Below are positions 1-55,430 of a DNA stretch of 55,430 nucleotides, piece after piece. Both the position numbers and the translations under genes were made by a program. The notes below the pieces were generated by a model. The model was given only the letters and a program-made list of their open reading frames with translations, was not told the origin of the DNA and ran no database searches. The number at the start of each line of letters is the position of its first letter. Within the stretch, counting starts at the first letter, position 1. This DNA is from a virus: positions 1 through 55,430 of IMG/VR virus record IMGVR_UViG_3300032050_005838. One strand, 5' to 3'.

Positions 1-23
1 AGGGTCAGTAATTTAAAATTCAT
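1..23 (-). CDS. 5' end of an unidentified gene cut by the window edge
   Basis: An ATG at 23-21 on the minus strand opens a frame that runs out of the window after seven complete codons (MNFKLLT) plus two bases. It is preceded by a good Shine-Dalgarno GGAGAT five bases upstream and by a sigma70-like promoter at 53-81. Too little is present to identify the product. Confidence 0.45.
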
Positions 24-52
24 TTCAATCTCCAAAAAGTTTAAGATAGTGT

Positions 53-81
53 ATTGTAACGCAAAAAGATTTATTCGTCAA
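53..81 (-). promoter_or_regulatory. sigma70-type early promoter, TTGACG-N17-TACAAT
   Basis: The -35 box TTGACG (81-76) and -10 box TACAAT (58-53) are separated by exactly 17 bp on the minus strand. It sits over the stop codon of the 78-aa gene and would drive the truncated gene at the left edge. The architecture matches eight other promoters in the window. Confidence 0.6.
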
Positions 82-307
82 CTTGATCAATACCAAAATG
101 GCGTCTGACTGCCCGGCTGGTGTTCCAGCCAATGTTTTGGAACAGGTTTCGGTCAATCACTGTGGTACATTCTTCTACAATCAACTCGGCGAACTTTTGG
201 TAAGCCTGTTCACATTCTTCGGCACCCATCCATTTGGGCCATGGTTCGCCTTTGACGTCCACATACATTCCTGCCTCTTGAGCAAGTTCTTGAATTCGTT
301 TGTTCAT
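71..307 (-). CDS. small conserved T4-like phage protein, unknown function
   Basis: A 78-aa acidic soluble protein without signal peptide or membrane segment. Its opening (MNKRIQELAQEAG, then a Trp-Pro-Lys-Trp segment and an alpha-helical ECEQAYQKFAELIVEEC stretch) resembles small early proteins found across T4-like marine and freshwater phages. That is recognition of style, not a database hit. The start overlaps the stop of the 210-aa gene by 4 nt (ATGA), so the two are translationally coupled. No catalytic motif is visible. Confidence 0.75.
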   Translation of the reverse strand: MNKRIQELAQEAGMYVDVKGEPWPKWMGAEECEQAYQKFAELIVEECTTVIDRNLFQNIGWNTSRAVRRHFGIDQVDE

Positions 308-936
308 GTTCGTTCCTCAATGGAATAAAACCAATCATCCCCGGCTGACCACTTGCGTGTGCCATCCACTGTGAATATGGTCTGTGCGGCCTTGAAGTCT
401 GGAAACTTAACATTGCCAGAAATCAAACTTTGATCATACCACAAGCATCGATTGTTGGGCTGGCAGGCAAACTGTCCGTTTTCTAATCGAATAAAATTAA
501 AGCTCTTGTGTTCTTCTGCAACTTCGGTAAAACCGGTGTCCACATCCATGCCGTCGGCACAAAAGTCCACAGTGAACAAATAGGTTCCGTGATGCCATTC
601 TTTGTCTTTGCCCAGAAACTTCACACCTAGATTACGTAGACCTATTTTTTCAATGATAGTGAAACGATAACCCATACAATCCCAAAGCTGTAGGATATCT
701 ATGGGTAGATTGCCGGTGTGGTCTTGTTGCCATACATAGGCATGGATTGGCAATTTGTCGTAGAGTGCTCCGTAGTTGGGCAACAAGCTCTCAATACGAA
801 ACACTTGTCCACGTAGAGCTTTGAGACTGACCCAGATGGCGGGTTCAAGTTCTCCATGACCTTGTTCAAAGTTATAGAGAAATTCTCGTTTGACCCAACA
901 CTTGATGGGCGGTAATGATCCCACAATGTAACTCAT
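304..936 (-). CDS. conserved phage protein, unknown function
   Basis: A 210-aa soluble protein beginning MSYIVGSLPPIKCWVKREFL. Similar openings and the internal HGTYLFTVDFC segment are remembered from cyanophage-type T4-like genomes, where the protein is uncharacterised. The middle third is rich in aromatic residues and the C-terminus reads as beta strands, with no recognisable active site. It is the second gene of a three-gene early unit (50-aa, 210-aa, 78-aa) transcribed from the perfect sigma70 promoter at 1119-1147; all joints are 4-nt overlaps. Confidence 0.8.
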   Translation of the reverse strand: MSYIVGSLPPIKCWVKREFLYNFEQGHGELEPAIWVSLKALRGQVFRIESLLPNYGALYDKLPIHAYVWQQDHTGNLPIDILQLWDCMGYRFTIIEKIGLRNLGVKFLGKDKEWHHGTYLFTVDFCADGMDVDTGFTEVAEEHKSFNFIRLENGQFACQPNNRCLWYDQSLISGNVKFPDFKAAQTIFTVDGTRKWSAGDDWFYSIEERT

Positions 937-1085
937 GCTGTGTCCCGGTTGCGATGTTTGACCTTGCGATTATACACGATCTTGGATTTTTCTGCACGTG
1001 ATTTGAACGGGGTGTCGCGAGCGTACAACTCCACAGCACGTCTGCGCAGTCTAGGTATTTGTAATACTAAAGTTATAGGTTTCAT
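933..1085 (-). CDS. 50-aa basic protein, unknown function
   Basis: An open frame of 50 codons starts at ATG 1085-1083 and ends TGA 935-933, overlapping the next ATG by 4 nt. The product is strongly basic (runs such as RLRRRAVEL and NRKVKHRNRD), which suggests nucleic-acid or ribosome contact, but no family is recognised. It is the first gene after the consensus promoter at 1119-1147. The leader is about 27 nt and has no strong Shine-Dalgarno, only GAAGT. Confidence 0.55.
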   Translation of the reverse strand: MKPITLVLQIPRLRRRAVELYARDTPFKSRAEKSKIVYNRKVKHRNRDTA

Positions 1086-1094
1086 GTTTACTTC

Positions 1095-1138
1095 ATAAAA
1101 AAATCCGATCCATGCGTTATTATAGCACGAACCGGATT
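1095..1138 (-). terminator. stem-loop with T run, promoter inside the loop
   Basis: On the minus strand AATCCG (1138-1133) can pair with CGGATT (1107-1102), followed by a run of seven T. The 25-nt loop contains the -10 box of the promoter at 1119-1147. It could terminate phasin read-through, while transcripts starting at about 1112 lack the 5' arm. The stem is only 6-7 bp, so the call is tentative. Confidence 0.4.
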
Positions 1139-1147
1139 ATGTGTCAA
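1119..1147 (-). promoter_or_regulatory. perfect-consensus sigma70 promoter, TTGACA-N17-TATAAT
   Basis: -35 TTGACA at 1147-1142, -10 TATAAT at 1124-1119, spacer 17 bp, minus strand. Predicted start is near 1112. It drives the 50-aa, 210-aa and 78-aa genes. An exact match to the host housekeeping consensus is typical of T4-like early promoters. Confidence 0.8.
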
Positions 1148-1171
1148 GTACCCTTACGGAGTACAGGGCAA

Positions 1172-1447
1172 TTACTTCTTAGAAGTAGTAGATTGGTAAG
1201 CCTTCATGATACCTTCACCAAACTTGGTGTAGTCAAACTTCATGGCTTCTTGTGAGGCCTTGACCATTTCGCTAGTTAATGTAGCAAATGTATCTGTACC
1301 AACTTTGGCAGCTTTCTTTGTGTAAGAGGCTTGCTCATCAATGAAAGTGTTCATTGCGTCTGCGATTTTTTCGTTTTGGACAAATGTCTTGACAAATTGT
1401 TTTTTACCGGTTTGTACGGCGTCGATTGTTGCGTCTAATGTAAACAT
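1172..1447 (-). CDS. phasin-like polyhydroxyalkanoate granule protein
   Basis: A 91-aa, almost entirely helical protein with the phasin pattern: a first amphipathic helix with FVKTFVQNEKIADAMNTFID, a second with TLTSEMVKASQEAMKFDYTK, and a Lys/Ser/Thr-rich end. Phasins coat intracellular PHA granules and control their size and accessibility. Host phasins of this type are usually 110-190 aa, so this is a compact version. A strong RBS (AGGAG) precedes the ATG. The gene stands alone, divergent from the Ala/Pro/Lys-rich gene at 1597. A palindrome at 1522-1540 lies in its upstream region. A role in PHA storage during infection is inferred from the family. Confidence 0.7.
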   Translation of the reverse strand: MFTLDATIDAVQTGKKQFVKTFVQNEKIADAMNTFIDEQASYTKKAAKVGTDTFATLTSEMVKASQEAMKFDYTKFGEGIMKAYQSTTSKK

Positions 1448-1521
1448 AATTTTCTCCTATTAAGCGAGTTTACTACAGGGCCCGACCTATTCAGCACCCT
1501 ATGTTCTATTGTAACATTATT

Positions 1522-1540
1522 TATGTTGCGGCGCAACATA
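1522..1540. promoter_or_regulatory. 19-bp perfect palindrome (operator-like) between divergent genes
   Basis: TATGTTGC-GGC-GCAACATA is an 8-bp inverted repeat with a 3-bp centre. It lies in the intergenic space between the phasin gene and the plus-strand gene at 1597. The core TGC-N3-GCA resembles the TGC-rich sites bound by PhaR, the repressor of host phasin genes. It directly abuts a CATAAATA element on the minus strand. Regulator and function are inferred. Confidence 0.5.
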
Positions 1541-1568
1541 TTTTGATATTTTTTCTAGTGAATGGTCA

Positions 1569-1578
1569 CTAATAAATA
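1569..1578 (+). promoter_or_regulatory. T4-late-like promoter CTAATAAATA
   Basis: The 10-mer CTAATAAATA lies 18 nt before the start at 1597 and recurs exactly at 47761-47770 before the plus-strand tail fibre gene. T4 late promoters have TATAAATA at -10 and no -35 box. Assignment to a late sigma (gp55-like) is inferred. Confidence 0.5.
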
Positions 1579-1596
1579 ACTGTATAGGAGAACATT

Positions 1597-1848
1597 ATGT
1601 TTACAAAAATCAAAGAATTCTTGTTTGGTAAAGACCCGGTACAATCACCTGTGGCGGCACCTTACAAGGTTGATGCACCGGCAGAAGTTGGCAAGCCAGC
1701 TGACGATCGAGTTGAAGCACCTGCACCAGTTGCGGCTGCTAAACCGGCTGTCAAGGCACCTGCCAAGAAAGCACCAGCACCAAAAGCTGAGCCTAAGCCC
1801 AAATCACCACCAAAACCGCGAGCTCCTCGAAAGCCTGCGGCCAAGTAA
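1597..1848 (+). CDS. Ala/Pro/Lys-rich protein with amphipathic N-terminus
   Basis: 83 aa. Residues 1-14 (MFTKIKEFLFGKDP) could form a short amphipathic helix; the rest is an Ala/Pro/Lys low-complexity tail with AAKPAVKAPAKKAPAPK-type repeats, strongly basic at the end. Such AAKP tails occur in histone-H1-like proteins and in PhaF, the DNA-binding phasin of pseudomonads. The gene is divergent from the phasin and ends at a strong terminator. A granule- or nucleoid-binding role is a guess from composition and neighbour; it may equally be a virion-associated linker. The RBS (TAGGAG) is good. Confidence 0.7.
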   Translation: MFTKIKEFLFGKDPVQSPVAAPYKVDAPAEVGKPADDRVEAPAPVAAAKPAVKAPAKKAPAPKAEPKPKSPPKPRAPRKPAAK

Positions 1849-1876
1849 AAAAACCCCGAAAGGGGCTTTTTTTATC
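1849..1876. terminator. bidirectional rho-independent terminator
   Basis: CCCC-GAAA-GGGG flanked by a run of A on the left and seven T on the right lies between the convergent genes ending at 1848 (+) and 1872 (-). The structure works on both strands. Confidence 0.85.
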
Positions 1877-2354
1877 TAGTAATCATAGCAAAAGTAAACA
1901 GCACGACAGGGACAGCTATTGCCATGAAACTGGTACCTATGAGTAGTCTATCTATCATGTCGGACTGTGCTTGAATTCTAGCATTTTTTATGTCTGCCTG
2001 TAGCTTGGCACGTTCTTTGTACATACGCACACGTTCAGCCATCATTTCGTCCCATACATCCTTGTTGCCTGACCATATCAACATCTCTTTTAGTTCTTTC
2101 TCAGCATCTCGCAGTGCCTTGCTCTGCATGGCAATCTGTACAGACATTGCTCTGATCTGCCCGTCGGTGAGAATTTTTTTACTGGTTTGTGCCTCTATGC
2201 TGGCAGCGTGAATTGTGTCGCTGTTCTCAAAGAACTTGGCAAACTGTCCGTAGAGACTGTTGACATCCTTGCCCAGAGCAATGGCTTTTTTGATATAATT
2301 TACCGATTGTTGGGCGGCTGTGAACGCAATGCCAATTGTGATAGGATCAAGCAT
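1872..2354 (-). CDS. conserved phage membrane-anchored protein
   Basis: 160 aa beginning MLDPITIGIAFTAAQQSV. Residues about 60-130 form a long charged helix or coiled coil; residues about 136-158 (IGTSFMAIAVPVVLFTFAMI) form one C-terminal membrane segment. T4-like cyanophages carry proteins with the same MLDPIT opening and a helical core beside the same neighbours. Function is unknown; a tail-anchored inner-membrane protein with a cytosolic coiled coil fits the sequence. It overlaps the 55-aa gene upstream by 8 nt. Confidence 0.75.
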   Translation of the reverse strand: MLDPITIGIAFTAAQQSVNYIKKAIALGKDVNSLYGQFAKFFENSDTIHAASIEAQTSKKILTDGQIRAMSVQIAMQSKALRDAEKELKEMLIWSGNKDVWDEMMAERVRMYKERAKLQADIKNARIQAQSDMIDRLLIGTSFMAIAVPVVLFTFAMITR

Positions 2355-2514
2355 TTTTCTTGGGTTCCTTGTCTTTGGGCGGCTTTAGGGGCCTGTCCCA
2401 TTGTACACATACCACCCGACGATTATAGACGTCACCCGTCCATGTCCACTTTACACACCTTGGCTCATTTGCCAGCATGCCTGCCAACATCAATGAGCCA
2501 ATGGCGTTGAACAT
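2347..2514 (-). CDS. 55-aa small protein with WTGDVYNRR motif
   Basis: The frame starts at ATG 2514-2512, one base after the stop of the 206-aa gene, and ends at TGA 2349-2347 inside the next gene. An N-terminal hydrophobic stretch (MFNAIGSLMLAGMLAN) precedes CVKWTWTGDVYNRRVVCVQW, with two Cys flanking an aromatic strand. I recognise the W-x-GDVYNR-x-V motif as a recurring small protein of T4-like marine phages, function unknown. The short hydrophobic start could be a signal peptide, placing a possible disulfide outside the cytoplasm. Confidence 0.65.
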   Translation of the reverse strand: MFNAIGSLMLAGMLANEPRCVKWTWTGDVYNRRVVCVQWDRPLKPPKDKEPKKNA

Positions 2515-2515
2515 A

Positions 2516-3136
2516 CTACTTGTTGGCCAATGGATTGTCCATGGCTTTTTGTATCTTGCTGTCGACTTCTCTCTTGAGTGTTTCTACTTCGCGGTTGATT
2601 TCTCTACGAGCTGATGTAAATTCACTGTTGATTTCCTTGCGTGTGTTTTCCATGTCTCGGCGAATTGCAGCCGCTTCAGTTCTGGCTCTCTCTAAGTCTT
2701 CACGCACTGCCTTGCGCATATCTCGCATCTCTGATTCAGTTTCACGCTGTGCTGTTTTGACACTGCGTTCCACTTGTTCTGTAACAGTTTCGTTACGACG
2801 AATATCATTCTTCAAATCAGTTTTGATATCACGAGTGTAGTCGCTGGTTTTGCTAGAGTTTTCTTCAATCACAGCTAAACGCTTGTCAAATTCACTTAGA
2901 TCCGGAGCGGCGTATTCAGCAATCTTTTTCTTCATGCCCACGTAGTCTTTGTACACTTCAAATGTTCCATATAGTCCGCCCAGTATACTACTAACAATAG
3001 TGGCGGCCACCATGAGCTTGGCTGGTGTAAATTCATATCCACCAATTGAGATAACAGTATCTTTTGAGGCGTACTTTTTGGCGGCTGCTTCTAGTTCATC
3101 AACCTTGGCATTAACATTTTTTATTTCTTCTGTCAT
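2516..3136 (-). CDS. membrane-anchored coiled-coil protein
   Basis: 206 aa. A short charged N-terminus is followed by a membrane segment at about 39-60 (PAKLMVAATIVSSILGGLYG), then about 130 residues of heptad-like, Arg/Glu-rich coiled coil (repeats of the REIN-x-E-x-x-x-x-REI type). This is the size and plan of phage membrane-tethered coiled-coil proteins; no enzymatic motif is present. It lies in one minus-strand unit with the exported 744-aa protein upstream (10-nt gap) and the two small membrane proteins downstream. A scaffolding or envelope-contact role is inferred. Confidence 0.75.
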   Translation of the reverse strand: MTEEIKNVNAKVDELEAAAKKYASKDTVISIGGYEFTPAKLMVAATIVSSILGGLYGTFEVYKDYVGMKKKIAEYAAPDLSEFDKRLAVIEENSSKTSDYTRDIKTDLKNDIRRNETVTEQVERSVKTAQRETESEMRDMRKAVREDLERARTEAAAIRRDMENTRKEINSEFTSARREINREVETLKREVDSKIQKAMDNPLANK

Positions 3137-3146
3137 TTTTGTTTCC

Positions 3147-5381
3147 TTATTTGTATTGTAAGTTCACCAGTTCTTGGTGTAATCGATCACTGGCTAGTCC
3201 ACGCAACAATCTCACATTGTCAACGTTGACTTGATTTCGATAAATCTCTCGTGGTGCATAAAAGCTCGCATCTGGCATGGCCACTGCGTATGCTTGATAA
3301 CCTTGAGGTTGTGTTGCCATTGTTGCAATGTCTACTCGGCCTGCTAATTCATTTGGTTGAACATTCTTGTTTACTGCGTCTGTTTTTTGTTCTTGTGCAT
3401 TTGCGTTTAATATCGCTGGACGTTGTTCCATTGCATCATTTAATGCTGACCGTCCACCCACTTTGATACCTTCATTCTGTGGAACTTCTACGTCTGGTTG
3501 TCTGTTATTAATGCCCGGTGGTGCTTGTAAACTGTACATATCAAATTGACTCTGCATCATACTTGAGGATAACGATGCGCTTGGGTCAGCAAATACGCTT
3601 TGTGTTGCTGGACGTAGTCCACCAACATTGACCACGCTAGTTTGTGATACACTGGCTACATTTACTGCAGGTGCCTGTGATTGAATGTTAACAGTCGCAG
3701 ACAATCCTGTACTTGTATTAGATTGTGTCATACTGCTAGAGATACTTTGTGTAGTTAATGTGCCTGCGACATTTTCTGCTTGTTGTTGTGCCTGTTGTGC
3801 ATCTTTGGCTGCGGCTGACTCTGCGGCTTGAACCACTGTTTTGGCTTCGTTGCCTATTCTAGCTTGATTACTACTAATCATACTCATAACACTACTTAAA
3901 CTAGGACTTGATTTGCTAGTGCTGTCACCTGCTGTTTTAACTTCGCCTGCTTTGGGTTGACTGCCGCCACCTTGCGGAGGAGGTTGATTTGCTGGTGTAT
4001 TATTTGTATTAGAAGCCGGCGGAGGTGGACCTTCTCGGGGAGGTGGACTACCTGGTGGCGGTTCTGAGCCTGGTGGAGGGGGAGGACTACCCGGTGGCGG
4101 TGGACTGCCAGGAGGAGGTGGAGGCTGTGTAGGATCATTCGCTGACATTCCTGTTGCAGGATCCATTGTTGAGGACTGTGTACCATCTGTAGTTGATGTG
4201 CTTGCCGGCGCAAGTTGTTTTGCTATAGCGAATGCATATCCTTTACAATTTGAACTGTATAAAGGATTAGCTATACAAGGATCAGCAGTGTAAATCATTG
4301 TTGCCCAAGCACCTTCTATAGACGAATTTGTACCTGATGCGGACCCTACAATTCTACTCGTACCCAGTAATGATTGATTCATACTTGATGGCAACAGATA
4401 TTTGTCACTAACTGATCCACTAGTGCCGTCACCTGTAAAACTATAACTCTTTGAATGTATAGACTGGTTGTTACTATTAGTAAGTGAGAATGTTGCATTT
4501 GCATATGCAGGCACGTTCATATACCATGAACACGATCCGTCTTGGTTGGTAGCAGTACATCCGTACCAACTTTGTCCAACTCTCCAATTAAACCCGTAAT
4601 TAAATCCATGTACTCTAGCACCAACACCTGCACTTTGTAATGCTGTATTAATAGCAAATGCTTGATTTAGACTAGAACCACCTTGAGTTGAATCTAATAA
4701 ATTATTAGTGTTAAGAATGTTACCAAAGCCAGCACAAGTTGAACTATAAGCAGGATTACTAGCACAGGGATCAACTGAGTATTTTAATTTAGCGTATACA
4801 TCAGTAACCACCGGCCCATACAAACCAGCCCAGCCTCCCGAGTCAACACCGGAGAATGAAATGTTTAGTTTATTAAGACCAGTGAGTGTGTATGGAGTTG
4901 CAAAGGTAACATTCTGATTTTCTTGCTGCCAGGCATATAGCCACGTGTTATAATTAAAATTCTGAGAATATACATTAGTACCTGCTGAGTTAGTTAAACT
5001 AACATTAGCACTTAATTGATCAACTATGCCATTTGAATCAGTGCAAGATTGTTCCCCACCTATTTGGTTCTTACACCAGTTAGCATACCGCCATCCATAT
5101 TGTAGCCCGTTGACTACAATGCCTGTTCCATTTAAGGCTTGATTGACTGCAATTGATTGTGATACGGTGCCAGCTTGCCAACTAAATTGATAACCATAAC
5201 TGCCCCCAGCGCCAAACAACCCGGGTTCACCATTTCCAGTTGCGGTCCATCCAGTAGATCCGTTGGTGAATACTGGATTGGTAATCAAATTACCAGTAAT
5301 AGATATATCTTGACTGTTAGAATAGCTTGTGAGCAAGAACGCCAAGGATAGCGCCAATGCCAACTTTCTTATAAGTGTCAT
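3147..5381 (-). CDS. large Sec-exported protein with Pro/Gly linker
   Basis: 744 aa with a clear signal peptide (MTLIRKLALALSLAFLLTSYSNS, about 23 residues). Residues about 30-360 contain two related beta-rich, Gly/Asn/Ser/aromatic domains, each with a Cys pair around DPCASNPAYSSTCAGF-like motifs. Residues about 410-470 are a Pro/Gly linker of PPPPGS repeats. About 480-640 is low-complexity Ser/Gln/Ala. The last 60 residues (APREIYRNQVNVDNVRLLRG) form a conserved tail seen in cyanophage proteins. Its first 65 nt overlap the 3' end of the upstream exported gene. Function unknown; an extracellular or periplasmic phage protein is indicated. Confidence 0.8.
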   Translation of the reverse strand: MTLIRKLALALSLAFLLTSYSNSQDISITGNLITNPVFTNGSTGWTATGNGEPGLFGAGGSYGYQFSWQAGTVSQSIAVNQALNGTGIVVNGLQYGWRYANWCKNQIGGEQSCTDSNGIVDQLSANVSLTNSAGTNVYSQNFNYNTWLYAWQQENQNVTFATPYTLTGLNKLNISFSGVDSGGWAGLYGPVVTDVYAKLKYSVDPCASNPAYSSTCAGFGNILNTNNLLDSTQGGSSLNQAFAINTALQSAGVGARVHGFNYGFNWRVGQSWYGCTATNQDGSCSWYMNVPAYANATFSLTNSNNQSIHSKSYSFTGDGTSGSVSDKYLLPSSMNQSLLGTSRIVGSASGTNSSIEGAWATMIYTADPCIANPLYSSNCKGYAFAIAKQLAPASTSTTDGTQSSTMDPATGMSANDPTQPPPPPGSPPPPGSPPPPPGSEPPPGSPPPREGPPPPASNTNNTPANQPPPQGGGSQPKAGEVKTAGDSTSKSSPSLSSVMSMISSNQARIGNEAKTVVQAAESAAAKDAQQAQQQAENVAGTLTTQSISSSMTQSNTSTGLSATVNIQSQAPAVNVASVSQTSVVNVGGLRPATQSVFADPSASLSSSMMQSQFDMYSLQAPPGINNRQPDVEVPQNEGIKVGGRSALNDAMEQRPAILNANAQEQKTDAVNKNVQPNELAGRVDIATMATQPQGYQAYAVAMPDASFYAPREIYRNQVNVDNVRLLRGLASDRLHQELVNLQYK

Positions 5382-6447
5382 CTAATTTTACCTCATCCAA
5401 CTTTGGAATCTTGTGTGGATTAGCTTCCCAACTTGCCTTGGCTTGTTCACCAATCTTGCCTTCGTATGGGCAAGGTGTACCGGCTGCCAACATAGCGTCA
5501 AACACACGACGGTCTTGACACATGGTAGCAACTGCGGCTACCTTCATTCCCATGTCGTATAGTGTCTTTGAGAGTTTCAATCGTTCACAATTCATATCAC
5601 GTACGGTACCACCTGAACTAACACCAAATACTTGTGTCTGAACTGATCCAGAACTACCTGTACTACATAGGTCAGCGTTACCACCTGACAGCATAGCAGG
5701 TGCTACCGCAGTAGGCGGAGGTTGAATAACACGTTGCGTAATCTCAGTTTGATTAATATTCTTGTTGGTTAACTCACCTTGCTGAATATTTGTGTTAACT
5801 GAATTATTTTGATTAACATTATTGTTAACTGAAGTACTTGTAGAATTATTAATATTACGATTGGTCATATCACCAGTGTTAACGTTGTTGTTGGTAGAGG
5901 TACTGGTGCTGACATTGTTGTTGTTATTTGTAGCTGTGCTGGTACTCACATTGTTGTTGTTATATGTCATTGTACCAGTATTTTCGTTTTTGTTGATATT
6001 GGTATTGTTGCTGGTACTGGTGCTGACATTGTTGTTGTTGTATGTCATTGTTCCAGAGTTGATGTTGTTATTGGTATAAGTCATTGATCCTGAATTCACA
6101 TTGTTATTGTTAACAGTGCTTGTACCGCTATTGATGTTGTTATTTGTGTTTACACTGGTACTGTTGTTATTGTTAGTATTTGCACTGGTACTATTAACTG
6201 TGGCTGCGCTGGTACTGGTACTGTTGCTGTTGGTATTGCTGTTTGAAGTAACTGTGCTGGTGCTGTTGCTGGTGCTGTTGGTATCAACCAGGGTTTTTGA
6301 GTCGTAGGTACCTTGGTTGATTAATGTACTTGTGCCAGTGGTTGTTCCACCAGCTGTACTAGATGTAGTGGTTGTTTGTGCTGTGGCAGTGACCACAAGC
6401 ACAAGGCTGGCTAGGCCTATGGCAATTCTTTTTATCATCGTACTCAC
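5317..6447 (-). CDS. Sec-exported Asn/Ser/Thr-repeat protein
   Basis: 376 aa. Signal peptide at 1-23 (MSTMIKRIAIGLASLVLVVTATA), then about 210 residues of imperfect repeats rich in Asn, Ser and Thr (NNNNVSTST, NINSGTMTY), compatible with a beta-solenoid or amyloid-like fibre. Residues about 245-340 form a Cys-containing domain (DLCSTG, RDMNCERLKLS, MCQDRRVFDAM, GTPCPYEGK) of a type remembered in T4-like cyanophages; a hydrophobic stretch ends the protein. Partner of the 744-aa exported protein, with a 65-nt overlap. Function unknown; a surface fibre or curli-like component is one guess. Confidence 0.8.
   Translation of the reverse strand: MSTMIKRIAIGLASLVLVVTATAQTTTTSSTAGGTTTGTSTLINQGTYDSKTLVDTNSTSNSTSTVTSNSNTNSNSTSTSAATVNSTSANTNNNNSTSVNTNNNINSGTSTVNNNNVNSGSMTYTNNNINSGTMTYNNNNVSTSTSNNTNINKNENTGTMTYNNNNVSTSTATNNNNNVSTSTSTNNNVNTGDMTNRNINNSTSTSVNNNVNQNNSVNTNIQQGELTNKNINQTEITQRVIQPPPTAVAPAMLSGGNADLCSTGSSGSVQTQVFGVSSGGTVRDMNCERLKLSKTLYDMGMKVAAVATMCQDRRVFDAMLAAGTPCPYEGKIGEQAKASWEANPHKIPKLDEVKLDDTYKKVGIGAILGVLAHKLF
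5780..6300 (-). repeat. tandem Asn/Ser/Thr codon repeats within the 376-aa gene
   Basis: About 500 bp of imperfect short repeats built from AAC/AAT, AGC/AGT and ACT/ACC codons. Units such as NNNNVSTST and SGTMTYNNN recur several times. Hydrophobic frames on the opposite strand are by-products of this composition. Confidence 0.7.
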
Positions 6448-6466
6448 CTTATAATTATTATGTTAA

Positions 6467-6476
6467 TATTTATTGC
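6467..6476 (-). promoter_or_regulatory. T4-late-like promoter GCAATAAATA
   Basis: AATAAATA on the minus strand 20 nt before the start of the 376-aa exported protein; it shares the AATAAATA core with the elements at 1569 and 47761. No good -35 box is present. Confidence 0.45.
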
Positions 6477-6501
6477 TCTAGAACAAAGAAATAGTGAGCA
6501 T

Positions 6502-6522
6502 AAAAAAGCCCCTTTCGGGGCT
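6502..6522 (-). terminator. rho-independent terminator after pstS
   Basis: AGCCCC-GAAA-GGGGCT stem followed by a run of T on the minus strand, 46 nt after the pstS stop. It separates the phosphate block from the exported-protein genes. Confidence 0.85.
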
Positions 6523-6567
6523 AGTGCTAGTTACGAGTTCTAGCCGTACTCTATTTTTGTACGCGGT

Positions 6568-7569
6568 TTACTTGATCTGTGTCCAAACACGCTCACGGAT
6601 CTGCTTTGTTAAACTGTCTGGCAGTGCCACATAGTCTAAGTCTGCGGCATCTTTCTTGCCATTCTTGAATGCCCAATCAAAGAATTTTAGTACTTCATCG
6701 CTGGTGGCTTTGCTCTTTGGCTCTTTGTACATGATGATGAAACTGGCTGAACTTACTGGCCAAGCATTGGGGTTCTTTTGATCCACAATGCTCAATCCCA
6801 TACCAGGAACACTAAACCAATCAGCACCGTCTGCCGCGGCTGCAAATGTTAGGTCATCTGGGCTAACATATTTGCCTGACTTGTTTTGTAACTGTAGGAA
6901 TACCATATTGTTTTTCTTAACATAAGCATACTCTACATAACCAATTGAACCTTTGATACGGTTCACATTGGCAGCAACACCTTCATTGCCCTTGCCCCCT
7001 ACACTATTTGGTGAGGGCCATTTAACTGCGGCACCACGACCTACTTTAGCTAGCCACTCAGGACTTACTGTAGCAAGATAGTCGGTCCAGTTGAATGTGG
7101 TGCCAGAACCGTCGGCACGGTGAACCACTGTGATCAGTTCGTTAGGCAAATTTTTGCCTGGATTCAATGCCACCAACTTAGGATCATTCCATCTAGCAAT
7201 AGTACCCATGAATACTTCAGCCATAACTGGGCCGGTGATACGTAGTTCTCCAGGCTTGACGCCGTCTAAGTTAACTACTGGAACAGTGCCGCCAATGATG
7301 GCAGGAAATTGAACCTGACCGTTTTTGTCTAGGTCTTCACCTTTGACTGGAGCATCAGTTGCACCAAAGTCTACGGTCTTTGCGTTGATTTGTCTAATGC
7401 CACCTGAACTACCAATGCTTTGATAGTTCAAACTGTTGCCAGTTGCTTTCTTGTATCCTTCTGCCCATTTAGAATAGATAGGCATTGGAAAAGTTGCACC
7501 AGCACCTGTAATGTCTGCGTTTGCTGAAAATGTTACTGCGGTTAATAAGATTGCTAGTAGTTTGTTCAC
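6568..7569 (-). CDS. pstS: PstS periplasmic phosphate-binding protein
   Basis: 333 aa, the usual length for PstS. Signal peptide at 1-18 (MNKLLAILLTAVTFSANA). The phosphate-binding motifs are readable: ITGAGATFPMPIYSKW near the N-terminus, YQSIGSSGGIRQI, DFGATDAPV and HRADGSGTTFNWTDYL. PstS captures phosphate for the host PstCAB transporter; T4-like cyanophages carry pstS as a phosphate-starvation gene. Start is GTG (7569-7567) behind AAGGAGAAC. It has its own three-repeat Pho box overlapping the end of the glycosyltransferase gene, and its own terminator. No phage pstC/A/B is in the window, so it must work with the host transporter. Confidence 0.95.
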   Translation of the reverse strand: MNKLLAILLTAVTFSANADITGAGATFPMPIYSKWAEGYKKATGNSLNYQSIGSSGGIRQINAKTVDFGATDAPVKGEDLDKNGQVQFPAIIGGTVPVVNLDGVKPGELRITGPVMAEVFMGTIARWNDPKLVALNPGKNLPNELITVVHRADGSGTTFNWTDYLATVSPEWLAKVGRGAAVKWPSPNSVGGKGNEGVAANVNRIKGSIGYVEYAYVKKNNMVFLQLQNKSGKYVSPDDLTFAAAADGADWFSVPGMGLSIVDQKNPNAWPVSSASFIIMYKEPKSKATSDEVLKFFDWAFKNGKKDAADLDYVALPDSLTKQIRERVWTQIK

Positions 7570-7592
7570 TGAGTTCTCCTTGTTGTGACAAG

Positions 7593-7640
7593 ATTATTTA
7601 AGGAGAATAATATTACAGTTTTATTACAAAATTATGACCA
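7593..7640 (-). promoter_or_regulatory. Pho box with three 7-bp repeats and -10 box for pstS
   Basis: Minus strand: TGGTCAT (7640-7634), 4 bp, TTGTAAT (7629-7623), AAAA, CTGTAAT (7618-7612), then 10 bp and TTAAATAAT (7601-7593). The 11-bp repeat period and 10-bp gap to the -10 box match known PhoB-activated promoters such as phoA. It overlaps the stop codon of the GT2 gene. Confidence 0.8.
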
Positions 7641-8354
7641 ATATTTGGATGAATCTAAACTGTCCCAGTATTTCTTGTTATTTCGGTTAATAAAGTTCTT
7701 GATTAGATACTTGCCCATTCCAAGATATCCCATCTTCTTGAATCTACGACTATCCTGTCCAAAGTGATGTCGAACAATTTTAAACTTTCGAGGACTATAC
7801 TTCCTTGACAAAAAGTAATCCTCAGAGGTTGCAAACTGTTCAGGAAACCCGCCAAACTCGTCAAACTTATCTTTGCGTGTTAGCATGAATGCACCAACTG
7901 CAAAAGGTGAGAAAAATTTCAGTGTGTGATTTATGGTATTAAAAAGAGTGAATCCAACTATGGCCCGCATGTCACGATCATAACATTTGATGTTTAGCCC
8001 AACCAGGTCTAGATTCTTTGATTGAATTTTGTCAACTGCATCTTGAATCACAGTATTTTTAAAGAAGCGAACGTCAGCGTCAATAAACAAGATATAAGGA
8101 GTAGTGACTAATCTTGCTCCGTTGTTCTTGGCAACACTAACAGGGCCACCATCAATGATTTCAACGTTCAATCCTGAGCTGTTATCTTGTATAACTTGTC
8201 TAGTATTGTCAGATGAACAATCAGCAATAATAATTCTAGTGTCACCAATGTTTTGTGCTCGCAATGAGTTTAACAAATGATGAATATAATTTTCTTCATT
8301 CTTGCAAGGTACTACTATAGTGATTTTGTCACTTAATTTTGTTGTCGTTTGCAT
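7632..8354 (-). CDS. GT2-family glycosyltransferase, probable glycolipid synthesis
   Basis: 240 aa with a GT-A fold signature: nucleotide-binding start ITIVVPCKNEENYI (11-24), IIIADCSSDNT (41-51), metal-binding DAD at 92-94, and the acidic SED at 177-179 after a Gly-rich acceptor loop (FGGFPEQFATSED). A hydrophobic patch at about 130-160 and a basic C-terminus would suit membrane association. It follows the PlcP-like gene in the same Pho-controlled unit; in bacteria that remodel lipids under phosphate stress, plcP sits beside a glycosyltransferase (agt) that makes glycosyl-diacylglycerol. The substrate here is inferred from this context; O-antigen modification is the alternative. RBS AAGGAC. 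Confidence 0.8.
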   Translation of the reverse strand: MQTTTKLSDKITIVVPCKNEENYIHHLLNSLRAQNIGDTRIIIADCSSDNTRQVIQDNSSGLNVEIIDGGPVSVAKNNGARLVTTPYILFIDADVRFFKNTVIQDAVDKIQSKNLDLVGLNIKCYDRDMRAIVGFTLFNTINHTLKFFSPFAVGAFMLTRKDKFDEFGGFPEQFATSEDYFLSRKYSPRKFKIVRHHFGQDSRRFKKMGYLGMGKYLIKNFINRNNKKYWDSLDSSKYWS

Positions 8355-8509
8355 TGTCCTTCAACCTTAAAATTGTTAAATTTTAACTGCCACTTCATTG
8401 ACGCCAGTGTCATTTCGCAACTGATCTGGTCCTTGAATGCCAGTTCTATTCTTCCTGGCACGTCCTGAGGATTGTTCACGTGAACCGCTATTAATATCAG
8501 TAACCACAT
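8333..8509 (-). CDS. small exported protein overprinted on the plcP 3' end
   Basis: A 58-aa frame starts at ATG 8509-8507 behind a strong RBS (GGGAGAAAG, 4-nt gap). It begins with a short hydrophobic segment (MWLLILIAVHVNN) followed by PQDVPGRIELAF, and two Cys (SCEMTL and EGQCKR) that could pair. Phages of this group carry similar short exported proteins with an FxxxxxC...C plan. It overlaps the last 134 nt of the plcP-like gene in another frame and the first 22 nt of the glycosyltransferase. A longer in-frame start at 8551 exists but has a poor context. Confidence 0.6.
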   Translation of the reverse strand: MWLLILIAVHVNNPQDVPGRIELAFKDQISCEMTLASMKWQLKFNNFKVEGQCKRQQN

Positions 8510-9257
8510 TGTCTTTCTCCCGAGTCCAAGTAATGATTTCCCAATGGCCATCCCAGTGTTCTACAAGTGCTGTACATGATTCAACCCAGTCGCCATCATT
8601 CATGTATGTTACACCGTTGATTTCTTTTATTTCTGCATGGTGTATGTGTCCACAGATCACGCCATCAAATCCACGCTTCTTGCAATAGTCTGCTAGATTT
8701 TCTTCAAACTTGAATATAAAGTCTACTGCTTTTTTAACTTTGTGCTTAAGAAACTTGCTAAGGCTAAAGTACCCAAAACCCAAGCGACGACGAATCCAAT
8801 TAAATTTATTGTTGAGGCCAAGAACAAAGTCATAGGCTTTATCTCCTAAGAATGCTATCCAAGGTGCCAGTCTAGTAATACCATCAAACAAGTCACCGTG
8901 GACAACTAAGTAGTGCTTACCATCAGCACCTATATGTTCTATTTGATTGTGTATTTCTATTAGACCAAAACTGAAACCATAGGGTATCATGGGTCTTAGG
9001 AATTCATCGTGATTGCCTGCAATGAATACAACTCTAGTGCCACGCTTGGCATGACCTAGCACACGACGAACAACATTGGTGTGGCTCTGTTTCCAACGCC
9101 ATTTGTTTTGTTGTATACGCCAGGCGTCGATGATATCCCCTACCAGGTAGAGTGTATCACATGAGTTGTGTTTGAGAAAGTTATTGAGGCGATCGGCTTG
9201 ACAATCTTTGGTTCCAAGATGGACATCACTGACAAAGATTGAGCGATATGTCTTCAT
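8376..9257 (-). CDS. plcP: PlcP-like metallophosphoesterase (phospholipase C)
   Basis: 293 aa. Calcineurin-like motifs in order: D11-V-H13, GD at 40-41, GNHD at 81-84, H120-GD, and GHIH at 203-206. Overall it resembles the LpxH-like family that includes PlcP, with SDVHLGT, LYLVGDIID, the long helical insert around YFSLSKFLKHKVKKA, and YMNDGDWVES. PlcP cleaves phospholipid head groups to give diacylglycerol during phosphate starvation; a glycosyltransferase then makes a glycolipid. The Pho box directly upstream and the GT2 downstream support this over lipid A synthesis. The last 44 residues (250-293) are polar, unlike the family, and overprinted by another gene. The ATG follows the -10 box by 2 nt, so the mRNA may be leaderless. 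Confidence 0.85.
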   Translation of the reverse strand: MKTYRSIFVSDVHLGTKDCQADRLNNFLKHNSCDTLYLVGDIIDAWRIQQNKWRWKQSHTNVVRRVLGHAKRGTRVVFIAGNHDEFLRPMIPYGFSFGLIEIHNQIEHIGADGKHYLVVHGDLFDGITRLAPWIAFLGDKAYDFVLGLNNKFNWIRRRLGFGYFSLSKFLKHKVKKAVDFIFKFEENLADYCKKRGFDGVICGHIHHAEIKEINGVTYMNDGDWVESCTALVEHWDGHWEIITWTREKDNVVTDINSGSREQSSGRARKNRTGIQGPDQLRNDTGVNEVAVKI

Positions 9258-9259
9258 CT

Positions 9260-9296
9260 ATTATTTAAGATGATGACTATTACAATTTTATTACAG
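9260..9296 (-). promoter_or_regulatory. Pho box and -10 box for the plcP-like gene
   Basis: Minus strand: CTGTAAT (9296-9290), AAAA, TTGTAAT (9285-9279), 10 bp, TTAAATAAT (9268-9260). The last element and the spacing are identical to those at the pstS promoter. The start codon of plcP follows 2 nt later. Confidence 0.8.
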
Positions 9297-9304
9297 AAAC
9301 TAGA

Positions 9305-9964
9305 CTACTCAGGTACTCTGGTCCAGGCTATGAGTGCTCGTTTGCCCGGGATACCATTTGCTAGAAAGTTGTCACTGGTGTGAAACTTGAATCTAGCGGC
9401 AGCAAACATACTGCCTTTCTTCCACTTGAAGATATCTTCTATGGTAAACCAGTCAAACAAATCACCGGGAATGTGACTGAAATACTGTTGTCTTGTGGCA
9501 GCATCTATTGTGGGATTTTCATACGGCGGCACATCTTTTGTGTACTCATGTGGTTCTTTGATGATGCTGCCTTCCTTGAACACTATGGTATGGCTGTCAT
9601 AGGTGTCCAAGGGAATGATCAAGGTCCAAGCGGGCACAGTGGGTTCGGGACTTTTTTTCCAGCCACTGGCCACATCGCTGTGAACTCGATAAGGATCAAC
9701 ACAGTCAAAAATGTGTATTTGTTCAAAGAACAGGTCCTGACCAAATGCCTCTTGAAACTTGGGTGCCAGTATTTCAACTACCTTGGCAAAGTGTGAGTCA
9801 TAGTAATCAAACACATAATAGTCACCGGACTTGACAATTTCTCCTGACGGCGTGGGGTTGAAATTTTCATGCGGCTTCACTGCCATGACCATGGATTCAA
9901 TAGTGTCTATTTCAGCATCAGACAAAAAGTTGTCAATAATTTTTGAGTCAAAGTTCATGTGCAT
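9305..9964 (-). CDS. 2OG-Fe(II) oxygenase family protein
   Basis: 219 aa. The iron-binding triad of the 2-oxoglutarate dioxygenase superfamily is readable as H95-S-D97 (DPYRVHSDVASGW) and a distal His at 195 (RFKFHTSDNF), with Arg209 as the likely 2-oxoglutarate ligand. These enzymes hydroxylate proteins, nucleic acids or small molecules; T4-like phages carry several and most substrates are unknown. A second Met at residue 3 could be the true start. It is the last gene of the unit running from the UDP-sugar dehydrogenase and sits just upstream of the plcP Pho box. Confidence 0.75.
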   Translation of the reverse strand: MHMNFDSKIIDNFLSDAEIDTIESMVMAVKPHENFNPTPSGEIVKSGDYYVFDYYDSHFAKVVEILAPKFQEAFGQDLFFEQIHIFDCVDPYRVHSDVASGWKKSPEPTVPAWTLIIPLDTYDSHTIVFKEGSIIKEPHEYTKDVPPYENPTIDAATRQQYFSHIPGDLFDWFTIEDIFKWKKGSMFAAARFKFHTSDNFLANGIPGKRALIAWTRVPE

Positions 9965-9966
9965 AT

Positions 9967-10254
9967 TTACATCAACATACGAATCAGACCCACACTGTCA
10001 ATAGTGGTCAACAGTATATAGTTAGCCAGCATGCCAAAAGATTTCCTAGTCCAACTAGCCCAAGCATACAAACCACAGCCAAGGATCCACACAGGGTAAA
10101 GAGCAAGAAGCGGAGGCGTGGGTACGGTAAGTGCCATGACAATTGAACAACCAATACTAATACCCCAAGCAAGCAACTCAATAACAAAGCGAGTTCGGTT
10201 GGACTTAAAATCATCTCGTATCCAGTCAAATGTGTTAAGCAATATATCGTTCAT
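9967..10254 (-). CDS. small inner-membrane protein, unknown function
   Basis: 95 aa with a charged N-terminus (MNDILLNTFDWIRDDFKSNR) and probably three short membrane segments at about 24-43, 47-66 and 73-93, an arrangement seen in small conserved T4-like phage membrane proteins. Its first 20 nt overlap the end of uvsE, indicating coupled expression from the uvsE promoter. A second frame in the same region (10008-10229) is a shadow. No functional motif is visible. Confidence 0.7.
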   Translation of the reverse strand: MNDILLNTFDWIRDDFKSNRTRFVIELLAWGISIGCSIVMALTVPTPPLLALYPVWILGCGLYAWASWTRKSFGMLANYILLTTIDSVGLIRMLM

Positions 10255-11254
10255 AAACTTGTTCGCTGGCTAAATTCTTGCCTTTGGCTTCGCATTGAAT
10301 ATCAAAGTTGTTAGCAAAGGTCAGAGCCCAATCAGTCACAGCGTCATTCCAATAGAAGTCGCTGTGGGCTCGTAGTTTCTGTTTCTTATAACCTCTAGCA
10401 AGAAGTTCAGCAAGATCGGGTCTAGTTCCTCGGTCATGGTCAACCAAAACGTCCTCGCGACTAACACTATAATGAAGTGCAGGACGAGTGCCGCGCCAAG
10501 AGTCAATAACCCGCTTGACGCGATCGTCCTGCGCGGTGATGTACTCTCCCGAGTTAATCCAGTGGTGGTGTAGGTCCAATACAAGAGCCACATGCTGAGC
10601 CACAGCCAAAGTAGTGTCAAGTCCATTTGTCATCTCATCATTCTCGATGGTAATTAAGTTTCTTGCTTCGGGGCTGAGTCTACCCAAAGTACGCAAGAAT
10701 TTAGCGGGACCACCTTTACCGCTCAAGTGTACGTTGATCTTAAAGCCGTTATCGTGCCAGGTATTACCATAACCCATCCAACGTGCCATATCAGCGTGGT
10801 ATTCAAATTCTAGTATGCTACGTTCTACAATCTCATCTGCTTCGCTTGCTAGTACACAAAACTGGCCAGGATGAAAGCTCAAACGCACACCGTATTTACG
10901 TGCGGCTTCGCCAATTGGGGCAAAAATCTTTGCACAGTGATCCTGAATTTCTTGGCGTTGCCACCATGCAATCCAGTTGGGCTCAGTGTAGCCCTGTAGC
11001 ATTTCGCTACCAAGACGTACCATTCTACGTTCAACGGGCAATGTGGCCACACGTTCAATCATCCGCACAGCCGCTGACGCATTGTGATTCATGATGTCCC
11101 ATTGTCTCTGGTCTGCTTCGTTGGCATGTTCGCGAAGCCACCTCATGGTAGTTGATCTGCCGTTTAGGTCACGGTCCACTGCGTTGACTTTCATGCCACC
11201 ACATTCAGTAGGGTCATTAAGCCATTTGCAACAAAAGCCAATTCGTGTGTTCAT
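10235..11254 (-). CDS. uvsE: UvsE UV-damage endonuclease
   Basis: 339 aa, the usual size for UVDE. TIM-barrel metal-site motifs are clear: RLSFHPGQFCVLAS, ITIENDEM, LDLHHHWIN and LRAHSDFYWND, with the N-terminal RIGFCCKWL and LGSEM strands of the family. UvsE nicks DNA 5' to UV photoproducts and abasic sites and starts an excision repair path that does not need UvrABC; no photolyase or DenV is present in the window. The ATG lies 6 nt from the -10 box of its promoter and has no Shine-Dalgarno, so the transcript is probably leaderless. The promoter overlaps the end of the amidinotransferase gene. Confidence 0.92.
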   Translation of the reverse strand: MNTRIGFCCKWLNDPTECGGMKVNAVDRDLNGRSTTMRWLREHANEADQRQWDIMNHNASAAVRMIERVATLPVERRMVRLGSEMLQGYTEPNWIAWWQRQEIQDHCAKIFAPIGEAARKYGVRLSFHPGQFCVLASEADEIVERSILEFEYHADMARWMGYGNTWHDNGFKINVHLSGKGGPAKFLRTLGRLSPEARNLITIENDEMTNGLDTTLAVAQHVALVLDLHHHWINSGEYITAQDDRVKRVIDSWRGTRPALHYSVSREDVLVDHDRGTRPDLAELLARGYKKQKLRAHSDFYWNDAVTDWALTFANNFDIQCEAKGKNLASEQVYERYIA

Positions 11255-11260
11255 ATGAGT

Positions 11261-11289
11261 ATTATATACTCAATTGTACAAAAAGTCAA
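11261..11289 (-). promoter_or_regulatory. sigma70 promoter of uvsE, TTGACT-N17-TATAAT
   Basis: -35 TTGACT (11289-11284), -10 TATAAT (11266-11261), spacer 17 bp. The distance from the -10 box to the uvsE ATG is 6 nt, which would put transcription start at or next to the A of the start codon. Confidence 0.75.
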
Positions 11290-12209
11290 CTTCTTGCTTG
11301 CCGAACTAGATCTAATGTGACGCAATGGAATCCACCACCCAATGTTCGACTGTGACGTAGTTCCAACGGAATTACCGTAAATCGATAACTTTCCAGTGTT
11401 TTGATCAATTCGGTTTGGTGCCGGTCCACAATCACAGTTTCTGGATCCACTGTAAGCATGTTCATTGCTATCCATTTTGAAGCATACGGATAGCCGTAAA
11501 AACTCTGTGGTACTACATTGTTAATCCAAATCTTTTGCCAACCTTCAAACACCCGTGGCACATTATCAAAATTCACACGACTGGCATTGAGCATGACCAG
11601 GCCTTCACGCAGGGCCACAATAGTTGAATCAATGTGAACTCCGGCATAAAAATTGCACATCTCTATTGTGACATTGGGAAATTGATCGCATAACCAATTG
11701 TAAGCTGATTTGCTGCCTGATGCACTTTCCAAGAACAGCATCTTGTTTGGGCCCAAACGCAACACATTGGCAGCATCTAATACCATGTCACCGCCACGTG
11801 GCATGTGTCGGATTTCGCCAGCATAGGTCAATATGTCGTGATAGCACTGATATTCCATGTCTCTACAGGGATACATCATAGCAGGGTCAATCACTACATC
11901 ACCGTGTACAATAAACCGATCTCTAGGACAATAGTTGTACAAGCCATCGTGGGCCTGAAAATTCATGTTCTCTGGGCGTAGTACTTCTACACCCAAGTTA
12001 CCCAGTGTGTTGGCCAAGGTATCTAGATCTTCATTGGCTTCGTCTATGATCCAGTCTGGCACAGGTCCTGACGGCACAGGTGATTCTGTCCATGTGGTCT
12101 TTTGGCTCTCCAAGCTAAACACAGGATCGTGAACGGGCCAATTGGCGTGATCTGCACGACCAACCACAATCTTTTTCAGTGGATCCCACTCATTAAATGT
12201 GCTTATCAT
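11286..12209 (-). CDS. amidinotransferase-family protein
   Basis: 307 aa from ATG 12209-12207, chosen because it overlaps the previous stop as ATGA; an upstream in-frame extension looks non-coding. The start STFNEWDPLKKIVVGRAD is the family signature of glycine and inosamine-phosphate amidinotransferases. The catalytic pieces are present: RDRFIVHGD, PRGGDMVLDAANVL, FYAGVHIDSTI with the active His, and the nucleophile Cys296 in LGGGFHCVTLD near the C-terminus. Host enzymes transfer an amidino group from arginine to an amine (for example glycine). Length is a little short of the usual 350-380. The acceptor is unknown. Confidence 0.85.
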   Translation of the reverse strand: MISTFNEWDPLKKIVVGRADHANWPVHDPVFSLESQKTTWTESPVPSGPVPDWIIDEANEDLDTLANTLGNLGVEVLRPENMNFQAHDGLYNYCPRDRFIVHGDVVIDPAMMYPCRDMEYQCYHDILTYAGEIRHMPRGGDMVLDAANVLRLGPNKMLFLESASGSKSAYNWLCDQFPNVTIEMCNFYAGVHIDSTIVALREGLVMLNASRVNFDNVPRVFEGWQKIWINNVVPQSFYGYPYASKWIAMNMLTVDPETVIVDRHQTELIKTLESYRFTVIPLELRHSRTLGGGFHCVTLDLVRQARS

Positions 12210-12724
12210 ACGTGTCCTGTAATTTGCAATGTATATCGATCTTCCAGCCCAATATTGGCAGCCATGTGTGGTGCATCGTACACCCATTCTACAGTTGTAC
12301 CTGCTGTCCATTTTACATAAGGCTGACCAATAACTTCTAGGTAGTGCCCTGATTGCCAGTCCTCTAACAACACTAATGCACGTCGGATTGACTGTTCTTG
12401 TCCTTGCAGATTAAACAATTCAATGTAACGTTTGTACAGGTCTTGATGTACCGGCATTACAGTACCTGTGGGCATGCGATAAAACGCAAGACCAATATCT
12501 TTCCATCCCATCTCAGTATAGATCTTAATAAACTTATCAGCCCATGCTGGTAAACGATGGCGCATGTCGCAAAGATCCCCGCATATTTTAGTGTGATATC
12601 CTTGTGCTAACCACTGAGACACGCTGACAGGATCGTTAAAAGGCTCCTGAATGTAATCAAGAGCCTTAAACTCATCGTCCCAGAATACAGGAAGATGATA
12701 CTTATTGACCACGTGTGTTGCCAT
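12206..12724 (-). CDS. 2OG-Fe(II)/cupin-type oxygenase
   Basis: 172 aa from the second Met (MATHVVNKYHLP); an upstream ATG at 12742 adds six residues and overlaps the dehydrogenase gene more. The core GLAFYRMPTGTVMPVHQD gives H93-Q-D95 as facial-triad residues; the distal His153 is in APHMAAN and Arg163 in EDRYTLQITG. The plan matches the aspartyl/asparaginyl beta-hydroxylase-like dioxygenases found in phage genomes. It is coupled to the amidinotransferase by ATGA and to the UDP-sugar dehydrogenase by a 23-nt overlap, which suggests a shared pathway. Substrate unknown. Confidence 0.7.
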   Translation of the reverse strand: MATHVVNKYHLPVFWDDEFKALDYIQEPFNDPVSVSQWLAQGYHTKICGDLCDMRHRLPAWADKFIKIYTEMGWKDIGLAFYRMPTGTVMPVHQDLYKRYIELFNLQGQEQSIRRALVLLEDWQSGHYLEVIGQPYVKWTAGTTVEWVYDAPHMAANIGLEDRYTLQITGHV

Positions 12725-13940
12725 AGTGAACAACCTTAACATCTGGGGTAGATGTCAGTTTGCGCCATGGGTCAACAATGATACTGCCCTTGGGGATGTC
12801 ACAGTAGGCTTGTGTGTCTTGTTGCTCGCCTGTGTATTCGTAAGTGATCTTGCGATTGTGTGCCCACAAAAACACAGCAGGGCCGGCAACTTCCTTAATA
12901 ACTTCGTCTTGGTTGTCTGCCAAGGGATCAACATAGCGCACATTAAATCCAGCTTGTTTGACATAGTGTCCAACCAAGGTAGAATAGCTACCAATACAGT
13001 ATTCAACGTCTGGTTTGTAGGCTTTGCCATGAATCACAACACTCATGCCATTTTGTTTGGCTTGTTCTACCAGGAACAATGCCAGATTCTTGGCTTGGAT
13101 TTCACGAGCATGCATGATTGTGTCAAACAAGTCATATCCTACTTCGTAGTGTTCTGCTAACCAACGAAGTGCAATATTATCACGTGGATGACAAGCACCT
13201 GCATCTCCCATGCCTGCTGTCATGTACTTGGGACCTTGTAGTCGCATGGTGCTTCGTGCCAAGGCGTTTGTAACAACGTCAACGTTGATGTTGCCAATCT
13301 TCATAGCAAAGTCTTGAATCATGTTAACAATACCAACCTTGGCCGAGATGTAGGTGTTGTAGAAGATCTTGATAGCTTCACATTCGTCCCAGGTGCCAAT
13401 TTCGTAACGTGGGTCGTTGTTCATGATTGTTTTGTACAACGCAATCAACTCACCTGCAATACCTGTAAGCTCGCCATCTTCTGTGCCAATGATAACCATC
13501 TCAGGATTGGCCATGTCCCACTTCACTGATCCCATGGCAATGAGGTAAGGATTGTACAAGAATTGATGTTTGGGGTCTAGCAATGTAATAAACTTGCTAC
13601 GTGTGGTACCAGGTAGCACCGTAGAAATCAACACAACTTTCTTGCTGGTCTTGGCATGTTGGTTGACTTTGTTGATGGCATCAATCACCGCATCGTGGCC
13701 AAAGTCCTTGGGGGTCATGTGACTTGATGGGACTGATCCATCATATCCTTCTGCGTGTGGGGTTGGCACAGCAATAAAGATCCATTCGCTTTCATTGACC
13801 AACTCGTCAATGTCGCAAACTTTTACAGTGTCGCTAGTACGTGGGTAAATATCATAACCCCGCACTGTGTGCTTTTCTGCCATAACTTCGGCGCAATCAA
13901 GGCCAAGTTTACCGATACCGATAAATCCAATTTTTTTCAT
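12702..13940 (-). CDS. ugd: UDP-glucose/GDP-mannose dehydrogenase family protein
   Basis: 412 aa, the normal size. Rossmann motif GIGKLG at 8-13, FIAVPTP at 55-61, STVLPGTT at 106-113, the catalytic Cys250 in GDAGACHPRDN, and the C-terminal UDP-binding motif HGKAYKPDV. Family enzymes oxidise a nucleotide sugar (commonly UDP-glucose to UDP-glucuronate) with two NAD+. First gene of the dehydrogenase/oxygenase/amidinotransferase unit. Its ATG is 3 bp from the divergent ATG at 13944 and its RBS (AAAGGAAC) lies inside that gene. The product could feed glycan or glucuronosyl-lipid synthesis; that is inference. Confidence 0.88.
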   Translation of the reverse strand: MKKIGFIGIGKLGLDCAEVMAEKHTVRGYDIYPRTSDTVKVCDIDELVNESEWIFIAVPTPHAEGYDGSVPSSHMTPKDFGHDAVIDAINKVNQHAKTSKKVVLISTVLPGTTRSKFITLLDPKHQFLYNPYLIAMGSVKWDMANPEMVIIGTEDGELTGIAGELIALYKTIMNNDPRYEIGTWDECEAIKIFYNTYISAKVGIVNMIQDFAMKIGNINVDVVTNALARSTMRLQGPKYMTAGMGDAGACHPRDNIALRWLAEHYEVGYDLFDTIMHAREIQAKNLALFLVEQAKQNGMSVVIHGKAYKPDVEYCIGSYSTLVGHYVKQAGFNVRYVDPLADNQDEVIKEVAGPAVFLWAHNRKITYEYTGEQQDTQAYCDIPKGSIIVDPWRKLTSTPDVKVVHYGNTRGQ

Positions 13941-13943
13941 ATT

Positions 13944-15251
13944 ATGAGTGTTCCTTTAGATAGATTATACAATCACTTAGACAGTTTATGCAACCATGAT
14001 GCTTTAATTTATCGCTTTTATCCGCATGGCTCAAAAAAACTTGAAGATATACATCCCTTGTATGATTTCTCTCAACGTGGATGGCAGTATCAAATTGGAA
14101 CTCCAGGCATGCTGTGTCATGATCAGGAACCGCTGATGTTTGATCAGTATTCTAATCATGACATGTTGAATTATTTTGTGCATTATAACCCAGCAGTACT
14201 TGATGATACCAAAGCTGTTAATCGACTAAAAGAGTTAATCAATACGCAACATTTGCGATCAATGACCTGGTCACGGCATGGCATATACGACACCACGCTG
14301 TTGTTACACAGTGAAAAACACAGTGAAAATCTTGCCCGGTATGAACAAGTGGGATTTATAGGAGTATACTGGTGGGCACATGCCGCTATTGCCAATGATT
14401 GGTACCGATATGCCAAACATGATCCTGAGCTTGCAGTTAATTTTAACAATATCAGCCAGGATTTTTTGGTATACAATCGTGCCTGGACCGGCACACGAGA
14501 ATATCGACTGAAATTTACCGAACTAGTAATCAATTTAGATCTTCAATCCCGTTGTCTCATGAAGTTTTCTACCACCTGCGACGGGCAGCACTATTCTAAA
14601 TTTAATTTTAAAAATCCAACATTGGCAATATCACAACATGATTTAGAAGCACACTTTGATCCGTGCACCATCAATGCTACTGCTAGTGCAGATTACCATG
14701 CGCCGGATTACGCACACACTGGAATAGAGATTGTGTTAGAAACATTGTTTGATGATACACGATGGCACCTAACTGAAAAGTCACTTAGACCAATTGCCTG
14801 TGGTAGGCCTTTTATGCTAGCAGGCACCCCAGGTAGTTTAGAATATCTCAGGAGTTACGGGTTTGAAACGTTTGGCAACTTGATTGACGAGTCCTACGAT
14901 CAAATTGCAAACTCAGTTGAGAGACTGCAATGCATCACTGCGGAAATGTCACGTATTAGTAAGTTGCCACAAAAACAAAAACTTCAGCTATGGCAATCCT
15001 TGTATGAAATTGCAGACCGTAACAAACAGTTATTTTTTAGTGACGCATGGCAACAACAAATTTTTGATGAGTTTGTCAGCAACTTTAATCAAAGTATTTC
15101 TATCATGGAACATTGCAAAACAGGGCAGCATTGGTTGAAATTTCGAGATGCGTGGATTGCATGCCCTGATCAATTCAAACTTGCTGACCCAGTAATATTA
15201 GAAAGTATGTTACATCAAGAAGAAGTTGAACAACTGTTAAATCGTACTTAA
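13944..15251 (+). CDS. putative glycosyltransferase-like phage protein
   Basis: 435 aa from ATG 13944; upstream codons in the same frame lie inside the divergent dehydrogenase gene and are not used. The N-terminal half is unrecognised. The C-terminal third carries HLTEKSLRPIACGRPFMLAG, then TPGSLEYLRSYGFETFG and DESYD, a pattern shared with uncharacterised phage proteins that resemble exostosin-like glycosyltransferases (a TEK-x-x-x-P-x-x-x-G-x-P-F acceptor segment). No RBS is evident. It is one of two plus-strand genes interrupting a long minus-strand array. Glycosyl transfer is a low-to-moderate inference. Confidence 0.7.
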   Translation: MSVPLDRLYNHLDSLCNHDALIYRFYPHGSKKLEDIHPLYDFSQRGWQYQIGTPGMLCHDQEPLMFDQYSNHDMLNYFVHYNPAVLDDTKAVNRLKELINTQHLRSMTWSRHGIYDTTLLLHSEKHSENLARYEQVGFIGVYWWAHAAIANDWYRYAKHDPELAVNFNNISQDFLVYNRAWTGTREYRLKFTELVINLDLQSRCLMKFSTTCDGQHYSKFNFKNPTLAISQHDLEAHFDPCTINATASADYHAPDYAHTGIEIVLETLFDDTRWHLTEKSLRPIACGRPFMLAGTPGSLEYLRSYGFETFGNLIDESYDQIANSVERLQCITAEMSRISKLPQKQKLQLWQSLYEIADRNKQLFFSDAWQQQIFDEFVSNFNQSISIMEHCKTGQHWLKFRDAWIACPDQFKLADPVILESMLHQEEVEQLLNRT

Positions 15252-15604
15252 ATTGATTTTATGTATACTCCAGTCCAGTTGGGTCCTGGGGGATTGTTCC
15301 TGAATGCTCGAACACGATTTTGTATTTCTTCATAGAACGTGTCTACTGTGCCGCCCCACTTGCCCTTGAGTTCTTCAAGTGCTTGCTCACAAAAATCCCA
15401 ATGCTGTTCACGATAGTATTTAATCACATCTGCATGCAGTTTCTTGTGTGCTTCGATTAATGGGAATTCATTCAGGGGAATTTTCTCTACTACACAATAA
15501 GCGGTAAATGGTTCTGCTCCGGGCTTGACACAGATGGTATCTAGTTCTAGTACTGTATGCCCATTGGGCATCAATTTAACAGCTTCTCCAAATATAATGT
15601 TCAT
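15248..15604 (-). CDS. conserved phage protein, unknown function
   Basis: 118 aa, soluble. Recognisable conserved segments are HTVLELDT, TAYCVVEKIPLNEFP and WDFCEQALEELKGKWGGTVDTFYEEI; I remember this plan from T4-like marine phages, always uncharacterised. It overlaps the convergent plus-strand gene by 4 nt, and its ATG lies 21 nt from the divergent metallophosphoesterase start. RBS AAAAGGAA. Confidence 0.75.
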   Translation of the reverse strand: MNIIFGEAVKLMPNGHTVLELDTICVKPGAEPFTAYCVVEKIPLNEFPLIEAHKKLHADVIKYYREQHWDFCEQALEELKGKWGGTVDTFYEEIQNRVRAFRNNPPGPNWTGVYIKSI

Positions 15605-15625
15605 GTGATTTCCTTTTAAATATGT

Positions 15626-16420
15626 ATGATGAATTTTAATTTTGACTTAATTTCTGATTTACATATTGAAACCTGGTCTGAAGAAATAGATTGGACCGGC
15701 ATTGCTACCAGCCCTGTGTGCGTGGTTGTTGGAGATATATCTAAGGACAGAAATATTGTAACCCGTGTGTTGACCAAACTTGGTCAATGTTATCAAGCTG
15801 TATTTTACATAGATGGCAACGACGAGCATCATGATTACTTGCATAAACTTGGGTATAGTTACGCTGATCTAGTGAGCCGCGTTAACAACATACCCAATGT
15901 AGTTTATTTACAAGACAATGTTGTAGTAATTGATGGAGTGGCTATCCTAGGTACCAATGGCTGGTGGGGGTTTGATTTTGATCTAGGAATCGACTATGTC
16001 AGCAGCCAAGAATGGTATCGTGAAAAATTTGGCTTGACTGCAGAAGCAACCCATGCAATATCTCGTATGGCCAACAATGATGCCATGTACATGATCAACT
16101 CAGTCAAGAGAATACAAACACACCAAGACGTTAAAAAGATTGTAATGATTACACATACTGTGCCAGATCCTGTGCTGATTGAACACGATATTGATCTAGA
16201 AGGCAAACTAAAGTTCAACACCATGGGCAACAGATACATGAAACAGGTGTTAGAAGTTGATACTGAGAAAAAACTACATACCTGGTGTTTTGGACACTAT
16301 CATGGTTCGATTGATCAAACTCGCAACGGCATCAGATATGTGAACAACTGTCGCGGCAGGGGTGACACACCTTATGGTAAACATGTGTACTACCCCTTGC
16401 GAATCACTGTGAGTTATTGA
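15626..16420 (+). CDS. calcineurin-like metallophosphoesterase
   Basis: 264 aa. Two-metal phosphoesterase motifs in order: D11-L-H13 (LISDLHIETW), VVVGDIS, the GNxEH-type DGNDEHHD, MITHTVPD, and CFGHYHGS. It is not the PlcP/LpxH type. T4-like phages often carry such a phosphoesterase near host-takeover genes; possible substrates include phosphoproteins, cyclic nucleotides or RNA ends, not decidable here. Two adjacent ATGs (15626 and 15629) are possible starts and neither has a good RBS. It converges on clpS with a 7-nt overlap. Confidence 0.85.
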   Translation: MMNFNFDLISDLHIETWSEEIDWTGIATSPVCVVVGDISKDRNIVTRVLTKLGQCYQAVFYIDGNDEHHDYLHKLGYSYADLVSRVNNIPNVVYLQDNVVVIDGVAILGTNGWWGFDFDLGIDYVSSQEWYREKFGLTAEATHAISRMANNDAMYMINSVKRIQTHQDVKKIVMITHTVPDPVLIEHDIDLEGKLKFNTMGNRYMKQVLEVDTEKKLHTWCFGHYHGSIDQTRNGIRYVNNCRGRGDTPYGKHVYYPLRITVSY

Positions 16421-16725
16421 ACAGTATCAGGCTCTAGCTTGATCTGAAGTGGATAGGCTTGAGCACGAGCACTTATAGTAACCTCAATACCTTTTTGTTC
16501 GGCAATCTCATAAGGCAACACAGCAACCACAGCTGATCCAGCTTCGTGGATGTCTTCGGTAATGGTCAAAGCCGTGTGTTCAGTATAGTTAAAAAATTCT
16601 ACCAGACTTTCAACCACAAACTCCATGGTGGTTTGATTGTCGTTGAGATAGATTACCTTGTACATTGGTGGCTCTTTAACCTTTTCAGATGGTTTGATTT
16701 TTGTACGTGTATCTGCTTGAGACAT
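16414..16725 (-). CDS. clpS: ClpS-like N-end rule adaptor
   Basis: 103 aa, normal ClpS length. After a charged unstructured arm comes the signature PPMYKVIYLNDNQTTMEFVV, then LVEFFNYTEHTALTITEDIH and the conserved EIAEQKG helix. In bacteria ClpS docks on ClpA and delivers substrates with N-terminal Leu, Phe, Tyr or Trp; the arm is needed for delivery. ClpA is not in the window, so the phage adaptor would act on host ClpAP. Phage clpX lies about 2 kb away in the same direction. RBS AAGGAAAC. Confidence 0.9.
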   Translation of the reverse strand: MSQADTRTKIKPSEKVKEPPMYKVIYLNDNQTTMEFVVESLVEFFNYTEHTALTITEDIHEAGSAVVAVLPYEIAEQKGIEVTISARAQAYPLQIKLEPDTVQ

Positions 16726-16739
16726 TGTGTTTCCTTAGG

Positions 16740-17402
16740 TTAGTGTGCGTGAATTTGCACGAGGTCTTTGTTGTTGAACTTTTTGTATTTTTTCCAATTG
16801 CCTGAGCAATGAATTTGTGATGCTTTGAAGAATATGCCACGGCCAGCTTGATATCTAAACACAGCATCTGGAGTAAGCCAGTCACCGAAATAAGTCTTGG
16901 TAAATGTTTCCATGGTGTGTTCGATATCTTCAGTTTCACTCCAGGTGTTTTTACGAGGATTAGCGTCACGGCCGCCCATGGCCCATGTCATGAACATTTC
17001 GTGCATGTGTTCACAGCTACGAGCTTCTTCTTGATATAACACCGCACTGTGTTCTGGAATGTCATCCAGCGCCATGATAATTGTGTAGGTGGGGAACTCA
17101 GCGTAATCTTTGCAGTAGTCGTCAACGTGTAAACTATGTGGATTAGTCTGGCGTTGATAGTTTGCCCAGATGTGACGCACATTGGGTAAGAATTGTCTAG
17201 TCACACGATCAATAATTTTGTGTACTTCATATTCTGGTTTGATTAGAATTCGATGATCAATCACTTGCCCTGGTTCAAACTCAGGGTGATTAGGAACGTA
17301 CCCGTCAATCCAAGCTTCGCTTTGATGTTCATTACGAAACTGCTTAAAGGCAGCAATTTCTTCTGCTGATATGATATTATCTACTATTTGTGCTCGAAAC
17401 AT
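16740..17402 (-). CDS. 2OG-Fe(II) oxygenase family protein
   Basis: 220 aa. H92-V-D94 in PHSLHVDDYCKDY and a distal His198 in ASQIHCSGNW form a dioxygenase triad; the strand FPTYTIIMALDD follows the HxD as in prolyl-hydroxylase-like folds. This type recurs in T4-like phages. It lies between hsp20 and clpS with 14 nt to clpS; a strong hairpin at 17414-17437 precedes the gene and may insulate it from hsp20 read-through. Substrate unknown. Confidence 0.75.
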   Translation of the reverse strand: MFRAQIVDNIISAEEIAAFKQFRNEHQSEAWIDGYVPNHPEFEPGQVIDHRILIKPEYEVHKIIDRVTRQFLPNVRHIWANYQRQTNPHSLHVDDYCKDYAEFPTYTIIMALDDIPEHSAVLYQEEARSCEHMHEMFMTWAMGGRDANPRKNTWSETEDIEHTMETFTKTYFGDWLTPDAVFRYQAGRGIFFKASQIHCSGNWKKYKKFNNKDLVQIHAH

Positions 17403-17413
17403 GTTTGTCCTAA

Positions 17414-17437
17414 AGTGGCAGCAATCTTGCTGCCACT
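17414..17437 (-). terminator. perfect 10-bp hairpin after hsp20
   Basis: AGTGGCAGCA-loop-TGCTGCCACT with a 4-nt loop, followed on the minus strand by TTTAGG. The stem is very strong but the T run is short, so it may be a terminator, an RNase processing site or an mRNA-stabilising hairpin between hsp20 and the oxygenase. Confidence 0.6.
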
Positions 17438-17454
17438 GTATTTACACTATTATA

Positions 17455-17913
17455 TTAGGAAGTGTATGTGATAGCAATAGTCTTTGGCTTGGCTTCTTCA
17501 GGTATTTCACGCTTTAGGTGAATGCTTAGGATACCAAGTTCAAGATGTGCTCCGGTAATTTCCACATGGTCCGCTAGTTGGAATTCTCTACGGAAACTAC
17601 GCTCACTGATTCCTTTGTGCAGGTATTTTGCAGTCGAATCTTCATTCTCCACAGTTTCACGACTGTGCTTGCCTTCAATAACCAAGATTTTTTTATCCTT
17701 GGTCACTGACAGATTGTCGTAGCCAAAACCAGCCACAGCCACGCTGATCATGTACTCGTCATCATTGACTTGTACAATATCATAAGGTGGATAGTTTGTT
17801 GAGCTTTGTTGAGCATTTACACGCATGAGTTCATCAAACATGTTATCAAACCCGATACCAAATTTGGTGAGTGCGGGAATGTCGAAAGAGCGAAGGGTGA
17901 GAGTTTTTGTCAT
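17455..17913 (-). CDS. small heat shock protein (Hsp20/IbpA type)
   Basis: 152 aa. An N-terminal arm with FGIGFDNMFDEL, typical of IbpA-like proteins, then the alpha-crystallin domain from about 43 (YPPYDIVQVNDDEYMISVAV) through EGKHSRE and GISERSFRREFQL to LELGILSIHLKREIPEE, and the C-terminal KPKTIAI anchor (I-x-I motif). sHSPs hold unfolding proteins in a refoldable state, and T4-like cyanophages also encode them. The gene has its own sigma70 promoter at 17979-18007 and a leader of about 60 nt with a possible RNA-thermometer hairpin over the RBS. Confidence 0.92.
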   Translation of the reverse strand: MTKTLTLRSFDIPALTKFGIGFDNMFDELMRVNAQQSSTNYPPYDIVQVNDDEYMISVAVAGFGYDNLSVTKDKKILVIEGKHSRETVENEDSTAKYLHKGISERSFRREFQLADHVEITGAHLELGILSIHLKREIPEEAKPKTIAITYTS

Positions 17914-17937
17914 TTGTTTTCTCCTTTATTAAGCAAG
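17914..17937 (-). promoter_or_regulatory. possible ROSE-like RNA thermometer over the hsp20 RBS
   Basis: In the hsp20 leader CUUGCU (17937-17932) can pair with AGGAG (17925-17921) of the Shine-Dalgarno, with one G bulged, around a UAAUAA loop. UUGCU opposite AGGA with a bulged G is the core of ROSE elements, which control sHSP genes. The stem is short and the pairing was drawn by eye. Confidence 0.35.
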
Positions 17938-17978
17938 ATGACTTGTGATGTAGCCCCACTATGGGCACTACAAATATA

Positions 17979-18007
17979 TTTATACAGGAAATCTCAACTG
18001 TTGTCAA
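17979..18007 (-). promoter_or_regulatory. sigma70 promoter of hsp20, TTGACA-N17-TATAAA
   Basis: -35 TTGACA (18007-18002) and -10 TATAAA (17984-17979), spacer 17 bp, lying across the stop codon of the 72-aa gene. The -10 region also reads TATAAATA, the T4 late consensus, so early and late use are both possible. Confidence 0.7.
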
Positions 18008-18222
18008 GACTTTTCGATATTTTTTATTGTGTAATCACATGCCGTCCAGGTCATGGTAAAAAGAGTAAAATGCTCTGGTTGATTTAGGCCAAGTCGATAT
18101 TTTAAACCCTTGGCAACTTTGGTTGTGTAAGGTACCTTGTGACGATTAGCCCAGGCACTGACTGTATCTTTGAGACTGTCAAAACTGTCCATGCTTGTGA
18201 CAATGTCAAACTCTATGTACAT
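18004..18222 (-). CDS. conserved small phage protein, unknown function
   Basis: 72 aa beginning MYIEFDIVTSMDSFDSLKD, then a helix (AWANRHKVPYTTK) and a beta segment (HFTLFTMTW). Similar MYIEFDI proteins are remembered from T4-like phages; function unknown. It shares one nucleotide with the end of the bS21 gene (TAATG), so the two are coupled. Confidence 0.75.
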   Translation of the reverse strand: MYIEFDIVTSMDSFDSLKDTVSAWANRHKVPYTTKVAKGLKYRLGLNQPEHFTLFTMTWTACDYTIKNIEKS

Positions 18223-18446
18223 TAGAACTGTTTTTTAGGCAACTCTTGCTCACGTAGTTTTTTACGCCAACGTTGTTTGGCTGCTGATGCCTTGAGTTTG
18301 CGTTGAGTTGTGGGTTTGATATAAAATTCACGCTCTCTTAGATCATTTAACAATCCATCAGCTTGAATTTTCTTTTTGAATTTGCGCAATGCTTTTTCTA
18401 CATTGCCATCTGTGACTAGTACCGATCTTCCGTGTAATTTTTCCAT
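18222..18446 (-). CDS. rpsU: ribosomal protein bS21 homologue
   Basis: 74 aa. VLVTDGNVEKALRKFKKKI is the bS21 N-terminal signature, followed by LLNDLREREFYIKPTTQRK and a Lys/Arg-rich helix ending RWRKKLREQ. bS21 sits near the anti-Shine-Dalgarno on the 30S subunit and affects initiation; phages, including large freshwater ones, carry it and are thought to swap it into host ribosomes. It has an extra C-terminal ELPKKQF. It lies 7 nt downstream of clpX in the operon from the perfect promoter at 21671-21699. Co-expression with phage ClpX is notable. Confidence 0.92.
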   Translation of the reverse strand: MEKLHGRSVLVTDGNVEKALRKFKKKIQADGLLNDLREREFYIKPTTQRKLKASAAKQRWRKKLREQELPKKQF

Positions 18447-18453
18447 AAATGCA

Positions 18454-19644
18454 TTAGAGCTCCTTAGGACTATTTACCAGGGCTTGATCAATATCTACGT
18501 GCTTAATTCCGTCTGTGCGATAACGTGCTAGATTGTACATGTGCGGCAACAACACACGTTCTAGTTCTGAATGCAGGCCACGAGCGCCTGTTTTGTTTTT
18601 GATTGTGCGTTCTGCAATGAGATCCAGGCTGTCTGCAGTAAACTCAAGGTCAACTTCGTCTTGCTTGAACAACCACTGGTACTGACTTATGTAATTGTGC
18701 TTGACTTCATTAAGGATACGTACCAGGGCTGTTTTATCCAGCTCTTTGAGCGCAACCCAAGCAGGGAAGCGACCTACAAATTCTGGGATTAATCCAAATC
18801 GCACTAGGTCATCTGGCGTGGTCTTTGACAGGTGTAACTGCCCGTCTGTTTTGCTAGAAACTTCTGCACCAAATCCAATGTTGGTGCCTTGCACACGACT
18901 CTTGACAATGTTGTCTAGTCCAACAAATGCACCGCCTGCAATGAACAAGATGTTTGTGGTGTCAATTTCAATAGTGTCGCCCGACGGGTGTTTTCTGCCA
19001 CCAGTGGGCATGACTCTACACTTGGTGCCTTCTACCAGTTTGAGCAAGGCTTGTTGTACGCCCTCGCCTGACACATCTCTTGTGATACTGGTGCCTTCGC
19101 TCTTACGAGAGATCTTGTCAATCTCGTCCACAAACACAATACCACGTTGTGTTTTGTCAACATCGCCGCCCGCGGCAGCATACAATCGACTGATCAAACT
19201 TTCAACATCATCGCCCACATAGCCTGCTTCTGTTAGGCTAGTAGCATCTGCAATCACAAATGGCACATCTAAATAACGTGCCACAGTTTTGGCCAGTAAT
19301 GTTTTGCCTGACCCTGTTGGACCAAGCATGAGAATGTTAGCTTTTTCAATTTCAGTGTTAGGGTCTTTGTTACGAATGCGTTTGTAGTGATTGGCAATGG
19401 CCACACTCAGCAACATCTTGGCATCGTCTTGTCCAATCACATATTGATCCAAATGCTTTCGAATTTCTCTTGGATCAAGATTGGGCGAAGCATCTGATAT
19501 TTCAGGTTTATCTACCAACAGTGTTTGGCACAAGTCCACACACTCATTGCATATTGCAACACCTTCACCCACAATGAGTTTAGTCACTGTGTCTTTGTGT
19601 TTGTTACAAAAACTACAGGTGTCAAGATTATCGGATGTTTTCAT
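18454..19644 (-). CDS. clpX: ClpX AAA+ unfoldase
   Basis: 396 aa, close to the bacterial 420. All parts are present: zinc-binding Cys10, 13, 32 and 35; Walker A GPTGSGKT at 108-115; pore loop GYVG at 141-144; Walker B IVFVDE at 169-174; the ClpP-docking loop with IGF at 256-258; and sensor 2 in [12 protein letters not shown]. ClpX unfolds proteins for ClpP or remodels complexes. Because the IGF tripeptide is kept, it should still dock on ClpP; no clpP lies in the window, so host ClpP is the likely partner. It overlaps the 506-aa membrane protein gene by 4 nt. It could redirect host proteolysis toward phage-chosen substrates (inference). Confidence 0.95.
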
Positions 19645-21161
19645 GTATTATTTGTTTTGGTTTGTAAACGTTGTGCCACTTGTTCTTGTTCGCTGGCGCT
19701 GAGTAAGTCAACATCATATGTGCCACTATTGATTTTGTCAATGAGGTGATCAATGTATGCTGTATCGTAAGTATAGTTATCTGCTGTGGCTTTGTCAACT
19801 AAAATCCAACGATTGCCGTTGAATTTGAACAATTGATTTGGTGCTACATCTGTACGCACAAAACTGTCGCCACGTGCAGGAGCAGTAGGGAATGTGTTAC
19901 CAAAGCTGGAGTTAGGGGCAGGCTTGAGATACTGCATCCATGGTAGCTCTGTTATCTCGCCACGCTCTAACATGTTGCGTTGACCCTTTAGTGTTTCGCC
20001 TGGATTGAGCTCTTTCCAGTGTTGCATTGCCGCTTTTTCTTCTGGCGTGCCGTAGTCGATAATTTCTGTTTCAAAACTAGGCATGTCAACATACACTGGT
20101 TCGCCGATGGGCTCAGATTTAGCAACCATGGGTTTGAGATTTTCAAAATGTACAAACGGCTTGTCTAAGTACGCATGGCGGCCGCGGTCAAACTCTGTTT
20201 TTAATTCTTCTACTTCTTCTTCAGTTGAAGGATATGTTGTTGTGGTAGTGTTGTACATCCAACCTGGTGGTGATGGATCTGTGCGTATCATCCAGTCTGG
20301 ATGGTCTTGGGCCACTGTTTGTTTTATCTGATCAATCTGCTCAGTAGTCAATGGACCATCGTCTGGGGGATATGCAGGCTCGTCGTGTACAAATCCACCC
20401 CGGCCTTGTCGTGCCCATTCAAACTGTTTGTTAGCGGCAAGAATGAGTGTGAGTGCTAGTGGATCAAACACCAGCACAATCATGATAATAACAAGACGTA
20501 CTGCTTTTTCTAACACATTGGCATCTGGATTATCACCGTAAACCAGGGCCGCAATGTATTTTACAGGACCAACCTCGGCTTCAATCTTGCGGAACTCTGC
20601 TGCCAGCGGCGCCCGTTCTTCACTAAGCGTAGTAATCGTTTTTTGCTCGGCCGAGATTTCAGCAAGGAGACGCCCACGTTCCTTTTGTTGAGACCTACGG
20701 AGAGCCACGGACTTATCTGCCCCCGTTTCTGATGTACTTCGGCCCATGACTTGGTCAACTGCCTCATCCATCTGTTTAAGCGCCTTGCGGTTAACATCTA
20801 TATTTTCCTTTGCAATCTTAATTTTTTCATCATATATAGCAACCTTGCTTATAGAGTCACCAGACACTAGACTTTGATCACTGTGTGCCTTTGACAAGTA
20901 TCCAAAAATACCCATTGATGTCAACAACATAAGGAATGCCACAGCAGGTATTAAGTATGCTTTGAATGCCCACCCTGCTCGTTTCCAGTTGTTGTGCAAC
21001 CACACAGTGGCCACAATCTTGCCAAGCTCTAAACTGCCACCCATGATGATCACAGGTATGGTTGCAGCCGAGAAAATGGCTGTGAGGCCTGCTACTGAAT
21101 AATAGGCAGCCACAATGCTCAGTAGCAGAGCTGTGGCCAATATGCTGAAACCAAATATCAT
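19641..21161 (-). CDS. polytopic membrane protein with coiled coil
   Basis: 506 aa. Three membrane segments in the first 92 residues (about 3-23, 28-48 and 68-92), a charged coiled coil at about 100-205, a fourth segment at about 228-250 ([20 protein letters not shown]), and a long polar C-terminal half rich in Asp, Glu, Pro and Tyr. Proteins of this plan are recurrent, uncharacterised T4-like phage genes. The start overlaps nothing and lies 5 nt after the 106-aa gene. Cotranscription with clpX and bS21 suggests an early host-takeover role at the inner membrane, but no motif supports a specific activity. Confidence 0.75.
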
Positions 21162-21166
21162 AGTCT

Positions 21167-21487
21167 TTATTTACCGGGATTTTTTACCACTATCACAGCG
21201 TGTTTAACTGCGCACCAGGTAGCAAACGACGGATCTGGCACTTCAAACCAAACGTAATTTTCTACACGATTTCTTTCCCACGCAAACTTTTCTAGTTTGC
21301 GTCGTACTCTAGGCTGGCCTTTCCAGCCATTGTGACCATATAGTGTAGTAGCTTCTTTCATGATTGCGTACCAAGTTTCGGTATCACGCAAATCAAACCA
21401 AATACGGTGCATGACCAAGGGCGTTGATTCAAGCGAGCTGAGTGACGCAGACATACTCGACGCAGAGGTCTCTGTTTCAACAGACAT
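21167..21487 (-). CDS. conserved small phage protein, unknown function
   Basis: 106 aa. A Ser/Thr-rich N-terminus (about 22 residues) precedes a compact domain with HRIWFDLRDTETWYAIMKE and VWFEVPDPSFATWC, rich in Trp. The start may lie later than the first ATG because the Ser-rich part is weakly coding in style. Second gene after the consensus promoter at 21671-21699. RBS AAGGATAT. No family recognised. Confidence 0.65.
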   Translation of the reverse strand: MSVETETSASSMSASLSSLESTPLVMHRIWFDLRDTETWYAIMKEATTLYGHNGWKGQPRVRRKLEKFAWERNRVENYVWFEVPDPSFATWCAVKHAVIVVKNPGK

Positions 21488-21515
21488 TAAAAATATCCTT
21501 TCACTGTGTTAATCC

Positions 21516-21662
21516 CTAATGAGCATACTCCCGGGTATCAATCGGGGTTTGGACGAATCCAGGGACAGTGTCGCAACCTATGTGACTGACGTTCACATGC
21601 CACGGTAGTAGCAGGCCTAGGAACCCCACCACACCATTGAACAGCACCATCTCCCTGATCAT
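21516..21662 (-). CDS. possible 48-aa membrane or exported peptide
   Basis: Between 21488 and 21712 the only credible frame is 48 codons at 21662-21516. The product has a hydrophobic stretch (MVLFNGVVGFLGLLLPW) and a short polar tail with one Cys. The first ATG lies about 2 nt from the predicted transcription start; an AGGGAG Shine-Dalgarno precedes a second ATG and a GTG, which may be the true start. No homologue recalled. It would be the first product of the strongest early promoter here. Confidence 0.4.
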   Translation of the reverse strand: MIREMVLFNGVVGFLGLLLPWHVNVSHIGCDTVPGFVQTPIDTREYAH

Positions 21663-21670
21663 GCTCTATA

Positions 21671-21699
21671 ATTATAACAACATGATCCAGTGCTGTCAA
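21671..21699 (-). promoter_or_regulatory. perfect-consensus sigma70 promoter of the clpX/bS21 unit
   Basis: -35 TTGACA (21699-21694), 17 bp, -10 TATAAT (21676-21671), minus strand, directly after the stop of the 160-aa gene. It reads into the 48-aa frame, the 106-aa and 506-aa genes, clpX, bS21 and the 72-aa gene. Confidence 0.85.
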
Positions 21700-21712
21700 C
21701 AAGTCTGGCTAA

Positions 21713-22195
21713 TTACGTTGGAAATGGCCAATTATTGCTGGCAATGGGGCGAGTCTTTAGTTTAATATTTTCTTCGATCACAGTGCCATCTTCATCGCAC
21801 AGATCAACTTGGTATGGTGCAATGACGTGTACTGCGGCATCTTCTTCCTGCCATTCGTGTTCACCATCATACAACCAACCTGCACCACCTTCGTAGTAGG
21901 CTTCTTTTAACTCTTGTTGCTCTAGTTCTGTGACGTCATCGCTGAATTCCCATTCAATACTGACGCTGTCATCAAACTCACAACCCCACCCTGCGTCTGT
22001 TCGAGCATAGGCAACAGGGTCGCCTTCCCAGGGTAGATTGCAATCTAGGTCTTCTTCAATAAAACCTTGTCCCCAACGATATGTTTCGTCGATGTTGAAC
22101 CAACTGACGCTATCATCGGGGTTCCTACGATACATTTCTACATGGTAGACAATGCTTTTCTTTTGCAGTGGTTTGATTAGATATACAGTAGACAT
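21713..22195 (-). CDS. acidic conserved phage protein, unknown function
   Basis: 160 aa, very acidic (many Asp and Glu, several Trp), for example WGQGFIEEDLDCNLPWEG and EYSDD-like segments near FSDDVTELEQQEL. Soluble, with no signal peptide. Strong acidity raises the possibility of a DNA mimic, but charge alone is weak evidence. It follows the Bax-inhibitor-like gene with 2 nt between. It ends just before the consensus promoter for the next unit. No family recognised. Confidence 0.7.
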   Translation of the reverse strand: MSTVYLIKPLQKKSIVYHVEMYRRNPDDSVSWFNIDETYRWGQGFIEEDLDCNLPWEGDPVAYARTDAGWGCEFDDSVSIEWEFSDDVTELEQQELKEAYYEGGAGWLYDGEHEWQEEDAAVHVIAPYQVDLCDEDGTVIEENIKLKTRPIASNNWPFPT

Positions 22196-22197
22196 GT

Positions 22198-22893
22198 TTA
22201 TTTCCGGTCACCAAACAACTGCAACAAGTTCAAGAACAAGTTGATAAAGTCCATGTACAAGGTCAGTGCTCCGCGCACTTCTGCTGAATCGTTGGTCTCT
22301 ATACTCAGTTCCTCACGGATTTTCTGAGTGTCATAAGCGGTTAAGCCAAGAAAGATGATAATAGCTAGGGCAGAGATCACCATCTGCATCACTGTTGATC
22401 CGATAAAGATATTCACAATGCTAGCAATCACAATGGCAATCAAGCCCACAAACATAAACTTACCAACACTGTCTAGACTCTGTTTAGTAAAGTAGCCATA
22501 GCCGCTCATTACGCCAAACAAGATGCCTGCACCCATGAAAGCACTCACAATCGATCCCATGGTAAACACAGCAAAGATCATGGCAAAGCTCAGACCCATC
22601 AATGCCGCAAAACCATGTAGGCATAACTGTGCCACACCCTTGCTGGGGTTATTGGCCAGCACATAGCCTACACCAAAGATGGCTGCCAGTGGTGAAAAGA
22701 TCACAATCCATTTCAACCAACCTGTAAAAAAGAATGCCAGCAACTCTGGACTGGATCCCACAAAGTAACTCACAAACATCGATACAATCACAGCCAGACT
22801 CATGTGTCCATACACACGACCCATTGCTGAGTTAACTTCGCTTGCAGAACGATAAGCACCGCTATTATAAGTTGTTTCAAACATGTTAATCAT
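22198..22893 (-). CDS. Bax inhibitor-1 family (YccA/YbhL-like) membrane protein
   Basis: 231 aa with seven membrane segments from about residue 32 to 225 and the family's conserved C-terminal features: LTAYDTQKI near 185, then a final hairpin DFINLFLNLLQLFG. The cytosolic start (SEVNSAMGRVYGHMSLAV) is the usual BI-1 entry. Bacterial BI-1 proteins leak calcium or protons; E. coli YccA binds and inhibits the FtsH protease. A phage copy could protect phage membrane proteins or slow lysis; this is inference. It overlaps the 70-aa gene upstream by 8 nt. Confidence 0.9.
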   Translation of the reverse strand: MINMFETTYNSGAYRSASEVNSAMGRVYGHMSLAVIVSMFVSYFVGSSPELLAFFFTGWLKWIVIFSPLAAIFGVGYVLANNPSKGVAQLCLHGFAALMGLSFAMIFAVFTMGSIVSAFMGAGILFGVMSGYGYFTKQSLDSVGKFMFVGLIAIVIASIVNIFIGSTVMQMVISALAIIIFLGLTAYDTQKIREELSIETNDSAEVRGALTLYMDFINLFLNLLQLFGDRK

Positions 22894-23098
22894 CCCTTTC
22901 CATTTCTGTAGTTTCCTTGATCAAGGCCTGCAGTTGTTCCAGAGTAGGAACCATGAGTTTGACTGTTTTGTAATCACCCTCACTGTCGCGACCCGACACT
23001 TCAATCATGTACGCATTGTCGTACATGTACACTGTGAACGATTCATTGGCCTTGGCCAACTTGTCGCTGATTTTATTTACTGTTTTAGTCTTTGCCAT
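22886..23098 (-). CDS. small conserved phage protein, unknown function
   Basis: 70 aa. A basic start (MAKTKTVNKISDKLAKAN), a beta hairpin (SFTVYMYDNAYMIEVSGRD) and a C-terminal acidic helix. No motif recognised; the style is that of early T4-like small proteins. It overlaps its neighbours on both sides (14 nt and 8 nt), so it is part of the ligase to Bax-inhibitor unit. Confidence 0.7.
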   Translation of the reverse strand: MAKTKTVNKISDKLAKANESFTVYMYDNAYMIEVSGRDSEGDYKTVKLMVPTLEQLQALIKETTEMERDD

Positions 23099-23315
23099 TT
23101 TGTTTTCCTATTGTTTCTGGTGCGTGATCTAACACATCGTTATATTCGTCACGATAAAAATATGCATCTTCATCGTTAATAGTAACTGTCAAGTCACTAT
23201 GTCGTAAATCATAATCAACAAAATTATGATTGTCATCGTACACACGAAATACAGTTTGTCCTGTAAATATCTGTATCAAGTGTCCAGTAACACCGTTGGC
23301 TGATTGTGTTTTCAA
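23085..23315 (-). CDS. small phage protein, unknown function
   Basis: 76 aa, beta-rich, acidic and Tyr-rich in the middle (TVFRVYDDNHNFVDYDL, DAYFYRDEYNDV). The start overlaps the ligase stop by 4 nt (ATGA). No membrane segment and no family recognised. Confidence 0.65.
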   Translation of the reverse strand: MKTQSANGVTGHLIQIFTGQTVFRVYDDNHNFVDYDLRHSDLTVTINDEDAYFYRDEYNDVLDHAPETIGKQNGKD

Positions 23316-24685
23316 AGTTTCTCTCCTGGTTCAAATCCGCGGAATCGCACAAAGCGAGGAAATCTCAAACTGTATGATCCGTCTTGGTTTTGAGTAACTG
23401 CGTCCGCTTCAACCTCAACCACCCGATCAAGAAGCTCATTGCGAGCGGCCCAATACTCATCGCGATTGCTATCAGACAAACCGCTACCAACATTAACACG
23501 AATAGTTCTGTCATTGTCTTCTCCTTCACAAATTATAGCACCCAGGCGGCCTAGATTGCGACCAGTACCTTCCTCAAATCCCACAATATTCAAATCAACT
23601 GTGATTGTGGGTTTCCATTTCATCCAGAAGTCCGAACGTTTGCACTCATAAGGTGCATCCATGCTCTTGATCATGATACCTTCGTAGCCTTCTTCTACCG
23701 AAGCTTCGGCAAATCGGCGCATGACGTCATGACCTTCAGCTGTGTCCAAGTCCACATCCATACCTGGCATCACACGCACACAACCATTTTCTGGCAGGTG
23801 TGCTTGTGTACGTTTCAACAAGTCAATGCGTTTGTGTTGCTGTAGATTACAGAAGCCTTCGCGGAACTCACTTAGTGGTAAAATGTCAAACACATGATAA
23901 ACCATGTCTGCGGTTTTGGCATCTCGTTTGCGTTGTGCTTGCTTCATCAAGTCCTGGAAGTTCTTGCCCACAATCTCACCATCCAACACAAACTGTCCAC
24001 CAAAGGCAGAATCACGCTGGAATGCTTTGCGATGTTCTTCGATAAAGTCTGCAATCTGTGGGAAGTTCTCAAACTCTTTGCCATTACGGCTGTACAATGT
24101 ACAAGCAGATCCATTTACAACTGCCAACACACGTACACCATCAAGTTTGACTTCCAGGCGTTTGATACCTTTGAGCTTTTTAGGTTGGTCTGTGGAGTCC
24201 TGTGCTAGTTGGCAACTGAACACAGGAATCTTCCATTCAGTTTTGCCCAGCACTTTGTTGAGTGTTTTTTCAGAGATACCGCATCTCAAGTCCTTGATTA
24301 ACACACGACGGGCTAGACCATTCCACTCTTCAGAGTCAAACATTTGACTGCAAGTTTCAATTGCTTCTCTTGCACGATTACCAGTGATACTACGAGTGCG
24401 TAGGCTTTCTAACAAGGCCCAAAATCCAGGCCAATGATTTGGTTGGCCAGTCAAACCTTCAGTCTCAGGCACTTGCCGGATGCCAAACACATAGAAAGGA
24501 TTGTAGGCTTGATAGCAGTTGAACAAGAAAGCCTGTGCGTCAGCACTGCCTAGTTTGGATGCCATCAAAGCCTTTTCGATTGTTTTTTCTTTGTGTATGC
24601 GGCTGTCCGAACTTTCTAAGTCGCGGATCCAACCTGCTGCCATTACACCCGAGAACCTTGGGTCTGAGAAGTTTGTTTCATTCAT
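23312..24685 (-). CDS. 30: ATP-dependent DNA ligase (T4 gp30-like)
   Basis: 457 aa (T4 gp30 is 487). An N-terminal helical domain is followed by nucleotidyltransferase motif I KLDGVR with the adenylated Lys180, then LYSRNGKEFENFP (motif Ia/III region), LDGEIVGKNF, EGIMIKSMDAPYECKRS (motif IV) and WMKWKPT (motif V). The C-terminus is an OB fold (GRLGAIIC). It seals nicks during replication, repair and recombination. The neighbouring small genes are cotranscribed. No upstream promoter is evident in the 12-nt gap to the preceding gene. Confidence 0.93.
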   Translation of the reverse strand: MNETNFSDPRFSGVMAAGWIRDLESSDSRIHKEKTIEKALMASKLGSADAQAFLFNCYQAYNPFYVFGIRQVPETEGLTGQPNHWPGFWALLESLRTRSITGNRAREAIETCSQMFDSEEWNGLARRVLIKDLRCGISEKTLNKVLGKTEWKIPVFSCQLAQDSTDQPKKLKGIKRLEVKLDGVRVLAVVNGSACTLYSRNGKEFENFPQIADFIEEHRKAFQRDSAFGGQFVLDGEIVGKNFQDLMKQAQRKRDAKTADMVYHVFDILPLSEFREGFCNLQQHKRIDLLKRTQAHLPENGCVRVMPGMDVDLDTAEGHDVMRRFAEASVEEGYEGIMIKSMDAPYECKRSDFWMKWKPTITVDLNIVGFEEGTGRNLGRLGAIICEGEDNDRTIRVNVGSGLSDSNRDEYWAARNELLDRVVEVEADAVTQNQDGSYSLRFPRFVRFRGFEPGEKL

Positions 24686-24697
24686 ATATTTAATCCG

Positions 24698-25105
24698 TTA
24701 CCATGAACTATTATAAAACACTTTGAGTCCCATGAACAACTCTGCACGAGCATTTTTAATGAACTCAAGATCGTCTTTACGGTAGTGCTCGTCTGCGTCG
24801 TTGCCAAAGAAGAATCCTGATGTACCGGGCAAGGTGCCTGCAATGACATCAAGTTCTAGTCGTTCAAGATCATCATATGTTAGCTCAAGCTCGTCACCAT
24901 TGAAGTCGCCCGAGTTGCCTTGACTCTCCCACAACTGTTGCATCCAGCCATGCAGGTTAGGATGTTTACGCCAGTAAGCAATCTCACGTGGCTTGGTCAC
25001 AGGCGAGATAAGTTCTTTTGAATCGTTGTCCCAATTGGCGGTGTCGTAGTATTCTTTTTGTTGGCCTGCACGAGCGGCCACGTATGCATACATATCAAGA
25101 CCCAT
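24698..25105 (-). CDS. conserved phage protein MGLDMYAY family
   Basis: 135 aa. The start MGLDMYAYVA, the core IAYWRKHPNLHGWMQQLWE, and the C-terminal LPGTSGFFFGNDADEHY with a final SSW are recurrent in T4-like phages and in some bacterial genomes; function is not established, and annotations as a kinase are unsupported. It shares one base with the stop of the 90-aa gene, so translation is coupled. Soluble. Confidence 0.8.
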   Translation of the reverse strand: MGLDMYAYVAARAGQQKEYYDTANWDNDSKELISPVTKPREIAYWRKHPNLHGWMQQLWESQGNSGDFNGDELELTYDDLERLELDVIAGTLPGTSGFFFGNDADEHYRKDDLEFIKNARAELFMGLKVFYNSSW

Positions 25106-25377
25106 TACGCGGCCTCCAACATATTGGCCGGTACATTGAACAGGCCGCCTGGTGTGTTAACCAGCACAAATTTGATTTTGACTTTGCGCACGGTGCCAAC
25201 GTATGTTAGGCCGTTGCGGTTGCTGGTGAACTTTACAGAGTCACCAATTGAAAAACTACGTTTCTTTTGTTGGGTGAGTTGCGCACGGGCAAACTTCACC
25301 GCATCAATCACTGTGGACAGTTCGTCGTTGGTGAGATTACCAAACATGATAGCAGAGTTAATTTCTTTGACATTCAT
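25105..25377 (-). CDS. small KOW/SH3-like phage protein
   Basis: 90 aa. An N-terminal helix pair (KEINSAIMFGNLTNDELSTVI) is followed by a small barrel: FSIGDSVKFTSNRNGLTYVG and TVRKVKIKFVLVNT, ending VPANMLEAA. The GDSVKF...GTV arrangement resembles KOW-type or SH3-like RNA/protein-binding barrels, and similar proteins occur widely in T4-like phages. First gene behind the promoter cassette at 25382-25435, with SD AAAGGAG. Confidence 0.75.
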   Translation of the reverse strand: MNVKEINSAIMFGNLTNDELSTVIDAVKFARAQLTQQKKRSFSIGDSVKFTSNRNGLTYVGTVRKVKIKFVLVNTPGGLFNVPANMLEAA

Positions 25378-25381
25378 TTCA

Positions 25382-25435
25382 GGCTCCTTTTAGTTACTAT
25401 ACAAGTATTATAGCAAAATGGGATTTATTGGTCAA
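25382..25435 (-). promoter_or_regulatory. promoter cassette copy 1: TTGACC-N17-TATAAT plus SD
   Basis: -35 at 25435-25430 and -10 at 25412-25407. The 54-bp segment from -35 to the AAAGGAG Shine-Dalgarno is repeated identically at 25833-25886 and nearly identically at 26163-26217. It drives the 90-aa and 135-aa genes. Confidence 0.85.
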
Positions 25436-25441
25436 TCAAAC

Positions 25442-25828
25442 TTATACAGTTTGGTTTGCTACAAGTCGACGGATGCGTTGACCCATGTCCTCGGGCGTGT
25501 CGCCTTTGCCTGTGAGCATGTAGGCAGTGTACTCCACCATGTCGGCCTGTTTGAACTCCAAGGCAATACCCAAGTTCCGGAACACAAGGTTGACTTGTTT
25601 AAGAGTTTCTTCCACTGTTTTTTGTACAATGTCTAAGTGATCGGGGTCAACTTCGTCTTGCTCGTAGCCCATGTCACCTAACACGTCGTGAAAGGCTATT
25701 TGGTCATCCATAATGCAGAACTTGCCAAAAGCCTTGTTCAGGGTTTCGTCGCCAAAGTCCTCAATGTGCTCTCCAATGTCGTTGCTGTCAATCCAGGAAA
25801 GTTCTGTCTGTTTTGTGTATGTGTGCAT
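25442..25828 (-). CDS. small acidic phage protein, unknown function
   Basis: 128 aa, acidic and mostly helical (DIGEHIEDFGDETLNKAFGK, MVEYTAYMLTGKG, then a basic end). No motif or membrane segment and no family recalled. It is a single-gene unit between two copies of the promoter cassette, which is how exchangeable early genes are laid out in T4-like phages. Confidence 0.65.
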   Translation of the reverse strand: MHTYTKQTELSWIDSNDIGEHIEDFGDETLNKAFGKFCIMDDQIAFHDVLGDMGYEQDEVDPDHLDIVQKTVEETLKQVNLVFRNLGIALEFKQADMVEYTAYMLTGKGDTPEDMGQRIRRLVANQTV

Positions 25829-25832
25829 TGTT

Positions 25833-25886
25833 GGCTCCTTTTAGTTACTATACAAGTATTATAGCAAAATGGGATTTATTGGTCAA
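25833..25886 (-). promoter_or_regulatory. promoter cassette copy 2: TTGACC-N17-TATAAT plus SD
   Basis: -35 at 25886-25881 and -10 at 25863-25858, identical over 54 bp to copy 1. It drives the 128-aa gene and overlaps the stop codon of the 91-aa gene. Confidence 0.85.
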
Positions 25887-26158
25887 CCGAATTCGTACAT
25901 GTATTGAGCCACTGTAGGATCCAGTTTCACAAGGTCTTTTGCGGCCGCTGTGAGTTCACGGTAGCGTCTGTTAACTTCTGCACGTGGCAGTTCGCCATCA
26001 CATGAAAGATTCTCAGGGCTCAGATCCGAATCAATCATTTCAGCCACACGTTTACGACCTGCGGCAGTTTGAATTTCATAAACGGGTTCTGTACGTTGGC
26101 CGCGGAACAGGGCGGCATAACGGTTTTTGTTGTCAATAAAAGTGGTAAGTGCTCGCAT
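25883..26158 (-). CDS. small phage protein, unknown function
   Basis: 91 aa, mixed charge, mostly helical, with Arg-rich segments (NRRYRELTAAAKDLVKL). It starts MRALTTFIDNKNRYAALFRG and has no recognised motif. First small gene after the structural-gene terminator and the third promoter cassette. It ends YMYEFG. Confidence 0.65.
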   Translation of the reverse strand: MRALTTFIDNKNRYAALFRGQRTEPVYEIQTAAGRKRVAEMIDSDLSPENLSCDGELPRAEVNRRYRELTAAAKDLVKLDPTVAQYMYEFG

Positions 26159-26162
26159 TGCT

Positions 26163-26217
26163 AACTCCTTTTTAATTACTATACAAGTATTATAGCAAAA
26201 TGGGATTTATTGGTCAA
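26163..26217 (-). promoter_or_regulatory. promoter cassette copy 3: TTGACC-N17-TATAAT plus SD
   Basis: -35 at 26217-26212 and -10 at 26194-26189. It differs from copies 1 and 2 only near the Shine-Dalgarno (one inserted T and a few changes). It drives the 91-aa gene and sits next to the terminator of the structural block. Confidence 0.85.
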
Positions 26218-26218
26218 C

Positions 26219-26250
26219 CAAAAAAATGTGGCAAAAAAGCCACACTTTTA
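26219..26250 (-). terminator. terminator of the structural/RNR block
   Basis: TGTGGC-TTTTTT-GCCACA stem, followed on the minus strand by TTTTTTTGG, 14 nt after the stop of the 384-aa structural gene. Confidence 0.8.
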
Positions 26251-26263
26251 AGTGATTTTGTGC

Positions 26264-27418
26264 TTACATTGCACCGCCGCCACCACCACCACCACCTCCG
26301 CCTCCGTCGCCACCTCCGCCGTCGCCACCGCCCCCTGCACCATCACCGTTTGCGCCGCCGGCGTCAGTCCCGCCACCAAAGTCTGTGGCACCGTTTAATA
26401 CTTGGAATGATTTTGTAAATGGTGTGATACTGGCAAAGGTAACAGTAAATTCCCAATCGCCAGCTTGAAGGGCAGTTCCTGCCACTGTGTCTTGGCCATT
26501 GGCATCAGTTGTACTTGACCCTGAGGCCCAGGGTAATGTGTAGGTGTACGCAGTAGACGGAGGACCGTTCACTACCAGTTGTAAAGTCTGGCCTTGATAC
26601 ACAATATCAATGTTGCCTGTAACAATGCCGGTGTACCAACCTGTTTGTTCCACTGCGGCTGTGACTGCGACCACTGCTGGTATCACATTCACTGTGGTTG
26701 AGGCTGAAACAAACTCTGGATTTACTGTTGTTTGACCAGCACTAAAAGTTAATGTAGCTGTGCCTGCGGCGCCCAAGTATGAACCTGGAATACGATACAC
26801 ACTACCAAGCCAGTTTGATGCACCATCACCAGCAGCCCATTCACTACCGGTTCCACCATACACAGTTCCACCAATAGTGCTGGTTAATGTAAACACTGTT
26901 GGGTCATAACCTGCCAGTGACACACTGGGTCTTATTCGCAAATTAACATAAAAATCAGTATTGATCAACAACTCAGTTACAGGCGCTTGTGGGTCATATC
27001 CTAATGGTAATACGCTGTTTGATGCATATAGATTTAGAACCGCAATTTTAACTGCAGGAGCCTCTACAGTTGGCTGAACATACGGATCTTGAGCTTTTGC
27101 TCTTGCAGTGCCTTCAACTCCGCAGGAATAGTCAGTAGAATTTGCGTTACCTGGTACTTGAAGTTCTGGCGGTGGTGGCAATGTAATTTTGGGATATTGT
27201 TGATTGACCAATAGTCTTGTGACTTCAACTGGCCGGGCTGCAAGAGTAGTACCAGTCACGGCTGTTAAAGCAGTGGATATTGCACCTAGTACCCTAGCCC
27301 CGCCAACTCCCGACGTTATGTCACCAACTTGTGCACCAATTCTAGCCACAGGAAATCCTGTAGTATTGTCAGACTCGGGCCATACACTGGGTACAATATT
27401 ATCGTGCTTGATACTCAT
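26264..27418 (-). CDS. virion protein with Ig-like core and poly-Gly C-terminus
   Basis: 384 aa. N-terminal part with MSIKHDNIVPSVWPESDNT; the middle (about 150-330) is beta-rich and Thr/Val-rich like Ig or FN3-type phage domains. The last 35 residues are nearly all Gly with a few Asp and Ala, ending AM. Poly-Gly tails that pack as polyglycine II helices are known in gp38 adhesins at the fibre tips of T-even relatives; the resemblance here is compositional. It is the last gene of the PAAR-linked structural run and overlaps the previous gene by 4 nt. A baseplate or tip protein is likely. Confidence 0.7.
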   Translation of the reverse strand: MSIKHDNIVPSVWPESDNTTGFPVARIGAQVGDITSGVGGARVLGAISTALTAVTGTTLAARPVEVTRLLVNQQYPKITLPPPPELQVPGNANSTDYSCGVEGTARAKAQDPYVQPTVEAPAVKIAVLNLYASNSVLPLGYDPQAPVTELLINTDFYVNLRIRPSVSLAGYDPTVFTLTSTIGGTVYGGTGSEWAAGDGASNWLGSVYRIPGSYLGAAGTATLTFSAGQTTVNPEFVSASTTVNVIPAVVAVTAAVEQTGWYTGIVTGNIDIVYQGQTLQLVVNGPPSTAYTYTLPWASGSSTTDANGQDTVAGTALQAGDWEFTVTFASITPFTKSFQVLNGATDFGGGTDAGGANGDGAGGGGDGGGGDGGGGGGGGGGGAM

Positions 27419-28098
27419 GCTTTGTCCATTATTGAGTTGTTACGACCTTCTCTTAACGCACCAAGCACAGCTTGACCTGATTGCGTGTCAGCATCTGCTA
27501 CTGCAATCAAGAAAGAATTCTGTCCACCAATCTCACGATCTAGGCCTGCATATTGCAGTCCACTCATAAAGCTCATTGTGGCCTGTTGTCCACCTGGTAC
27601 CAAGTTGGCAAAATCTAGGCCGGCACGAACTTGGTTGTCGTATTCATATTCATACTGAGCACAGATTGAATTAAAACTGTTGTTCAATGATGTGGTATGA
27701 GCAGGATAGGCCGCAATCAATGCAGAAATTGCTGTGTTGGCCGCTGGTATTAACCCTGTGGTAAATGCATCATCACCTGACGCATACACGCCGGCTGCAG
27801 GGCCGCTGGGGATTGTTATTGGTCCTGCATTAGGACCATATGTTCCAGACACTGTGGCCAGCATGTCTGCGTAGATGCCGGTCAAGGTTGCGACATTCAT
27901 GTTGGCAATAACAGCTGACGTATTTTCTAATGCATTCTGTGTTTTTGTACCAACAGCAGAGCCCAAAAAGTCCTGCATGGTAAATGTGCCAAACTCGCCT
28001 GTGCCATTGGCAAATGTGTTTTTGTAGTAACTGGTCACTGTGTCTGGCACAGGCTTGGTTACATTTTCAACTAGATCAAGACCTTTGAGTGTTTCCAT
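27415..28098 (-). CDS. putative virion structural protein
   Basis: 227 aa, Ala/Thr/Gly-rich with a helical centre (IPAANTAISALIAAYPAHTTSLN) and no signal peptide. It is flanked by the PAAR/401-aa genes and the poly-Gly protein, all joined by 2-nt gaps or 4-nt overlaps. Composition and setting indicate a tail or baseplate component; no domain was recognised. Start METLKGLDLVENV. Confidence 0.65.
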   Translation of the reverse strand: METLKGLDLVENVTKPVPDTVTSYYKNTFANGTGEFGTFTMQDFLGSAVGTKTQNALENTSAVIANMNVATLTGIYADMLATVSGTYGPNAGPITIPSGPAAGVYASGDDAFTTGLIPAANTAISALIAAYPAHTTSLNNSFNSICAQYEYEYDNQVRAGLDFANLVPGGQQATMSFMSGLQYAGLDREIGGQNSFLIAVADADTQSGQAVLGALREGRNNSIMDKA

Positions 28099-28100
28099 GA

Positions 28101-29306
28101 TTATCCTAACAATGCGGCTGCCAATTGCGGTGCAGTAACAGTAGAGATTCCAGTGACTTGTTGAAGACTGGACTGGAATGCTTTGTTTGCTACTGCTTGA
28201 TCTGGCGGAATAATCTTTGCCAATTCGTCGCAGCCAGCAGGCAAGGTAATAGCTGTGCTGTCATTGAGTGCTGCCTGAATAGCAGGATTCACAGCGCCAT
28301 CAGGTTCAAAAATCAATATGCTGGTACTACCCGGGGACGGTGGTGTGTTTGGATCAATCACTGTGCTAGGTGCTGTGGATATCACAGTCATGCTGGGCCA
28401 ACTGGTTGGGAATATTTTTTTCAAGTCCAGCAAGTCACCTAGATTTGCAATATTTGGTATCACAGCATCTAGTATGTCCAGAGCATAGGTCAAACAGTCG
28501 CCATCAATGGCCACCATGGCAGCATAGGCTCGTTTCTGCAGTGTGTTAAATTCATTTTCAGTAGGGGTACGTTCACTGGCTTCAGGGGTGGCCAACAGAA
28601 TAATATCACTTTGTGTTAGACCAAACTCTGCTAATTTAGTAGCAATACAACTCAGTGTACCTGATGTGATGCCTGCTTGTTCGCTGATTTGTTGTAGTAC
28701 ACTTGCTGGTGTGCCAAAGTCTGCTAACTTGCCTAGGTTCAGTAGGTTACCACTCTTGGCAATATCTGCACCAAAACATTTCAGTGCCAAGTTGGCCGCA
28801 GTAAGTTGTCCTGTAATTAGATCATTCATTGTGGTAAATGTAGGACCAAGATATGTTGTGGCATTGACTGCACTGCATATTAAATCGTTTGCACTTTGTC
28901 TATATCCTGCCGCAATTTGAAATATCTGACAAAACTTGTCTACACTGCCATCACCAAGATACATGGCAGCATTGTTGGCCACCAGATTGCCAAAGCCGCC
29001 CGGTTCGCTCACAGGTAACAGCACATTCATGCCAGCATATGATCCAGGCACACTGGATCCCAGGGCAGGACATGCGTTGCTGGCCAAGGTCTTTAGTGTG
29101 GTTACAATGTTGGCGCTGATGCCAAAACCAGGTGCGGCAGCAATAGCACCGTTCAAATTAGAAACAAAAGTAATTGAATTATAAGAGCTTACTGCATTGG
29201 TCAATGTGGCAGGAACTGCAATGCCTTGATTGTTCAGCAGGCCAGCGCCCGCAATCAATTGCAAAGGAGTGTATGTTCCCGGCGTTGAAAATCCTGCGCC
29301 GGCCAT
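28101..29306 (-). CDS. putative virion structural protein next to PAAR
   Basis: 401 aa, Ala/Leu/Thr-rich with predicted long helices and no membrane segment. The sequence begins MAGAGFSTPGTYTPLQLIAG. Conserved order 3'-(structural)-PAAR suggests that it belongs to the spike or baseplate hub of this phage group. It contains eight scattered Cys, which is unusual for a virion protein. It overlaps the PAAR gene by one base. No homologue recalled. Confidence 0.65.
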   Translation of the reverse strand: MAGAGFSTPGTYTPLQLIAGAGLLNNQGIAVPATLTNAVSSYNSITFVSNLNGAIAAAPGFGISANIVTTLKTLASNACPALGSSVPGSYAGMNVLLPVSEPGGFGNLVANNAAMYLGDGSVDKFCQIFQIAAGYRQSANDLICSAVNATTYLGPTFTTMNDLITGQLTAANLALKCFGADIAKSGNLLNLGKLADFGTPASVLQQISEQAGITSGTLSCIATKLAEFGLTQSDIILLATPEASERTPTENEFNTLQKRAYAAMVAIDGDCLTYALDILDAVIPNIANLGDLLDLKKIFPTSWPSMTVISTAPSTVIDPNTPPSPGSTSILIFEPDGAVNPAIQAALNDSTAITLPAGCDELAKIIPPDQAVANKAFQSSLQQVTGISTVTAPQLAAALLG

Positions 29307-29572
29307 TATCCTGCCCTTACATTGCTACTGCCGCCGGTGCGGGTGTGACCACAGGTGTCAGCATCACCTGTGACACTGATGGGTTTGCCTGCTACTCGCA
29401 CAGTGCTTACTCCACCTGCAGTTTGTGGGCCTGCATGTGATTTTTTACCATGGAAACTAACAGCCAAACCAATCACAGCCGTGGGCTTGTTGTTGGTACG
29501 CACTGAGCCAATGCCCGATGTTACTACACCACCGCCTGAATCTGAATCACCTTGTCTCTGTACTGCTGGCAT
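29306..29572 (-). CDS. PAAR-repeat tail-spike tip protein
   Basis: 88 aa, the usual PAAR size. MPAVQRQGDSDSGGGVV opens the family pattern; then come repeated Gly-turn-beta units (VRTNNKPTAVIG, VRVAGKPISVTGD) with His and Cys (FHGKKSHAGP, TCGHTRTGG) that can bind the tip metal ion. PAAR proteins cap the central spike (T4 gp5.4) and sharpen it for membrane piercing. Located between structural genes and the conserved 102-aa gene. Confidence 0.9.
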   Translation of the reverse strand: MPAVQRQGDSDSGGGVVTSGIGSVRTNNKPTAVIGLAVSFHGKKSHAGPQTAGGVSTVRVAGKPISVTGDADTCGHTRTGGSSNVRAG

Positions 29573-29573
29573 G

Positions 29574-29882
29574 TTATCCTAGTATGAGTTTTTTCTCTGG
29601 TACTTTGATACCAGTTGTTGCTTCTAGATATTTCATCTTGACCGAGTCATCAGTCTTAGATACCAAAGAAACGCTGTTAGTATTTAACCGAATTTCTTCC
29701 TTGGGATCTGCAGTAAACAAGCTGGGCACAAGTCCCATGCCCTGTGGTCCTGGGGCAATACTCACTGGTTCTTCCAAGACGATCCAGTCCCCGCCAGATT
29801 GTTTGACTTTGGCTACCATTTCCTCGCCAGAATTCATTTTGAATGTGTATACTTGATTGTGTTCGAGTGCTAGTTGTGTCAT
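29574..29882 (-). CDS. conserved phage protein, Sm-like small barrel
   Basis: 102 aa. YTFKMNSGEEMVAKV followed by DWIVLEEPVSIAPGPQGMGLVPSLF and a C-terminal EATTGIKVPEKKLIL. I recognise this as a common T4-like cyanophage protein. The first strands (a strand, G-E-E, a strand) resemble the Sm/Hfq fold, so RNA or protein binding is possible, not shown. It shares a base with the glutaredoxin stop. Confidence 0.78.
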   Translation of the reverse strand: MTQLALEHNQVYTFKMNSGEEMVAKVKQSGGDWIVLEEPVSIAPGPQGMGLVPSLFTADPKEEIRLNTNSVSLVSKTDDSVKMKYLEATTGIKVPEKKLILG

Positions 29883-30112
29883 TAGACGCTTTCTGTTAGT
29901 TTAGCTTTAAGTTCTGTAAATCCACCCACAAGTTCTCCGTCAAGGATAATCTGTGGTACTGTTCTGGCTGTAGGGATTGCTTCTAACAATTCTTCTTTGG
30001 TATACCCGTCTCCGATCTTGCGTTCTTCAAACGGGATACCTTTTTGTTTTAATAGTGCCTTTGCTTGATCGCAGTAAGGGCAGTGGTACTTGCTCCACAA
30101 GATTGCTGTCAT
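29882..30112 (-). CDS. nrdC: glutaredoxin
   Basis: 76 aa with the dithiol active site C11-P-Y-C14, the cis-Pro segment TVPQIILDGELVGGF, and normal glutaredoxin length. It reduces the C-terminal Cys pair of ribonucleotide reductase using glutathione. It lies close to nrdB and nrdA in the same transcript, supporting this role. RBS AGGAAAAT. Confidence 0.92.
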   Translation of the reverse strand: MTAILWSKYHCPYCDQAKALLKQKGIPFEERKIGDGYTKEELLEAIPTARTVPQIILDGELVGGFTELKAKLTESV

Positions 30113-30113
30113 T

Positions 30114-30548
30114 TTATTTTCCTAATAGTTTCATCATTGTACGTACATGTACACGATCTTTTTCTTTTTCATCTTCGGGCAATTGATCATAGGGCACATG
30201 TTGTGCCGCATTATAGTCGGCCTTGGGATTGCGCTTCATCCATTCAATGTGAATGTACTCTGCGGCTTTTTCCATGTCAGTAGAAAATTTGGACACAGCG
30301 TCGGCGGCTGCTTTACCTGCGGCCAAGTTTTCCCTTTGCCAGTCCGGGTGAATCTTATCAAATGGTTGGTTGATATCGCCTTCAGATCCGTCGCTGTTCT
30401 TTTTGATCCTGGGCTTTGTTCCTGTAGGATCAAAATTACGACGCCATTCTTCGTGTGCTGAACTGGCAAATTGTGTGATAGGATCTTCGTTGATTTGCAT
30501 CATCTCGTTAATTTTGTCTAAATGTTTTCTAATATCTTGTTGCATCAT
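30114..30548 (-). CDS. RyR-domain-like phage protein
   Basis: 144 aa. The C-terminal half reads AAEYIHIEWMKRNPKADYN followed by HVPYDQLPEDEKEKDRVHV, which resembles the RyR repeat (iHe.W followed by YdeLpe.ek..DR) found in ryanodine receptors and in some bacterial and phage proteins. The N-terminal half repeats a HPDW-x-x-x-N-like motif. The RyR fold is thought to bind ligands or proteins, but no function is known for phage copies. It overlaps nrdB by 4 nt. Confidence 0.7.
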   Translation of the reverse strand: MMQQDIRKHLDKINEMMQINEDPITQFASSAHEEWRRNFDPTGTKPRIKKNSDGSEGDINQPFDKIHPDWQRENLAAGKAAADAVSKFSTDMEKAAEYIHIEWMKRNPKADYNAAQHVPYDQLPEDEKEKDRVHVRTMMKLLGK

Positions 30549-31645
30549 AATTCTGGTAACTCCTCATAGTCAATGCTGTCGCTCATTATGCCGATAACAT
30601 AATTAGTCGATTCGTTCTCCTGCAGTGCAGTTTGTTTCTTGCTGGTGTCAACGTGTTTGTTGAACCAAGGAATAGGGGTACTGCGTGGTGCAGGTTCCAA
30701 GTACTTGATACCAATTTCGTTGAGTGCGTTCTTGGCAGTGAAGTCCACAAAGTCTCTCAAGATGTTGGCATTGAGTCCAATCACAGGACCAAATTTAAAC
30801 AAGTATTCTGCCCACTCTTTTTCTTCGCGGATCACATCCAGGTACAATTGGTACACTTCTGCTTCGCATTCTGCTTTGACGTCAGCAAAGCGAGTATCTT
30901 CTTTCACAACCTGATTGATCAAAAATGCAGTCCACTCTTTGTGTAGCAGTTCATCTTGCAAGATTAGTTGAATGATGTTGCCGTTGCCAATGAAGATCTT
31001 GTTCTCAACCATGGCCAATGAGGTTGCAAATGATACCATAAAGCGGAATGCTTCCAATGCGTAACTAGCATGTAGAGCCATGTAAATTGCTTTGACGTGG
31101 TCTTGTTCAGTGACTGCTTCACCTAGTTGTTTGCGGCAGTTGACCACATGTAGTTCTTCATAGTAGTTGCCCACACTTGATGCCATATCTACAATTTCTT
31201 TAGTGTCGTGGATGGTGTTGAACACATCCTTGGGTACATTGTAGATGTTGCGAATGATGTGACTGTAACTTCTTGAGTGAATGTTGGTTTCAAAGAATGT
31301 CCAGTTATACACTAAAGCTTCTAGTTCTGGTAGGCTTACTACAGGAGTAAAGATTTGACTTGGGCCACGACCTTGCAAACTATCTAGTGCTGTTTGGCGT
31401 AACAGGTTTGATGTAAAGATATGCTTGACAGTATCTGACGCATCTTTAAAGTCTTGTGAGTCTTTGGTCAATGAGATCTCTTCTGGCACCCAAAAGAATC
31501 CACGTGCCTCTTGCTCATACTTGGCAATCTTGTTGTACTTGACTTCTTCAAATCTTTGAATGGTCACAGGACCTGCTGGGTCCAGAAACATCTTGCGGTT
31601 CAAATAATCTGTTTTTGTTTTTAAATTGTATTGTTGTTTACTCAT
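30545..31645 (-). CDS. nrdB: ribonucleotide reductase small subunit (class Ia)
   Basis: 366 aa. Radical and di-iron residues are readable: E119-T-N-I-H123 and the radical Tyr127 in IHSRSYSHIIRN, with later acidic ligands around SVGNYYEELH and DELLHKEW. It pairs with NrdA to make deoxynucleotides aerobically. The C-terminal peptide (SIDYEELPEL) would dock on NrdA. A 63-aa membrane protein gene lies between nrdB and nrdA. Confidence 0.95.
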   Translation of the reverse strand: MSKQQYNLKTKTDYLNRKMFLDPAGPVTIQRFEEVKYNKIAKYEQEARGFFWVPEEISLTKDSQDFKDASDTVKHIFTSNLLRQTALDSLQGRGPSQIFTPVVSLPELEALVYNWTFFETNIHSRSYSHIIRNIYNVPKDVFNTIHDTKEIVDMASSVGNYYEELHVVNCRKQLGEAVTEQDHVKAIYMALHASYALEAFRFMVSFATSLAMVENKIFIGNGNIIQLILQDELLHKEWTAFLINQVVKEDTRFADVKAECEAEVYQLYLDVIREEKEWAEYLFKFGPVIGLNANILRDFVDFTAKNALNEIGIKYLEPAPRSTPIPWFNKHVDTSKKQTALQENESTNYVIGIMSDSIDYEELPEL

Positions 31646-31648
31646 ATA

Positions 31649-31840
31649 TTACCAATGTCTGATTGTGTTGGCTATAATAAAGCCACAAGTTATAACGTGT
31701 ATTATAACCCAAAACGTCTTGAAGAACAAGGCTATGCGAGCTTCTCGAAGAGTCAAGATAGGCACATCTGGACGATCATGATCTGACTCGCCCATCAGGT
31801 GCCCAGTGGCTCTGGCCCATATCTTTTCTATACTGTTCAC
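31649..31840 (-). CDS. small membrane protein between nrdA and nrdB
   Basis: 63 aa. A conserved N-terminal arm (IWARATGHLMGESD, then RPDVPILTLREA) and one membrane segment at about 38-60 (KTFWVIIHVITCGFIIANTI). I recognise the ARATG...DVPILT plan from T4-like phages, where it is uncharacterised. The first bases overlap the nrdA stop by 4 nt. Confidence 0.75.
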   Translation of the reverse strand: MNSIEKIWARATGHLMGESDHDRPDVPILTLREARIALFFKTFWVIIHVITCGFIIANTIRHW

Positions 31841-34155
31841 AGTTTACAGCTTTCACAGTCTTCCTCAAGATCAAAATCAATTTCCTCCAAAGGAGCTGCC
31901 TCGTCGGCCTTTTGTTTTGATCCTGCTTTGTTGATTAGACTGTAGTAGAATGTTTTCAATCCCCAGTAATGTGCCTGCATCAAGTTCTTGGCAATCAATG
32001 TGGTGGGCACTTTACGGTCAGCAAAGTGTGCGGGATTGTAAAATGTGTTTGTGCTGATTGACTGATCAATGTAGGCAGCCAATACTGCGGCAGTCTTCAA
32101 GTAGCCGTCACAGTCCTTCTGTGCCCACATCTGTTGATATTTGTTTTTCAACTTGTGATACTCAGGCACAACTTGTGTGAGCGAACCTGCCTTGGATTCT
32201 TTTACAGAGATCAAACTCATGGGCATTTCAATACCGTTGGTTGAGTTGATCACCACTGAGCTGGACTCCACAGGAGCAATGGCCATTTGGGTGGCATTGC
32301 GTACTCCATAGCTACGCATTTCAGCACGTAGCCCTTCCCAGTTCAGTTCAGGTGTGAAGTCTGTGAGTTCGTTCACCCCCTTGGCACGTAGTTCCCAGGG
32401 AAAAATGCCTTTGCCGTAGCGTGTTCGGTCTGAGTCCGCACAACGACCACGTTCCTTGGCCAGTTCAACTGAGGCTTCTGTCAGGTAGTAGGCCTGGTGT
32501 TCCATCCACGTCTTGACGTCAGCCAGGGCGTCTCGCTCTCCGTATTTGAATCCACGCTTGGCGTGCCAATAGGCAAGGTTGGTGACTCCAATTCCAAGCG
32601 GTCTGATTTCGTCATTGGATAGTTTAGACTGGATGGAAAGAAAGTCTTGATAATCAAGAATGTTGTTGAGGCTACGATGCAGTATGCGACAAGCACGGCG
32701 CATGTCTTCTGGGTTACGGAACGCACCCCAATTGATTGAGCCCAGAGTGCAAAGTGCGATACGACCATCGCTGTCATCCAGACGTTTAAAGGATTTAGTA
32801 GGTAAAAGTATTTCACAGCAAAGATTACTCTGGTAAATGGTATGATACTCAGGATCAAAAGGTCCTTGGTTCATCACATTGTCAATGAACACTAGATAGA
32901 TACGACCAGTGTCTGTTCGTTCCTTGAGTATGCCTGATTTGAACACTTCTTCAGCACTCATGGTCTTTGTTCTCAAGTCTTTGCGTTTTTCATATTCGCA
33001 ATAGAGCTGTTCAAACCGTTGTGTGTTTTGATAAAATGCTTCGTACAGGTCTGGTACTTCGTTTGGGTCAAAGAAAGTTATGTTTTCTTTGTTCTTGAAT
33101 CGTCTCCAGAAGAAAGCACTAAGCACAACCCCATAATCCATATGACGGACTCGGGTTTCTTCTGTTCCTTGGTTGTTCTTAAGAACAATAAGATCATCAA
33201 ACTGATGATGCCAAATAGGATAAAATACAGTAGCACTTGCATTACGAATACCTCCTTGTGAGCATGAGCGCAAATCTCCAAACCATTTCTTCAAGAATGG
33301 TATCATGCCTGTATGCTGGATCTCACCACCACGGATGGGTGAACCTAATGAGCGCAGTCGTCCAATTTCTAAACCAATGCCTGCACGTTTGCTGGCATAC
33401 TTGGCCATCATTTCTCCGGACGCGAAAATACTGTCCAAATCATCATCCGAGCGAATAAGCACACAACTACTAAACTGTTTAGTAGGAGTACCAAGCCCTG
33501 CCAACACTGGCGTGGCCAATGTGAAAAGCCCGTCGCTGGCTGCTGTGTAATACTCTTTGATGTAGCGCATTCTCGCTGAGTTCGGTTCTTCTGAGTGAAA
33601 TACAGTAGCGGCCGCGACCATGTATCTAATTTGTGGAGTTTCATATATTTGTTTGGTACTACGGTTCTTGACCAAGTACTTCTCTATCAGTTGTTCAATT
33701 GCCGCATATGAATAGGTTTCATCTTTTGAGTGATCCAACATGTCATTCATGCGGTTCCAGTCATCCTCTGTGTACCATTCCAGTAATTCTGGAGTGTATA
33801 GGCCAGTGTCTACATTGGTCTTTACAATTTCATACAAGTGTGGTGGAGTATATGAACCATATACATCTTTACGCAACATGCTGAGTCGTTGCTTGCCTGC
33901 TACGAATTGATAATTGGTGTGACCCACATCAGGATTTGACTCTACGTCAATAAGGTCAACTATGGCACGTAAGGTAATTTCATCAATTTCCTTGGTGGTA
34001 ATTCCATCGTAAAAATGCAACTGTGCCTTGATCTCTACCATGCTCTGGCTCACGTCTGCAATGCCTGCGCATATTTTGGCAATTTGTGTCTGCCACTTTT
34101 CCAATGCCAATGGCTCCCGCTGCCCTGAGCGTTTTACAACTGTTATTATTTTCAT
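31837..34155 (-). CDS. nrdA: ribonucleotide reductase large subunit (class Ia)
   Basis: 772 aa. An N-terminal ATP cone (first 95 residues, VVKRSGQREPLALEKW) for allosteric control; active-site Cys in QFSSCVLIRSDD; the catalytic loop SNLCCEI (equivalent to N437, C439 and E441 of E. coli); the partner Cys in CTLGSIN; and the redox pair in the final CESCKL. It reduces ribonucleoside diphosphates. The presence of the ATP cone implies normal dATP feedback, although phage copies often lose it. Confidence 0.96.
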   Translation of the reverse strand: MKIITVVKRSGQREPLALEKWQTQIAKICAGIADVSQSMVEIKAQLHFYDGITTKEIDEITLRAIVDLIDVESNPDVGHTNYQFVAGKQRLSMLRKDVYGSYTPPHLYEIVKTNVDTGLYTPELLEWYTEDDWNRMNDMLDHSKDETYSYAAIEQLIEKYLVKNRSTKQIYETPQIRYMVAAATVFHSEEPNSARMRYIKEYYTAASDGLFTLATPVLAGLGTPTKQFSSCVLIRSDDDLDSIFASGEMMAKYASKRAGIGLEIGRLRSLGSPIRGGEIQHTGMIPFLKKWFGDLRSCSQGGIRNASATVFYPIWHHQFDDLIVLKNNQGTEETRVRHMDYGVVLSAFFWRRFKNKENITFFDPNEVPDLYEAFYQNTQRFEQLYCEYEKRKDLRTKTMSAEEVFKSGILKERTDTGRIYLVFIDNVMNQGPFDPEYHTIYQSNLCCEILLPTKSFKRLDDSDGRIALCTLGSINWGAFRNPEDMRRACRILHRSLNNILDYQDFLSIQSKLSNDEIRPLGIGVTNLAYWHAKRGFKYGERDALADVKTWMEHQAYYLTEASVELAKERGRCADSDRTRYGKGIFPWELRAKGVNELTDFTPELNWEGLRAEMRSYGVRNATQMAIAPVESSSVVINSTNGIEMPMSLISVKESKAGSLTQVVPEYHKLKNKYQQMWAQKDCDGYLKTAAVLAAYIDQSISTNTFYNPAHFADRKVPTTLIAKNLMQAHYWGLKTFYYSLINKAGSKQKADEAAPLEEIDFDLEEDCESCKL

Positions 34156-34162
34156 TCTACTC

Positions 34163-34588
34163 CTACTTTATTTGTAGTTTTATTTGGTTTTGTGTTATCT
34201 GATGTCGAGTCTTTTTGAGACTCAGGTTGATATTTACGACAGTGTCTCGGTCCCAATTCAATATATATTTTCCCTGGTTCACTTGGACTAAATTGTCGCT
34301 ATCCACCTCTACAAGCACCGCATCTTGTAGGTCGGGTCTATCAAGTATTGTTATAGTATACAGGATTCCAAGGCCGCGAGCAAGGCCACAATACAAGTTG
34401 TCATCCAGTAATTGCCAGGGATCTGGCCAATTTGCACGGTCGTCCCAGTGTAGGTGATATGGCGTCCAGGGTGCGTCAAACCACCATGAATTGATGGCTG
34501 AGAGAGTTGCATCAGTGTCCAGGGATTCACACTGGCGACGAAGATTGGACCAACTTGCTAGTCGGTCACTAAAGGTTTTATGCCACAT
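34163..34588 (-). CDS. conserved phage protein next to the tailspike
   Basis: 141 aa. Conserved segments include SAINSWWFDAPWTPYHLHWDD, NWPDPWQLLDDNLYCGLARGLGILYTI and LNWDRDTVVNI, widespread in T4-like phages and always found with structural genes. Possibly an assembly factor; the PYHLHW/YCGLARGLG plan loosely recalls transglutaminase-like folds, not firm. It shares one base with the tailspike stop. Confidence 0.78.
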   Translation of the reverse strand: MWHKTFSDRLASWSNLRRQCESLDTDATLSAINSWWFDAPWTPYHLHWDDRANWPDPWQLLDDNLYCGLARGLGILYTITILDRPDLQDAVLVEVDSDNLVQVNQGKYILNWDRDTVVNINLSLKKTRHQITQNQIKLQIK

Positions 34589-36372
34589 TAAGCTAGGTGA
34601 GTGATAGAGTAAGTTATTGAGCCGGCTGTGCCAGTTGGGGTGGCATCTGCGTATGACACTGTGACCACACTGGTGGCTTCTGCAGCCGATAACACAAAGC
34701 CAGTTGACGCATTATCTGAATAGTCATCAGTAAACGAGAATGTGGTTCCAGACACAATAGTAATTGTGCCTGTGCGATAAGTTGTGCCACGCTTGATAGT
34801 GTAATCCATTCGGAATGCTCGGATGCCTGTGGCACTGCTGTCCACTGTGAACAAGGTAGAAGTTGCGGCTGAATCGGCCAGGGTGGATACCACGCCAGTA
34901 GTGCGCACATACTGACCCAGATTCATCTGGTTGGCAATAGTGGTATTGGCCACACCTGATATTACATAACCAATCTTGCTGGTGTTCATGCCAAACGCAA
35001 TACTACCAGTGGCGCCTAGGCTCACACGAGGATAGGTTGCGCTCTGTGCAGTGGTGCGCTGGAACATGTCGCCCATGCTGACATTGTTGTCTGTGTCAAT
35101 ACTGATCACAGGTGTGGTGGCTGTGACAGTGTAGTTGTTGCCCACATCATAGAATATGTTGTAGGCACTGATGTTAAATGTTGCTCCCACAATCTGAATG
35201 CCTTGAGTGTACACATCATCAAAGGTGTTGTGTACCATGCGAACGCCTGTGGGACTGGTGTCTAAAATAATACCACGGTACATGGCATCAAAATAGCAGT
35301 TACTGATTGTGGCGCCGTTGATCACAGCATCAGTATTGACGCCATAAGTGACTCCGGTGAATCTGCAGTTATCAAAATAGATTTGGTTACAAGGATACGA
35401 TATTGTGCTGGCAAAGTTTACTCCGCTGAGAGAGGCATCAGTCACTGTGTTTATGTTTGTGCTGGCAGTAAACGGGCCTTGGAATGTGATGTTGGTAAAA
35501 GATACTTGTTCAGCATCTTCCACCATTAAGATGTTGTGAGAGTTAGCAGAGTCATTGCCATATGTGGCTGTTTGGAATCGCATGCCAGATACTTCAATGC
35601 TTTGCGGAGCATATTGTGCGCCACCTGTGCCAATGTCGCTGCCTACCTGTTGCAAGCTGTCTGCTGTGCGTACCACGTATTCTGGTAGGCCCGCTGGCAC
35701 TGGGTCCCAAAAGTTGACATTTGTGATTGCTGTGCCAGCAGACACCGCGGCAATTGATCGGAAATAGTAGACACCGCCCGAGCCTGCAGGATAGTATACC
35801 AACACGCCTGTGGCATAAGGTATGGCACTAGACCAGGTTTCTACAGCAAAGTTAATGATACTGGAGTTAGGACCTTCTCCGTACAACTGAGCAAATGGAG
35901 GAATCTTGATAGTGTCAGTGATTAGATATGTTCCTGCAGGGAAGAACAAACTTCTACGAATCTGTGTGTTGGTCTGGCGGCAGTACAACTGAAACAAGGC
36001 ACGATTGATAGCGGCTGTGTCGTCTGTAACTCCGTCTCCGGTGGCGCCAAAGTCTGTGACCACGGCATAGCTGTCCAGTCTGCTCTGCAGGCTTTGACTT
36101 ACTGGTGAACCTGATGTGGCACCTGTTTGTACGTCATATCCGGCAGCAGAACCTTTGTAGGTATAGGCTGTGGTATATTGCAACAGATCTGAAAATTCTG
36201 TAAGGATTTCAGTGTTGCCCACAACAGGAGCACCTTCGGTTAGTTCGCCATTGCCAATGAACAATTGTCGTGTGTCTACTGCCCAGCCCAATTCTGCGCC
36301 AGCCAGTGGCTCAGGTAAGTCTTGTGCCAGACCTTTTCGTTGTGTAATTCTAGATATTTGTAAAATGGCCAC
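34588..36372 (-). CDS. tailspike/tail fibre with pectin-lyase fold
   Basis: 594 aa. An N-terminal virion-binding part (ISRITQRKGLAQDLPEPLAG, AELGWAVDTRQLFIGNG) is followed from about 104 by VVTDFGATGDGVTDDTAAIN and the beta-helix of pectin-lyase-type tailspikes, with coils such as SNCYFDAMYRGIIL and HNTFDDVYTQGIQ. Such proteins bind or cleave surface polysaccharides. The C-terminal 110 residues form a separate beta-rich domain. Start is GTG 36372-36370 behind GAGGA. A late-type TAAATA lies at 36395-36400. Confidence 0.88.
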   Translation of the reverse strand: MAILQISRITQRKGLAQDLPEPLAGAELGWAVDTRQLFIGNGELTEGAPVVGNTEILTEFSDLLQYTTAYTYKGSAAGYDVQTGATSGSPVSQSLQSRLDSYAVVTDFGATGDGVTDDTAAINRALFQLYCRQTNTQIRRSLFFPAGTYLITDTIKIPPFAQLYGEGPNSSIINFAVETWSSAIPYATGVLVYYPAGSGGVYYFRSIAAVSAGTAITNVNFWDPVPAGLPEYVVRTADSLQQVGSDIGTGGAQYAPQSIEVSGMRFQTATYGNDSANSHNILMVEDAEQVSFTNITFQGPFTASTNINTVTDASLSGVNFASTISYPCNQIYFDNCRFTGVTYGVNTDAVINGATISNCYFDAMYRGIILDTSPTGVRMVHNTFDDVYTQGIQIVGATFNISAYNIFYDVGNNYTVTATTPVISIDTDNNVSMGDMFQRTTAQSATYPRVSLGATGSIAFGMNTSKIGYVISGVANTTIANQMNLGQYVRTTGVVSTLADSAATSTLFTVDSSATGIRAFRMDYTIKRGTTYRTGTITIVSGTTFSFTDDYSDNASTGFVLSAAEATSVVTVSYADATPTGTAGSITYSITHLA

Positions 36373-36389
36373 GGTGCGTCCTCAATAGA

Positions 36390-37109
36390 TCACGTATTTA
36401 GCAGATAGAACTGCTCAACACGGCGCCACCACAGATCTCTGTAGCGATCAAACTCTGCACCTTCCAACACAAACTCTTGATATTCTGGGGGTTTAATGAT
36501 GTTGAACTGCTCGTCAACATCTGGTTTGACGCACATCAAGATCACACCCTTGCGTATGCGTGTGCCATGCACTTCATTGTGTGCTTCTGCATAGGCGCAT
36601 AACTGCACAAAATAGTCCTCAATCCATTCACGCCGTTTGGGCTTGTTGCTTTGCTTGTAGTCCAAGATTGATTCTTCATTCAGATGAATCCCGGCGCCGT
36701 CTGTTGTGCCTGCGTAGATCCCGGGAAAGTATAGCGGAACTTCGATGCCCCAAAATTCGTTCACATTCTTCAAACCCTTTTCCACCACCACATGTGCCAT
36801 GGCATGACTGGCCCAGCTGTAAGGATTTGTAGTGCGTTCTTTGATTTCACCTGTCTTTACATAGTCCTCAAGATAGGTGTGCATACGTGTGCCTCGATTG
36901 GCAGCTTCCGTAGTGATCTGCTGTGCTTTTTCTGCACCCACACTACGACGCCATCGGTTCAGTGCTTCCCGGCTTTCTTCGCTTTTGGTTTTGTCAAGTA
37001 TTGTGGTAACTGAAGGTAAATTTTTGCCATCTGGTGTGGAGTAAAAACGTTTGCCTTCAACTACTACTCGGGGAATGGGTTGGTAATCAAATTTAGGATT
37101 GTACATCAA
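36390..37109 (-). CDS. PD-(D/E)XK (RecB/Cas4-like) nuclease
   Basis: 239 aa. RFYSTPDGKNLPSVTTILD opens the phage exonuclease pattern seen next to replication genes; NRGTRMHTYLEDYV gives the conserved His/Glu; TTDGAGIH and ILDYKQSNK provide the D...D-x-K catalytic core; YFVQLCAYAEAHNEV is the trailing helix with conserved Gln. Likely DNA end processing or host DNA degradation. It overlaps the radical SAM gene by 17 nt and ends the Isc operon. Either of two adjacent Met codons may start it. Confidence 0.82.
   Translation of the reverse strand: MMYNPKFDYQPIPRVVVEGKRFYSTPDGKNLPSVTTILDKTKSEESREALNRWRRSVGAEKAQQITTEAANRGTRMHTYLEDYVKTGEIKERTTNPYSWASHAMAHVVVEKGLKNVNEFWGIEVPLYFPGIYAGTTDGAGIHLNEESILDYKQSNKPKRREWIEDYFVQLCAYAEAHNEVHGTRIRKGVILMCVKPDVDEQFNIIKPPEYQEFVLEGAEFDRYRDLWWRRVEQFYLLNT
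36394..36401 (-). promoter_or_regulatory. possible T4-late-like promoter for the tailspike
   Basis: CTAAATAC on the minus strand, 22 nt before the GTG start of the tailspike gene. It is shared with the last codons of the nuclease gene, so it may be coincidental. Confidence 0.35.
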
Positions 37110-38493
37110 GTTTCTTAAAGAATGCCACCCGGTGAGTTATTTCCAGGGAGAATTGTTTTTCTATATCAATGTCATTAGTCATGATATTGATCAATTCTTT
37201 GTCAGGGGCATCTAGTAGATTATACAGTCTTTCATTAAGTAAAGCAAATGATTGGTCAGTCTTTTTGTCAAAATAGGCATTATGGCTTAGAAATTTTAAC
37301 CATTGTTCATGACTTTCGGGCATGTTCTTTAATTCTTCAATTGTGGAATTTATAAAATTAAAAAGCACCCGGGTATGGTCAGGATATTTCTTAAAGATGC
37401 CATGCCCGACACAGATCTGTAAAAACTCAATCAACGCTGGTCGATATCGTATAGGCAAGGCTTCTACGTCCAGGTGGCGGGTCTGATTTGTAAGATTAAT
37501 AGGTTTTATAGGAAATGAATAATGCTGTTGATCAAACCAGGCTGACCAATAGGTCATAAATTCGTCAATGTACATGATGTTGTTGAGGCTGAACACTGGT
37601 GTGATCAAACAACGCCATCTAGGAGTATATGTTTTCTTTCCAGACACAATACTCAGAGTGGTTTGATGACTCATTAGTGTGGCTAAATTGTTTTCAATCT
37701 TTTCAAATTTAGCCGGCCACCGCAGATATTGATAATTGTCGCCCACTGAGTCAATGCTTAAATTGATATCTACATCTCTAAACTGTGACATCTTGCTCAT
37801 GAGATCGTAGCCTGGCCGTACTGACAGTGCAGTGGTCACACGCAGATGCACACGAGGTGCAATTCCTTGAGCAATCATCCAGTTCAAAAGTTTTTTCATG
37901 CCTGGCTGCACAAGACTTTCCCCACCAATGAAATGCACATAAAAATGCTCTACCTCGGGCAATTTTTCTAATATGGTTGTGGTAATCAACTTCCAGTGTT
38001 CAGGACTTGTACTAATATCTATTTCATACTGTTCGCTCACAGGAGTATTGGTTATTCTAGCCCAGGTCGAGCTTTCTGTTTTTGAACAACTCCTGCAGGC
38101 TAGATTACAAAAGTTACTGAACTTGACCCGCAGTTCAAACTCAGGAAGTGCTTGTTTTTCTACAAAACTCCTTAATCTATCTTCAATGTATCCCAAGAAA
38201 CCATTCACACGTTCACTAGCACCACTGTGGTCTTCTTCAGATTTACAGCGCCAGCATGCTTCAGGCCATTGTTCATTTAACTGTTGCTCTTTGATATCAG
38301 CAAATGGATCTGCTCCTGCACTGGGCACAAAAGTTCTGTCGTCAAGATTGCAACAACAGGTTTTGTACACGGGTTCTGAACTCAGCTCTGAATAACGTGT
38401 GTCTAGTGTGACATAGGGATATATGCACAATGTGGGATTTTGTTCAGCCCATAACAGTCGTTGGTCTACAGACTTTTTCAGTGCGTCGGTCAT
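37093..38493 (-). CDS. radical SAM protein (twitch/SPASM type)
   Basis: 466 aa from ATG 38493, which overlaps the IscA-like stop as ATGA; a longer start at 38520 looks unused. An extra Cys cluster CCC at about 46-48 and CWRC at about 80-83 precede the SAM-cluster motif FCNLACRSC (Cys129, 133 and 136). HFIGGESL is the SAM-binding GGE-type strand and VDINLSIDSVGDNY a core barrel strand. It relates in plan to the proteins at 49658 and 52515. Such enzymes modify peptides, nucleotides or sugars; the substrate is unknown. It needs a 4Fe-4S cluster, for which the neighbouring IscU and IscA are suited. Confidence 0.85.
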   Translation of the reverse strand: MTDALKKSVDQRLLWAEQNPTLCIYPYVTLDTRYSELSSEPVYKTCCCNLDDRTFVPSAGADPFADIKEQQLNEQWPEACWRCKSEEDHSGASERVNGFLGYIEDRLRSFVEKQALPEFELRVKFSNFCNLACRSCSKTESSTWARITNTPVSEQYEIDISTSPEHWKLITTTILEKLPEVEHFYVHFIGGESLVQPGMKKLLNWMIAQGIAPRVHLRVTTALSVRPGYDLMSKMSQFRDVDINLSIDSVGDNYQYLRWPAKFEKIENNLATLMSHQTTLSIVSGKKTYTPRWRCLITPVFSLNNIMYIDEFMTYWSAWFDQQHYSFPIKPINLTNQTRHLDVEALPIRYRPALIEFLQICVGHGIFKKYPDHTRVLFNFINSTIEELKNMPESHEQWLKFLSHNAYFDKKTDQSFALLNERLYNLLDAPDKELINIMTNDIDIEKQFSLEITHRVAFFKKLDVQS

Positions 38494-38810
38494 ACTCGAA
38501 AACTTTCTCCGCAACCGCAACGATCACGCTCATTGGGATTGCGGAATTCAAATCCTTCATTTAGGCCGTTGCGCACAAAGTCCACAGTTACGCCTTGCAA
38601 GTAGGCACAACTCTTGGGATCTACATAAATTTCACAGCCGTTACAGCTAAAGCATTGATCTTCAGTTTTGGGTGCATCAACATATTCCAACACATAGGCC
38701 AGGCCTGAACAGCCTGTGGTACGAACACCTAGTCTGATGCCTACACCATGCCCGCGACGTTGGAGTGTTTGTTTTATCTTTCTAGCCGCAATGTCAGTTA
38801 CTGATACCAT
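38490..38810 (-). CDS. iscA: A-type Fe-S carrier (IscA/HesB-like)
   Basis: 106 aa, the standard length. The three cluster-ligand Cys are in place: Cys34 in TTGCSGLAYVL and Cys98/Cys100 in RCGCGESF; VDPKSCAYLQG and VDFVRNGLNEGFEFRNPN match the family. A-type proteins pass Fe-S clusters from the scaffold to apo-enzymes. It is encoded between two radical SAM genes in an operon that also has IscU. Overlap with the upstream radical SAM gene is 13 nt. Confidence 0.93.
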   Translation of the reverse strand: MVSVTDIAARKIKQTLQRRGHGVGIRLGVRTTGCSGLAYVLEYVDAPKTEDQCFSCNGCEIYVDPKSCAYLQGVTVDFVRNGLNEGFEFRNPNERDRCGCGESFRV

Positions 38811-39802
38811 GATTTTTTAGTGCAATATGTGTTGCAAGCAGTTAGTTGTTTAGGGGTGTCAAATGTGTCAATTATCTGATTGAACCACACTACGCCTTTT
38901 TCCAATGTGTCTACAGTGGCTCCGTCCCTGAGCACATGAACATCTTCCACATATGTTGTGCCAGGCTTGCTGAAATTGCCAATGAAACAGCACGGATCTA
39001 TATTGCCGTCGGATGCAATATACATACTCACTGGTGACCAAATGTGTAGGGCCTTGCACTCAACTTCATCGTAGGGTGCCTGGGCCAGTTTACGAGGTCC
39101 GTGCAGATTGATCCATTCTTCTGTGATTTGATCTGGGAAAGTTTTACCTGATTCTTTTTTGAGTTCAAATATTTTTTGGCCGTGTTGATTGTATACTGGT
39201 CCCCAGTCTCGGCCATGATGTCTCAAATTGAATTTTTTAAATCCCAGTGCTTCACTGCGTTCACGTGCTTCGTTGATCTGATGACGATTGTGATCAAATT
39301 CAGTCATGCACCAATTGGCATGCCCACCGGCTGCAATAAAGATTTGAGCATTTTTGATCACTGTTTCAAACACTGTGTTTTGTCGGTAGATATGATGAGT
39401 GTCTTCAAGACCGTCAATGCAAAACTCCATAACCACTCCTGTGGCTGCCAAGGATTGCCAAAATTCACGACCTTGGGCGCCGCCATTGGTGGATGCAGAA
39501 AGTGTTAATCCAGGTTTTCCAGGTTTAAATTTTTGTCCGTGTTGTCTAAACCAAGCCAATATACTGGGTGTTTCAGGATTCATCACTAGGTCGCCAAGGT
39601 TTCCATTTATTAACACACGTTTCAGTTGTGCAACCACAGTCTCAGGCACAATTGTTTTGATTTTTTCCAAGGTCAAATTGGTTTCTTTATAACCAAAATT
39701 GTAGGGAAATCCATGATAGTTGCGCATGCACATGGGGCACCTTGCGTTACACAAGGAACTGATTTCTATTTGTAATTCTCGAATGTCTGAGATGTTAATC
39801 AT
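38798..39802 (-). CDS. radical SAM protein with C-terminal Cys cluster
   Basis: 334 aa. Motif EISSLCNARCPMC gives Cys18, 22 and 25. VLINGNLGD, TLSASTNGG and MEFCIDGLEDTHHIYRQN are barrel strands. C-terminal Cys in IDPCCFIGNF and LTACNTYC suggest an auxiliary cluster as in SPASM or twitch proteins. It is clearly paralogous to the protein at 51472-52512: both share CIDGLE-x-THH-x-YRQNTV, FIAAGG and EFDHN-x-H. Substrate unknown. It overlaps the SGNH gene by 4 nt. Confidence 0.87.
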   Translation of the reverse strand: MINISDIRELQIEISSLCNARCPMCMRNYHGFPYNFGYKETNLTLEKIKTIVPETVVAQLKRVLINGNLGDLVMNPETPSILAWFRQHGQKFKPGKPGLTLSASTNGGAQGREFWQSLAATGVVMEFCIDGLEDTHHIYRQNTVFETVIKNAQIFIAAGGHANWCMTEFDHNRHQINEARERSEALGFKKFNLRHHGRDWGPVYNQHGQKIFELKKESGKTFPDQITEEWINLHGPRKLAQAPYDEVECKALHIWSPVSMYIASDGNIDPCCFIGNFSKPGTTYVEDVHVLRDGATVDTLEKGVVWFNQIIDTFDTPKQLTACNTYCTKKSWYQ

Positions 39803-40608
39803 GATGTATTTAAGATATATTTGCTGGCTACCATTTCAGCAAACCGTCTGTTGGTCTCTGCATTGTAATGCCCGCCTGGTAACTCACCTCTTGCACTACT
39901 GGCATAGGTTACAATATTGTTAATGTGCAACCAATCAATGCCTGTGTCTTCCCAGGCTCCACGTATGTCAGGAAATTGGTTTAATAATTTGATACCACCA
40001 GCTGGGTCTAGAACAGAACTAACAAAGTTGTGGGTAGAAAACACATGTATGTTCTTGACTCCGTGACTGCGACATATGGCTTGTGAAATCATCACTGTGA
40101 CTAGAAATCTATAAAAATTAGATTCCCATCCTTCTAGCAGTTTTAAGTTAACAAAATAATCAGTTTCAGGTCCTAATCGAGGCACTGTGCCAGCATTTAC
40201 AAACCTTGGTAAAATTTTATCCTGATACTGATTATTGAACAATACTTCTCGATCAATAGAACTAAACTGCAATATCACAGTGTCTGGTTTAATCTTTATT
40301 AGATCTTGTGCCAGCTTGTAAGGCCAGTAACTGGGGCCTGACTTGGCCGCAGACTGATTAATTACTGTTTGTTGAGTTATTTCTGCCAACTGCCCTGGCC
40401 AACATAACTTTGCTTCCAGGTCATGAAGTACCTTGTCACCTAGTGTTCTATGAAGTTCTTGACTTTCTTTTATTGCAATATCACTACCGCACCAGTTGTG
40501 ATATTTGACTAGATTGGATGTGCGTTCTGTGTGGCCTGGCCAACTGGGGTACAAATAATCAGCTAGTTCACTGCCCGAACTAAAGCTGTCACCTAGCACA
40601 TAGATCAT
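39799..40608 (-). CDS. SGNH/GDSL-like hydrolase
   Basis: 269 aa. The nucleophile block is MIYVLGDSFSSGSEL (Ser8); a Gly-containing NQSAAKSGPSYW block follows, ILQFSSIDREVLF is block III with its usual Asn replaced, and the catalytic His lies in PGGHYNAETNRRFAE (His247). Family members are esterases or lipases, some acting on glycans. No signal peptide, so it acts in the cytoplasm. It lies between IscU and a radical SAM gene, with 4-nt overlaps on both sides, which implies a shared pathway with the radical SAM enzymes. Confidence 0.8.
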   Translation of the reverse strand: MIYVLGDSFSSGSELADYLYPSWPGHTERTSNLVKYHNWCGSDIAIKESQELHRTLGDKVLHDLEAKLCWPGQLAEITQQTVINQSAAKSGPSYWPYKLAQDLIKIKPDTVILQFSSIDREVLFNNQYQDKILPRFVNAGTVPRLGPETDYFVNLKLLEGWESNFYRFLVTVMISQAICRSHGVKNIHVFSTHNFVSSVLDPAGGIKLLNQFPDIRGAWEDTGIDWLHINNIVTYASSARGELPGGHYNAETNRRFAEMVASKYILNTS

Positions 40609-40982
40609 TGATGTCTTTTGCGATAGTCTTCTACTGCCGCTTTGATTGCATCTTCTGCAAGTATTGAACAGTGAATTTTAACAGGGGGGAGGGCAAGCTC
40701 ATCAGCAATCTCGCTATTTTTGATCGCTGCCGCTTCGTCAAGTGTGCGTCCTTTGACCCATTCAGTAACCAGCGAACTCGACGCAATCGCTGAGCCGCAA
40801 CCATATGTTTTAAATCTTGCATCTGTGATTACTCCATCTTTTACTTTTATTTGTAACTTCATCACATCACCGCAGGCAGGTGCTCCTACCATGCCTGTAC
40901 CTACATCTTCGTCGCCTTTTTCAAAGCTACCCACGTTGCGTGGATTCTCATAATGATCTACTACTTGATTGGAATATGCCAT
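40605..40982 (-). CDS. iscU: IscU Fe-S cluster scaffold
   Basis: 125 aa from ATG 40982, close to the E. coli length of 128; a longer in-frame start at 41090 lies inside the exported-protein gene and is rejected. The scaffold residues are complete: Cys37 and Asp39 in GAPACGDVMK, Cys62 in YGCGSAIASS, and His104/Cys105 in KIHCSILAEDA. LPPVK at 98-102, the HscA recognition motif, is intact, so host HscBA could act on it. Start follows the previous stop by 1 nt (TAATATG), so it is coupled. No iscS or hscA is in the window. Confidence 0.95.
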   Translation of the reverse strand: MAYSNQVVDHYENPRNVGSFEKGDEDVGTGMVGAPACGDVMKLQIKVKDGVITDARFKTYGCGSAIASSSLVTEWVKGRTLDEAAAIKNSEIADELALPPVKIHCSILAEDAIKAAVEDYRKRHQ

Positions 40983-40983
40983 A

Positions 40984-41295
40984 TTATTGTGTACAGGTTC
41001 TTTCGCGGTAGATTTTACCGTCGAGTGTTTGGATTTCTTTCCAAGGCGTGCAAGACTCTTGCGGCACGTAGACGGGTTGTTGTTGCACAATCACTGTTTC
41101 TGCTTGTGCAGGTCTATTGGCAATAACAGCACCTACTACCCCGCCAATGATTAACGGGGCGACCCAATTATTATGACCATAATGGCCGTAGTATCTGGCA
41201 TGTCCATACGGACCGTGGTGGCCATGTCGCCAATGTTGTGCTAGTGCAGGCACTGTGACCATTAACAATGCTAGTGAAATTAAGATCTTTTTCAT
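40984..41295 (-). CDS. exported His-rich protein coupled to iscU
   Basis: 103 aa. Signal peptide at 1-19 (MKKILISLALLMVTVPALA). Residues 20-45 hold ten His with Gly, Arg and Tyr, a composition able to bind metals; a glycine-rich hydrophobic segment follows (WVAPLIIGGVVGAVIA), then a QQQP linker and two Cys (ESCTPW and RTCTQ) likely to form a disulfide. It is the first gene of the operon behind the promoter at 41314-41342, with SD AAAGGAGAT. It may be a periplasmic metal binder or a glycine-zipper envelope protein; unknown. Confidence 0.8.
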   Translation of the reverse strand: MKKILISLALLMVTVPALAQHWRHGHHGPYGHARYYGHYGHNNWVAPLIIGGVVGAVIANRPAQAETVIVQQQPVYVPQESCTPWKEIQTLDGKIYRERTCTQ

Positions 41296-41313
41296 AGTGA
41301 TCTCCTTTAAGTT

Positions 41314-41342
41314 ATTATACTATATATAACGCCTAAAGTCAA
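41314..41342 (-). promoter_or_regulatory. sigma70 promoter of the Isc/radical SAM operon
   Basis: -35 TTGACT (41342-41337), 17 bp, -10 TATAAT (41319-41314). The -35 box forms one arm of an inverted repeat GTCAAC-N5-GTTGAC (41338-41354). It reads into at least seven overlapping genes down to 36390. Confidence 0.8.
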
Positions 41343-41362
41343 CCAAATGTTGACAGTTTTGA

Positions 41363-41722
41363 TTAAACGCCGCGGGATTTGTTCATTGCCGATTTGGCGG
41401 CATTGGCAACTATGTCTTGTGCTTTGTTCACAGGCATAGCAACCGGTTCGGCAGGTTCGCCTTCACCTTTGAATATGATTTCTTGTGCTTCTGGAGTCAT
41501 TGGTTCTAGTACCGAACTCAATGGAGGTTGTCCCACAATCTCTTCAATGTTGTCTTCGGTAACATTAATGCCCAGACTTTGTGCTAGGCTGATAAATGCA
41601 CCTCGAGAGATTTGTTTTTGTGCGCCTTCGTCGTCTGCACGTCCGGCAAGAAAGTTGACCAGCCCTAACAGTTCGTCGGGGCTGGGTGTTGTGGATTCTG
41701 TTATGAATTCACGGAATCGCAT
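41363..41722 (-). CDS. head-associated protein with T4-type capsid targeting sequence
   Basis: 119 aa. The start MRFREFITES resembles the T4 internal protein leader MKTYQEFIAE, and I7-T8-E9 is a (L/I)xE site for the gp21 prohead protease. The remainder (LLGLVNFLAGRADDEGAQKQ, ISRGAFISLAQSLGINVT) is a conserved T4-like phage protein. Probably packaged in or near the head; function otherwise unknown. It shares a base with the 294-aa gene. Low-complexity Glu/Pro region at about 88-100. Confidence 0.72.
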   Translation of the reverse strand: MRFREFITESTTPSPDELLGLVNFLAGRADDEGAQKQISRGAFISLAQSLGINVTEDNIEEIVGQPPLSSVLEPMTPEAQEIIFKGEGEPAEPVAMPVNKAQDIVANAAKSAMNKSRGV

Positions 41723-42606
41723 TATCTACGTGCTCGGCCCAGACCAGCACCGCCTGCGGCTGCTTCTGGTTCTGCAGGAACTTCAGGAGGCATTGCGCCG
41801 CCCATTTCTGGAGCAGGAGCGGCACCCATGTTGGCTTGTACATCAACCACACCAGGAGCAGTGGCCATGCCAGCGTCAGGAGCAGGTGCTTGACCTGTTA
41901 CCACGCCCAGGGCTTGATCCAAGGCAGCTTTGGCACCTTGTAAGTTTTGTACCAGGCCAGCAAGAGCGGCTGTGGCATCTGTGTTGAATTGTGTGGCTTG
42001 ATCAATGCCCACTTGGTTCTTGATCGAGTCAACTAGAGCTGGTAATTCTTTGAACTGTAATTCAGTTACATCTTCCAACATGCCTTGCATTTTGTCAACC
42101 ATGTCTTGTGCGGCCAACACAACTTGAGCTTGTTGTACTTCGCTTTCATTCAAGCGAGTCATCACACGACGCAGACGACTTTCGGCCTGCATCATGGCAG
42201 CACCAGCAACAAGTTTTTGCTCATCAGGGTTGAGTGTTTGACCACTTTGGCTCTTTTTCAAAGCAGCAGCCAGTTTGGGATCTTTAACTTGCACAGTGCT
42301 TGGTTGTGCTGGCTTGGCGCCTGGTGCGGCACCAGCAACTGGAGCAACAGGAATAGCCTCCTCAGCCATGCGTGTGGTCAGTGCCTGTTCCATCATTACC
42401 AGTTTAAGGTAACCTGGGTTTTGTTGGCTCTGATATCTAGCAGACCCTGAACGATGCTCACGTAGCAAACCTTGCACACGTTGCAACAGGTGCTGAGTTT
42501 GACGCGATGTTAAACGATCAAACTCAATGTTAGAACCAAAGTAACTTTCGAAAACTTTAGCGATTTGTTTTGTTGGCGACGGGGCGGCCAGTTCTTGCAG
42601 TTTCAT
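41722..42606 (-). CDS. putative prohead core or virion protein
   Basis: 294 aa, Ala/Gln-rich and helical. The start MKLQELAAPSPTKQIA is followed by SRQTQHLLQRVQGLL and QNPGYLKLVMMEQAL; a long helical part (EVQQAQVVLAAQDMVDKMQ, MLEDVTELQFKELPALVDSI) and a Pro/Ala/Met tail complete it. I recall the same plan in cyanophage genomes, in structural clusters. No enzymatic site. It overlaps the gene upstream by 50 nt. Confidence 0.72.
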   Translation of the reverse strand: MKLQELAAPSPTKQIAKVFESYFGSNIEFDRLTSRQTQHLLQRVQGLLREHRSGSARYQSQQNPGYLKLVMMEQALTTRMAEEAIPVAPVAGAAPGAKPAQPSTVQVKDPKLAAALKKSQSGQTLNPDEQKLVAGAAMMQAESRLRRVMTRLNESEVQQAQVVLAAQDMVDKMQGMLEDVTELQFKELPALVDSIKNQVGIDQATQFNTDATAALAGLVQNLQGAKAALDQALGVVTGQAPAPDAGMATAPGVVDVQANMGAAPAPEMGGAMPPEVPAEPEAAAGGAGLGRARR

Positions 42607-43054
42607 TTGAGAATCCTCTAATTTGCATATATTTAGCCGAAATTAAACATTTCTCTAATTCGGCATCCAAGGCTGACAGACGATCTATCTTGCTTTGAAT
42701 TTTGGTGGAAACACATTCATAGAAATCTTCGCGATTGCTACGATTGGCCAAGGCTTGACGGCAGTGTATATCCGCCGCTAGGCTATGTTTTTTGGTATCT
42801 AGCGTGAGTATGTATCGTGCTAGATTGTTTTGGTTGTGCTGATCAGCAATGCACCAACTGATAGCACTTTTTTTGCTACCAAATGTTATAGAATCTTGAT
42901 TTTTAATATTAACTATAAACTTGTAGTCTGTGGGTATAATATTGTATTTTCCAAAAGCTAGTATGCCGCCGCGACCATCATCCACAATCAATTTATCAGT
43001 TAGATTGAGTAGTTCTTTTGCGGCAAAGGCTTCTAGCTTGTTTTGTTTGTTCAT
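42557..43054 (-). CDS. conserved phage protein, unknown function
   Basis: 165 aa, basic and mostly helical after a beta-rich first third (DGRGGILAFGKYNIIPTDY, KSAISWCIADQHNQNNLARYI). It ends with a Lys/Thr/Arg-rich tail that overlaps the start of the 294-aa gene by 50 nt. It is remembered as a recurrent protein of the structural region in T4-like marine phages. It shares 4 nt with the 86-aa gene. Confidence 0.68.
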   Translation of the reverse strand: MNKQNKLEAFAAKELLNLTDKLIVDDGRGGILAFGKYNIIPTDYKFIVNIKNQDSITFGSKKSAISWCIADQHNQNNLARYILTLDTKKHSLAADIHCRQALANRSNREDFYECVSTKIQSKIDRLSALDAELEKCLISAKYMQIRGFSNETARTGRPVANKTNR

Positions 43055-43311
43055 TTAAATACATACGTTGTGACTAGCCATCCAACAGTGGCCAACAGCA
43101 TGCCAATGATACCCGATCCCCAAGTGACCAATTGATCATTACGTTTGGCTGCCATTATTTGCACCATGTCATGCACTTCATTAATGGTGGTTTTTAAACT
43201 GTCAACATTAGATTCGAGAGTCTCTAATTTAAGTTCAAGTAACTTATATCGCTCAGCACACAATTCAACATGTGCTTCAAGACTCTTTTTCTCAATATCA
43301 GTTGTGTCCAT
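43051..43311 (-). CDS. coiled-coil protein with C-terminal membrane anchor
   Basis: 86 aa. Coiled coil from about 8 to 55 (YKLLELKLETLESNVDSLKT) and one membrane segment at about 64-84 (GSGIIGMLLATVGWLVTTYVF). This is the plan of small phage membrane proteins often annotated as holin- or spanin-like; no lysis neighbour supports that here. RBS GGGAG. Confidence 0.68.
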   Translation of the reverse strand: MDTTDIEKKSLEAHVELCAERYKLLELKLETLESNVDSLKTTINEVHDMVQIMAAKRNDQLVTWGSGIIGMLLATVGWLVTTYVFK

Positions 43312-43323
43312 TATAGGCTCCCA

Positions 43324-43731
43324 TCATTTATTTATGGGTTCAAACCAAATGTTCTGATCCGGGCCGTCAGTTACCAGTGTGTATTGAGTTGTGAGTGTTT
43401 CAGTAAGTCCTGTGAGCATGGGTACTCCTGCGCACTCTGCAATCAGTCCAGATAGGTCAGTGTTGTAGACTTCTGCATGCTCTACAGAGAATTCAAAGCG
43501 CCATTCGCCTGGAGCACTGATCACTGGCTCTACATCAAATACTTGTGTGCGCAGGCTGATCAACTGATTCAATGTTTCCCAGTTGCGCTGTTGATTTCTG
43601 GCAAACATCCACTCGTGTTGATTGTTAATAGTGTTTCCAGCATCGTCTGTAAATGGCACCTGGCTGGGCCTGTAGTGTCCAGTTACGCCAGTAGGTGAGC
43701 AATCAAAAAGAGTTCTACAGAGTATTCGCAT
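43324..43731 (-). CDS. conserved phage structural-region protein
   Basis: 135 aa. The start MRILCRTLFDCSPTGVTGHY and the middle NQQRNWETLNQLISLRTQ are conserved across T4-like phages of marine and freshwater type, always within the virion gene cluster. No active-site motif is present. It is preceded by the terminator at 43753-43789, which ends the 131-aa gene, so its own promoter must lie in the 70-nt gap, where TAAATA occurs at 43740-43745. Confidence 0.75.
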   Translation of the reverse strand: MRILCRTLFDCSPTGVTGHYRPSQVPFTDDAGNTINNQHEWMFARNQQRNWETLNQLISLRTQVFDVEPVISAPGEWRFEFSVEHAEVYNTDLSGLIAECAGVPMLTGLTETLTTQYTLVTDGPDQNIWFEPINK

Positions 43732-43752
43732 TATAGGAGTATTTAACGGCCA

Positions 43753-43789
43753 ACAAAAAACCCAGGATATTTCTAACCTGGGTTTTGTT
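43753..43789 (-). terminator. rho-independent terminator after the 131-aa gene
   Basis: AACCCAGG-N10-CCTGGGTT stem with T run on the minus strand (and an A/T-rich flank on the other), 17 nt after the stop of the 131-aa virion gene. Confidence 0.85.
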
Positions 43790-43805
43790 GTTAATCAGTG
43801 AATGA

Positions 43806-44201
43806 TTAGGTCGATAGCTTGAAGCCAACGCTTGTGCAACTATCCAACTGATAACCTGTGAAGGTGATGTTGGCAGCACTCAAGAAACCAGCGGCTTGTG
43901 TGCTGGCATTGCCAAAAGCGCCTGTTGGGTATGTAGCAAAACTCAACACAGTACCGTCAACTTGATACATTGCAATTGTAGAAGTTTGTTGGATAGCGTT
44001 GATAACGTTAGCAACATACTCTTGCACACCTTGTTGTGACACAACAGTAGTGTTGGCAACAACGCGGAAGAAGTCCAGTTTAGGACCAGCAGGTTGAACC
44101 GGTGTAGCGGCAGTAGAAGCGGATGGAGCAACGGGACCGTTTTGTACGTCTAGTGCAAATACCGGTTGTGCATCACCATTTACGGGGGTAATATAAGCCA
44201 T
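43806..44201 (-). CDS. putative virion protein (single-gene late unit)
   Basis: 131 aa: N-terminal MAYITPVNGDAQPVFALDV, an Ala/Pro/Thr linker, then a beta-rich domain (KLDFFRVVANTTVV, STIAMYQVDGTVLSFAT). It has its own strong RBS (AAAGGAAAAT), a 5' hairpin (GGGT..ACCC), a possible late promoter and a strong terminator, the arrangement of an abundant virion protein. Similar MAY-x-TP starts occur in T4-like structural clusters. It may be a decoration or tail protein. Confidence 0.72.
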   Translation of the reverse strand: MAYITPVNGDAQPVFALDVQNGPVAPSASTAATPVQPAGPKLDFFRVVANTTVVSQQGVQEYVANVINAIQQTSTIAMYQVDGTVLSFATYPTGAFGNASTQAAGFLSAANITFTGYQLDSCTSVGFKLST

Positions 44202-44242
44202 TTTAATTTTCCTTTAAGTTTGTGGGTACGTTGACCCTACAC

Positions 44243-44250
44243 TTATTTAC
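44243..44250 (-). promoter_or_regulatory. possible late promoter for the 131-aa virion gene
   Basis: GTAAATAA on the minus strand, 41 nt before the start of the 131-aa gene; it overlaps the preceding stop codon, so it may be coincidental. A leader hairpin follows it. Confidence 0.4.
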
Positions 44251-44911
44251 CAAAGTGACTGAAATCTTGTCTGTTATGGTATAAATTGCCTACTTCTTCA
44301 TCACTGTCAATAAGTGTTTGTAGTGCTGTATTTAGTTGATTCTGATTGGCAAGAGAAGGGATCACTTGGAAGTTTGACGGCAGGACTCCGAGATCTTCAG
44401 ACACTAGTTCTAGATCAAATCTAGTGTTGATCGCTTGCAATCGTTGATTGGTAGTTAATATAGAGATTGCGGCGTTTTTTAGTTCCGCAATATTTATTGG
44501 TATTTCTCCTGTGAAGCAGTCTTCAGAAAACAGTGGATAACGATCGTCGGTGTACTTTTTAACAAAATGCCATTGTTGGGTTTTTACGGCGCAATAAAAA
44601 CTTGTGATCTGAGCAAAAACATTCCGACGATGTAGTCGTATCAGTGTACATTGATTCAATAGAGGTTGTAGGAATTGCTGAATTTCTGGTGTGTATTGGT
44701 GAGAACTGCACATGACCTTGGCAACAAAGTTGCCTGACGACCTATTAATAAAATTCACAAATGATATTGCATGCTCTACATATAAAAAGGCTTCGTCGAA
44801 ATTTGTTAGTCCTTTTTCTTGTGCAATCCAATCGCATAGTGCCGTAGATCGTGTTCTAAATGATGAAAAGACGATAATAGACTTATTGTCTGGCAAATCA
44901 ATATTGATCAT
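44243..44911 (-). CDS. sulfotransferase-like P-loop protein
   Basis: 222 aa. IIVFSSFRTRSTALCDWIA (12-30) matches the 5'-phosphosulfate-binding loop of Stf0-type sulfotransferases, and TLIRLHRRNVFAQITSFYCA (about 88-107) the 3'-phosphate-binding Arg...Ser segment. Sulfotransferases move sulfate from PAPS to sugars, lipids or proteins. The gene lies within the virion cluster, so virion glycan or host surface modification is possible. It overlaps the 629-aa gene by 4 nt. Confidence 0.68.
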   Translation of the reverse strand: MINIDLPDNKSIIVFSSFRTRSTALCDWIAQEKGLTNFDEAFLYVEHAISFVNFINRSSGNFVAKVMCSSHQYTPEIQQFLQPLLNQCTLIRLHRRNVFAQITSFYCAVKTQQWHFVKKYTDDRYPLFSEDCFTGEIPINIAELKNAAISILTTNQRLQAINTRFDLELVSEDLGVLPSNFQVIPSLANQNQLNTALQTLIDSDEEVGNLYHNRQDFSHFGK

Positions 44912-46797
44912 TGAACAGGATTATTACGTTGTCGGTTTTGAGCGGCAAAAGCATTGGGGTCAAAGCGATTCACAGCTTTGGCATAGCCTGCAGGAGTGGC
45001 CATGACCCAGCCTTCTTGTCCAGGATGTTCTAGATCTGCTTGCTTTAGGATGTCCATCTTTAGATCATGCAATAGCAAGAACGCTGTAAATGCCGCTGCC
45101 AATGCAGGGGTATTGCTAGTGGGACTTTCCAGGTACTCCACAATGTTACGGAACTTGCTGGGAGTTACCTTGCTTTGTAACCATTCACCAAACTCGGGCA
45201 ACAGTGTTGCAGGGTTCAGCGGAGCACCAACCTTGGTATTGATATAGTCCACACACAGTTTGGCAAGGTCTGTGATCTTGTGTGCTCGTAGTTCTGCAGG
45301 ATTAAACAAGGTGGCAATGTCAGCACCATCTGTACGAATTAGTTGTTTGAGTTGTTTGACTTTGGCAGGCTCAGCAGCCAGTGCCCGAGGCGTTGCAGGA
45401 CGCTCTAGCATCAAGCCTGGAACTTCATTAAACTTTACACCGCTCAAGGGCTGACGTGCATCGCCCACATCAGAGTACATTGAGTGTACAGCAATGCCAA
45501 TATCACTGTTGGCTATGCGTTGGCCCAAGTTACTTCGAGCTGGAATTTTGTACTCAACAGTGTTGGGACGGAAAACATAGTTGCCTGCAATCTCAGGAGG
45601 TGTTGACATGTACAGCAAGTCGCCTTTGACATAGCCTCGGAAGTTAGCGGGCAAACTGGCTTCCAGCACAGGGAATAGAGTTGCGTACAAGTTGATCAGT
45701 TCGTCACGGTTACCAGATCGTGTGCGTTGAATCTGTGCCATCATTTCAGGACTGGTAGCAAGACCGTCGTAGCCTTTGGCTTCAAAGCCTGAGCCATCTG
45801 TCAACACAAACTCGCCTGTAGCAGGTTTACGGCCCCAGATCACAGCAGGCTTGCCGTCCCACTTGGCAGTGGTTGTTCGGGGATTTTCAGTGGCGTGTTG
45901 TACAATTTCCAGTGCATCTTGAATGCCTTGTGTGCCACGACGGAACACAAGATCTTCCAAGTGTTCAATGCCCTTGGCTCTACCGCCTACACCGGGCTCT
46001 TCTGCTTCTACCAAGGCAACATAGCCTTTATTAACAATACGATCACGCAAGCGACCCAGAAATCCCACATCATCTTCGGACACTGACAGTTGTGGTTCTT
46101 TTAATCCTTCACGTTGAAGATATTCACGAAAGTCTTTTAGCTTGGCATCTTTATTGGGATCATTACTCAATGCGGCGTAGATGCTTTCCACATTCTTTAG
46201 GTTTTCTTTTGTGAATGCAGGACCCAATAATACTCGGGCTACCTGGCTGGGATCCATTCCGCCTTGTACTAGCTCTTCTGTTGACCGACTGAACATGCCA
46301 TTGGCGCCTACTTTGAAACCCAAGGCCTTGGCTATGCTGGACATTAACACATTACGGTTCATACCCTTGTATGCAGATCCTTCTGCGCCACCATAATAGA
46401 ATGTGCCCCAGTCCAAGTTAGGAAAAAACATAAAATCAGTTTGCACATAGCCTTTGTTGGGGTCTCCGGCAATGGGAGTACGGAAATGAACTTCGCCCTT
46501 TTTAACCACCCATTCACGTGGGTCCAATCCTTGACTGGTCACAATCTTTTGTAATGCTGAGGCCAATTGATCTTTATCAATTTCATTTAGGTCCACGCCA
46601 AGATCTAAATCGCCAGATGTGGGCTTGCGGCCAGTGGATCCCAGCCAGCGTTCCGTAGGGAATTCAATTCCCAGAATGTTTTCGATATAAGCAATGGTAG
46701 CAGGCACATCTGCTTGATTGATACGTTGTGTGAGTGGCTGGCCTTGCTTGTCCTTGAACACATTGCCGCCTTCTAATAGTTTAGTTAGATATTTCAT
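44908..46797 (-). CDS. nucleotidyltransferase fused to ligase-like KWDG domain (DUF6267-like)
   Basis: 629 aa. N-terminal MKYLTKLLEGG carries a possible (L/I)xE head-protease site (L7-L8-E9). Residues about 30-170 contain GSTGRKPTSGDLDLGVD (Gly-Ser, then Asp63/Asp65) and a third Asp121 in QTDFMF, the polymerase-beta nucleotidyltransferase pattern. From about 276, GIEHLEDLVFRRG and then AKWDGKPAVIWGR (Lys312) correspond to the conserved phage family with a K-x-DG motif like ATP/RNA ligases; YVKGDLLYM and VEYKIP follow. Function is uncharacterised. Possibly an injected nucleic-acid-modifying enzyme (inference). Confidence 0.75.
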   Translation of the reverse strand: MKYLTKLLEGGNVFKDKQGQPLTQRINQADVPATIAYIENILGIEFPTERWLGSTGRKPTSGDLDLGVDLNEIDKDQLASALQKIVTSQGLDPREWVVKKGEVHFRTPIAGDPNKGYVQTDFMFFPNLDWGTFYYGGAEGSAYKGMNRNVLMSSIAKALGFKVGANGMFSRSTEELVQGGMDPSQVARVLLGPAFTKENLKNVESIYAALSNDPNKDAKLKDFREYLQREGLKEPQLSVSEDDVGFLGRLRDRIVNKGYVALVEAEEPGVGGRAKGIEHLEDLVFRRGTQGIQDALEIVQHATENPRTTTAKWDGKPAVIWGRKPATGEFVLTDGSGFEAKGYDGLATSPEMMAQIQRTRSGNRDELINLYATLFPVLEASLPANFRGYVKGDLLYMSTPPEIAGNYVFRPNTVEYKIPARSNLGQRIANSDIGIAVHSMYSDVGDARQPLSGVKFNEVPGLMLERPATPRALAAEPAKVKQLKQLIRTDGADIATLFNPAELRAHKITDLAKLCVDYINTKVGAPLNPATLLPEFGEWLQSKVTPSKFRNIVEYLESPTSNTPALAAAFTAFLLLHDLKMDILKQADLEHPGQEGWVMATPAGYAKAVNRFDPNAFAAQNRQRNNPVQ

Positions 46798-46798
46798 G

Positions 46799-47485
46799 TT
46801 AAGGCTGCGGGTTTTTCAGTAGTTTTTGTTGTAATGTCAATGCCATTCTGTGAGAAGGGTCATTGGCGTTGTAGGGTTTGCCATTATACAACGGATTGTT
46901 GCTAGGATCAAATGTCACTGTGGCAACTCGATTGTTGGCAGTATTGTCAGCCCCTTTACCGAAGTTTTTAATGCTTTTGGCACGTTGAATACTGGTGGCC
47001 AAGGGCAGCCAGACATTGGCTCCAGGATTGGGTTTCTGTGTGTCTGCAATGGCAGCCGTGATTTGTGGTTTTAGTTCAGTTTTTAACAAGTTGGCCTGCC
47101 CTGATCCGTCATCTGGAAGTTCATCAATATCAACTCCAGCCAGTTGATTTACAAACTGATATAATTCTTTTTCCAAGGCGGCTTTATCAATTTGCGCTGC
47201 TGATGTAACAGGATTTTTTGTCTCAGGGTCGTCAGATTTCAACATCAGTTGTTGCACATTTTGTGCCCAGCGTTTTTGCATTTCTTTGGCCAATGGTGCC
47301 AGTAATGTCTTGTTCACTTCGCCAGCGGCACCTTGACGTAAATTACTATCAACTTTTGGTCCAAGACGGGTTTGGTCCAAGGAATCTAATGGATTGGCCA
47401 CCCCAGCTGATTTGTACAGCATGTTGGTAAGTCCAGACACCACATCTTCTTTTATTGGCTTGCGTGTTATTTCATGAATCTGCAT
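46799..47485 (-). CDS. head-associated conserved phage protein
   Basis: 228 aa from ATG 47485 with AGGAAAA upstream; an earlier ATG at 47521 lies inside the previous gene. Start MQIHEITRKPIKED resembles the many T4-like virion proteins with a short leader; I11-K12-E13 fits a prohead protease site. The rest is helical with Gln/Asn-rich turns (KEMQKRWAQNVQQLM, NVWLPLATSIQRAKS). It lies 1 nt before the 629-aa gene, so the two are coupled. No enzymatic motif. Confidence 0.7.
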   Translation of the reverse strand: MQIHEITRKPIKEDVVSGLTNMLYKSAGVANPLDSLDQTRLGPKVDSNLRQGAAGEVNKTLLAPLAKEMQKRWAQNVQQLMLKSDDPETKNPVTSAAQIDKAALEKELYQFVNQLAGVDIDELPDDGSGQANLLKTELKPQITAAIADTQKPNPGANVWLPLATSIQRAKSIKNFGKGADNTANNRVATVTFDPSNNPLYNGKPYNANDPSHRMALTLQQKLLKNPQP

Positions 47486-47720
47486 TGGTTTTCCTAACGG
47501 ATCTGGAAAACTTTCCAGCATCCTTTGTTCTTATGGCATTGAGCAATTTTCTTGTGAGATTTTCTGCTTGTTCAGCACCAAACTCATGTTCAATTTGTTC
47601 CACTAGTCTAATGGCGCTGGCAATGATATTGTCAGCTCGACTTTCAATTATCAGGCGACGATCACGCTCAACATACATTGAGTCCAATTCTTCTAACAAA
47701 CTGCGTGTCTTTTTTTGCAT
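47472..47720 (-). CDS. small helical phage protein
   Basis: 82 aa, strongly helical: RSLLEELDSMYVERDRRL then RADNIIASAIRLVEQIEHEF. It is conserved in T4-like phages of this group next to the head-associated genes. It is preceded by a possible late promoter (TAAATA at 47741-47746), back to back with the plus-strand one. The end overlaps the next gene by 14 nt. Confidence 0.72.
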   Translation of the reverse strand: MQKKTRSLLEELDSMYVERDRRLIIESRADNIIASAIRLVEQIEHEFGAEQAENLTRKLLNAIRTKDAGKFSRSVRKTNADS

Positions 47721-47739
47721 TCGATCAAGAGCCTTTGGA

Positions 47740-47747
47740 TTATTTAG
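47740..47747 (-). promoter_or_regulatory. late-type element CTAAATAA, divergent
   Basis: CTAAATAA on the minus strand, 19 nt upstream of the 82-aa gene. It lies 13 bp from the plus-strand element at 47761-47770. Confidence 0.45.
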
Positions 47748-47760
47748 TGCTTTTTAGATT

Positions 47761-47770
47761 CTAATAAATA
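47761..47770 (+). promoter_or_regulatory. T4-late-like promoter CTAATAAATA of the tail fibre gene
   Basis: Identical 10-mer to 1569-1578; 32 nt before the ATG at 47803, with AAGGAAC as RBS. No -35 box is seen. Confidence 0.6.
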
Positions 47771-47802
47771 TCTATTACTGCTTTTAAAGCCAAGGAACAC
47801 AA

Positions 47803-49671
47803 ATGACCAGTCAAATCAATCCATCAAATATCGATGCTACATATCCTGTAGCAGGGCAACCCAATAACACACAGGGTTTCCGCGATAATTTCACTGCCAC
47901 ACAGACCAATTTCAACTATGCCGCAACTGAAATAACAGATTTACAAAACAAAGCAGTACTAAAGGCAGCACTCACAGGCACCACGTTGGACAACAACATG
48001 AATGATGCACTGCTTTATGCTGCCAAGATACAAGATTTTAGCGCAACTGCGGTGAATCTTACAACCACTTCGGGACCAGTCACAGTGGATTATACTACCG
48101 GACATTATCAAAGTCTCTCTCCGGCCACTGGCAGTGTTACTTTGGGCTTTACAAAATGGCCTGCGGCAAACAATTATGGCTTTTTAAGACTGCGAATTTA
48201 CATTACCAACACCGCCTACACAGTGACTTTGCCTGCGGCTGCCACTCAAGGCATTGCTGGTATTCAAGGACTGTCAGGCAGCACAATCACCTTTGGTGCC
48301 ACCGGCTATTACGAATTTGGTTTTAGCACAGTAGATGGTGGTACCACAATCACAGTGTTTGATTTGAATCGTCCATTGAGCTATTATACTAATCCTGTAA
48401 CAATCAACAGCAACGTAGCCAGTACCAGTACCACTTCTGGGGCATTGACTGTGGCAGGTGGGGTTGGAATCAATGGTAATCTTTATGTGGCAGGCAACGT
48501 TGTTGGAAACTTTGTAGCTACAACTCAAACATTTGCCGGTAATTTAACCGGCGGAAACTTGTTGACAGCCGGAATAACAAGCGCCACTGGTAATGTCACT
48601 GGTGGTAATTTACGTACTGCTGGGCAAGTAAGTGCCACAGGCAATGTAACTGGTAACTTTTTTATTGGCAACGGATCAGGACTGACTGGTATTGTTGTGT
48701 CAGGCGGTACATCTATTGTCAACGGAAATAGTAATGTTGGAGTAATTGCCAATAGTAATGTCACTATCAGCGTTGGCGGAACATCAAATGTTGCAGTATG
48801 GGCCAACACTGGTGGGATCGTAACTGGTTTACTCAGTGCAACAGGTAATATCACTGGTGGTAATTTACGTACCGCTGGACAGATATCAGCAGGCGGTAAT
48901 ATCACTGGCGGTAACATTATTGCTGGGGTAGGTGTAGGAGTAGCTGGTGATGTGGCAGTAGGTGGTGTAATATTTGCCGCTGGCAACATCACTGGATCTT
49001 ATTTACTTGGCAACGGATCTTTTTTAACAGGATTGTCTAGTTCAACAAGGATCGCATCAGGTACCACAGAAATAGCCATTGACGCACCAAGTGGTAATAT
49101 TCAAACAACAATTGGTGGCACTGCAAACGTAGTGGTGTTCACCACAAACGGTCTAGGTGTAGCAGGGTTTGTAGTGGCCACTGGCAACATCACTGGTAGC
49201 AATGTTACCGCTAGTGGTAATGCTATTGTTAGTGGATTTGTTAGTGCTGTAGGCAACGTCTCTGGCGGTAACATCCGAACTGCTGGATTAATCACTGCCA
49301 CTGGTAATATTACCAGTGGTAATATTGGTGTAACAGGAAATGTCAGTTTAACTGGTAATGTTATTTCTGGAAATTTGACTACTAGTTCTCAAGTGGTAGC
49401 ACTTGGTAATGTAACTGGCGGAAATATCAGAACCGACGGTCAGGTGCTGGCGCTAAGTGCCACATCTCTGCCAGCAGGTGGTGTAGCTGGCGCTGGATAT
49501 GTGTTTTCATCTACTGCAAACTTTGGCGTATTTTTTGGATCTGGTGTGCCAACACTGAGTGCTGCCAAAGGATCTTTGTATCTTAGAAGCGATGGCACTA
49601 CCACCAATGATCGTATGTATGTAAATACCAATGGCGTCACGACCTGGACTGCTGTAATTACTGCGGCTTAA
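47803..49671 (+). CDS. repeat-rich tail fibre protein
   Basis: 622 aa. The start MTSQINPSNIDATYPVAGQPNN with NTQGFRDNF is the attachment-type N-terminus found in T4-like cyanophage fibres. Residues about 30-190 form a beta-rich domain. From about 240 to 550 there are roughly 20-residue repeats of the type SATGNVTGGNLRTAGQ, interrupted by IGNGSGLTGI units, typical of long trimeric fibres. The C-terminus holds a small receptor-binding-like domain (GSGVPTLSAAKGSLYLRSDG) common in phage fibres. It overlaps the convergent radical SAM gene by 14 nt. Confidence 0.85.
   Translation: MTSQINPSNIDATYPVAGQPNNTQGFRDNFTATQTNFNYAATEITDLQNKAVLKAALTGTTLDNNMNDALLYAAKIQDFSATAVNLTTTSGPVTVDYTTGHYQSLSPATGSVTLGFTKWPAANNYGFLRLRIYITNTAYTVTLPAAATQGIAGIQGLSGSTITFGATGYYEFGFSTVDGGTTITVFDLNRPLSYYTNPVTINSNVASTSTTSGALTVAGGVGINGNLYVAGNVVGNFVATTQTFAGNLTGGNLLTAGITSATGNVTGGNLRTAGQVSATGNVTGNFFIGNGSGLTGIVVSGGTSIVNGNSNVGVIANSNVTISVGGTSNVAVWANTGGIVTGLLSATGNITGGNLRTAGQISAGGNITGGNIIAGVGVGVAGDVAVGGVIFAAGNITGSYLLGNGSFLTGLSSSTRIASGTTEIAIDAPSGNIQTTIGGTANVVVFTTNGLGVAGFVVATGNITGSNVTASGNAIVSGFVSAVGNVSGGNIRTAGLITATGNITSGNIGVTGNVSLTGNVISGNLTTSSQVVALGNVTGGNIRTDGQVLALSATSLPAGGVAGAGYVFSSTANFGVFFGSGVPTLSAAKGSLYLRSDGTTTNDRMYVNTNGVTTWTAVITAA
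48530..49460 (+). repeat. tandem repeats in the tail fibre gene
   Basis: About 15 imperfect units of roughly 60 bp, each with GGTAATNTNACTGGTGGTAA-like DNA, encode GN-x-TGGN-x-x-TAG-x-x-SAT. The DNA is similar enough for slippage or recombination to alter fibre length. Confidence 0.75.
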
Positions 49672-50842
49672 CCAATTTCCACAATTCAGGAAACGTCTCG
49701 GCTAGATCTTGTTTGCGCAACAGGTCTAGCTTTTTTGTTGTTGACCAGAACTTTGCCCACAATTCAGTTTGATTATCTAACGGCATGTCCATAAAGTCTA
49801 GTATGCTGGCAACTTGATGACTGGCTCCTGCTAGATGTGTTCTAACTTGTGCTTTGACTTGATCGGGCAACACACGCACATTGATATGTTGTGGATGATG
49901 CACCATGTTAAAGAAGTAGCCTATGCCACGCTGTTTAAAATACTGCTCAATCTCTTCAAGATACAAGATATTGTAGGCACATACAGTGACACAAACGCAC
50001 ATGCTGATATTAGAGTGTTGGCGTACTAGTTCTTGATAACGATCCAAGTTCTTTTCTACTGTGCTCCAAGTTTCCCCATATCGTATGTAATCAAAATGTG
50101 GACCAATACCATCTATGCTGATGTCTAATGCAACATGTTTGAATTGTGTTAATGTATCAATGTATCGTTGATTCCAAATTGTACCATTGGTATTGATGTG
50201 CAGACTTTGATCTTGAGCTAGATTTTTATCCACAGCTTGTTGTAGGATATTAAACACATTGCTCAACAGCATGGGCTCAGCACCATAGATGTCATAGTAC
50301 CGGACATCAGTTAACCATTCTTCCAACTCATTCCACAGGCGAGTGTTTTCAGGTTCATAACTGCTTTTGATCCTGCCCCAACTGGCTAGATACTTCTTAT
50401 AGTCAGGTTCTTGCTTGTGTGCTTCTAGTTCCCAATAGTCGCGATACCATTTGCTTGACACTTCGGGCCAACATGTTCTGCAGGCTAAGTTACAGGTGTT
50501 ACCAGGTTTGAGATCAACCAGCTGTGGACGATGTGCGTTTTGTGGTAGGTCCTTGAACTGCTGATTGGCCACAAGTCTGCGGCTGCTACGACCTGCATTT
50601 TCTTCTGCCCAACAAGCACTACAGTTAGGGTGCTGAATGCCTACGTCAAGGTCTGCTTGTATCTGTTGTCTAGTAGGGCTAGTCCATGCATCCTGCAAGG
50701 TATTGACATCAAGGTACAAGTCTTGTTGATTGTTGTCCTGCAGGTATGTTTGGCTGTGACAACACAACAGGCATCTGCCCGAATTGTGTAATGCAATGCC
50801 TGAATCTGCCCAGGCGCAATATAATTTTGAATCTTGATTCAT
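49658..50842 (-). CDS. radical SAM protein (twitch/SPASM type)
   Basis: 394 aa. N-terminal Cys cluster (LYCAW, GRCLLCCHS, NCSACWAEE) before the SAM-cluster motif NTCNLACRTCWPEVSSKW (Cys117, 121 and 124); YDIYGAEPML is a GGE-like strand with Gly-Ala-Glu, SLHINTNGT and LDISIDGIGPHFDYIRYG are barrel strands. It shares plan with 37093-38493 and 52515-53483. The Cys-rich start suggests that an extra cluster or peptide-binding knot precedes the barrel. Substrate unknown. Its ATG is 9 bp from the divergent oxygenase start at 50852. Confidence 0.86.
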   Translation of the reverse strand: MNQDSKLYCAWADSGIALHNSGRCLLCCHSQTYLQDNNQQDLYLDVNTLQDAWTSPTRQQIQADLDVGIQHPNCSACWAEENAGRSSRRLVANQQFKDLPQNAHRPQLVDLKPGNTCNLACRTCWPEVSSKWYRDYWELEAHKQEPDYKKYLASWGRIKSSYEPENTRLWNELEEWLTDVRYYDIYGAEPMLLSNVFNILQQAVDKNLAQDQSLHINTNGTIWNQRYIDTLTQFKHVALDISIDGIGPHFDYIRYGETWSTVEKNLDRYQELVRQHSNISMCVCVTVCAYNILYLEEIEQYFKQRGIGYFFNMVHHPQHINVRVLPDQVKAQVRTHLAGASHQVASILDFMDMPLDNQTELWAKFWSTTKKLDLLRKQDLAETFPELWKLVKPQ

Positions 50843-50851
50843 GTTGTAAAT

Positions 50852-51517
50852 ATGTATATGGAAACTACCCTCAACACTAAATTCATTGGCATTCGACGTT
50901 TTGTAAGCGAACTAAAATTAGAGTTACCATTTGAGCGAGCGCAGATTATCCAAGAACTTGATGACGAAGCTTGGGTGCCGCACGGAGAAATTTCTCCAGT
51001 AGGTCACAATCCGTGGCCTGGCATGCGTTTTAAATGTTTGCGGCCACAGTGGAAACACCAAGCACTCACTGGTGTTAGTAGATACTTTGGCAGTGTTGAA
51101 TTCAAGCGTCAAGCTATTGATTGGATGTATCAAGAGTATCATGGTATTGATGTTACTTGGGGCATGAGTGCTGACGAAATGTGCCGTCGATCAAGAACAC
51201 ACATTGAGTTTACCAAAGACATGCCTGGTTTTGTCAACGACATACACACAGATTATCGTCAGCTGATTGCTACAGGAATGATTTACTTTAGTGATCACGA
51301 CACACCAGATTTAAGTTCTTATTTTTATACTGATCAACATCGCAGTAATCCCACACGCATGACCACTGCATTTGGCGATGGGTGGTGGCACATGAACAAC
51401 CATGACACCTGGCACGAGGGATGGAATCGCACTGATCAAGTGAGATATAGCGGCTTGTTAGGTTTAACTATTCACACATCTGATTTACCCAAAGACGATC
51501 CACAGTTCCCACACTGA
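50852..51517 (+). CDS. 2OG-Fe(II) oxygenase family protein
   Basis: 221 aa from ATG 50852; a TTG at 50834 would add six residues, and ATG 50858 is also possible. The triad is readable: H132-T-D134 in NDIHTDYRQLIATG and His188 in HDTWHEGWN, with Arg198 in QVRYSGLLGL as 2-oxoglutarate ligand. It converges on the radical SAM gene at 51472 with a 46-nt overlap. The only plus-strand gene in a minus-strand radical SAM block. Substrate unknown; a combined modification pathway is possible. Confidence 0.72.
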   Translation: MYMETTLNTKFIGIRRFVSELKLELPFERAQIIQELDDEAWVPHGEISPVGHNPWPGMRFKCLRPQWKHQALTGVSRYFGSVEFKRQAIDWMYQEYHGIDVTWGMSADEMCRRSRTHIEFTKDMPGFVNDIHTDYRQLIATGMIYFSDHDTPDLSSYFYTDQHRSNPTRMTTAFGDGWWHMNNHDTWHEGWNRTDQVRYSGLLGLTIHTSDLPKDDPQFPH

Positions 51518-52512
51518 CGATTACATATAACCAATCGTCCTTGATCAAACTCAGGGATGCTCCAGGTCTTTTCAATTTCCTCAAACCAGGTCATGCATTC
51601 TTCTAAGCTGTGCTTGATAGCATTGTTATTGCCAATCATATGACTAAACTGTTTGTTTACAGCTTGGTGCCAACCTCCTCGACCAAAGGTCTTGGGGGAG
51701 AATCCGAGATAGCAACACGGAAACACATCGCCAGTGCTGGAAACGTACACTGATTTTCGTTTTTGAACTTCGCAATCAATGGAACGAGGAGTTTCGTTGC
51801 CAACAATATCTTCTAACAGTATTTCACCATTGATTCTAACATCACGCATTTTTTCAAAATCTATCTCGCCAAACTCTTTCAACGGATCACCGATGATATG
51901 AGTAAGTTTTCCATCTTTATCAAACACTGGACTGTTAATTCGGTCTCCTCTAGTTATTGCAAATTTCGCAAATCCCAACTGTTGACTTAGTTGCTGTGCT
52001 TCTGCTTGCTGATGTTTATTATGGTCAAACTCAATCATACGCCACACCGCACGTCCTCCTGCGGCAATAAATGTTCGGGCGTTTTGTATTACAGTAGAGT
52101 ACACAGTATTCTGTCGATACAAATGGTGTGTTTCTTCTAGTCCATCAATGCAAAAATATACTTCAGTGTTTAGTCTAGCAAGATCTTGCCAGAATTTTTT
52201 GTTTCTTGCACCACCGTTGGTGCTGATCATAACATGAATCTTTGGATTGTGAAGTTTAAAATATTCAATTATGTCAACAGTTTCGGGATTCATTACAGCA
52301 TCGCCAAAGTTACCATTGATGTACAGTTCGTCTAACTGTTGTATGAAGTCAGGTTGAAAGATGCATTGGGCATCCTCCAGCGTTAGATCGCGTTCAACGT
52401 AGCCGTTGTTGTGAGGATACCCAAAGAAACTTCTAGGGCACAATGGACAATTGGCATTGCACCTGCTAGAAATTTCCAAATGCACATGACGTATTTGATC
52501 AAACTTATACAT
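51472..52512 (-). CDS. radical SAM protein, paralogue of 38798
   Basis: 346 aa. EISSRCNANCPLCPRSFFG (Cys18, 22 and 25), LYINGNFGD, MISTNGGARN and YFCIDGLEETHHLYRQN match the 38798-39802 protein segment by segment. C-terminal Cys in FPCCYLGF and ICNRQCGNCG suggest an auxiliary Fe-S cluster. The paralogy suggests duplication and divergence of substrate. It lies 2 nt after the 322-aa radical SAM gene. Confidence 0.87.
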   Translation of the reverse strand: MYKFDQIRHVHLEISSRCNANCPLCPRSFFGYPHNNGYVERDLTLEDAQCIFQPDFIQQLDELYINGNFGDAVMNPETVDIIEYFKLHNPKIHVMISTNGGARNKKFWQDLARLNTEVYFCIDGLEETHHLYRQNTVYSTVIQNARTFIAAGGRAVWRMIEFDHNKHQQAEAQQLSQQLGFAKFAITRGDRINSPVFDKDGKLTHIIGDPLKEFGEIDFEKMRDVRINGEILLEDIVGNETPRSIDCEVQKRKSVYVSSTGDVFPCCYLGFSPKTFGRGGWHQAVNKQFSHMIGNNNAIKHSLEECMTWFEEIEKTWSIPEFDQGRLVICNRQCGNCGSSLGKSDV

Positions 52513-52514
52513 AA

Positions 52515-53483
52515 TTATTCAACTTCCAGCTCTGGAAACGTAGTACGCCAGTTGGTGCCTCGACGAGTATCACACTCATCTAAGAATTGTAATGCAGGTT
52601 TTCTAGACCGTGTCAAAGCAAATCTACCATGCGCCAACTGTTGTCGATGCTCTATTATATCTGTAAATCTTGATACACAGAAATTTTCTTGTAACCATTG
52701 ATTTAGATTATCAAGATTGTGTTGATTTAATATACTTACTGTAGTGTTTACAGAAAACATGCAATTATTCGGAGCATAGTCTATGTACCACTGCAGATTA
52801 CTTGCAACTTTGGACCATTTGGCTGGATAACGTTGATATTCAAATCTTGCGCCAATGTCATCGATACTAAAATCTAGTTGTACTAACTTGTACTGACTCC
52901 ATAAGTCTATCAGTTCTTGGCTAGGCAGCACTGTACCATTGGTGTTGTAACTAATGTGTATGAGATTTTTATTGGGTAGTGCATGTAAAAATTTCACATG
53001 TTCTTTACTGAGTAAAGGTTCGCCACCATTGAAATGAACGTATCTTAAATGACTTGTATCTAGTGATGTCCAGAAATTATTAACAATAGTTTTTTTAGAT
53101 TCAATGGGATAATTTAATTCTTGTTTCCATACACTACTAAATTCTGGACCGCATATTGCACATGCCAGATTACACAAGTTACCAGTCCAATAATCTAATC
53201 GCACTAGTTCTACATCAGTATTGTACATGTCATTGTCACGATACCAACTGTTACTTCCTTGTCTGCGACTAATCAAACCTTGATTTTCGTTTTGTTTGCA
53301 ATTATTACAGGCCGTTGGCCAAACTCCCTGGCTCCATGAATTTCTAACAGTTTGCAAGTATTTATTATTGCAAAAATCAATTTTTTCAGCATTTAGCGGA
53401 GTGGACAAACAACACGGTCCTAATTTTAAACCAGTAGACGAAACAACATTTAAATTTTTAAACGCATCTATGCAAATATTCAT
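52515..53483 (-). CDS. radical SAM protein (twitch/SPASM type)
   Basis: 322 aa. An N-terminal Cys set (GPCCLSTPL, ACNNCKQNE) precedes GNLCNLACAICGPEFSSVW (Cys104, 108 and 111); VHFNGGEPLLS is a canonical GGE strand; LDFSIDDIGARFEYQRY continues the barrel. Shortest of the three twitch-type proteins. It overlaps the helicase stop by 4 nt, so it is expressed with replication genes. The upstream Cys may bind an auxiliary cluster. Substrate unknown. Confidence 0.87.
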   Translation of the reverse strand: MNICIDAFKNLNVVSSTGLKLGPCCLSTPLNAEKIDFCNNKYLQTVRNSWSQGVWPTACNNCKQNENQGLISRRQGSNSWYRDNDMYNTDVELVRLDYWTGNLCNLACAICGPEFSSVWKQELNYPIESKKTIVNNFWTSLDTSHLRYVHFNGGEPLLSKEHVKFLHALPNKNLIHISYNTNGTVLPSQELIDLWSQYKLVQLDFSIDDIGARFEYQRYPAKWSKVASNLQWYIDYAPNNCMFSVNTTVSILNQHNLDNLNQWLQENFCVSRFTDIIEHRQQLAHGRFALTRSRKPALQFLDECDTRRGTNWRTTFPELEVE

Positions 53484-54964
53484 CCAGTTCTAATCTTTCC
53501 CAGTAATTGTTTGAGCTTGGCGCTTTGCACGTCAGCTGTGACTTTTTCTGCCGCCTCAGGTTTTAATTCTTTACCTCCGGACTGATATTCCCAAGCATGT
53601 GTTCCTGTGGGCTTTTCCCATTTGGTAGATGTACTGCCAGTTGACTCAGTATCAGCCGCTTTGATTTGACTGCGGGCTTTGATACTATCCATTAGAGAAC
53701 TCTGTGGCTTGTTATAGCCTGTGCCTTCATCACCGCCTTCGTCTGTGATACGCATGGTTTCAATGTTGTACTCTAGGTCAATCTTTTGTCCCACTCCTGT
53801 TGAACTACGACTCTTCATACACTGGATCTGATACTTGCCACGCTCTTTCATGGCACGGCTAGTAAAGATACCAAACACATTGTCAGCAGTATTGATCTTG
53901 GAAATACCACCTGAAATGTGTGAGTGATCAAACTCAATCTCTTCCACAGCACTACGATTCAACTGCGATGCTGTGACCATTAACACTCCCAGTTCCTTGG
54001 CCAAGTTACGCAGTTCCTCACTCACATACTTGTCCTTCACAAACAAGTCGTTGGGACTGACTTTGGCACTAACAGGCATCAGCAAGTCCAGGTAGTCAAT
54101 CATCATAAAGTCTACCTTGATCCCTGTTTGAATCTGTACTTCTTTAATGTAACTTCTAATGTCATTGATGTTGCTTTGTGCTGGCAATCCTTTCACACGA
54201 TACTGCCCAGACTTCTTGCCCACAAGCATGACCTTCATTGTGGTTGTGTCAATGTCCTTGCGAATATCCTTGGTGCTCATCTGCGTTAACATAGCATCTG
54301 TACGCAAACTAGTGAGCTCTTCACTAAGTTCCAGTGTAATGTACACACCACTTAGTCCTTGTTGCAACCAGTTCAGTGCAATGTTCATCATGACCAAGGA
54401 TTTGCCTGAACCTGATCCTCCAGCAAAGATATTTAATTCGCCTCTTGAAAATCCGCCATATAGCAGTCGATCCAGTTGCGGCCATCCTGTTGACACTTGT
54501 CCACCTGAATTGAAGTATTTGTTGATACGTGCCGCAGGATCAGCAAAGTAGTCTGTGCCCATATCTTTGGTCAAGCTAATCTGTACTGCATCCTTGATCA
54601 ATTTCTCTACTGGATCAAACTCACCTTTTTCTAGCAAGTCATAAGACTTTAAAATAGCCCTAGACAATTCTTCTTTCTTGGTGAATCTTTCAAACTCTTC
54701 TAAGAACCATGCGTCATGACTCTCGCTGTTTAATTCAGATGGTAGTTCATCAATCTTGATACCGGTCTCGGCAAAGATTTGTGGGCGTGTGGGTAATGTG
54801 TTAAATTTGTCGGAGTAAGTTTTAATAAACTCCGCCGCTGGTCTGAGCTTTTTATCAAAGTTCTCTGGGTTATAAATATTTTGTATACGCACGTAACTTT
54901 GTGCGTCGGCCAACATCATTTCAATGAATAGTTTTTGGAAATCAATTCCGTAATCTTTTTGCAA
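53480..54964 (-). CDS. 41: DnaB-like replicative helicase (T4 gp41 type)
   Basis: 494 aa (T4 gp41 is 475). An N-terminal helical domain, then the RecA-like motor: Walker A AGGSGSGKS (182-189 core), VYITLELSEE (H1a), FMMIDYLDLL (Walker B), VTASQLNR (H3) and HISGGISKINTADNVF with RSRSSTG (H4). It unwinds the parental duplex on the lagging strand together with the primase encoded just upstream, with a 23-nt overlap. The C-terminal 80 residues are a polar tail that may bind a loader (gp59-like). Confidence 0.94.
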   Translation of the reverse strand: MQKDYGIDFQKLFIEMMLADAQSYVRIQNIYNPENFDKKLRPAAEFIKTYSDKFNTLPTRPQIFAETGIKIDELPSELNSESHDAWFLEEFERFTKKEELSRAILKSYDLLEKGEFDPVEKLIKDAVQISLTKDMGTDYFADPAARINKYFNSGGQVSTGWPQLDRLLYGGFSRGELNIFAGGSGSGKSLVMMNIALNWLQQGLSGVYITLELSEELTSLRTDAMLTQMSTKDIRKDIDTTTMKVMLVGKKSGQYRVKGLPAQSNINDIRSYIKEVQIQTGIKVDFMMIDYLDLLMPVSAKVSPNDLFVKDKYVSEELRNLAKELGVLMVTASQLNRSAVEEIEFDHSHISGGISKINTADNVFGIFTSRAMKERGKYQIQCMKSRSSTGVGQKIDLEYNIETMRITDEGGDEGTGYNKPQSSLMDSIKARSQIKAADTESTGSTSTKWEKPTGTHAWEYQSGGKELKPEAAEKVTADVQSAKLKQLLGKIRTG

Positions 54965-55430
54965 GTTGCTTCTTCCTTATTTCAATTTTGTACTTGTTTG
55001 TTTCTCTTGATTGCATTATAGTCAGCAAGGTACCAAGTCGACCCAACTCTACCACAGCGTCATTTACATCTTTAATGTGCGCAGGCCAGTTGGGTATGCT
55101 CACAGCCCATCCTAGTTCCACAGCACGATCAATTAGTTCTAGGCCAGCCACATCTTGGTCTGGCACTACTGTTATTTGTTTTCCTAGACTGCGTATGAGT
55201 CTAGCCTGTCCATCGCTGATGGTGTTGTGCATCACGGCAAGTCCTCCAATGCTGAGTGCATCAAAGATACCTTCCATTACTAACGCATGGTCCCAGGCTT
55301 TGTTTTGTAGATCTGTGCCAAACACGTAGTTAGGTTGGCTGTCGGATATGTACTTAGGCGTTTTGTTGTCGAGAAATCTACATGTATAACCCACAATCTG
55401 GTCATTATGGGTAAATGGAATTATCACATG
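54942..55430 (-). CDS. 61: DNA primase, TOPRIM part (gp61 type), cut by the window edge
   Basis: The last about 162 residues of a primase; the N-terminal zinc-binding and fold parts are beyond the right edge. The TOPRIM motifs are present: LVMEGIFDALSIGG (catalytic Glu) and VVPDQDVAGLELI (Asp-x-Asp), followed by the TIMQSRETNKYKIE tail. It makes RNA primers on the lagging strand and works with the helicase gene that it overlaps. The Met suggested at 55427 is a GTG inside the frame, not a real start. Confidence 0.88.
   Translation of the reverse strand, partial: HVIIPFTHNDQIVGYTCRFLDNKTPKYISDSQPNYVFGTDLQNKAWDHALVMEGIFDALSIGGLAVMHNTISDGQARLIRSLGKQITVVPDQDVAGLELIDRAVELGWAVSIPNWPAHIKDVNDAVVELGRLGTLLTIMQSRETNKYKIEIRKKQLAKRLRN

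What the first reader, a model, noticed from the sequence alone, without database searches (positions are those of the whole stretch)
44908..46797. Fusion of a pol-beta-type nucleotidyltransferase with a ligase-like KWDG domain
GSTGRKPTSGDLDLGVD plus a third Asp in QTDFMF, and later AKWDGKPAVIWGR with downstream YVKGDLLY and VEYKIP, put two nucleotide-transfer chemistries in one chain. The KWDG part resembles a widespread uncharacterised T4-like family (DUF6267-type). Possible roles are RNA end repair, tRNA editing against host defence, or protein AMPylation.
Basis: partly seen in the sequence, partly recalled or inferred. Interest (0 to 1): 0.64.

Follow-up and report, generated by a model that had tools for sequence, protein, structure and literature searches.

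The report
Phage head precursor of two nucleotidyltransferases
A freshwater relative of phage T4 makes one long protein that joins a DNA-polymerase-beta-like enzyme to a ligase-like enzyme (Pfam family DUF6267), and its sequence suggests it is packed into the phage head, cut into two pieces by the phage's own head protease, and injected into the host with the DNA.

Summary
The 629-aa ORF at 44908-46797 (-) carries an intact pol-beta triad (D63, D65, D121) and, at 277-612, DUF6267 (PF19782, E=2.5e-28) with ligase-like motifs I, IV and V and a GD variant of motif III. At least 80 viral contigs encode relatives, nearly all the whole fusion.

The N-terminal half folds like family X polymerases (Foldseek prob ~1.00). 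The ligase fold of DUF6267 rests mainly on motifs; structure comparison is only suggestive. The two activities also occur as nearby separate genes in Atu_ph07, Phosso and PA5oct.

Many stand-alone DUF6267 proteins begin with a T4-type capsid-targeting leader, usually 10 residues: F/L at 4, mostly F/Y at 7, L/I at 8, E at 10. Stand-alone homologues of the polymerase half carry variable leaders ending E|GGNVF. The fusion keeps both predicted cut sites: LLE9|GGNVF, and LVE264|A in a disordered linker where stand-alone DUF6267 loses its leader. Near-complete relatives encode the T4-type prohead protease.

Best reading: a head-packaged, protease-processed precursor of two injected nucleotidyltransferases, probably repairing nucleic-acid ends early in infection. 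Packaging and processing are predicted, not shown. The substrate is open.

The parts
44908..46797 (-). fusion ORF, 629 aa: pol-beta (family X-like) domain + linker + DUF6267 (ligase-like) domain
46771..46797 (-). predicted capsid-targeting leader MKYLTKLLE (residues 1-9), cut after E9 before GGNVF
   Evidence: [LI]xE|GG in 98% of 48 fusions with variable residues before it; stand-alone homologues MLVREVILE|GGNVF, MRFAELLE|GGNVF; Atu_ph07, Phosso and PA5oct homologues start at MGG/MSG
46108..46770 (-). pol-beta-superfamily nucleotidyltransferase domain (residues 10-230), family X polymerase-like fold
   Evidence: AlphaFold2 pLDDT mostly 75-94; Foldseek to pol beta, TdT, lambda, mu with prob ~1.00; homologues
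46603..46611 (-). D63-x-D65 metal-binding pair of the GS-x8-D-x-D motif
   Evidence: invariant 50/50
46435..46437 (-). D121, third catalytic Asp (QTDFMF)
   Evidence: invariant 50/50
45970..46089 (-). disordered linker, residues 237-276
   Evidence: pLDDT < 50
46003..46014 (-). predicted internal prohead-protease site LVE264|A265
   Evidence: [LI]xE in 48/48 fusions, some with a second LYE|A; same place as the leader cut of stand-alone DUF6267
44962..45969 (-). DUF6267 domain (residues 277-612)
   Evidence: PF19782 E=2.5e-28, 1.5e-30
45853..45864 (-). ligase motif I, K312-W-D-G
   Evidence: K, D, G 108/108
45610..45624 (-). motif III-like G392-D393-L-L-Y (D in place of the usual E)
   Evidence: G, D 108/108
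45550..45567 (-). PNTVEY, family signature after motif III; PN[TSV][IV]xY is also present in the ligase-like neighbours of Atu_ph07, Phosso and PA5oct
45004..45015 (-). motif IV-like E595-G-W-V
   Evidence: EG[FYW]V...K-x-V-x-R pattern in 98/108 unaligned sequences
44965..44979 (-). motif V-like K607-A-V-N-R
47472..47720 (-). upstream neighbour, virion structural protein family; a homologue also lies just before the stand-alone polymerase-like gene in L367
   Evidence: phrog_11854 E=2.4e-16; L367 6.6e-18
46799..47485 (-). upstream neighbour, 228 aa, unknown; N-terminus MQIHEITRKPIKED has short leader-like features
   Evidence: no family
41363..41722 (-). nearby small protein with a T4-type leader MRFREFITE|S
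41722..42606 (-). nearby virion structural protein
   Evidence: phrog_14154 E=2.4e-12

Best explanation
The ORF encodes a precursor of an internal head protein of a T4-type jumbo phage. The leader MKYLTKLLE directs it into the prohead core. The gp21-type prohead protease cuts after E9 and after E264, giving a pol-beta/family-X-like nucleotidyltransferase (about residues 10-264) and a DUF6267 ligase-like covalent nucleotidyltransferase (265-629). Both are packaged and ejected into the host with the genome. There they act on nucleic-acid ends before phage genes are expressed: the first adds nucleotides to a 3' end or fills a gap, the second forms an enzyme-NMP on K312 and seals the strand. Shown here: domain content, conserved active-site motifs, the polymerase-like predicted fold, leaders on stand-alone relatives of both halves, conservation of both predicted cut sites, and the protease gene in relatives. 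Inferred: packaging and cutting of this protein, enzymatic activity, and the substrate (DNA of the incoming genome, or damaged host or phage RNA).
For: Domains and motifs. Polymerase-like fold: (pol beta 1rpl E 4e-3; TdT, lambda, mu; prob ~1.00). Ligase-like second half: motifs I, III (variant), IV, V in order; similarity to PA5oct EST35_0228 (E 2.5e-5) and, weakly, to an Atu_ph07 'RNA ligase' model; best solved-structure matches are ligases. The pairing recurs unfused: in Atu_ph07 and Phosso the polymerase-like gene overlaps a ligase-like gene, and in PA5oct they lie three genes apart. Leader: stand-alone DUF6267 has [LI]xE just before the domain in 79/80 and 62/62 loci of two groups. Among those with a 10-residue leader, position 4 is F or L in all 116, and position 7 is F/Y in 57/59 and 39/57; T4 work places targeting mainly at residues 4 and 7 and processing at 8 and 10 (PMC9026906). 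Stand-alone polymerase-like proteins have variable leaders ending E|GGNVF. Site conservation in the fusion: 98% and 100%. Protease PF03420: two large relatives, one with the identical fusion, gp23 close by, and five phages carrying the separate genes. Virion evidence for relatives: the PA5oct record marks the polymerase-like homologue 'structural protein, ESI-MS/MS'; the HIGH-type nucleotidyltransferase next to DUF6267, mostly leader-bearing, was found in virions of several cyanophages (PMC3037559, PMC9146016, PMC10665884).
Against: No virion proteomics for this phage. In S-SZBM1, DUF6267 itself (_141) is not named in the virion table although its neighbours _139, _140 and _136 are, and S-WAM1-type cyanophage DUF6267 has no leader. 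Leaders of the fusion family are short (often 5-9 residues) and this one lacks the aromatic at position 7; L/I-x-E is a weak motif, and two other [LI]xE sites inside folded parts are equally conserved. Motif III is GD, not GE; there is no C-terminal OB domain; the PDB fold match for DUF6267 is not significant. The phage has its own DNA ligase (23312-24685), so a second DNA ligase would need a reason.
Confidence: 0.55

Rival explanations
1. A cytoplasmic, unpackaged bifunctional RNA-repair enzyme, the fused counterpart of the RlaP nucleotidyltransferase plus RNA ligase pair that jumbo phages are thought to use to restore tRNAs cut by host defence.
For: RlaP is described as working beside RNA ligases in jumbo phages (PMC7824862). 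The ligase-like partner in Atu_ph07 and Phosso is nearest to PF09414 RNA_ligase, below the curated cut-off.
Against: RlaP HMM does not match, and Atu_ph07 encodes a separate RlaP elsewhere. Leader and protease-site evidence points to packaging. No tRNA gene in the window.
Confidence: 0.15
2. A packaged effector, like T4 Alt, whose nucleotidyltransferase domain or domains modify host proteins (NMPylation) to redirect host machinery.
For: Pol-beta nucleotidyltransferases, kinases and GNATs are recurrent domains, predicted to modify proteins, in injected phage proteins (PMC5512222). The 320-kb relative has leader-bearing proteins that weakly resemble a GNAT and a kinase.
Against: Fold is nearest to family X polymerases rather than to NMPylating pol-beta proteins; repeated pairing with a ligase-like partner points to nucleic acid.
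Confidence: 0.17
3. A structural or core protein of the head in which the nucleotidyltransferase folds are kept for architecture or DNA binding and are catalytically silent.
For: Neighbouring genes are virion structural families; motif III and the missing OB domain depart from active DNA ligases.
Against: D63, D65, D121, K312, D314, G315 and the EG...K pair are conserved across very diverged sequences, which is not expected of a dead fold.
Confidence: 0.08

Closest known systems
T4 internal proteins and Alt (capsid-targeting sequence cut by gp21)
   Same: short N-terminal leader ending L/I-x-E; gp21-type protease and T4-type gp23 in close relatives
   Different: two enzyme domains in one precursor with a second predicted cut between them; the enzymes are nucleotidyltransferases, not an ADP-ribosyltransferase
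Pfam DUF6267 (PF19782) / phrog_455
   Same: the second half is a clear member
   Different: fused to a polymerase-like domain; relatives seen here are stand-alone or, in some cyanophages, joined or next to a HIGH-type cytidylyltransferase-like protein
RlaP (PF10127) with RNA ligases
   Same: a pol-beta nucleotidyltransferase paired with a ligase-type enzyme in large phages
   Different: different sequence family (no HMM match); predicted packaging
Family X DNA polymerases with repair ligases (e.g. PolX and ligase of African swine fever virus)
   Same: polymerase-like catalytic fold plus a ligase-superfamily partner
   Different: no sign of an 8-kDa domain (ASFV PolX lacks it too, PMC5330486 abstract); no significant sequence similarity to solved family X enzymes; activity untested
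Polyvalent proteins (PMC5512222)
   Same: multidomain proteins predicted to be injected with the DNA, some with pol-beta domains
   Different: those combine up to 15 domains and some carry their own peptidase; here the cutting is predicted to be by the prohead protease

Membership tests
DUF6267 (PF19782) | Pfam HMM above gathering score | tested here: met
   100 bits vs 27
Ligase/capping covalent nucleotidyltransferase superfamily | motif I KxDG | tested here: met
   K312-W-D-G; K, D, G 108/108
Ligase/capping covalent nucleotidyltransferase superfamily | motif III with Glu | tested here: not met
   GD393 in 108/108; a conservative change, so membership is claimed as 'ligase-like', not as an established ligase
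Ligase/capping covalent nucleotidyltransferase superfamily | motif IV (EGxV) and motif V lysine, in order | tested here: met
   98/108 sequences
Ligase/capping covalent nucleotidyltransferase superfamily | fold match to solved members | tested here: inconclusive
   best matches are ligases but E >= 0.015; C-terminal part of the model is poor, probably because motif IV/V was misaligned in A4
Ligase/capping covalent nucleotidyltransferase superfamily | covalent lysyl-NMP intermediate | not testable with these tools
   needs a bench assay
DNA ligase (classical) | C-terminal OB domain after motif V | tested here: not met
   protein ends 18 residues after motif V
Pol-beta nucleotidyltransferase superfamily | GS...DxD plus third Asp, pol-beta fold | tested here: met
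Family X DNA polymerase | 8-kDa (helix-hairpin-helix) domain and sequence similarity | tested here: not met
   only about 50 residues precede the GS motif and no sequence match was found; catalytic-fold resemblance only
RlaP | PF10127 match | tested here: not met
   no match at E<1 or in four related contigs
T4-type internal head protein | leader ending L/I-x-E | tested here: met
   98% of 48 fusions
T4-type internal head protein | leader positions 4 and 7 as in T4 IPIII (seen here as F/L at 4 and F/Y at 7) | tested here: inconclusive
   clear in stand-alone DUF6267; position 7 is not aromatic in the fusion of the window
T4-type internal head protein | gp21-type protease in the genome | tested here: met
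   in two large relatives, one with the identical protein; not seen in the 55-kb window, which is a fragment
T4-type internal head protein | present and cut in virions | not testable with these tools
   needs virion mass spectrometry

The most novel reading that the evidence does not exclude
DUF6267, a very common unknown family of aquatic T4-like phages, is a virion-carried ligase-type enzyme, and in this lineage it is made as a polyprotein with a family-X-like polymerase that the head protease splits into a packaged repair pair delivered with the genome.
Probability: 0.4. Interest if true: 0.85.

Novelty: new variant of a known kind. Interest (0 to 1): 0.68.

Why it matters
DUF6267 has no assigned function and no paper in the library held here mentions it, although over 400 phage records and very many environmental contigs carry it. 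If the reading is right, T4-like phages of seas and lakes inject a ligase-type enzyme, and at least one lineage a polymerase-like partner too, before any phage gene is read. That would give a direct test of how incoming genomes or damaged RNA are repaired at the start of infection, and a case of the head protease maturing a two-enzyme precursor.

Tried and rejected
RlaP membership: rejected by HMM. Known defence proteins: no PADLOC match for the ORF. NCBIfam: none for the ORF. Solved-structure sequence searches: nothing credible. Second DUF6267 or a leader-bearing cytidylyltransferase partner in the 320-kb relative: no second DUF6267 found by sequence search; the HIGH-type protein examined there does not begin with the leader. 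Profile comparison of DUF6267 with the Atu_ph07/Phosso/PA5oct ligase-like proteins: E 0.0037 but probability only 9%, so that homology rests on structure similarity and motifs. Leader enrichment across the whole 320-kb relative is modest (7 vs 2.2 expected, p 0.008). PA5oct EST35_0229 as a syntenic marker (an idea in my notes): only a weak match to DLP6_65 and none to syn9 gp182, so dropped. Second AlphaFold job did not sharpen the ligase match, probably because the C-terminal motifs were misaligned. DUF6267 in the Methylophilaceae MAG that holds L367: not found.

Full report
What is there. The ORF at 44908-46797 (-) is intact and 629 aa long. Residues 277-612 match Pfam DUF6267. The first 230 residues match no library family but hold a conserved GS-x8-D-x-D and a third Asp. 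The best 80 relatives in IMG/VR nearly all hold the whole fusion. The window is a 55-kb virus record; a 320-kb contig carries the identical protein and a 331-kb contig a 95% identical one.

Fold of the two halves. AlphaFold2 gives a confident first domain, a disordered linker at 237-276 and a moderately confident second domain. Foldseek places the first domain with family X polymerases (pol beta, TdT, lambda, mu; probability about 1.00, E 0.004 and up). The second domain's best solved-structure matches are ligases, but not at significant E-values. Its motifs support the ligase superfamily: KWDG, GD in place of GE, EG[FYW]V and K-x-V-x-R in order. A predicted-structure match to PA5oct EST35_0228 (E 2.5e-5), whose sequence has EKIDG, YEIEV, VEGYV and VKIVDK, adds support. 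The misalignment of motif IV/V in alignment A4 is a known weakness of the second model.

The pair exists unfused. Homologues of the first domain are separate genes in Atu_ph07, Phosso and PA5oct. In the first two the gene overlaps a ligase-like gene; in PA5oct the ligase-like gene is three genes upstream. Fourteen further viral loci, and a contig in a Methylophilaceae MAG, carry the first domain alone; in the MAG contig it lies behind the same structural-protein family as in the window (phrog_11854).

Leaders and cut sites. T4 gp21 cuts after L/I-x-E, and the leader of T4 IPIII acts mainly through residues 4 and 7 (targeting) and 8 and 10 (processing) (PMC9026906). Stand-alone DUF6267 proteins of two groups show this pattern: [LI]xE just before the domain in 79/80 Melnitz-type and 62/62 DLP6-type loci. 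In the 10-residue leaders position 4 is F/L in 59/59 and F in 57/57, and position 7 is F/Y in 57/59 and 39/57. Positions 8 and 10 were part of the search pattern, so only positions 4 and 7 and the length are independent; the sequences are also related to each other. S-WAM1-type cyanophage DUF6267 lacks a leader. Stand-alone polymerase-like proteins have variable N-termini that all end E|GGNVF, while Atu_ph07, Phosso and PA5oct homologues start at MGG or MSG. In the fusion both sites are kept: [LI]xE|GG in 98% and LVE or ILE|A in 100% of 48 sequences. The internal site lies in the disordered linker and at the position of the lost DUF6267 leader; it keeps the processing residues but not the targeting ones, which fits an internal site. 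Other [LI]xE sites in folded parts are also conserved, so conservation alone is not proof.

Protease and virion evidence. PF03420 prohead protease is present in the two large relatives, close to gp23 in one of them, and in Atu_ph07, Phosso, PA5oct, DLP6 and Melnitz. It was not seen in the window itself, which is a fragment. Several proteins of the 320-kb relative, mostly without detectable similarity beyond the leader, share MRA[QR]EFI[TD]E N-termini. PA5oct's polymerase-like homologue is annotated as found by mass spectrometry. The HIGH-type nucleotidyltransferase beside DUF6267, which mostly bears a leader (117 of 134), has been found in several cyanophage virions, though the authors of one paper warn of carry-over, and DUF6267 itself is not named in the S-SZBM1 table.

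Function. A family-X-like nucleotidyltransferase plus a ligase-type enzyme delivered together most simply suggests filling and sealing of ends, on incoming DNA or on damaged RNA. The phage has its own DNA ligase, which argues for a special substrate or for timing before gene expression. Protein modification remains possible. None of these activities was tested.

Noticed in passing
related contig G001 (L182:1774-2412 -, L181:3752-4360 -): Proteins with MRAQEFI[TD]E leaders that weakly resemble a phage protein kinase (phrog_15752, E 7e-4) and a GNAT acetyltransferase (E 0.009, below cut-off): further candidates for injected enzymes.
   Followed up: partly
L367:7482-8930, also L373, L375, L376, L378, L384, L385: A second, different pol-beta-like protein of about 480-490 aa (weak DNA_pol_B_palm match in L367) lies close to the stand-alone polymerase-like gene.
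   Followed up: partly
cyanophage loci, e.g. L085:7173-8228, L189:5174-6247: The HIGH-type cytidylyltransferase/NMNAT-like protein next to DUF6267 mostly begins with a T4-type leader (117 of 134 with L/I-x-E in the first 16 residues), e.g. MRFRQFIIE|A.
   Followed up: partly
window 37093-39802 and 49658-53483: Several radical SAM proteins (phrog_14086 and phrog_21308 matches for three of them), with ORFs at 38490-38810 and 40605-41090 that read like Fe-S assembly proteins IscA and IscU (from sequence only, not searched).
   Followed up: no
window 6568-7569 and 12702-13940: Phosphate-transporter subunit (phrog_5385) and UDP-glucose dehydrogenase (phrog_9148) genes in the phage.
   Followed up: no
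window 44243-44911: Downstream neighbour, 222 aa, with only weak matches, one of them to a sulphotransferase (E 0.025).
   Followed up: no
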